A stretch of DNA of 23,476 bases from a virus. The stretch covers positions 1 through 23,476 of the IMG/VR virus record IMGVR_UViG_3300027825_000013; one strand, given 5' to 3'. Positions 1 to 23,476 of the stretch are shown in pieces. The position numbers and the translations under genes are program-made. The notes below the pieces were generated by a model. The model was not told where the DNA came from, made no database searches, and saw only the letters and a program-made list of their open reading frames with translations. Positions within the stretch are counted from its first letter, which is position 1; every line of letters begins with the position of its first letter.

Positions 1-1
1 C

Positions 2-1096
2 CTCTCGAAGATTTCCGTAGGCACGCCCGCGACCGGGCCGGTGGTGCGTTGGATGGAAGAATGGGGATATCCATCACAAGTTACCGCAACGCTTTCCGGA
101 AACATTCTCACCTTTTCGGGTCATCTGTTCGGCCGCCCCATAGACGCGGAATCCGTGAAGAAAGTGATCCGAGCGGGAACGATCCTGGAGCGGCCCTCCG
201 ACGGAGTCCAGGCAAAAGTTTCATCTGTTGACGGCTTGTCCGCGACGGTCGCGGCTTACGGCAACACCACCCTGAGTAATGACTCCGGAACAGTCGGTTG
301 GGACATTATTTCCGAAGTGTGGTCAGACTATCGTGACGCCACGGATCCTCGATCTCTGGACAGAATCTTACGCGAAGTGGGGACACAGATCCATGCGGAA
401 ACCTTTGAAATTCCCAAGACCCGCAAGAACACCAAGTATGAGATAGTGGCTGACGAAACCGAGCATCAGATTACCGCACTTCTGGAAAAGCTCCGGCGCC
501 AGCTCGCCTATGCGGTGCTTCGCTCCAGACCGTACTACGACGGGTCGGACTTCGTGTATGGGAACAAGACAGACGAGCCCACCATGTGCGGTCTTTGCAC
601 TTGGCCTGCAATCACCCAGAGCGAGCTTTCCAATCCCAACGTGTACGTTAACAAGAACTCGGTTGCTTTGACCAAAACGGACCTCGACAACCTGGCCAGA
701 CATCTCTGGCTGGACGAGCAGGCCGACTTCAACAAAGGCAACTGGCACATAGTCTGCCATCCTCTCACACACCAATACATTCACGACTTCGACATCTCGT
801 ACCGCAGAATGGAAAAGGAAGAGAAAGGAGTCGGCTTCTATGTGGACCACTTTGACTCCAAAATCGGGAAGAGCTTTCCTATACTTCCGGACCGTTACAT
901 GAGGCCCGACACGCTGATGATTGTGAACTTCGAGGCCACCAAATATGGGTACTTTGCCAACGATAGGCTCGATCGCAAAGAGATCCCCACTCAGGGACGA
1001 TACCAGCGCTGGTTGATCTCATTCCAGACTTACGGGGTCGTGGTCCGAGGCCCGAGGTCAAACATCGGCATGATCTATGGTCTGCCGACAGGCTGA
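2..1096 (+). CDS. Major capsid protein, SU10-like (5' end outside window)
   Basis: The reading frame is open from the window edge, so the gene is 5'-truncated here; the GTG at 41 is only an internal candidate because the in-frame residues before it (SVGTPATGPVVRW) already look like the conserved N-terminal part of the family. It resembles the SU10-like major capsid family (DUF5309): an early VxWMEEW segment, a DPRSLDRILREVGTQI segment followed by a long helix with a basic LRRQLAYAVL stretch, an MCGL segment, and a C-terminal stretch (YQRWLISFQTYGVVVRGPRS) where the family ends with a beta strand that places the chain in the shell. It would form the icosahedral head. Portal and scaffold or protease genes would be expected upstream, outside the window. 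Family assignment is from remembered patterns, not a search. Confidence 0.82.
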   Translation, partial: LSKISVGTPATGPVVRWMEEWGYPSQVTATLSGNILTFSGHLFGRPIDAESVKKVIRAGTILERPSDGVQAKVSSVDGLSATVAAYGNTTLSNDSGTVGWDIISEVWSDYRDATDPRSLDRILREVGTQIHAETFEIPKTRKNTKYEIVADETEHQITALLEKLRRQLAYAVLRSRPYYDGSDFVYGNKTDEPTMCGLCTWPAITQSELSNPNVYVNKNSVALTKTDLDNLARHLWLDEQADFNKGNWHIVCHPLTHQYIHDFDISYRRMEKEEKGVGFYVDHFDSKIGKSFPILPDRYMRPDTLMIVNFEATKYGYFANDRLDRKEIPTQGRYQRWLISFQTYGVVVRGPRSNIGMIYGLPTG

Positions 1097-1100
1097 TCCG

Positions 1101-1259
1101 ATGGCCCGCTCTACCTCGCTAACCAACAATTCGACCCATTTCACAAATCAGCGTCAGAAAAACGTTTTGACCAAAGCCCGGCGCCAAATACTGATCTTTA
1201 ATTGCACGGGGACCTCTCGAGCCGGGCCTGGTCCCCACCTTCGAAGAGAAAGAGGATAA
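1101..1259 (+). CDS. Possible small basic ORF between capsid and next gene
   Basis: A 52-residue frame starting at ATG four bases after the capsid stop and ending just before the next gene. It is rich in Arg, Thr and Asn (MARSTSLTNNSTHF...). There is no clear Shine-Dalgarno motif ahead of it, and the composition is not distinctive. It fills what would otherwise be a 166-base gap inside a tightly packed operon, which is the main argument for it. It matches no family I recognise, and it could equally be non-coding. Confidence 0.3.
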   Translation: MARSTSLTNNSTHFTNQRQKNVLTKARRQILIFNCTGTSRAGPGPHLRRERG

Positions 1260-1262
1260 GCT

Positions 1263-1583
1263 ATGAAACCTGTTCCAAGGGACGATAACGGCCATCCGCT
1301 CCTGGACCGTGGCACGGAACTCTTCACAACCCGGATTGCCGATCAAGGTACCACGTTGACGGATCTGTCCTTGCCGGTCGATTTCAAGGAGATCCTCTTT
1401 CATATGGAATCCGGGACGGAAGTTCTTCACGTAAAGGGAACCATTGAGGGTTCGACCACGGCCCGACTGACCCAGGACGGCTTCAACTGGGTGCTCCCCA
1501 TTGTCACATTCGCCAGTACGGTTGTTGCTCAGATCGCCGCCGCAACCGGCACTTGCAACATAAGCGTCTTTGCCTGGAGGTGA
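1263..1583 (+). CDS. Small virion-type protein of unknown function
   Basis: 106 residues, preceded by a GAAAGAGG ribosome binding site and ending three bases before the next start. The N-terminal third is polar (MKPVPRDDNGHPLLDRGTELF); the rest alternates hydrophobic and polar residues as in a beta-rich protein. The position directly after the capsid gene, together with the beta-rich pattern, would fit a head decoration or head-completion protein, but I recognise no motif. The spacing implies co-translation with the flanking structural genes. Confidence 0.75.
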   Translation: MKPVPRDDNGHPLLDRGTELFTTRIADQGTTLTDLSLPVDFKEILFHMESGTEVLHVKGTIEGSTTARLTQDGFNWVLPIVTFASTVVAQIAAATGTCNISVFAWR

Positions 1584-1586
1584 TAC

Positions 1587-2879
1587 ATGGGCAACATGAG
1601 CATTGGTGGAGGAAAGGGCCGCGCCAACGATGATGGCGGATCAACAGTTTGCACTGGGGTTGCTGGCGGCCGCTTGGTGGTGCCTCCTGCGTACATGCAG
1701 ACTGCCGGGGACTTGGCCGTTCCGCTCAATATAGTTGCCTGCCCCCGATTTGACTGGACTCAGGAGGTTGACCAAGCTTTTTCTTCATTCAGTATTTATC
1801 TGAAAACCGTGACTACGCCGGGGGATATTGTCGTCGCCCTGTTTGAAGAATTCGGCCAGGAAACTCTTCTTGCCGGAGCAACTATTGCAAGTGGATCTTC
1901 CAGTGGCGTTTGGAAACGGCTCACTCTCGATACTCCCGCGCAGCTTTATCGTGGAAAACGGTATTATCTACTCTTCATGCCGGGGGGTATGGACCTCGAT
2001 GTTTCTTTCAGTTGCAACCGACAAAATCCCGCACAAGGTTCCGGTCTTCTCCCGGAATGCCGATCTTCGGTCACTGCCGATCAAGGTGCCACTTGGACAC
2101 CCCTCGTCAAAGACAATCGGCCCGCCCTTCTGAACGTGGTGCTCAATTCCACTCCAAACCATTCTCCGCAGCTTGTCTATGGGCGCTCTAACGGCAAAGA
2201 TGTCGCCCTGCATGATGCGCCAAAGTGGGAATTGAGAGAGATACCTGAAGCCGGGATCAGCTTCAGTTGCGAGGGCCTGACCGCTGAGACTCTTTACAAC
2301 ATCTACTTGCACAACAACTCCGGGACGCTGGCGCTGGAAGCATCAACCACCGGTCGGATGATAACTGAAGGCGTCGAGGTGAAATCCGAGGCTCCGAGCC
2401 ATCGTTACCTTGGGCTGGTTTGCCCGATTGAGAGACAAACCGGACTTCAGGCCCCAATCAAGGTATCAGATTGGATGGGCGTCTATAACGCCTACAACCG
2501 GTGCCCGACTTTCGTGGGTAAACCCGCGCCATACGCCGTTTCAACCGAGGGCTCAGGATCGGACACCAATTGGGTTCCCATCAGCGATTTCACGGCCAAA
2601 TCCATTACGGGGGATCGATGCCGGTTGGCGTCGGACTTCAGTCTCGCCTCAGTGAACGGGACTAGACTTACGATCTTGTTGGACGGGGTTGCCTTATCAG
2701 ATGTGCCGATATCATGGACCACGCGCACATCGGACCTGATTTCTGTTCATGCTGAATTCATGCTGTCTGAAGGCTGCCACACGGTATGTCCTGCCGCGTC
2801 GGGATGGCCTGTGTTCGACTATTCTCTCCACAATCCTATCTATGGGACCAGTTCGTTGACAGGGGAGATTATGGCATAA
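1587..2879 (+). CDS. Putative phage structural protein (beta-sandwich, decoration or fibre type)
   Basis: 430 residues with a strong GGAGGTGA site seven bases before the ATG. The N-terminus is glycine-rich (MGNMSIGGGKGRANDDGG). Residues about 50-190 look like a jelly-roll: alternating strands such as FSIYLKTV and DIVVALFEEFG, then LYRGKRYYLLFMP. A further beta-rich region follows to the C-terminus, with scattered Cys and many Ser/Thr and aromatic residues. No catalytic motif is visible. Its place in the capsid operon suggests an exposed virion component such as a decoration, fibre or receptor-binding protein. That is inference from position and composition; the specific family is not recognised. 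Confidence 0.78.
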   Translation: MGNMSIGGGKGRANDDGGSTVCTGVAGGRLVVPPAYMQTAGDLAVPLNIVACPRFDWTQEVDQAFSSFSIYLKTVTTPGDIVVALFEEFGQETLLAGATIASGSSSGVWKRLTLDTPAQLYRGKRYYLLFMPGGMDLDVSFSCNRQNPAQGSGLLPECRSSVTADQGATWTPLVKDNRPALLNVVLNSTPNHSPQLVYGRSNGKDVALHDAPKWELREIPEAGISFSCEGLTAETLYNIYLHNNSGTLALEASTTGRMITEGVEVKSEAPSHRYLGLVCPIERQTGLQAPIKVSDWMGVYNAYNRCPTFVGKPAPYAVSTEGSGSDTNWVPISDFTAKSITGDRCRLASDFSLASVNGTRLTILLDGVALSDVPISWTTRTSDLISVHAEFMLSEGCHTVCPAASGWPVFDYSLHNPIYGTSSLTGEIMA

Positions 2880-2912
2880 AGCATGCGGCTCTCATCAAAG
2901 GCGGGTTTGTAA

Positions 2913-3266
2913 ATGTCCCCAAACATGTCCGACCGCGAATTGCTCGAAGAGTTGAGGCTCGACGTGGCTGTCATCAAAGAGAAGCTCCCGCTCCTCGAAA
3001 AGATCAGCAACTGTTTGCACAATCTGAAAGACAACTGCAGGGTTCGCCATGAGGAACTGGAGCGGGCGCGCCATCGGAGGCACGAAAAGCATGAAATACG
3101 ATTTTCCGAACTGGAAACTGCGCAAAGAATGGCTCACACCTTTTACGAGGCTCGCGCCTCGTGGACGAGCAGGCACAGAGCCCTATTTTGGTCGTCAGTA
3201 GTCGCGGTCGCCACCTCAGCCCAAGTGTTGGCAACGGTTATCATACACTTCTTATCAAGACACTAA
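2913..3266 (+). CDS. Coiled-coil protein with C-terminal membrane anchor (XhlA-like architecture)
   Basis: 117 residues. Residues 5-85 are heptad-rich and highly charged (ELLEELRLDVAVIKEKL, then many His, Arg and Glu). Residues about 91-113 form one hydrophobic segment (LFWSSVVAVATSAQVLATVII) followed by a short basic tail, so the topology is a long coiled coil anchored by a C-terminal helix. This matches the general design of XhlA-type phage proteins that work with holins, and also of some spanin-like or tape-associated proteins. An AAGGCGG motif precedes ATG 2913; a second ATG at 2925 is possible. It ends the left structural block and is followed at once by a dispersed repeat. Confidence 0.65.
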   Translation: MSPNMSDRELLEELRLDVAVIKEKLPLLEKISNCLHNLKDNCRVRHEELERARHRRHEKHEIRFSELETAQRMAHTFYEARASWTSRHRALFWSSVVAVATSAQVLATVIIHFLSRH

Positions 3267-3267
3267 G

Positions 3268-3416
3268 TGCTCGGTTGTATAAGAGCGGTGATGTATTTCG
3301 GAAAGCTTTGGTGGGACAGGAGGATGCCTGTCCCACCAATACGGTGGTCTCGAATCCTCTTTCATGGTTTTCAGTCCAAGAATACGTCACCCGAATTAAG
3401 AATTGGACCTACTAAG
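3268..3416. repeat. Dispersed repeat, copy 1, with 13-bp hairpin
   Basis: About 150 bp clearly homologous to 17530-17711. The two copies share CTCGGTT, then ATTTCGG-AAGCTTTGGTGGGACAGG, then CCTGTCCCACCAATAC, then GTGGTCTCGAATCCTCTTTC and CACCCGAATTA, with matching spacing left of the hairpin. The core here is a perfect 13-bp inverted repeat, TTGGTGGGACAGG (3308-3320) and its complement (3327-3339), with a 6-base loop. It lies between the end of the coiled-coil gene and the end of the convergent radical SAM gene, so it may also work as a bidirectional transcription terminator. Confidence 0.85.
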
Positions 3417-3428
3417 TCCCGGTTCCTT

Positions 3429-4505
3429 TCAAGGCCCTCCGGTCCGATGCCCCTTGATCGCATGTGGATTGGCCTTGAGATAATTGCTCAAATGGGGCTG
3501 TTCGTGAACAACACCGCATCTTAGGCACGGATGTTGCGTATCAATGGGGAGGTTATCGGCTGATCTGGTGTCAAACAGGGATCTAGCAGTTGTAAACGCC
3601 TCGTTTTGACGAATTCTTGCGATGAGGTCTCCTGAATACTCTCCGAGGTCATCTTGCTTGAAGAACAGATAGCAGCAAGGCGCTATGCCGCCATCGGACT
3701 GCAAGACCACTGAGTGCCAGAGCTGATGGCAAAACTTCTCAGAAATGTGGTGTCCAGAATCCTCCTTACCCTGGACTCGCGCTTCGTCAGGACCTCCGCC
3801 ATGCACCCATCTGAACACATCTACACCGAGTTCTCTGGCCAACTTTCGCGCGGATTCCACTTCCTGCAAATTATGGCGAAATGCCAAGAACTTCCACTCA
3901 ATCACAGGAACCTTGACGTGTTGCCTTTTCTTATACGCAACGATGTGCCGTGTATTTTCCAACACCAATGCGAGCTTTCCCGTGCGGTGATATTGCTCGT
4001 ATGTCTCCTGCGAAGCCCCGCTAATGCTTACCGCCAGGTGATCGAGTCCGGCATCGCATAGTTCTTCCAAGACTTGCTTTCGGCCAACATTCAAATTGCT
4101 CGATATTGCTGTGAATATGCGGCGTCTATGAAACATGTTCACCATGGCTGCAATTTGAGGGTGGAGCAGAGGTTCACCCCAATTGAACAGATGGGCGCTA
4201 ATCAGGTATTGGCCGAGTTCGTCCACGAGCCGTTGAACTATCGACGGATCGATCAGGCTCTGCGTGCGGCCGCTATCGCGGCGAGCACCTGTTGGGCAAT
4301 AAGGGCATTGCAAGTTACATCGGCTGTTTACATCTACTACGGCCACCAACGGGAATGATTTGGGCCGAGCCACCCGCCGCAGTTTTTCCGCTTCGCACCG
4401 CAGTAAGTTGATGAGCTTGCGGAGCGTCAGATATGGCCGCACTCCCAGCCCAAGGCTGGTCATTCTCCTTATGGAGCCAAAACGATATGGAATGAGCTTT
4501 ATCAC
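3429..4505 (-). CDS. Radical SAM protein with SPASM-like C-terminal cysteines
   Basis: 358 residues on the minus strand, opposite to all neighbouring phage genes. The signature CNLQCPYC gives the three cysteines (63, 67, 70) that bind the [4Fe-4S] cluster reducing S-adenosylmethionine. NWGEPLLHP (about 108-116) is the GEP-type SAM-binding motif. The C-terminal part has Cys259, a CC pair at 277-278 after SDGGIAP, and CLRC at 327-330, as in SPASM/twitch auxiliary-cluster domains of enzymes that modify peptides or sugars. The start is taken as GTG 4505, because an in-frame stop lies upstream and AAGGAGA precedes it at a long spacing; ATG at residue 15 is possible but its site is too close. No peptide substrate gene is evident next to it. 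It looks like cargo rather than a virion gene. Confidence 0.88.
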   Translation of the reverse strand: MIKLIPYRFGSIRRMTSLGLGVRPYLTLRKLINLLRCEAEKLRRVARPKSFPLVAVVDVNSRCNLQCPYCPTGARRDSGRTQSLIDPSIVQRLVDELGQYLISAHLFNWGEPLLHPQIAAMVNMFHRRRIFTAISSNLNVGRKQVLEELCDAGLDHLAVSISGASQETYEQYHRTGKLALVLENTRHIVAYKKRQHVKVPVIEWKFLAFRHNLQEVESARKLARELGVDVFRWVHGGGPDEARVQGKEDSGHHISEKFCHQLWHSVVLQSDGGIAPCCYLFFKQDDLGEYSGDLIARIRQNEAFTTARSLFDTRSADNLPIDTQHPCLRCGVVHEQPHLSNYLKANPHAIKGHRTGGP

Positions 4506-4785
4506 TTCGAGAAGAACTCTCCTTTTACCACGAAATTATGAAGGCATTTGATCGAACCACACGTTGGGGTTCTTAATATCGCCCTTTGTCGTCACTCGCC
4601 GCTTCGCATGGCCACAACTCTTGTCAACGCACACGGACGGCCGTTTAGTGGGCTTCCCATCAAGCGCCTAGGAAAACAACAACTTATTTCATCATAGTAA
4701 ACAAGGATCTTTTTGGCAACAGAGCTTCGTCCGACCAGAATAGGAGCCCATTTCAGAGGGTTTCAAACCGATTGTAGGAGGTGTC

Positions 4786-5085
4786 ATGTCAAGAGAAATA
4801 AGACAGTGGCTTATTGCATCGACCATCGGGGGTCTGGGTGTAGTCGGTCTTCTCCTGGGAAGCCCGCTGGTCCTGCCGGATGATCCGACGGCTCTTTTAC
4901 GCTACGTCATAATTCGAGTCATCGCGGTCCTGATGGGGCTGATAGCTCTGAGCGGTGGGATGCTCTTCGTAGATTTCATAACCCCTGACGATTGGATGGA
5001 TGGAATTGGAAAAGACCACACGGCTTCAGCGATTCTCATGTCTGCTGTTGTGCTTGTTATTGGCGCAATACTTTGCTGGACCTGA
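4786..5085 (+). CDS. Small three-helix membrane protein, possible holin
   Basis: 99 residues with a very strong TAGGAGGTG site. Three hydrophobic segments are visible: about 9-29 (IASTIGGLGVVGLLLGSPLVL), 40-64 (YVIIRVIAVLMGLIALSGGML) and 79-98. A PDDWMDGIGKDH loop lies between helices 2 and 3. It is the first gene after the divergent radical SAM gene and overlaps the start of a secreted NlpC/P60 hydrolase by 86 bp, so a holin or other lysis-associated membrane role is likely. No family signature is recognised. The gene may mark the start of a transcription unit, since the 280 bases upstream contain no other gene. Confidence 0.75.
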   Translation: MSREIRQWLIASTIGGLGVVGLLLGSPLVLPDDPTALLRYVIIRVIAVLMGLIALSGGMLFVDFITPDDWMDGIGKDHTASAILMSAVVLVIGAILCWT

Positions 5086-5524
5086 TGCTTGGGCGCTTGG
5101 GCTGTCCTACAAAAGGTCCCTGAAACGACAGTTAACATTCATCATTGCCAAACACCCGAAATATACCTGGGGCGGTGCTGAAAGTCTGGATCAAGGGCTG
5201 GATTGCTCCGGCTATATATTTCTGGCGTGCAAGTGGGCGGGGATTCCAGGGATTACCCGCACGACGGCTTTGCACATGTCGCTGGGTTTGGGCGGCTGGC
5301 AGAGCAAAGACATTGATCTAGCCGATGCCGATGAATGTGACCTCTCCTTTTGGACCTTCAACGAGCAGAGACAAAACGGCCACGTAGGGGCGCTCTTGAG
5401 AGGTCTGGACGGCGAAATACAAGTAACGCACGCCAGCAACCGCCGAGGGGTCGTGCTCGACGACCTTGACGGGGTGCTCGTGCAAAAGCTCACAAAATTA
5501 CGAAGATTGACGATAGGAGACTGA
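5000..5524 (+). CDS. NlpC/P60-family cell-wall hydrolase with signal peptide
   Basis: 174 residues. Residues 1-32 look like a Sec signal or signal-anchor sequence: basic start, FSCLLLCLLLAQYFAG, and an AWA cleavage site. The mature part carries the NlpC/P60 papain-like fold: KYTWGG (54-59), the catalytic-cysteine motif LDCSGY (Cys69), GHVG with His128, and a third polar candidate at THAS (His144). The family cleaves peptide bonds in peptidoglycan stem peptides. The first 86 bases overlap the upstream membrane gene in another frame; the readable signal peptide inside the overlap argues that the long form is real. Two more lysis-type genes follow, so it is probably an exported endolysin. Confidence 0.8.
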   Translation: MELEKTTRLQRFSCLLLCLLLAQYFAGPDAWALGLSYKRSLKRQLTFIIAKHPKYTWGGAESLDQGLDCSGYIFLACKWAGIPGITRTTALHMSLGLGGWQSKDIDLADADECDLSFWTFNEQRQNGHVGALLRGLDGEIQVTHASNRRGVVLDDLDGVLVQKLTKLRRLTIGD

Positions 5525-5525
5525 A

Positions 5526-5723
5526 ATGGATGGAACAAAGGTTTGGTGGGCCTCAAAGACAATATGGATGAACCTCATTGCCCTGGTAGGATCGATCCTC
5601 ATCGCAATAGGCTTTGACCCGGGGCGTTGGGCTGAAATTTCTACAGTGTCGCTTGCTGTGGTGAATCTGATCCTGAGGCTTTACACGCGGGAGGCTATCA
5701 CCTTTGAAACGGACTCCAAGTGA
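5526..5723 (+). CDS. Small holin-like membrane protein
   Basis: 65 residues, starting one base after the NlpC/P60 stop and preceded by ATAGGAGA. It has two hydrophobic segments, about 15-30 (MNLIALVGSILIAIGF) and 39-53 (STVSLAVVNLILRLY), joined by a short charged turn, and a polar C-terminus (TREAITFETDSK). This size and shape, with the KxWWASKTIWMN opening, resemble small phage holins that form membrane lesions and release endolysin. Its place between two peptidoglycan hydrolases supports this. Confidence 0.78.
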   Translation: MDGTKVWWASKTIWMNLIALVGSILIAIGFDPGRWAEISTVSLAVVNLILRLYTREAITFETDSK

Positions 5724-5756
5724 ATTGGGAAGGATCAACTATAGGAAGGTGCCTTG

Positions 5757-6224
5757 ATGGCCTTACACAAAGGAAAACGGAAATTGCCCTCTCCAAAAAA
5801 CCACCAAGCGGTTCCAGTTGATGCAGCGCAGCAATCCGGCGCCGACTGGGCCAGTATCAAACACATTAAGCCCCGCGACTTCACGTGCAGATGTGAAGGG
5901 TTCTGCGGACATCCCGATGTGATTTCCGGGGAACTGGTCGTAAAACTCGACAAGATCCAAGATCTCATCGGCATGCCGGTCTCTGTGCTCTCTGGGACTC
6001 GATGCGAGAAATTCAATCGGAAATCCGGGGGCAGGGAGCGCTCGGCTCACACTGTCAAGAGCGGAGTCAGCCACGCCGCTGATATTCGCTGCCCGGACGC
6101 GGCCTTCAGATTCGCGTTTCTTACGGCCGCTCTCCCTCTCTTCAACCGGGTAGGCATAGGAAAGGAGTCCATTCATGTTGATGGTGACCCGGAATTGCCG
6201 CCGAACGTGGTCTGGCTTTGTTAA
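5757..6224 (+). CDS. M15-type D-Ala-D-Ala metallopeptidase-like endolysin
   Basis: 155 residues from ATG 5757; a TTG three bases earlier is too close to the AGGAAGG site. The order of motifs fits Peptidase_M15_3: KHIKPRDFTCRCEGFC near residues 36-50, VLSGTRCEKFNRKSGG (78-92), SAH (His98), AADI (Asp109), and SIHVDGD (His140, Asp142). The expected zinc ligands are His, Asp, His. These enzymes cut peptide cross-links in the cell wall. The distance from His98 to Asp109 is longer than the usual HxxGxAxD spacing, and His106 lies within that stretch, so which histidine binds zinc is uncertain. It has no signal peptide and would depend on a holin for export. Confidence 0.82.
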   Translation: MALHKGKRKLPSPKNHQAVPVDAAQQSGADWASIKHIKPRDFTCRCEGFCGHPDVISGELVVKLDKIQDLIGMPVSVLSGTRCEKFNRKSGGRERSAHTVKSGVSHAADIRCPDAAFRFAFLTAALPLFNRVGIGKESIHVDGDPELPPNVVWLC

Positions 6225-6238
6225 ACAAAGGGGTAAGC

Positions 6239-6913
6239 ATGGCTCTAATACCTGATGACACGCGGCTCTCGGATTGCGAGGGAAGAGTCGGGGCCATCAT
6301 CGACACCGCCCGGGACCTGTTCAACGAGACAGCCGGAGGTTTCATCACCGATGCATTCATCTTGCGCTCTATCAATAGATGCCAACAGGACATCGCTCAG
6401 GATGACTACTGGCGCCGTGAGACCTGGATCCCGAGCGTCTCCGGAGCCATTGAGATAGACCTTTTGACAGTGATACCGCAATATCAACACGTGCACCAGG
6501 TACAGTTCGTGGGCTGCCGGGACCCCATGACACCTCTGGGTAGTTTTCAGGAGTATCACGAGCTTAAAGTCGGTTCCAACGCGCCCGGAATACCGCAATA
6601 CTATGTAATGCAGAACAACACCTTGTTCGTCTGGCCCCCACCCGACAGAGACTTGGAATCCGGTTTTTGTATCTACCATTCCTATCTGCCTGACAATTTG
6701 ACCTGTTCGGCTATTAATCCGAACCCGCCTATATCGCAGGCACACGACATGGTCTTTGTCTACTTCGTGCTCAAGCAAGCCTTCCTGAGGGATCGGCATG
6801 CCCCTGGAGCAGACCTGAAGTTTCAGGAGTACTCTGCCTTGTACGATCGAGAAAAACAGAAGCTGCTTGCAGCAGGAGATCCGCCTGGGCTGGCTTTAAG
6901 ATCCTATAGGTGA
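6239..6913 (+). CDS. Head-tail adaptor protein, SU10-type
   Basis: 224 residues from ATG 6239, chosen because AAGGGG lies six bases before it; an upstream in-frame TTG at 6218 has no such site. The sequence has the layout of SU10-like adaptor proteins: an N-terminal helical part (GAIIDTARDLFNE, FITDAFILRSINRCQQDIA), then a beta insert (ETWIPSVSGAIEIDL, VHQVQFVG), then PQYYVMQNNTLFVWPPPDRD, where the family has a characteristic 'tLflwPpP' strand, and a C-terminal helix. It would connect the portal ring to the nozzle. The next large gene is nozzle-like, which supports the assignment. Confidence 0.75.
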   Translation: MALIPDDTRLSDCEGRVGAIIDTARDLFNETAGGFITDAFILRSINRCQQDIAQDDYWRRETWIPSVSGAIEIDLLTVIPQYQHVHQVQFVGCRDPMTPLGSFQEYHELKVGSNAPGIPQYYVMQNNTLFVWPPPDRDLESGFCIYHSYLPDNLTCSAINPNPPISQAHDMVFVYFVLKQAFLRDRHAPGADLKFQEYSALYDREKQKLLAAGDPPGLALRSYR

Positions 6914-6917
6914 TGCC

Positions 6918-6999
6918 GGTTTGCATTCAAACGAGGAAGAATCGGGGAAGCCCTTCTTGTAAGAAGGTTCCCCCAATCTTGCCACTTCCAATGCAAACC
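6918..6999. repeat. Nested palindromic element between adaptor and nozzle genes
   Basis: Outer arms GGTTTGCATT (6918-6927) and AATGCAAACC (6990-6999) are perfect inverted repeats. Inside them an imperfect hairpin runs from 6937 to 6980 (AAGAATCGGGGAAG... to ...TTCCCCCAATCTT). The inner hairpin resembles the one at 21217-21263, so this looks like a member of a dispersed palindromic family rather than a plain terminator. No U-tract follows, and the native ribosome binding site of the next gene lies just beyond the element and is intact. Confidence 0.7.
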
Positions 7000-7025
7000 T
7001 GTGTCAGGCCGCAGCGGGTTTCAAG

Positions 7026-7034
7026 AAAGGAGGG
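7026..7034 (+). promoter_or_regulatory. Ribosome binding site that fixes the TTG start of the nozzle gene
   Basis: AAAGGAGGG stands six bases before TTG 7040. The in-frame GTG at 7001 has no comparable site and lies at the edge of the palindromic element, so the TTG is the better start. Confidence 0.75.
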
Positions 7035-7039
7035 TCGTC

Positions 7040-10000
7040 TTGACTCAGGATTCGTACCGCACAATCAACCTCTTCAACTGGACTGGCGGGATTGTGGGCC
7101 GAAGACGCAATCCACTCCGCTTCACGGAGAGCGCTCTTGCAGCCGGTGAAAATGTAGACGTGGCAGACGGCGCCCTGCGCACGAGGCCCGGTACCTCTCT
7201 CATGTCATCCGGCAGTCTGCCCGCGGGTGACATCATGGCATTGGAGAATGTGCGCTTCCCCACGAACGAGAGCAGTTACCTTGTGGCGCAAGTCAAGTAT
7301 GAATTGAATTTCAGAGAAGGAGCGACCGGGCCATCTGCGAGGACTGATCATTCTGCTGTGTGGGATGCCGGAAATGGTCGAATGCTAGTCTTTGGCGGTG
7401 TAGACGAGGGGGGAAGTTACTTAAGCGATTTGTGGGCTTATCATCCTGACACAGATACGTGGGATGAACTGTCGCCAACAGGTGGACCTCCGCATGCCAG
7501 GCTAGGGCACACGGCAATTTACGTGCCAAGCCTAGAAATAATGGCTATTTTTGGTGGTAATTACTATTCTGGCGGCGCACATTATCTAAACGACGTTTGG
7601 GTTCTGGACTGTCAGACCGACACATGGACCGAGCAAGCTGCCACCGGGGATGCTCCCGATGCTTGCACACGACCAACCCAGCGACACGCTGCCTTATTGA
7701 GAACTGCCACGGGCGGAATGATGATCGTCCAGGGGGGAAGGACTACCTGTTACGAATTAGACCTTAATACTTGGGTATGGACCTCTTTCGATCCGACTAT
7801 CCCAAACTTCGGAATGGGGTTTCCTGTTCATGGTCGTTCAGGAGTGGCATACGATTCCTTAAACGATAGCATCATTATTTGTGGGGGACAGGATACGGGC
7901 GAAACTCTTACCAAGATGACCTTCTCGTTGGATATTGGTGCTCAGACATGGACTGTCAGGGCAAATTTGCCTGTTGAAGAATGGGCCGCAGACCTCGTAG
8001 CTGTCTATTGTTCCGGGAACGTACATGTCACCGGGGACATAAACAACACCGGCGGGGAGGTCGATCTTCAGGCTTTGACATACAATGTTGCGGGTGATTC
8101 TTGGTCTACGTTGGAGTTTAGAGGGACCGCCCGCCCCCATAACCGCACCGGCCACTCTATGAGCCTTACAGATACCGGCAGCATCATAATCTTTGGGGGT
8201 TCAGAGTACGATACCGGCTACTATAATGATGTCTGGCAAACGGCTGAAGTTTGTGCATCTTCAGCACCCTATGGCTACGGCCTCTTCGCTTGCCCCGATC
8301 ATCTCCCCACATCAACGGGGGTATTCACCCGCATCTATGAATTCGGCCCGACATGCGGGGTCTGCAAGTTTGCCACGCTGAATGACCGCGTGGTGATTAC
8401 CGAAGGCATCGCAGCGCCTCCGCTGGTGTGGGCTGGCGCTATGGCAGACGATGCCTCTGACTGGCCGCACCCAAAGGCCGTCTTGATCGCTCAGGATGGC
8501 GAGCGTTTCTACGATGTCTCGTCTGAAGTCTGCGATAAAGATCCTGATACGGTGGCGCAAGTCGGTGGTATCCGAACCTGGGGAGCGATCTATATCTGTA
8601 CTGACATGCCGGAAGTAGAGGGTTTTTACTTCGATATGGAGAGCCCGAATACCGGAGCGACAGGGACAACCGCGAGCACGTTTCACTCTCCCATGCAGAT
8701 CACGGAGGCCGACGATATGGCCCGCCAGGACCTCAAAGCCACGATAGTGAATTGGGTGCAAGATTCCGGGGCCGCTGGGCATTTCACAAATGCGGATGGG
8801 GATGCCATCACTGTCGGTCCCGGCAATGATCGGGGGGCTTGGGATAATGGAACAGCGTACGTCGTCGGGGACACGGTTACTCTGAACGGTATGGTCTACT
8901 GGTGTATCTTGAACCACGCGGGGCACACCCCGCCGAATCTGACATACTGGCGGATCAATAACCCTGACATCGTGCCGGGAATTGCAGTCGATCTTGGCGA
9001 CGGAGAATTCCTCATCGCGTCTGTGACGCATGGCGGCTACGGTGCGGCAGAGGTTACGCTTTCTGATATCCACGCGAACGCAACGGTCAATACAGCTTAC
9101 GGCCTGAGCATGGGGGCCGGGGGTCTCACGGTCAATTTGGGGTATCAGACTGGTGTGTCGTCATGGACAAAGAGCGTTTCCGGCTTTGTTCCACTGGCTG
9201 GATATTCCGTCCGGGTCGTTGTGCCAGGATCAGAGATTAGTACTGGGGGCGATCATGTTCAGTTGACTCTGAAGGCCAACACCGCAAGGCCGGCCTATAA
9301 AACGCAATATGCAGCATCCATCGGTAGTTTGCGAATAACGCATGTTTCCATTATGGAGCGCAGCGGCGGCACAGGTAACGGCACTACAGCCCCTACAGAA
9401 ATAACCTTCCCGGGCTTATACGGCACGCATGTAAGTGGTTGCACCTTCAGTAGTATAGGGGAAGAAAAGACTAGCGACATAATACCGTTCACTGTGGACG
9501 AGACCAAAGATTACCTCGTCACTCTAGATGTGGCCTGGAGTACGAGTTGGTATGTTCCGGCAGATGCAGGGGTTTTGGCTACTTGGCAAACCTTCAGAGC
9601 TGGTTATCTGCCGCAGGGCGCAGGCCAAAGTTACATCAAGGATTATGGCTGGGGAAATGGTGGTAGTTCCTGGGATCAACAGACTGCCGACGGATTTACC
9701 TTGGTTGACGCGGTCTACGGACTGGACAAACTGACTGTAACCGGAATTCAGGCAGTGAATCCCGGTGCGGAAGTGGCCACCACAACCGATGTAGTTCAGT
9801 TGACCACAAGCACTTTCGAGAGCGTTGACAGCATAACGGTTGAGCAATTTACCTCCGGATCTTCCGCAATCTACCACGCGGTCAGCTTCGATGCTCGGAA
9901 TACCTTTAATGTCTTCAAATCTTCAGTTTGGCGAATAATCGTCCGAAATAATAGTGGTACGTGGCAGTATATTGATGGATCGGACACCTGGCAGAATGCG

Positions 10001-12061
10001 TCGATTGATTCCCTCCTTGGATCGCTTCGTCAGGCACTCGCCATTGCTGAAAACCAGATGAAAAAGGCGGAACTGGAAGCCATTACTGCCGCTCAATGGC
10101 AAGCCAGCGGTGGATTCATCCCGCATATCACGACGACCGTGGACTTTGCAGTGGGGATGCAGGCTGATGGAACGAATGTCCCAGCACTTTCATCCTACGT
10201 TGTGGCCTATGAGTCTGGCGGCCAAGCGATCATTGAAGGATTCCAAAACGGTGCATGGACCGGAGGCGACGGTTGGACGGACAACACCATCGTCAACGGA
10301 TCAAGACTCGGGCAGTCCGGGTCGATCATGTACGCGGGGCCCTCTCCGTTCAAAACTGATTACCATGTTGTGGATCAGGTTCCTGGCTACTGGTTCCGGC
10401 TCTTGACCAATGGGACCTCTCCTGACTGTGCCATAACCCGGATTCATTACAAGGCCCCCTGCCAACCCCTGGCAAACATCGGAGACGGGCAACCGGACAC
10501 CGCACTCGGTTTTATTTACCAGGATGCGAGCATGAGCAGCATCCGGGATTTCACCGTTGAGGTTTCCGACAACGTGCTCACGGAGCTTTCCAAGGCTGAC
10601 ATTCCAATGCAGCCGGAAGACTTTCTTTTTGTCGGTTACCTCACCCGGTTTAACGAGATCGAGATCACCCCTTACACGGACAACAATCAGGAAGCATCTG
10701 TCCTCTCGGCTGAGTACTGGAACGGGGAAACATGGGCGCCTCTGGTCGCAACAGACGGCACTATCGGTTCCGCAGGGAACACCCTCGCGCAAAAAGGGAG
10801 GATCTCATGGACGCTTCCAACCGACTGGAAGACCAGTATCCCGTTCAATGCCTCCTTCAGCAGAGGCTATTGGATTCGACTCTCTGTGAGTGGCGCCCTT
10901 ACCTCTACTGCTGCGATATCGGAAGTGAGGATTTATGGTGTTCCGGATGCGCTGAAAAAACACAAGTTCGCAGCGACCTTCCAGAACCGGATTGTGCTTG
11001 GCAACCGGCCTGATGCCCAGGACCAGGTCGATATTTCCCGCGAGGATGAGGAATACGGCTTCACCGGTCAGGACAGTGCATCTTATCGTGTGGGCGGCAC
11101 GGATTCCATCCAATGCGCCATTTCCGCCTGGAACGGACTGCTCATCGGCAAGACTGAGACGTGGCATCAATTGAAAGCCTCCTCGTCCGGGGACTTCCAA
11201 TTCGAGAGTGTGGAGGCGGCCCGTCATGTTCCAATCAATTCTGAGTGCGTGGTCAAGGCGCCTGTGGGCGGTTTTGACTATGGAGATAGATATGGCCTAT
11301 TCTTCGTTAATCGTTACGGTGCTTTTGTCAGCACTGGTCTTCATGTTGATTCTCTTTGGAATACCTCCAGAGGCAAGACCATAAGTGATGTTCTCAACTG
11401 GTGGGATACCGCTAACACCCCCAGGCTTGATCTGGATTATTTGCATCTGGCCTGCGGTGAGTACTGGCCGGCACGGAATTGGATCGTCTGGTCCGTGCCG
11501 ATGATTTTGTCCTCGGAGTCAGGGCCGCAGGCATCCAATAACAGGCTCATCGTTTATGATCTGACGCTCGGGGCTTGGCTCCCGCCGTTCACAATCAGTG
11601 CCTCAAGCTTTTCCACTGCATACCACTACAATGCCAATGCTCCGGGGAAGCTCGGGGACTTGGGTTTGTATGCCGGAGATTATGAGGGGCGGATCATAAG
11701 GCTGTTCGGGCCTGGAGTTACCTCTGATTTGGGCTCCCCGATCTCAGCCTGGGTGGAGACTGGATGGCTGGATTTTGGATCGCCGGAATACAGAAAATTG
11801 CTGCGGGTGCTCTCTCTATACGGCAAGAGTGCGGACGACGTGATAACCGTGAGCGCTTTCGGCGATGGGGACACTTCTGCCGCAACAGTTGCGGAGTTTC
11901 ATGATCTATCTAATTTAGGGAGCAAGGCCTTTGCATTGGAACAGGAGTCTCACAATGTCCAGGGCCGTTTCTTCAAGTTTCGGATCGCATTTAATGATGC
12001 AAGTGAAGTCTACGGACTGCAGATAGCCAGCTCGCTTATACGCGAGTGGGGGGCTCTGTGA
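7040..12061 (+). CDS. Giant nozzle/tail protein with Kelch propeller and carbohydrate-binding-like modules
   Basis: About 1,673 residues from TTG 7040. The N-terminus (YRTINLFNWTGGI...RTRPGTS) and C-terminal third (ATFQNRIVLGN, VDISREDEEYGFTG, then SIQCAISAWNGLLIGKTE) resemble phage nozzle or DNA-stabilisation proteins that close the portal channel; the usual function is inferred. A Kelch-type region lies at about 7322-8240: repeated VFGG/IFGG/ICGG strands, each followed by NDVW or SDLW and a DTDTW-like turn, about six blades. At about 8831-8955, RGAWDNGTAYVVGD...YWCILNHAG...YWRI looks like a CBM5/12-type chitin-binding module. Two related beta-domains occur in tandem at about 10190-10470 and 10690-10950, each ending in YWFRL/YWIRL and an AI-x-x-I strand. 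Tail nozzle proteins are usually much shorter, so the extra modules are probable host-surface binding insertions. Confidence 0.72.
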   Translation: MTQDSYRTINLFNWTGGIVGRRRNPLRFTESALAAGENVDVADGALRTRPGTSLMSSGSLPAGDIMALENVRFPTNESSYLVAQVKYELNFREGATGPSARTDHSAVWDAGNGRMLVFGGVDEGGSYLSDLWAYHPDTDTWDELSPTGGPPHARLGHTAIYVPSLEIMAIFGGNYYSGGAHYLNDVWVLDCQTDTWTEQAATGDAPDACTRPTQRHAALLRTATGGMMIVQGGRTTCYELDLNTWVWTSFDPTIPNFGMGFPVHGRSGVAYDSLNDSIIICGGQDTGETLTKMTFSLDIGAQTWTVRANLPVEEWAADLVAVYCSGNVHVTGDINNTGGEVDLQALTYNVAGDSWSTLEFRGTARPHNRTGHSMSLTDTGSIIIFGGSEYDTGYYNDVWQTAEVCASSAPYGYGLFACPDHLPTSTGVFTRIYEFGPTCGVCKFATLNDRVVITEGIAAPPLVWAGAMADDASDWPHPKAVLIAQDGERFYDVSSEVCDKDPDTVAQVGGIRTWGAIYICTDMPEVEGFYFDMESPNTGATGTTASTFHSPMQITEADDMARQDLKATIVNWVQDSGAAGHFTNADGDAITVGPGNDRGAWDNGTAYVVGDTVTLNGMVYWCILNHAGHTPPNLTYWRINNPDIVPGIAVDLGDGEFLIASVTHGGYGAAEVTLSDIHANATVNTAYGLSMGAGGLTVNLGYQTGVSSWTKSVSGFVPLAGYSVRVVVPGSEISTGGDHVQLTLKANTARPAYKTQYAASIGSLRITHVSIMERSGGTGNGTTAPTEITFPGLYGTHVSGCTFSSIGEEKTSDIIPFTVDETKDYLVTLDVAWSTSWYVPADAGVLATWQTFRAGYLPQGAGQSYIKDYGWGNGGSSWDQQTADGFTLVDAVYGLDKLTVTGIQAVNPGAEVATTTDVVQLTTSTFESVDSITVEQFTSGSSAIYHAVSFDARNTFNVFKSSVWRIIVRNNSGTWQYIDGSDTWQNASIDSLLGSLRQALAIAENQMKKAELEAITAAQWQASGGFIPHITTTVDFAVGMQADGTNVPALSSYVVAYESGGQAIIEGFQNGAWTGGDGWTDNTIVNGSRLGQSGSIMYAGPSPFKTDYHVVDQVPGYWFRLLTNGTSPDCAITRIHYKAPCQPLANIGDGQPDTALGFIYQDASMSSIRDFTVEVSDNVLTELSKADIPMQPEDFLFVGYLTRFNEIEITPYTDNNQEASVLSAEYWNGETWAPLVATDGTIGSAGNTLAQKGRISWTLPTDWKTSIPFNASFSRGYWIRLSVSGALTSTAAISEVRIYGVPDALKKHKFAATFQNRIVLGNRPDAQDQVDISREDEEYGFTGQDSASYRVGGTDSIQCAISAWNGLLIGKTETWHQLKASSSGDFQFESVEAARHVPINSECVVKAPVGGFDYGDRYGLFFVNRYGAFVSTGLHVDSLWNTSRGKTISDVLNWWDTANTPRLDLDYLHLACGEYWPARNWIVWSVPMILSSESGPQASNNRLIVYDLTLGAWLPPFTISASSFSTAYHYNANAPGKLGDLGLYAGDYEGRIIRLFGPGVTSDLGSPISAWVETGWLDFGSPEYRKLLRVLSLYGKSADDVITVSAFGDGDTSAATVAEFHDLSNLGSKAFALEQESHNVQGRFFKFRIAFNDASEVYGLQIASSLIREWGAL

Positions 12062-12127
12062 GCAGCGCCTAAGGACGCACTGAGTGTTGCAAATCCCTCA
12101 AGGTTTAGAAAACAGGAGGCAATAGAG

Positions 12128-12994
12128 ATGCCATTTCCAAACTATACCAGAAGCTCATACGCGACATACGGGGGCTACTCTCCTTCGCAAAGCAATCCAT
12201 TCCTCGAACCGACCCGGCAAATTGCCGAATTGGTCGCCCGGTTGTCCACCCCGCAAAATCGGCCGGCCTCAGACCGAACCCCGGGAGCCAGCAGCGGACA
12301 GGCTGACTGGGGGACCCACGTGGCCCGTCCCGCTGATCCTGAGGTTAGGGACTACATGTCCAACGTCCTGGGAGGACAGCGCAATACTCTTGATGATTAC
12401 GTCCGCCGTGCCGCAGGCGCGAGCATCAGGCGCGGGGGAAGGAACACGGCAGGAAGCCTGCCTCTGGACTCAGCCCTGTACCAGCAAGCCATAGAAAGTC
12501 TTGCAAAAGGTTATGGGGACCGTTTCCGCGATGCCATGACCTACAACAGATACGTCAAGGGGACTGAATCGAGCCAGTTCTCGGACAACATGAGAAACTT
12601 GCAGAACCTTTTGAGCCTGCAGCAGCGCTATTTGTCCAGCTCGGCTGATTGGCAGCAGAAAATGGGGAGCCCGCAGCGCATCTCCGCAACTCCCGATGAC
12701 GGCCAGGATCGCGCTCTGAAGGAGCTGACTCTGGAACGCCTCCGCCGCCAAATGGAAGCGGAACGGCAGCAAAATGTGGCTGCAAAGGAAGATCGCCAGA
12801 GAGCCTTGGACGACAAGCTTGGCACTGAGACCAAATGGACACAACTCATGCAGAAGGCTGGACTCGCATCCAGGGTAGGCAACTTCGGTGCGGGCTGGAC
12901 CGCGGAAGACGCTGCTCTGGCGGATCTGCTGGGTGTTAAAATGGGTGCCCAGTCGCCCTGGCAGCGAAGAATACAAGTTTCCCGTCGCGGGTGA
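12128..12994 (+). CDS. Helical phage protein of unknown function, possible ejected or internal virion protein
   Basis: 288 residues with AGGAGG (12114-12119) eight bases before the ATG. The first 75 residues are low-complexity and rich in Pro, Ser, Asn and Gly. The rest is mostly helical and highly charged (DDYVRRAAGASIRRGG; a long stretch rich in Arg, Glu and Gln from about 195 to 235). No signal peptide, membrane helix or catalytic motif is visible. Following the nozzle gene in the same operon, it could be an internal core or ejection protein, as phages with short tails often encode such proteins there. This role is positional inference only. Confidence 0.75.
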   Translation: MPFPNYTRSSYATYGGYSPSQSNPFLEPTRQIAELVARLSTPQNRPASDRTPGASSGQADWGTHVARPADPEVRDYMSNVLGGQRNTLDDYVRRAAGASIRRGGRNTAGSLPLDSALYQQAIESLAKGYGDRFRDAMTYNRYVKGTESSQFSDNMRNLQNLLSLQQRYLSSSADWQQKMGSPQRISATPDDGQDRALKELTLERLRRQMEAERQQNVAAKEDRQRALDDKLGTETKWTQLMQKAGLASRVGNFGAGWTAEDAALADLLGVKMGAQSPWQRRIQVSRRG

Positions 12995-13525
12995 TCGGGT
13001 GCAGTAATCCTCCACCGCGGAGATTACAGAGAACGCAGAAAAATCAGTTTTGGGTGGTTTCTTCATCGGGATTACCAGGCTCCGCCTGGTAATCCCGCGT
13101 CCCGCCGGGTTCTCCCCTCTGGTAAGGGGGGGCTACGGGGGATTCTAGGCTAACCGATTGAAAATCCCCAAAAACCCCATTTAGAGAAAGGGGACTTTGG
13201 CGGTCTCTACATCGCTCTCCATGCCGTCTTCGATCTTTTTTCAATTTTTGAATTGACAAGATAGGTTAATTATGGTCCCATTGGCCCTTAAGAGAACATT
13301 TGTTTTCCATAATGCGTCCTCGTGATACTGGTAATTGCCAGCAAGTAACCAGTTGAAAAGGCGCAATCCGTGAACCGGAGAGTTAACTTAATAGGTTCAC
13401 ATGACGCCGGTCGAGCAACCGACCTGTTCGGCAGCCGGGCCGGCAATCCCAAGTTTCCTCGAAACAGGACCAATGGGGGAGGCCTTTCGTGCTGACCTCA
13501 CAATTCTATCATCCGGAGGCGGGCC
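12995..13525. other. Long non-coding gap with palindromic repeats
   Basis: No convincing gene. It opens with an ACAGAGAACGCAGAAAAA stretch like common intergenic repeats. A perfect 13-bp hairpin follows at 13068-13096, then C- and G-runs around 13121-13190 that could pair (CCCC...GGGG). A TTGACA at 13253 has no good -10 element at normal spacing. A short dyad, ACTGGT...ACCAGT, lies around 13326-13352. This gap divides the virion genes from the small-protein cluster. Confidence 0.6.
13068..13096. repeat. Perfect 13-bp palindromic hairpin
   Basis: GGGATTACCAGGC, loop TCC, then the exact complement. The core GGCTCCGCCTGG also appears nearly intact around 14480 (GGGCTCCGCCTGG), so it may be a small REP-like unit. 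It follows the virion operon and could end transcription, though no U-tract follows. Confidence 0.7.
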
Positions 13526-13756
13526 ATGCAGAAGACCAATTACCGAGAGCTTGTGTCGCATTCATTCGACAAGCTCCACGAGCACCTTTCCATGCTGAGA
13601 TCGCATGTGGAGGTTATGGACGACCCAATAGCTCGAATGCACTTGGAATCCATGGAATACGGCTTGCTCGCGCCCATGCGCAAGCTCCGAATGCATCTGG
13701 GTATTCCGTATGACTGGCACGAACAGAAGCCCACGGCGAAGGAGGCGACCAAATGA
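13526..13756 (+). CDS. Small helical protein, unknown
   Basis: 76 residues, with GGAGG (13515-13519) six bases before the ATG. It is predicted almost entirely helical and rich in His and Met (LVSHSFDKLHEHLSMLRSHVEVM), ending in a polar Lys-rich tail. Its stop overlaps the next start (ATGA), so the two genes are translationally coupled. No family is recognised. Confidence 0.72.
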   Translation: MQKTNYRELVSHSFDKLHEHLSMLRSHVEVMDDPIARMHLESMEYGLLAPMRKLRMHLGIPYDWHEQKPTAKEATK

Positions 13757-14142
13757 AGCACAGTGCGCTTACGGTGGATCAATGGAAAGAGCTGAACGCT
13801 CACAGGCTCGTTGAATGCCGCTGGGGATGCAACATAACCGTCGAGGCGTGCAGGTCGTATCAGTCCAGGACGAGCCGTTACGTACTGCACTTCAACGGCC
13901 AACGAGAGCCCTATCCCAGGGTCAATGCAGATTATCTAAAATGTCTGCTGCCAGAACCGTGCCCTCACCTAGTGCCGGATGAGGAAATCAATGGGCTTGC
14001 AGAAACAGGCGGGGTGCACAACCGCCGCACCTCACTGGAGCGCCGGGCGCGATCACGCCACGCCAGAGAGCTGGATCGCCTCGCTAACCCGGATCAGATG
14101 CTGCGCGAAGCGCAATGGAACCGGTCGCTTGTCAGGTTGTGA
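13753..14142 (+). CDS. Small Cys-containing basic protein, unknown
   Basis: 129 residues, starting in the stop codon of the previous gene. The N-terminal half contains CRWGCNITVEAC and then CLLPEPC, five cysteines whose spacing could hold zinc. The C-terminal 40 residues are strongly basic and helical (RRTSLERRARSRHARELDR), suggesting nucleic-acid binding. I do not recognise the family. Coupling to the upstream gene implies a joint role or at least matched expression. Confidence 0.7.
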   Translation: MKHSALTVDQWKELNAHRLVECRWGCNITVEACRSYQSRTSRYVLHFNGQREPYPRVNADYLKCLLPEPCPHLVPDEEINGLAETGGVHNRRTSLERRARSRHARELDRLANPDQMLREAQWNRSLVRL

Positions 14143-14185
14143 TGACACCAATATGAACGAACGTTCCTAAAGAAAGGACCAGATT

Positions 14186-14389
14186 ATGAAAAGATCGGAA
14201 ATGGTTTGCAGCAAGTGCATCAAGTTTGAAGGAACGCAGTGCCGCCTCGATCCTGAGGTCCTTCCGCTCAATGACCCGGACAGACACTGGTGTGCTCAGG
14301 GTCAGTGGCATGAGTGGTCTGAACGATACCAGGAGATGGAACCGTTCTATTGGGGCGAGTGGGAAGAGAATTGCCGCGAAACTGCTTGA
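14186..14389 (+). CDS. Small zinc-ribbon-like protein
   Basis: 67 residues after an AAAGGA site. Cysteines at 8, 11, 19 and 36 (CSKC, QC, WC) form a plausible four-Cys zinc site. The C-terminal half is rich in Trp, Glu and Tyr (HEWSERYQEMEPFYWGEW). Very small treble-cleft or ribbon proteins of this type are common in phage genomes, usually with unknown function. Confidence 0.68.
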   Translation: MKRSEMVCSKCIKFEGTQCRLDPEVLPLNDPDRHWCAQGQWHEWSERYQEMEPFYWGEWEENCRETA

Positions 14390-14437
14390 TACGAGTTTGG
14401 GATCGGGGAGACGACCACATTAAGCATCATCCATCTC

Positions 14438-14465
14438 GTAGGGGCACGGCATGCCGTGCCCCTAC
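14438..14465. repeat. 28-bp perfect palindrome
   Basis: GTAGGGGCACGGCA followed immediately by its exact complement, with no spacer. I recall this sequence type as a dispersed intergenic palindrome in many environmental bacterial genomes. It lies 152-125 bases before the HExxH gene. Confidence 0.8.
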
Positions 14466-14577
14466 TGTTCTTCTCTTTGCCGGGCTCCGCCTGGCCACGC
14501 ATGATCTCGCGGCTCTGCCCGGAATGAGGGCAATGGCTCATCCCTTCCACTACCCCCAACCTATCAACCTGCAATTC

Positions 14578-14582
14578 GGAGG
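14578..14582 (+). promoter_or_regulatory. Ribosome binding site selecting the ATG at 14590
   Basis: GGAGG seven bases ahead of ATG 14590. The same frame is open back to 14350, but that extension runs through the palindrome at 14438-14465 and lacks a comparable site. Confidence 0.7.
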
Positions 14583-14589
14583 CTTTCTT

Positions 14590-14961
14590 ATGCAAACCCC
14601 AGGAGGACTGATAATTTTCGGCAGAACTTACGATGTCCGTGATGTGGACCCTATCCACGCAGGCGAAGGAATACTCGGGATGGCGGCTTATCGGGACGGT
14701 GTGATCTATCTTGACCGGAACATGGACCCGTCCCTGACTCTCAGCACCCTCTGGCACGAAGCCTTCCACATAGCTCAACAGGAAATGCTCGGAACCGCGG
14801 ATGAGGCCCAGGCTCGGTGGGTGTCGCTCTTCGTTCACACCTTCCTTCTGCAAAATCCTGGCATCCTGGAATGTTACCTCGCCGAAGCGAATCCGGCCTC
14901 ATTTCACGATGAAGAGTCTCAGCAGGGTCCCCGAGCACAAAGCAATTCAAACCGTGCGTGA
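14590..14961 (+). CDS. Small HExxH zinc-metalloprotease-like protein (ImmA/IrrE-like)
   Basis: 123 residues. The motif TLWHEAFHIAQQE (His56, Glu57, His60) is the HExxH zinc-binding helix, and DEAQARWVS at 71-79 offers an acidic third ligand in a second helix, as in gluzincin-type ImmA/IrrE and related phage proteins. The preceding strand GVIYLD and the C-terminal FLLQNPGI also fit. ImmA-like proteases cleave phage repressors, but no helix-turn-helix repressor gene is adjacent, and many small phage HExxH proteins have no known substrate. The tail (QQGPRAQSNSNRA) is unstructured. Start chosen by the GGAGG site. Confidence 0.72.
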   Translation: MQTPGGLIIFGRTYDVRDVDPIHAGEGILGMAAYRDGVIYLDRNMDPSLTLSTLWHEAFHIAQQEMLGTADEAQARWVSLFVHTFLLQNPGILECYLAEANPASFHDEESQQGPRAQSNSNRA

Positions 14962-14973
14962 AAGGGGAAAATT

Positions 14974-15048
14974 TTGATAGAAACAGAAAAACAACGACGA
15001 TGGTGGTTTGCCACTCACCCAGAATTCAGCTCGGGTAGGATGTGGTGA
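14974..15048 (+). pseudogene. Truncated copy A of the WWFATHPEF leader ORF
   Basis: TTG-started frame of 24 codons after an AAGGGGAAAA site. It reads IETEKQRRWWFATHPEFSSG and then runs into a stop inside the palindromic element that starts at 15035. It is the same leader as at 21551: over 57 bases the two differ at eight sites, all third positions and all synonymous. The element's insertion, or recombination at that point, appears to have removed the rest of the gene. Confidence 0.75.
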
Positions 15049-15138
15049 GCGAAGCGAACCGCATCGCTCGCCAAAAAACGACCGCGTAACGCGAACGATG
15101 CGATTCCCCCTCGTCTCGCGGCGTCACCACATCGCTAC
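15035..15138. repeat. 104-bp palindromic (MITE/REP-like) element
   Basis: It begins GTAGGATGTGGTGA and ends TCACCACATCGCTAC, imperfect terminal inverted repeats. Inner segments CGCATCG and CGATGCG are also inverted. It resembles the widespread GTAGGGTGCG..-type palindromic repeats of bacterial genomes. Its left arm supplies the stop of the truncated leader ORF, and its right arm contains the stop codon (15135-15137) of the convergent DUF4139 gene. Confidence 0.75.
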
Positions 15139-17273
15139 GCGGACTCGTCTTTGTAATCCCGCACCTTCTTGGCCAGGGATTCTTCCATCTGGCGAAGTTT
15201 GCTCCCGGCATCGTCGAGCTTCGCACGGCGGTCCGCCAATTGTTCTTCATTAGCCGCCAACGCCGCAACCCACTTTGCCCGCAACTCCTGTTCCTTTGGC
15301 TGGCTTGACCCCAGCGTTTGGAGATTGGAGCGCAGCCGGCCCTGTTCCTCGGTCAGCCGTTGCACCTGTTGGGTCCATTCGGTGATCTGCCGCTGCAAGC
15401 CGGCCTTCTGCGCCATTAGGTCACTCAACTCCTTCATAATGGCCTTAGCGCCCGCGGACAAATAGGGCTGGGCGAAATAGAAGCGGATCTGCTCCTCACT
15501 ACTCTTATCCAAATGTACCGTTTCTCGCACGTCGCGCTTCTCCTCAACCACGAAGTCCACTGTCTCGCCGGCCTTCAGCGGCACCTCGAATCGGTAATGG
15601 TTGTCCACCTCCTTAAGAGGCTTCTCAGGCTTGCTGAGGCGGTAACCGGGATTTCTCGGCTGGTGCAGCCACAAGGTCGCCGCCTCTCTACCGCGGTTTG
15701 CGATCTTCCATGTGTTGGTGAGGGTCTCCACAGCGGTTAGGGTGAGTATGCCGTCAACAAGGCGGCCCTTAAAATGTGGTGCCCGAAGGCTTTTTTCCCG
15801 CGGGGTAACATCCACAGAGGCATCTAGCGCGTAGGGGATTACTTCCTGGCTGCCGGGCGGGAGTGTGTGATTGAGAATGCCCTCACCGAGCGACGTGCTC
15901 CCCTCGAAGAAGGTTACCGCGCCCGCCTCCAGCGTCAGGTCGGTAGCATTTTGCACCACGAAAGCATTTGTAGTTCTGGGAGCGAAAGACGCCTTGTAGT
16001 ACAGGAGCCGCCGCCCGCTGATCTGTTTCGAGATGATGGGGACCATGGCCGCCTGGCCGCGGGAGATTGAAACTTTCTCCTTGGGTTCGTAGCTGAAGAG
16101 GTCCCCGACTTTCGCACCCTGAGCCCCACTGTCGTAGCTGCCGGCGAGGAGCTCGCCCAAGGGTTTGGCCTCTTTCTTCTCGGCATCCCGTCCACCAGCC
16201 ACCGGCGGAGGAGGCGCGGCGGCAACCTGCTGGTCCATCATTTGGCGCGGGGCCGCGGGTGCAATGGTCATGCGTTTGCTGCCGGCGCGGAGTTTTTCCT
16301 CCATTGGCGCAGCCATGGCTGCCGGCACGTCCTTTGCAAGATCGGGTGATGACACTGCCGCCCAATCCACGGCCAGGTCGGACAATCCAGGAATCGGCAC
16401 CTGCGCTCGCTTGATGTAGTAGGGAGAGTACAAATCCATCACGTAGGAGATCGGATTACCGGCTACGAAAGAGATCGTCACGTCCTTCCAGTCGTCTTCC
16501 GTGTTGTTCTCGGCCAATGCCCAGCCCTGGAGGAGCGGAGAGGCGTCCTTCTTCTTTTCATCGAATATGACACGGTAGGAACACTTCCAGATGGGCATTT
16601 CGATTAGATAACCAATGCGCAGCTCTCGCTCGCCCTGTCCCGTGGCGCTCAACGTGAGCTTCTTCCGGTTGGTGTACTTGCTGTCAAGGGAGAGGTCGAG
16701 GAGTCGGCGAAGGTCGCGCTGGAGCGCCTCATCGGCCAGCGAGAACTCGGATATGGCGAAGAGATCCAGGGAGCGGATCGGACCGGCCTCGGTCATCAGC
16801 ACCAGACGATAACTCTTCTTTAGCGCCTGGTTGTTAACGACTTCAGTGATCGGCTCGACACCAAGGATGCGCCCTTCGACTGTTTCACCGGCCGCTTTGG
16901 CGGTCAGCCGAGCCCCCTTGAGTTGCATCAGAAACTGGCTGAGCGCTGCTTCCTCAGGCACCTTGATGAGGATATCTTGGAGCTGCTTTGAGAGCGGATC
17001 GCGGGTTTCGTACCGGACGGACGAGATCCTGCCGCCACCAAGGTCCACGGCGAAGAAGCTGGTCAGGAGGTCTTTCATCTGCTCGGCACGGAATTCGAGT
17101 GAGAGCGTTGCATTGCCTTTGATCTTCCCTTCTCGCTCGAGATAACCCATGCCATGCTTGTAGAGGACCACCTTTGTCACGAGTGGTGGCTCGGCCGCGG
17201 CGAGCACAACGTCTCCAACTGTCAACGACGCCCAAAGAGAAAACAACAACAGCACCAGAGTGGTCCTTTTCAC
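15135..17273 (-). CDS. Secreted DUF4139-domain protein with C-terminal coiled coil
   Basis: 712 residues from GTG 17273, chosen because AAGGGGG (17280-17286) stands six bases before it; a TTG at 17300 would add nine residues without a good site. The N-terminus KRTTLVLLLFSLWASLTVG...LAAA is a signal peptide, so the protein is exported. Residues about 30-180 contain the repeated-strand region that precedes DUF4139 (VVLYKHGMGYLEREG). DUF4139 itself is seen in LRIGYLIEMPIWKCSYRVIF and LAENNTEDDWKDVTISFVAGNP. A Pro/Ala/Met-rich linker (about 325-375) and a second beta region follow. The last 90 residues form a coiled coil (LQRQITEWTQQVQRLTEEQ). The family's molecular role is unknown. It is not a typical phage gene and sits on the opposite strand between phage modules, so it is probably cargo. 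Confidence 0.85.
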   Translation of the reverse strand: MKRTTLVLLLFSLWASLTVGDVVLAAAEPPLVTKVVLYKHGMGYLEREGKIKGNATLSLEFRAEQMKDLLTSFFAVDLGGGRISSVRYETRDPLSKQLQDILIKVPEEAALSQFLMQLKGARLTAKAAGETVEGRILGVEPITEVVNNQALKKSYRLVLMTEAGPIRSLDLFAISEFSLADEALQRDLRRLLDLSLDSKYTNRKKLTLSATGQGERELRIGYLIEMPIWKCSYRVIFDEKKKDASPLLQGWALAENNTEDDWKDVTISFVAGNPISYVMDLYSPYYIKRAQVPIPGLSDLAVDWAAVSSPDLAKDVPAAMAAPMEEKLRAGSKRMTIAPAAPRQMMDQQVAAAPPPPVAGGRDAEKKEAKPLGELLAGSYDSGAQGAKVGDLFSYEPKEKVSISRGQAAMVPIISKQISGRRLLYYKASFAPRTTNAFVVQNATDLTLEAGAVTFFEGSTSLGEGILNHTLPPGSQEVIPYALDASVDVTPREKSLRAPHFKGRLVDGILTLTAVETLTNTWKIANRGREAATLWLHQPRNPGYRLSKPEKPLKEVDNHYRFEVPLKAGETVDFVVEEKRDVRETVHLDKSSEEQIRFYFAQPYLSAGAKAIMKELSDLMAQKAGLQRQITEWTQQVQRLTEEQGRLRSNLQTLGSSQPKEQELRAKWVAALAANEEQLADRRAKLDDAGSKLRQMEESLAKKVRDYKDESA

Positions 17274-17290
17274 ATTAATCCCCCTTGTTC

Positions 17291-17425
17291 TTAGCCGCAA
17301 TTATGCGGCGCGCTTGATATCTTGGAGGTCTTCTGGGTCTTGATCACTCGCTCGACGGCCCTTTCGATCTCAAAATGACGCCGCATTGTCACCCAGGAGT
17401 CTCCGAGGAGTTCAACTGCCACCAT
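17291..17425 (-). CDS. Doubtful small ORF upstream of the DUF4139 gene
   Basis: 44 codons from ATG 17425, ending 17 bases before the DUF4139 start. The peptide (VAVELLGDSWVTMRRHFEIE, then RAVERVIKTQKTSK) looks protein-like and helical, but there is no ribosome binding site. It may be the remnant of a longer gene or chance. Its TAA stop lies in a small GCCGCA...TGCGGC dyad region. Confidence 0.2.
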   Translation of the reverse strand: MVAVELLGDSWVTMRRHFEIERAVERVIKTQKTSKISSAPHNCG

Positions 17426-17921
17426 CTAGCTTGAAAACGGGGTTTTCACACGTTTCTGATCATATCAAACCACACAGATCCCTGAAGACCTATCATGATC
17501 GAACCTTTGAATTCAAGTGGGATCGCTTAGCACTCGGTTTCCCAAATTCGGTGGCGGATTTCGGGAAGCTTTGGTGGGACAGGCATCTTGCCTGTCTATA
17601 AAGAAATGACAGGCAAGATGCCTGTCCCACCAATACCGTGGTCTCGAATCCTCTTTCATCGTCTCTATTCCAAGAACACGTCACCCGAATTACGGATTGA
17701 ACCACTTAGTAGTGATTGCGGTTTGGTATTGCATAAATATCTACCATGGCTCGAGGAAATGGCGCATCACCCTGGGGTGCCACCGACCTGAGCTTTGGCA
17801 GGTCCGTGCTGTAGCTTCAATACATAGCCAAAACCTCCAATCGATTCTCAACTCAGATATTCATTACCATAGGCCGAGTCTGTTGGCCGATCTCCGTAAA
17901 ATCCTGGAATTGAGCTGACAA
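17426..17921. other. Non-coding gap before the terminase genes, holding repeat copy 2
   Basis: No convincing gene in about 500 bases. It contains the second copy of the dispersed repeat (17530-17711). The 200 bases after the repeat carry no clear promoter, and only a weak ribosome site (GGAAT/GAG) precedes the ATG at 17922. Confidence 0.55.
17530..17711. repeat. Dispersed repeat, copy 2, with 26-bp perfect hairpin
   Basis: Homologous to 3268-3416. The core here is longer: arms of 26 bp (17571-17596 and 17608-17633) are exactly complementary around the 11-base loop TATAAAGAAAT. Within each arm the unit GACAGGCA.. is itself repeated. Compared with copy 1, an internal CATCTTGCCTGTC...GACAGGCAAGATG segment is added; the flanks on both sides still align. 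Confidence 0.88.
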
Positions 17922-18332
17922 ATGACCCTGAAGAAAAAACGACCGACAGAAGAGTCCTCGGCAGCTTCTTTTGAAGAGGCAACCAAACCAGCCACGGACA
18001 CTGAGACGCAGTTCGATCCCTCTTTCCTCCTCCAAATAAGGGGACTGGCCGCGGCCGGCCTGACCCCTTCCTCTGCGCTGGCACTACTTACCCAGCTCAT
18101 CGCTGAAACTCCCGAGGCATCCAAAGACACAATGGACCGGATAAAGATGGTGGATAAGCTTCTCAACACCGCCCGTGCCATGATGGAAACTCGGCTAAAA
18201 AATGAGGAAGCCGCAGCCATCGCCGCGAGGCTTGATGAAATGGAGCTTCTCATCGAAAAGCTTTCAATTCAAAAGATAGGCGAGCCCAATCAGTGCCATG
18301 AAATTAGAGATAATCGAAGCGACGATGACTGA
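17922..18332 (+). CDS. Possible small terminase subunit
   Basis: 136 residues. The first 30 residues are polar and Lys/Glu/Thr-rich; the rest is helical: FLLQIRGLAAAGLTPSSALALLTQLI could be a small DNA-binding helical domain, and a long coiled-coil region follows (MDRIKMVDKLLNTARAMMETRLKNEEAAAIAARLDEMELLIEKL given here only in outline at about 69-115). The gene directly precedes the large terminase and overlaps its start, the usual place of the small subunit that recognises phage DNA. No family signature is certain. The ribosome binding site is weak. Confidence 0.6.
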   Translation: MTLKKKRPTEESSAASFEEATKPATDTETQFDPSFLLQIRGLAAAGLTPSSALALLTQLIAETPEASKDTMDRIKMVDKLLNTARAMMETRLKNEEAAAIAARLDEMELLIEKLSIQKIGEPNQCHEIRDNRSDDD

Positions 18333-20049
18333 GCCCCCGGCCAATGAGCAGATTAATCTTCGACGGTCGAGGCTCCGCCTGGAAAGACTGTCGGAACGAC
18401 TGCAACAGGTCGTCCCCGCGCCCGAAGACAACCTGTTTCATATTCAGCGATTCATCGAAGACCTGAAGATCATCAACAAGCGCGGGGAATTGGTCTCCCT
18501 CATCATGAACCGCGCCCAGGAGACGGTATTCCACAGGCTCATGGAATGCCGTGAAAAGAGGGTCCCAGCACGTTTCATCTGCTGCAAGTCCCGACAGCTC
18601 GGTATCTCCACGCTCATCGAAGCCTTTATCTTTGCTCTCATCACACACTATCCCAACCGTTTCGCACTAGTGGCGGCCAATTCCGTCGAGAGCGCTCAGA
18701 CTATCTTTGCAATGGCGCAGCGCTTCCGCCGCTATCTTGAGTCCGGCCGGACCGCCAGGCCCGTCACGGTCAATGCACGTCGCATCGAATATCTAGCGCC
18801 TCATCATTCACGTTTGCAGATCGACACGGCTGCAAACAGGAGCCTGGGCCGAGGCGGCACCCTTCACTATGTCCACGCCAGCGAGGTGGCTTTCTGGGAA
18901 AGGGCTGAAGACCCGATTCTTGCCATAAACCAGTCTGTTCCGCAGCACTGGGACACTCTGGTCTTCTGGGAATCCACCGCGAACGGCATGCATAATCTTT
19001 TTCACAGAACGTGGATAGCCGCGGAACGTGGGGAATCAGATATGGAGCCCATATTTCTATCTTGGAAGGGATTTCCTGAATACAGCTTGCCCGTCGGGCA
19101 ACGGGAGAGGCTGCAACTCTCCCAGGATGAGGAGGCGTATGCCCGGAAACACGATTTGAGTAGAGACCAGATCAAGTGGGCCTGTTACACGAGGAAAAAC
19201 CAGTGCCATGATTCCTGGGACAAATTTCATCAGGAATACCCCGTGGCCGCACAACTGGCCTTCACCTTTACAGGGATGCCTTGGTTCAGCCAGGATGTGA
19301 TTCATGAATCCCTCGAGAGGCTGGTCCGGCCTCCTCTTACACGGGGTTATCTCGAGTTCTCTGCCGGTGATTCTGCTGTGCCTCTGTTCGTAACCGATCC
19401 GACAGGGCCTCTGGAAGTATGGTTGCTTCCCGAGCCGGCGCATACATATAGTCTTGGAATGGACGTAGGGGAAGGCGTCGCCGCGGATTACACGGTTATT
19501 CAGGTGATATGCAACGAGACAGGGGAGGTGGCGGCCCGTTATCGTTCCCACCGCGTCCGGGCCGAAACCGCCGGAGTAGACTCGTACCTTCTCGGCGTCT
19601 ACTACAATTTCGGGCTGCTAGGGATTGAGCGAAATGGCCCTGGGCTGGCCGCGCTCGCGGCGTGTGAGCGGGGGCTGTCGGGCTATCCCCAGATGACAGG
19701 CTATCCCAACCTGTACTATCACACGTACACAGACCGCAAGATCCCCGAAGAGACCAGACGGCTGGGCTGGATCACTAATAAAGCCACCAAGGAGGCTATG
19801 CTGAGCAGGCTTGCGCTGACTTTCGAGAGCCGCGGGCTCAAAATATACAGCAGAACAACTCTTCTCGAGATGCAAGGCTTTGTCTGGGACGCGGAAAAGA
19901 AAAGTTTCCGCCAGAATTACAAATCTCCGGACTCGAGACTGGCCCACGACGACGAGATCATAGCCCTTGCCATAGCCAACGAGATGCGCACCCACACGTG
20001 GGAAAACCGCTTCATTCAAGGACGGCTGCCTCGTGGAGGGGAGTTTTAA
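18298..20049 (+). CDS. terL: Terminase large subunit (TerL)
   Basis: 583 residues from ATG 18298; ATG 18325 (ATGACTGA, overlapping the upstream stop) is an equally good translationally coupled start, giving 574. The N-terminal ATPase has a Walker A-like loop CKSRQLGIST (96-105), a Walker B strand ending in HASE (Glu196) and the coupling motif WESTANG (224-230). The C-terminal RNase H-like nuclease has its first Asp in LGMDVGEG (Asp389), Glu443 in GIERNGPG and the Asp pair in AHDDEI (551-552). The enzyme pumps DNA into the capsid and cuts it. All key residues appear present, so it should be active. Neither a portal nor a capsid gene follows it, which is unusual. Confidence 0.92.
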   Translation: MKLEIIEATMTEPPANEQINLRRSRLRLERLSERLQQVVPAPEDNLFHIQRFIEDLKIINKRGELVSLIMNRAQETVFHRLMECREKRVPARFICCKSRQLGISTLIEAFIFALITHYPNRFALVAANSVESAQTIFAMAQRFRRYLESGRTARPVTVNARRIEYLAPHHSRLQIDTAANRSLGRGGTLHYVHASEVAFWERAEDPILAINQSVPQHWDTLVFWESTANGMHNLFHRTWIAAERGESDMEPIFLSWKGFPEYSLPVGQRERLQLSQDEEAYARKHDLSRDQIKWACYTRKNQCHDSWDKFHQEYPVAAQLAFTFTGMPWFSQDVIHESLERLVRPPLTRGYLEFSAGDSAVPLFVTDPTGPLEVWLLPEPAHTYSLGMDVGEGVAADYTVIQVICNETGEVAARYRSHRVRAETAGVDSYLLGVYYNFGLLGIERNGPGLAALAACERGLSGYPQMTGYPNLYYHTYTDRKIPEETRRLGWITNKATKEAMLSRLALTFESRGLKIYSRTTLLEMQGFVWDAEKKSFRQNYKSPDSRLAHDDEIIALAIANEMRTHTWENRFIQGRLPRGGEF

Positions 20050-20052
20050 ATA

Positions 20053-20559
20053 ATGCGTGCAAAATGCCTCGAAGACGGGACTATCGCGGTTACCGGAACA
20101 AAAGGAAAGGAGAGCTTCAATAAGATTTGGGCGGGGGTCGGCTGGCCTGAGAACGAGGCCGGTTACCTCTGTGCTCTCGGCGAAAGGGTTGATGGTCGGT
20201 ATCATGCCCTCTGGGAAAAGAGCGGGGGTTTATGGGAACTCGGCGTAGCCGCGGTGGAAGCCAAGGATAGCTTCCTTATCGATTGCATCTGGGTAGATGC
20301 CCGTGACGCGGTCGCAACCTCGTATCTCAGGACTCTGCCTGGTCTGTGCTTTCATGAAGAGCCATCCGAAAGAGGTTGCGCGACTGCTACTGGAGCCGGT
20401 TCAGCGACCAAAGAGCCGCGTTCGATTGAGCGAGGAATGACAGCGACTGTGGTGCCCGTTCCGGAGCGGGCCACGGCCAATTACAGGTCGGCACTCGAGA
20501 AGGCTCGCGGTGTAATAATGGCCGGAAACCTGATGATCCACGAGGCAAACTGTCCATAA
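20053..20559 (+). CDS. Small phage protein after terminase, unknown
   Basis: 168 residues, with GGAGGGGAG eight bases before the ATG and three bases after the TerL stop. Residues 1-110 look folded, with mixed strands (WAGVGWPENEAGYLCALGERV, then YHALWEKSGGLWELGVAAVE in outline at 27-70). A low-complexity Ala/Thr/Gly/Glu linker follows at about 105-135, and then a short helix. I recognise no motif. The tight spacing suggests it belongs to the terminase operon. Confidence 0.72.
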   Translation: MRAKCLEDGTIAVTGTKGKESFNKIWAGVGWPENEAGYLCALGERVDGRYHALWEKSGGLWELGVAAVEAKDSFLIDCIWVDARDAVATSYLRTLPGLCFHEEPSERGCATATGAGSATKEPRSIERGMTATVVPVPERATANYRSALEKARGVIMAGNLMIHEANCP

Positions 20560-20724
20560 ATGGTCTACGCATTGAGGCAGCCGCTTGAAGATCTGCTGAG
20601 ATCTCCAGTCATGAAGGGCCTCGTATGGGTTATCACGGCCCTTGAGGACTCAAAGAGAAGCGCGGATACAGAGGTTTCGATCTCGGACGCGTGGTACAAC
20701 AATTCGCCCAGGGGGCTCCTGTAA
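20560..20724 (+). CDS. 54-residue ORF directly abutting the preceding gene
   Basis: The ATG follows the previous stop with no gap (TAAATG), so translation by re-initiation is likely. The peptide MVYALRQPLEDLLRSPVMKG then LVWVITALEDSKRSADTE has a helical first half and an aromatic end (ISDAWYNNSPRGLL). It is too short to assign. It is the last gene-like frame of the terminase operon. Confidence 0.42.
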   Translation: MVYALRQPLEDLLRSPVMKGLVWVITALEDSKRSADTEVSISDAWYNNSPRGLL

Positions 20725-20924
20725 TCTTTCCGGGGATGCCCGTGAAATGAGAATTCGGGCCTTGGCGGCTTTCCGGGTGCCCCTGCCGGCTTGTTTAGTA
20801 GCGGCGGTCAGACCATGACCCCGTTTTTTTTGGATTGCAGATGAAAAAAAGACAAAACTTTGGAGAACCAATATAAGCCGTTTCGTGATAAAGAAGGGGC
20901 AAAAAAGCTTTCCCCGGAGTGTGT

Positions 20925-21218
20925 ATGATGATCAGCTCGACCTCTTTTGTTTCAGACATTCCTGAACTTGGACTGCTATCGCTGAATTGCGATTTGCCCC
21001 TTGGGTCTTCGCGCGCTGCTTCCCTCCCATATCCTTCCCCAGGGATCCTGTCCGCTCCTGTGGATGATGGCGAGGACGAGGAAGGATGGGATGAGGACGA
21101 AGACTGGGAAGACGAAGACGACGATGAAGAGGACGACGATTACGACGAAGATGAAGACGACGAGGACTGGGAAGACGAGGAAGATGAGGACGAGTCCGAT
21201 TCAGACGAGGAAGATTAA
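20925..21218 (+). CDS. Hyper-acidic-tailed small protein
   Basis: 97 residues from ATG 20925 (ATG 20928 is also possible); GGAG at 20916-20919 precedes both. The first 45 residues are ordinary (ISSTSFVSDIPELGLLSLNC, then a Pro/Ser-rich stretch). From about residue 47 to the end, 43 of 51 residues are Asp or Glu, broken only by a few Trp, Tyr, Gly and Ser. The predicted pI is extremely low. Such tails occur in DNA mimics, histone-like chaperones and ion-binding proteins; function here is unknown. The coding strand is a GA-rich tract (21064-21217), which makes other frames look open. A hairpin overlaps its stop. Confidence 0.6.
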   Translation: MMISSTSFVSDIPELGLLSLNCDLPLGSSRAASLPYPSPGILSAPVDDGEDEEGWDEDEDWEDEDDDEEDDDYDEDEDDEDWEDEEDEDESDSDEED

Positions 21219-21263
21219 GAAAATGGGGAGGTCCCTTTTGCAAGAAGGACCTCCCTGATTCTT
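21217..21263 (+). terminator. Hairpin at the end of the acidic ORF, related to 6937-6980
   Basis: GGGAGGTCC (21226-21234) and GGACCTCCC (21247-21255) are perfect 9-bp arms; outer AAGAA and TTCTT also pair. No strong U-tract follows, but its place right after the stop suggests a terminator. It has the same layout as the inner hairpin at 6937-6980 (AAGAA...GGGG...CTTTTGCAAGAAGG...CCC...TTCTT), so it probably belongs to a repeated family. Confidence 0.6.
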
Positions 21264-21550
21264 CTCGGCTCCCCCATTCTTACCTCCTTGAAGGCCAATT
21301 GGTACGCATTAGTCTGTTGCCACTATTTCCCTCCAGTAAACACCTTTGAGATTTGATCATCAAATCTGAACGCGAAATGAAGGCACTCTAGCTCAACGGC
21401 TTGGATGCCATGGGCCGAGCCGCGAGGCTTTCATTGGAGAATGCCGCTCTGACTGATCCCGGACTGTCAGTGCTGTTGGCCTGGAGCCAGGGAGCCGTAC
21501 ATGCGCTTTGATACGGCAGCTTCGCTTTCGCAGTAAGAAAGGAGGAAAGT
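21264..21550. other. Gap between acidic ORF and leader copy B
   Basis: No clear gene. A 33-codon frame at 21410-21511 (with AALTDPGLSVLLAWSQGAVH) looks protein-like but has no ribosome site, and it is in the same frame as the leader ORF downstream, ending at TGA 21509-21511. It may be the remnant of a longer gene. A second C-run at 21269-21280 could pair with the G-run in the preceding hairpin. Confidence 0.45.
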
Positions 21551-21775
21551 TTGATAGAAACCGAAAAACAACGGCGATGGTGGTTCGCCACGCATCCTGA
21601 GTTCAGTGGGAGCCGGACAGGACAAAGGGGCGACCTTCCGGACAGAATCGGACGGTTGCCGCGAGAAAATCCGGCCAAGGAAGCATTCATACGCGAGATG
21701 GCTAAGGCGGGATGGAGCAGAGCGAAGGCGGAAGAACGATGGAACGTGTACAGATTAAACGAAAACATCGCCTAG
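21551..21775 (+). CDS. Leader ORF copy B (WWFATHPEF family), in frame with the downstream toxin
   Basis: 74 residues from TTG 21551, five bases after GGAGG. The first 18 residues (IETEKQRRWWFATHPEFS) are repeated at 14974 and, decayed, near 23021. A polar, Arg/Gly-rich stretch follows (SRTGQRGDLPDRIGRLPREN), then a helix (AKEAFIREMAKAGWSRAKAEE). It ends at TAG 21773-21775. The frame continues unbroken after the stop through GVATAMAVHGAGG into the toxin ORF, so leader and toxin may be one protein of 236 residues with a nonsense codon, or the toxin may be made by readthrough. Function of the leader is unknown; it could be a trafficking or recombination module. Confidence 0.68.
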   Translation: MIETEKQRRWWFATHPEFSGSRTGQRGDLPDRIGRLPRENPAKEAFIREMAKAGWSRAKAEERWNVYRLNENIA

Positions 21776-21790
21776 GGCGTTGCCACGGCA

Positions 21791-22261
21791 ATGGCTGTCC
21801 ACGGCGCTGGAGGAGCCGCGAGAGCCATTCTCAGAGGCACTTACCGCTGGGCCGTTGGTCTGGGTCAAGCAGGGGCAATTGGTAAATCTGGCGGCCCGGG
21901 CAAATGGGTGGAAATAGCTCGGCCTTGGCAGGGCCTGGAACATCAGTCGAAGATGTCCGGGAAACCGATCATAGAAAGGGACGGCAAGTTTTATATAAAA
22001 GAATACAAAATCGGCGATGTACATTATGATGATTATCGCAATGGAATCCTTTATGAATATAAAGGAAATCATAAGCACTTATTCGATAAAAATGACGAAT
22101 TCATGATTTGGGCTAAGAAACCAAACCAATTCCGAGACCAGGCTTTGCGCCAAGTAAAAGCCTCGGAAGGTCTTCCAGTGATATGGAGGGTTGGCTCGGA
22201 TCAGGTGGAGGCTTTCCGGAAAGCAGTAGGAAATGTTCCTGGAGCAACTGTTAAACCATAA
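21791..22261 (+). CDS. Nuclease-toxin domain, Tox-REase-5-like
   Basis: 156 residues from ATG 21791. Residues 1-30 are glycine/alanine-rich. The rest resembles the restriction-endonuclease-fold toxin 5 domain of polymorphic toxins: WQGLEHQSKMSGKP, a Lys/Tyr-rich strand pair, a probable catalytic Asp in HYDDYRNG (80-81), the EYK motif (Glu89, Lys91), then RDQALRQVKASEGLPVIWRV (115-134), which is the characteristic Gln-containing helix and closing strand. It would cut DNA in a target cell. No N-terminal delivery domain (Rhs, VgrG, PAAR, CdiA) is attached, so this is an orphan toxin tip. The start lacks a good ribosome site. An immunity gene follows 11 bases later. Base composition is more AT-rich than in the phage genes. 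Confidence 0.75.
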   Translation: MAVHGAGGAARAILRGTYRWAVGLGQAGAIGKSGGPGKWVEIARPWQGLEHQSKMSGKPIIERDGKFYIKEYKIGDVHYDDYRNGILYEYKGNHKHLFDKNDEFMIWAKKPNQFRDQALRQVKASEGLPVIWRVGSDQVEAFRKAVGNVPGATVKP

Positions 22262-22272
22262 GGGGTTGAATC

Positions 22273-22953
22273 ATGGCAAGCTATACACTTTGGCAACGAT
22301 GCAGACCGCGTGGAGATTTCAGGATCGCGGAAATTATTGATTTTCTGACTTTAATGAAAGAGGCATTTCGAGTCTCAGAACTCTACGACAAAAGGAATAA
22401 ACCTGTAAACTTGATCCATTCAGATCTCCAGAATATGTTTCAAAAGAAAATAGACAAGACATTTCGCGGCATCGGTGTCAACGTAGATTTTTTCAGCCTT
22501 CCACCTGGCAAGAGAGATAACAATACAGTACGATTCGAGATTCATACAGGCACTCACCAGGACGAAATCTTCATCGACTTTTATGACATCTCAATCGGTG
22601 AAGGGAGAAAAGTTCCGGATTTGTCCTATTTGGAGAAATCCATACAAATATTGAGACCCTTCGAGGCGTTTCTCTCGGAATTCAGAAATGAAATTGCTCT
22701 TGACTGGTATGATCGGCAGCAGGCCATTCCCAAGTTCGACAAACCAGCCCTAATAAGAGGCTTCCATTACCTGGATGAAGGCATGGCACGTTCCATCGGC
22801 GGTATTGATTACTGCCTCAAAGCTCCTGCCTGGAAGGTTGAAAGGTTTTGCGAAGGTGTATTAATCCGACTGGGTCCCGGTCTTTTTGATCCCGATAATC
22901 CGGAGCATCTGAAAATCCAAAGACAGGCCATGAAATACTTCAAATTATTGTGA
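22273..22953 (+). CDS. Immunity protein, Imm52-like
   Basis: 226 residues with AAGGGG seven bases before the ATG and 11 bases after the toxin stop. No signal peptide or membrane helix is visible, so it is cytoplasmic, as expected for protection against a nuclease. An N-terminal helix/strand region is followed by acidic segments (HQDEIFIDFYDIS), then GFHYLDEGMARSIGG, and a C-terminal CEGVLIRLGPGLFDPDNPEH. This layout is like Imm52, the immunity family usually found beside Tox-REase-5. The pairing supports both calls. Identification is by memory of the family, and another cytoplasmic immunity family is possible. Low GC sets this gene apart from its phage neighbours. Confidence 0.68.
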   Translation: MASYTLWQRCRPRGDFRIAEIIDFLTLMKEAFRVSELYDKRNKPVNLIHSDLQNMFQKKIDKTFRGIGVNVDFFSLPPGKRDNNTVRFEIHTGTHQDEIFIDFYDISIGEGRKVPDLSYLEKSIQILRPFEAFLSEFRNEIALDWYDRQQAIPKFDKPALIRGFHYLDEGMARSIGGIDYCLKAPAWKVERFCEGVLIRLGPGLFDPDNPEHLKIQRQAMKYFKLL

Positions 22954-23476
22954 GATGTCTACGTGGTCGTAGAAATTATCCAGCCCCAATAGAAGTCCGC
23001 GCACTTAAAAAGAATAAGTCAAAGTAAAACTGAGAACCAACGGTGATGGTGGTTCGCATCCATCCTGTGTCGACGTGACCCGCGATGCGCTGAATAGGAG
23101 GTTGACGCTGACTGGGCCTTAGGCCAGAAAGACCCGCGAGAACGTCGATATAGGTCAATTTGCCCCGCCATTAGCATGCGTCATCATTACGGTTTTCCGA
23201 ACAGCCAAAATCGGCAGGCCAATCCGGCCAATTCCCTGTGGCAACACCTGCGATATCCGCGAAGCAATCAACTCCCGGAATCAGCTATTGGTCCCCCGTC
23301 CGCCTCATACCTGGGGTTCGCGAAGCGGTGGCACGCCATTTGCTAATGTCTGACTGGGACAGGTCCCAAACCCGGACAGCGCACTTTGGGGAGCTACCGA
23401 CCAAAGATGGCGGGTTGACAAACGGGCATCGGGCAGTCATAACTACACGTTTGCAACAGGAACTGGCGCGAAATCG
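22954..23476. other. Gap after the immunity gene, with a decayed leader copy
   Basis: It contains leader copy C near 23021-23066. Beyond that, a 56-codon frame at 23176-23346 (from MRHHYGFPNSQNRQ) has no ribosome site and no recognised motif; it may be the ruin of another toxin module or chance. I see no other gene, tRNA or clear repeat up to the window edge. Confidence 0.5.
23021..23066 (+). pseudogene. Decayed copy C of the WWFATHPEF leader
   Basis: The bases AACGGTGATGGTGGTTCGC match copy B (AACGGCGATGGTGGTTCGC) with one change, which turns the second Arg codon CGA into TGA. The lysine/threonine/glutamate codons before it also align (KTENQR for ETEKQR), and a one-base deletion after TTCGC shifts the frame before the HPEF part. 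No start codon or ribosome site remains. Confidence 0.65.

Follow-up and report, generated by a model that had tools for sequence, protein, structure and literature searches.

How did a Kelch propeller come to lie within a putative nozzle protein of a phage tail, and what might it do there? The question is raised by one stretch of viral DNA, IMG/VR virus record IMGVR_UViG_3300027825_000013, a linear and incomplete contig of 23.5 kb (23,476 nt), whose whole length is called the window here. A Kelch virion protein, CBB_552, has been reported, and Kelch was called unusual in phage (PMC5259590); what Kelch propellers do in phages has yet to be elucidated (PMC7760394).

Kelch repeats and the protein that carries them

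When the whole 1686-aa protein was searched against Pfam, PF24681 matched at E 3.4e-42. PF24681, PF24981, Kelch_1 (PF01344), Kelch_3 (PF13415), Kelch_4 (PF13418) and Kelch_6 all scored above the Pfam gathering score within residues ~110-402, and six blade-type GG/GD motifs were found in the translation, at residues 128, 181, 241, 291, ~345 (VTGD) and 395. These results confirmed that the Kelch repeats in ORF 7001-12061 are real, above curated thresholds. An earlier note on this DNA had put about six Kelch-like blades at 7322-8240, and both number and coordinates were good; the true insert, seen against the relative L005, is slightly wider (7298-8281). The ORF list starts the gene at GTG 7001, but TTG 7040, the start used in the relative L002, is the likelier one.

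The AF2 alignments were too shallow, giving a mean pLDDT of 36 for window residues 14-552 (55-81 over blades 1-3) and a pLDDT of 41 for the L005 homologue, which was left out of the fold search. With the low-pLDDT window model, Foldseek retrieved the solved Kelch domains of LZTR1, KLHDC2 and KLHDC10 from the PDB (E ~1e-10, TM ~0.3-0.5), so the structure prediction that had been proposed as a check also pointed to Kelch. In BFVD, the same low-confidence model matched Kelch proteins of jumbo phages, poxvirus and giant viruses.

An enzyme role had been suggested as well, and was not supported. That the Kelch is a virion-associated enzyme acting on surface glycans, of the sialic-acid mutarotase or galactose-oxidase type, is very unlikely. 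It resembles the NanM/YjhT mutarotase models (E ~1e-9) and Pfam NANM weakly, but the NCBIfam NanM/YjhT models gave 37 bits against cut-offs of 256.35 and 416, Pfam NANM gave 42 against a cut-off of 45, and the L002 Kelch went down to 15-18 bits. Similarity at this level is expected of any Kelch. NanM/YjhT identity was rejected, as the window Kelch lies far below the family cut-offs.

The claim that the Kelch is embedded in a tail protein agrees with the adjoining SU10-type adaptor gene; SU10_adaptor lies upstream of the nozzle-like gene in three contigs (window, L002 and L005). The nozzle-like ends that had been claimed for this protein stood in part. Synteny and colinear profile similarity support them, but the similarity is weak (hhalign against SU10-type nozzles, p 0.018 for the N-terminus and 0.031 for the C-terminus), and no Pfam or PHROG nozzle or gp10 (P22-type) family matched the 1686-aa protein. 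The product of ORF 7001-12061 is probably a nozzle-type protein, as suggested mainly by synteny with the SU10-type adaptor together with the weak profile similarity. The SU10 nozzle is hexameric; it has a platform and a propeller of seven blades, of which blades 1-3 lie well away from the channel (PMC9509320). If the SU10 analogy holds, the Kelch would face outward on the tail; the tail-tip location proposed earlier is likewise a prediction.

Table 1. Positions of the nozzle-like gene, its segments and marker genes in the window
Feature	Position	Strand	Evidence and remarks
SU10-type major capsid protein (MCP)	2..1096	+	PF17236 E 2e-33; 5' end cut by contig start
SU10-type adaptor, syntenic partner of nozzle-like gene	6239..6913	+	PF24175 E 4e-18
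Nozzle-like tail protein, 1686 aa	7001..12061	+	ORF; directly 3' of SU10_adaptor gene; homologues in L002, L005, remotely L010, L011, L013
Scaffold segment 1, platform-like N-terminus and first propeller strand	7040..7297	+	44% aa to L005 res 11-104; 95.6% nt to L002
Inserted segment with Kelch propeller, res ~100-427	7298..8281	+	replaces L005 105-111; Pfam Kelch; GC3 z -5.4
Six-bladed Kelch propeller proper, res ~108-417	7322..8251	+	Pfam, blade motifs, AF2 model, Foldseek
Scaffold segment 2 (FATLNDRVVITEG... propeller strands)	8282..8650	+	43% aa to L005 112-238; 82% nt to L002
Second insert, 523 aa, res 551-1073	8651..10219	+	3 residues in L005; divergent in L002; CBM_5_12 at res 613-640
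Scaffold segment 3, C-terminal half	10220..12058	+	46% aa to L005 242-847; 88.8% nt to L002
Large terminase	18298..20049	+	phrog_2 E 1e-19

Several other genes of the neighbourhood were observed. An NlpC/P60 gene and an M15 peptidase gene (5000-5524 and 5754-6224), which may act in lysis or entry, lie between the capsid and adaptor genes; in L005 this interval holds a glycosyltransferase and an NAD-dependent epimerase. Cell-type cargo genes are on the opposite strand at 3429-4505 (-) and 15135-17300 (-), encoding a radical SAM/SPASM protein and a DUF4139-like protein. Two pairs of long imperfect direct repeats (76-89%), 3263-3409 / 17526-17703 and 14960-15029 / 21537-21606, are located in or near intergenic regions, and the former adjoins these two cargo genes; the repeats are possibly sites of cargo insertion. 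ORF 21791-22261 weakly resembles the nuclease toxin domain Tox-REase-5 (E 6e-4, short of the cut-off), and ORF 22273-22953, which comes next, lies in a low-GC stretch and has no family match.

Insertion site and divergence of the inserts

L005 (MCP 84.7% and adaptor 64% identical to the window; the L002 adaptor is 88% identical) encodes an 847-aa homologue of the nozzle-like protein without Kelch. Its blastp match to the window protein consists of three colinear pieces, 11-104/15-99 (44%), 112-238/428-550 (43%) and 242-847/1074-1686 (46%). These pieces were used for the three-protein comparison, as a MAFFT global alignment of the full proteins misplaced the middle. At the insert edges, window residue 99 aligns with L005 residue 104 and window residue 428 with L005 residue 112, so that 328 window residues stand in place of a 7-residue hairpin loop. 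By N-terminal alignment, the much more distant homologues in L010, L011 and L013 (22-24% identity) also have only a short loop at this site, where an SYL(F/V)AQ-type strand is joined to the one that follows.

Relatives without the region, which the earlier note had asked for, therefore exist. Its proposal of a later acquisition gained support from the absence of Kelch in L005 and the three remote homologues, and from low GC3 (below). A gain in the window/L002 lineage would be the simpler reading of the direction of change. The close sample consists of one phage with a different Kelch (L002) and one without Kelch (L005). When a Kelch donor was sought in genome contigs, the single match was remote (26%, Neomarinimicrobiota). 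The nozzle scaffold had no match in the genome contigs, and the L005 nozzle-like protein had none in the phage collection.

The match between the window and L002, a separate metagenome record, extends over 8.2 kb. In 150-bp bins, DNA identity in the flanks was mostly 0.87-0.97 (0.69-0.79 in a few bins) versus 0.41-0.57 in the Kelch; it was 0.84-0.85 between the inserts, 0.56-0.77 in the second insert and 0.76-0.97, mostly >0.8, beyond it. At the protein level, identity to L002 was 97.6% for the N-terminal scaffold, 34% for the Kelch (45% in DNA), 88% for the middle scaffold, 59% for the second insert and 92% for the C-terminal scaffold. At the left Kelch edge, identity drops from near complete to background within 7289-7298 (~3 codons); the right edge is more gradual. 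The dS of the Kelch was saturated, and that of the three scaffold segments was 0.16, 0.77 and 0.45. With 34% aa identity at E 1e-32, the window Kelch and the L002 Kelch are nonetheless homologous, and closer to each other than to phiPA3 gp360 or the Neomarinimicrobiota genome match. The second insert follows the same absent-or-divergent pattern in a milder form. The main point beyond the earlier note is how strongly the cassette differs between phages that are otherwise almost the same.

Every sequence compared, the window and its L-numbered relatives alike, is a metagenomic contig, which leaves room for a chimaera made in assembly, with a Kelch gene of cellular origin fused to a phage gene. 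We find this scarcely credible, since the window and L002, as separate records, have an uninterrupted ORF with Kelch at the same junctions.

The note had also called the Kelch stretch less GC-rich than its flanks. Raw GC of the Kelch was 51.5% versus 54-59% in the scaffold, a dip that is unremarkable (16th percentile of same-length windows) and too weak as evidence of acquisition; synonymous-corrected GC3 was used instead, and by this measure the claim stood. For the window Kelch, GC3 was 0.46 where 0.61 was expected (z -5.4); for its L002 counterpart it was 0.38, again with 0.61 expected (z -8.8). Controls from nine further coding stretches gave |z| <= 2.8, the top being the 430-aa ORF 1587-2879 at z -2.8.

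Cassette replacement would fit the divergence and GC3 data more closely than point mutation in place, because a sharp left edge and saturated dS beside a conserved scaffold are combined with deviant GC3. The alternative is an old Kelch that diverged fast in place under host-driven selection, without cassette exchange, and was lost from L005. The window and L002 Kelch segments are indeed mutual best matches among those compared, with the same starting register. But the boundary on the left is abrupt, the saturated synonymous sites lie beside a scaffold of dS 0.16, and the GC3 shifts differ in size between the two phages. This alternative is disfavoured, and in our view improbable, because point mutation would not alter silent sites so locally.

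A putative recognition module

We consider it fairly probable that the Kelch and the second insert make up a recognition module, acquired and open to exchange, on the nozzle of an SU10-like podovirus, with cassettes that swap by recombination. On this reading, a nozzle-type protein carries the Kelch, which was inserted at the tip of the scaffold's first beta-hairpin, and the phage is short-tailed, uncultured and SU10-like. By analogy to the SU10 hexamer, about six Kelch domains would be carried on the tail exterior, where they may bind a host-surface ligand, either glycan or protein. The CBM-containing second insert (CBM5/12 match at E 6e-7 when this insert was searched alone) may enlarge the recognition surface. 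The cassettes would change as units, through recombination with divergent alleles and selection, and the scaffold would be kept conserved by the need to fit the adaptor and the channel. The fold of the nozzle, its hexameric state, the outward position of the Kelch, its role in recognition and the recombination route are all predictions of this kind.

The putative function of the Kelch is best explained as recognition of a ligand on the host surface, because both inserts hold binding domains or are similar to them, because they are the parts that change fast, and because L010 has a lectin domain. In the L010 remote homologue (7615-10788), this ConA-like domain occupies residues 233-388 (Laminin_G_3, E 8e-13), outside the region aligned to L005.

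In the main rival reading, the Kelch serves to dock another phage protein, such as a short fibre, and varies with its partner. Protein binding is common among Kelch domains, and in SU10 the short tail fibre attaches to a loop at the margin of blade 1 of the propeller (PMC9509320). However, a fibre gene was not recognised within the window, and the SU10 docking site is a small loop, rich in Trp, that comes from close to the C-terminus (Trp839-857; PMC9509320), and not a domain inserted near the N-terminus. Docking therefore appears unlikely, though less so than an enzyme or divergence in place.

Going beyond an exchangeable recognition module, the nozzle might serve a podovirus lineage that lacks short fibres as its primary receptor-binding protein, with the first hairpin as a universal socket for exchangeable propeller or lectin cassettes. 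We put this forward only tentatively. If it is true, host range would shift by a domain swap in the DNA-exit protein itself.

Comparison with known systems

The protein resembles gp17 of SU10 (Kuravirus) in having an SU10-type adaptor ahead of its gene (directly in the window, a few genes apart in SU10), in an N-terminal motif, and in domains inserted into a propeller scaffold, which in SU10 are four Ig-like domains between propeller blades 2 and 3 (PMC9509320). In contrast, the two proteins have no significant sequence similarity, and SU10 lacks Kelch and binds separate short fibres.

The Kelch proteins of jumbo phages (phiPA3 gp360, CBB_552, PS119XW; PMC5259590) share the Kelch propeller and are partly virion-associated. 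Among 50,697 phage records, phiPA3 and PS119XW gave the only cultured-phage sequence matches to the Kelch (26-30% identity). Those proteins belong to large phages, however, and in the phiPA3 region examined Kelch is a separate 619-aa gene, without insertion in a nozzle-adaptor cluster. No Kelch within a nozzle-type protein was found in a limited literature search or in the 50,697 phage records. Precedents may exist, because the BFVD matches also include Kelch-like proteins of uncultured phages, among them one of 1479 aa. Kelch virion proteins are thus known already, and Kelch inside a nozzle-type protein is new as far as these limited searches show.

Mtd-type diversity-generating retroelements (DGRs; L008/L009) also vary a recognition protein, and do so in the same phage lineage (MCP of L009 56% identical to the window), but through adenine-directed mutagenesis. 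The L009 DGR (3951-5066, 4927-5049, 5110-5232, 5363-6337) consists of an Mtd-domain protein, variable and template repeats and a reverse transcriptase, and 25/27 mismatches between the repeats are at template adenines. In the window, an incomplete contig, no direct repeat was found in the nozzle-like gene, and no RT motif or template repeat.

Modular receptor-binding proteins, with their swapping of fibre and spike domains, likewise combine a conserved scaffold with an exchangeable divergent domain. Here, by contrast, the carrier appears to be a nozzle and not a fibre, and the module is an internally inserted Kelch propeller, which points to Kelch propellers as recognition modules. With the module present, absent or different on nearly the same scaffold, these phages offer a natural comparison of how short-tailed phages may gain and exchange recognition domains.
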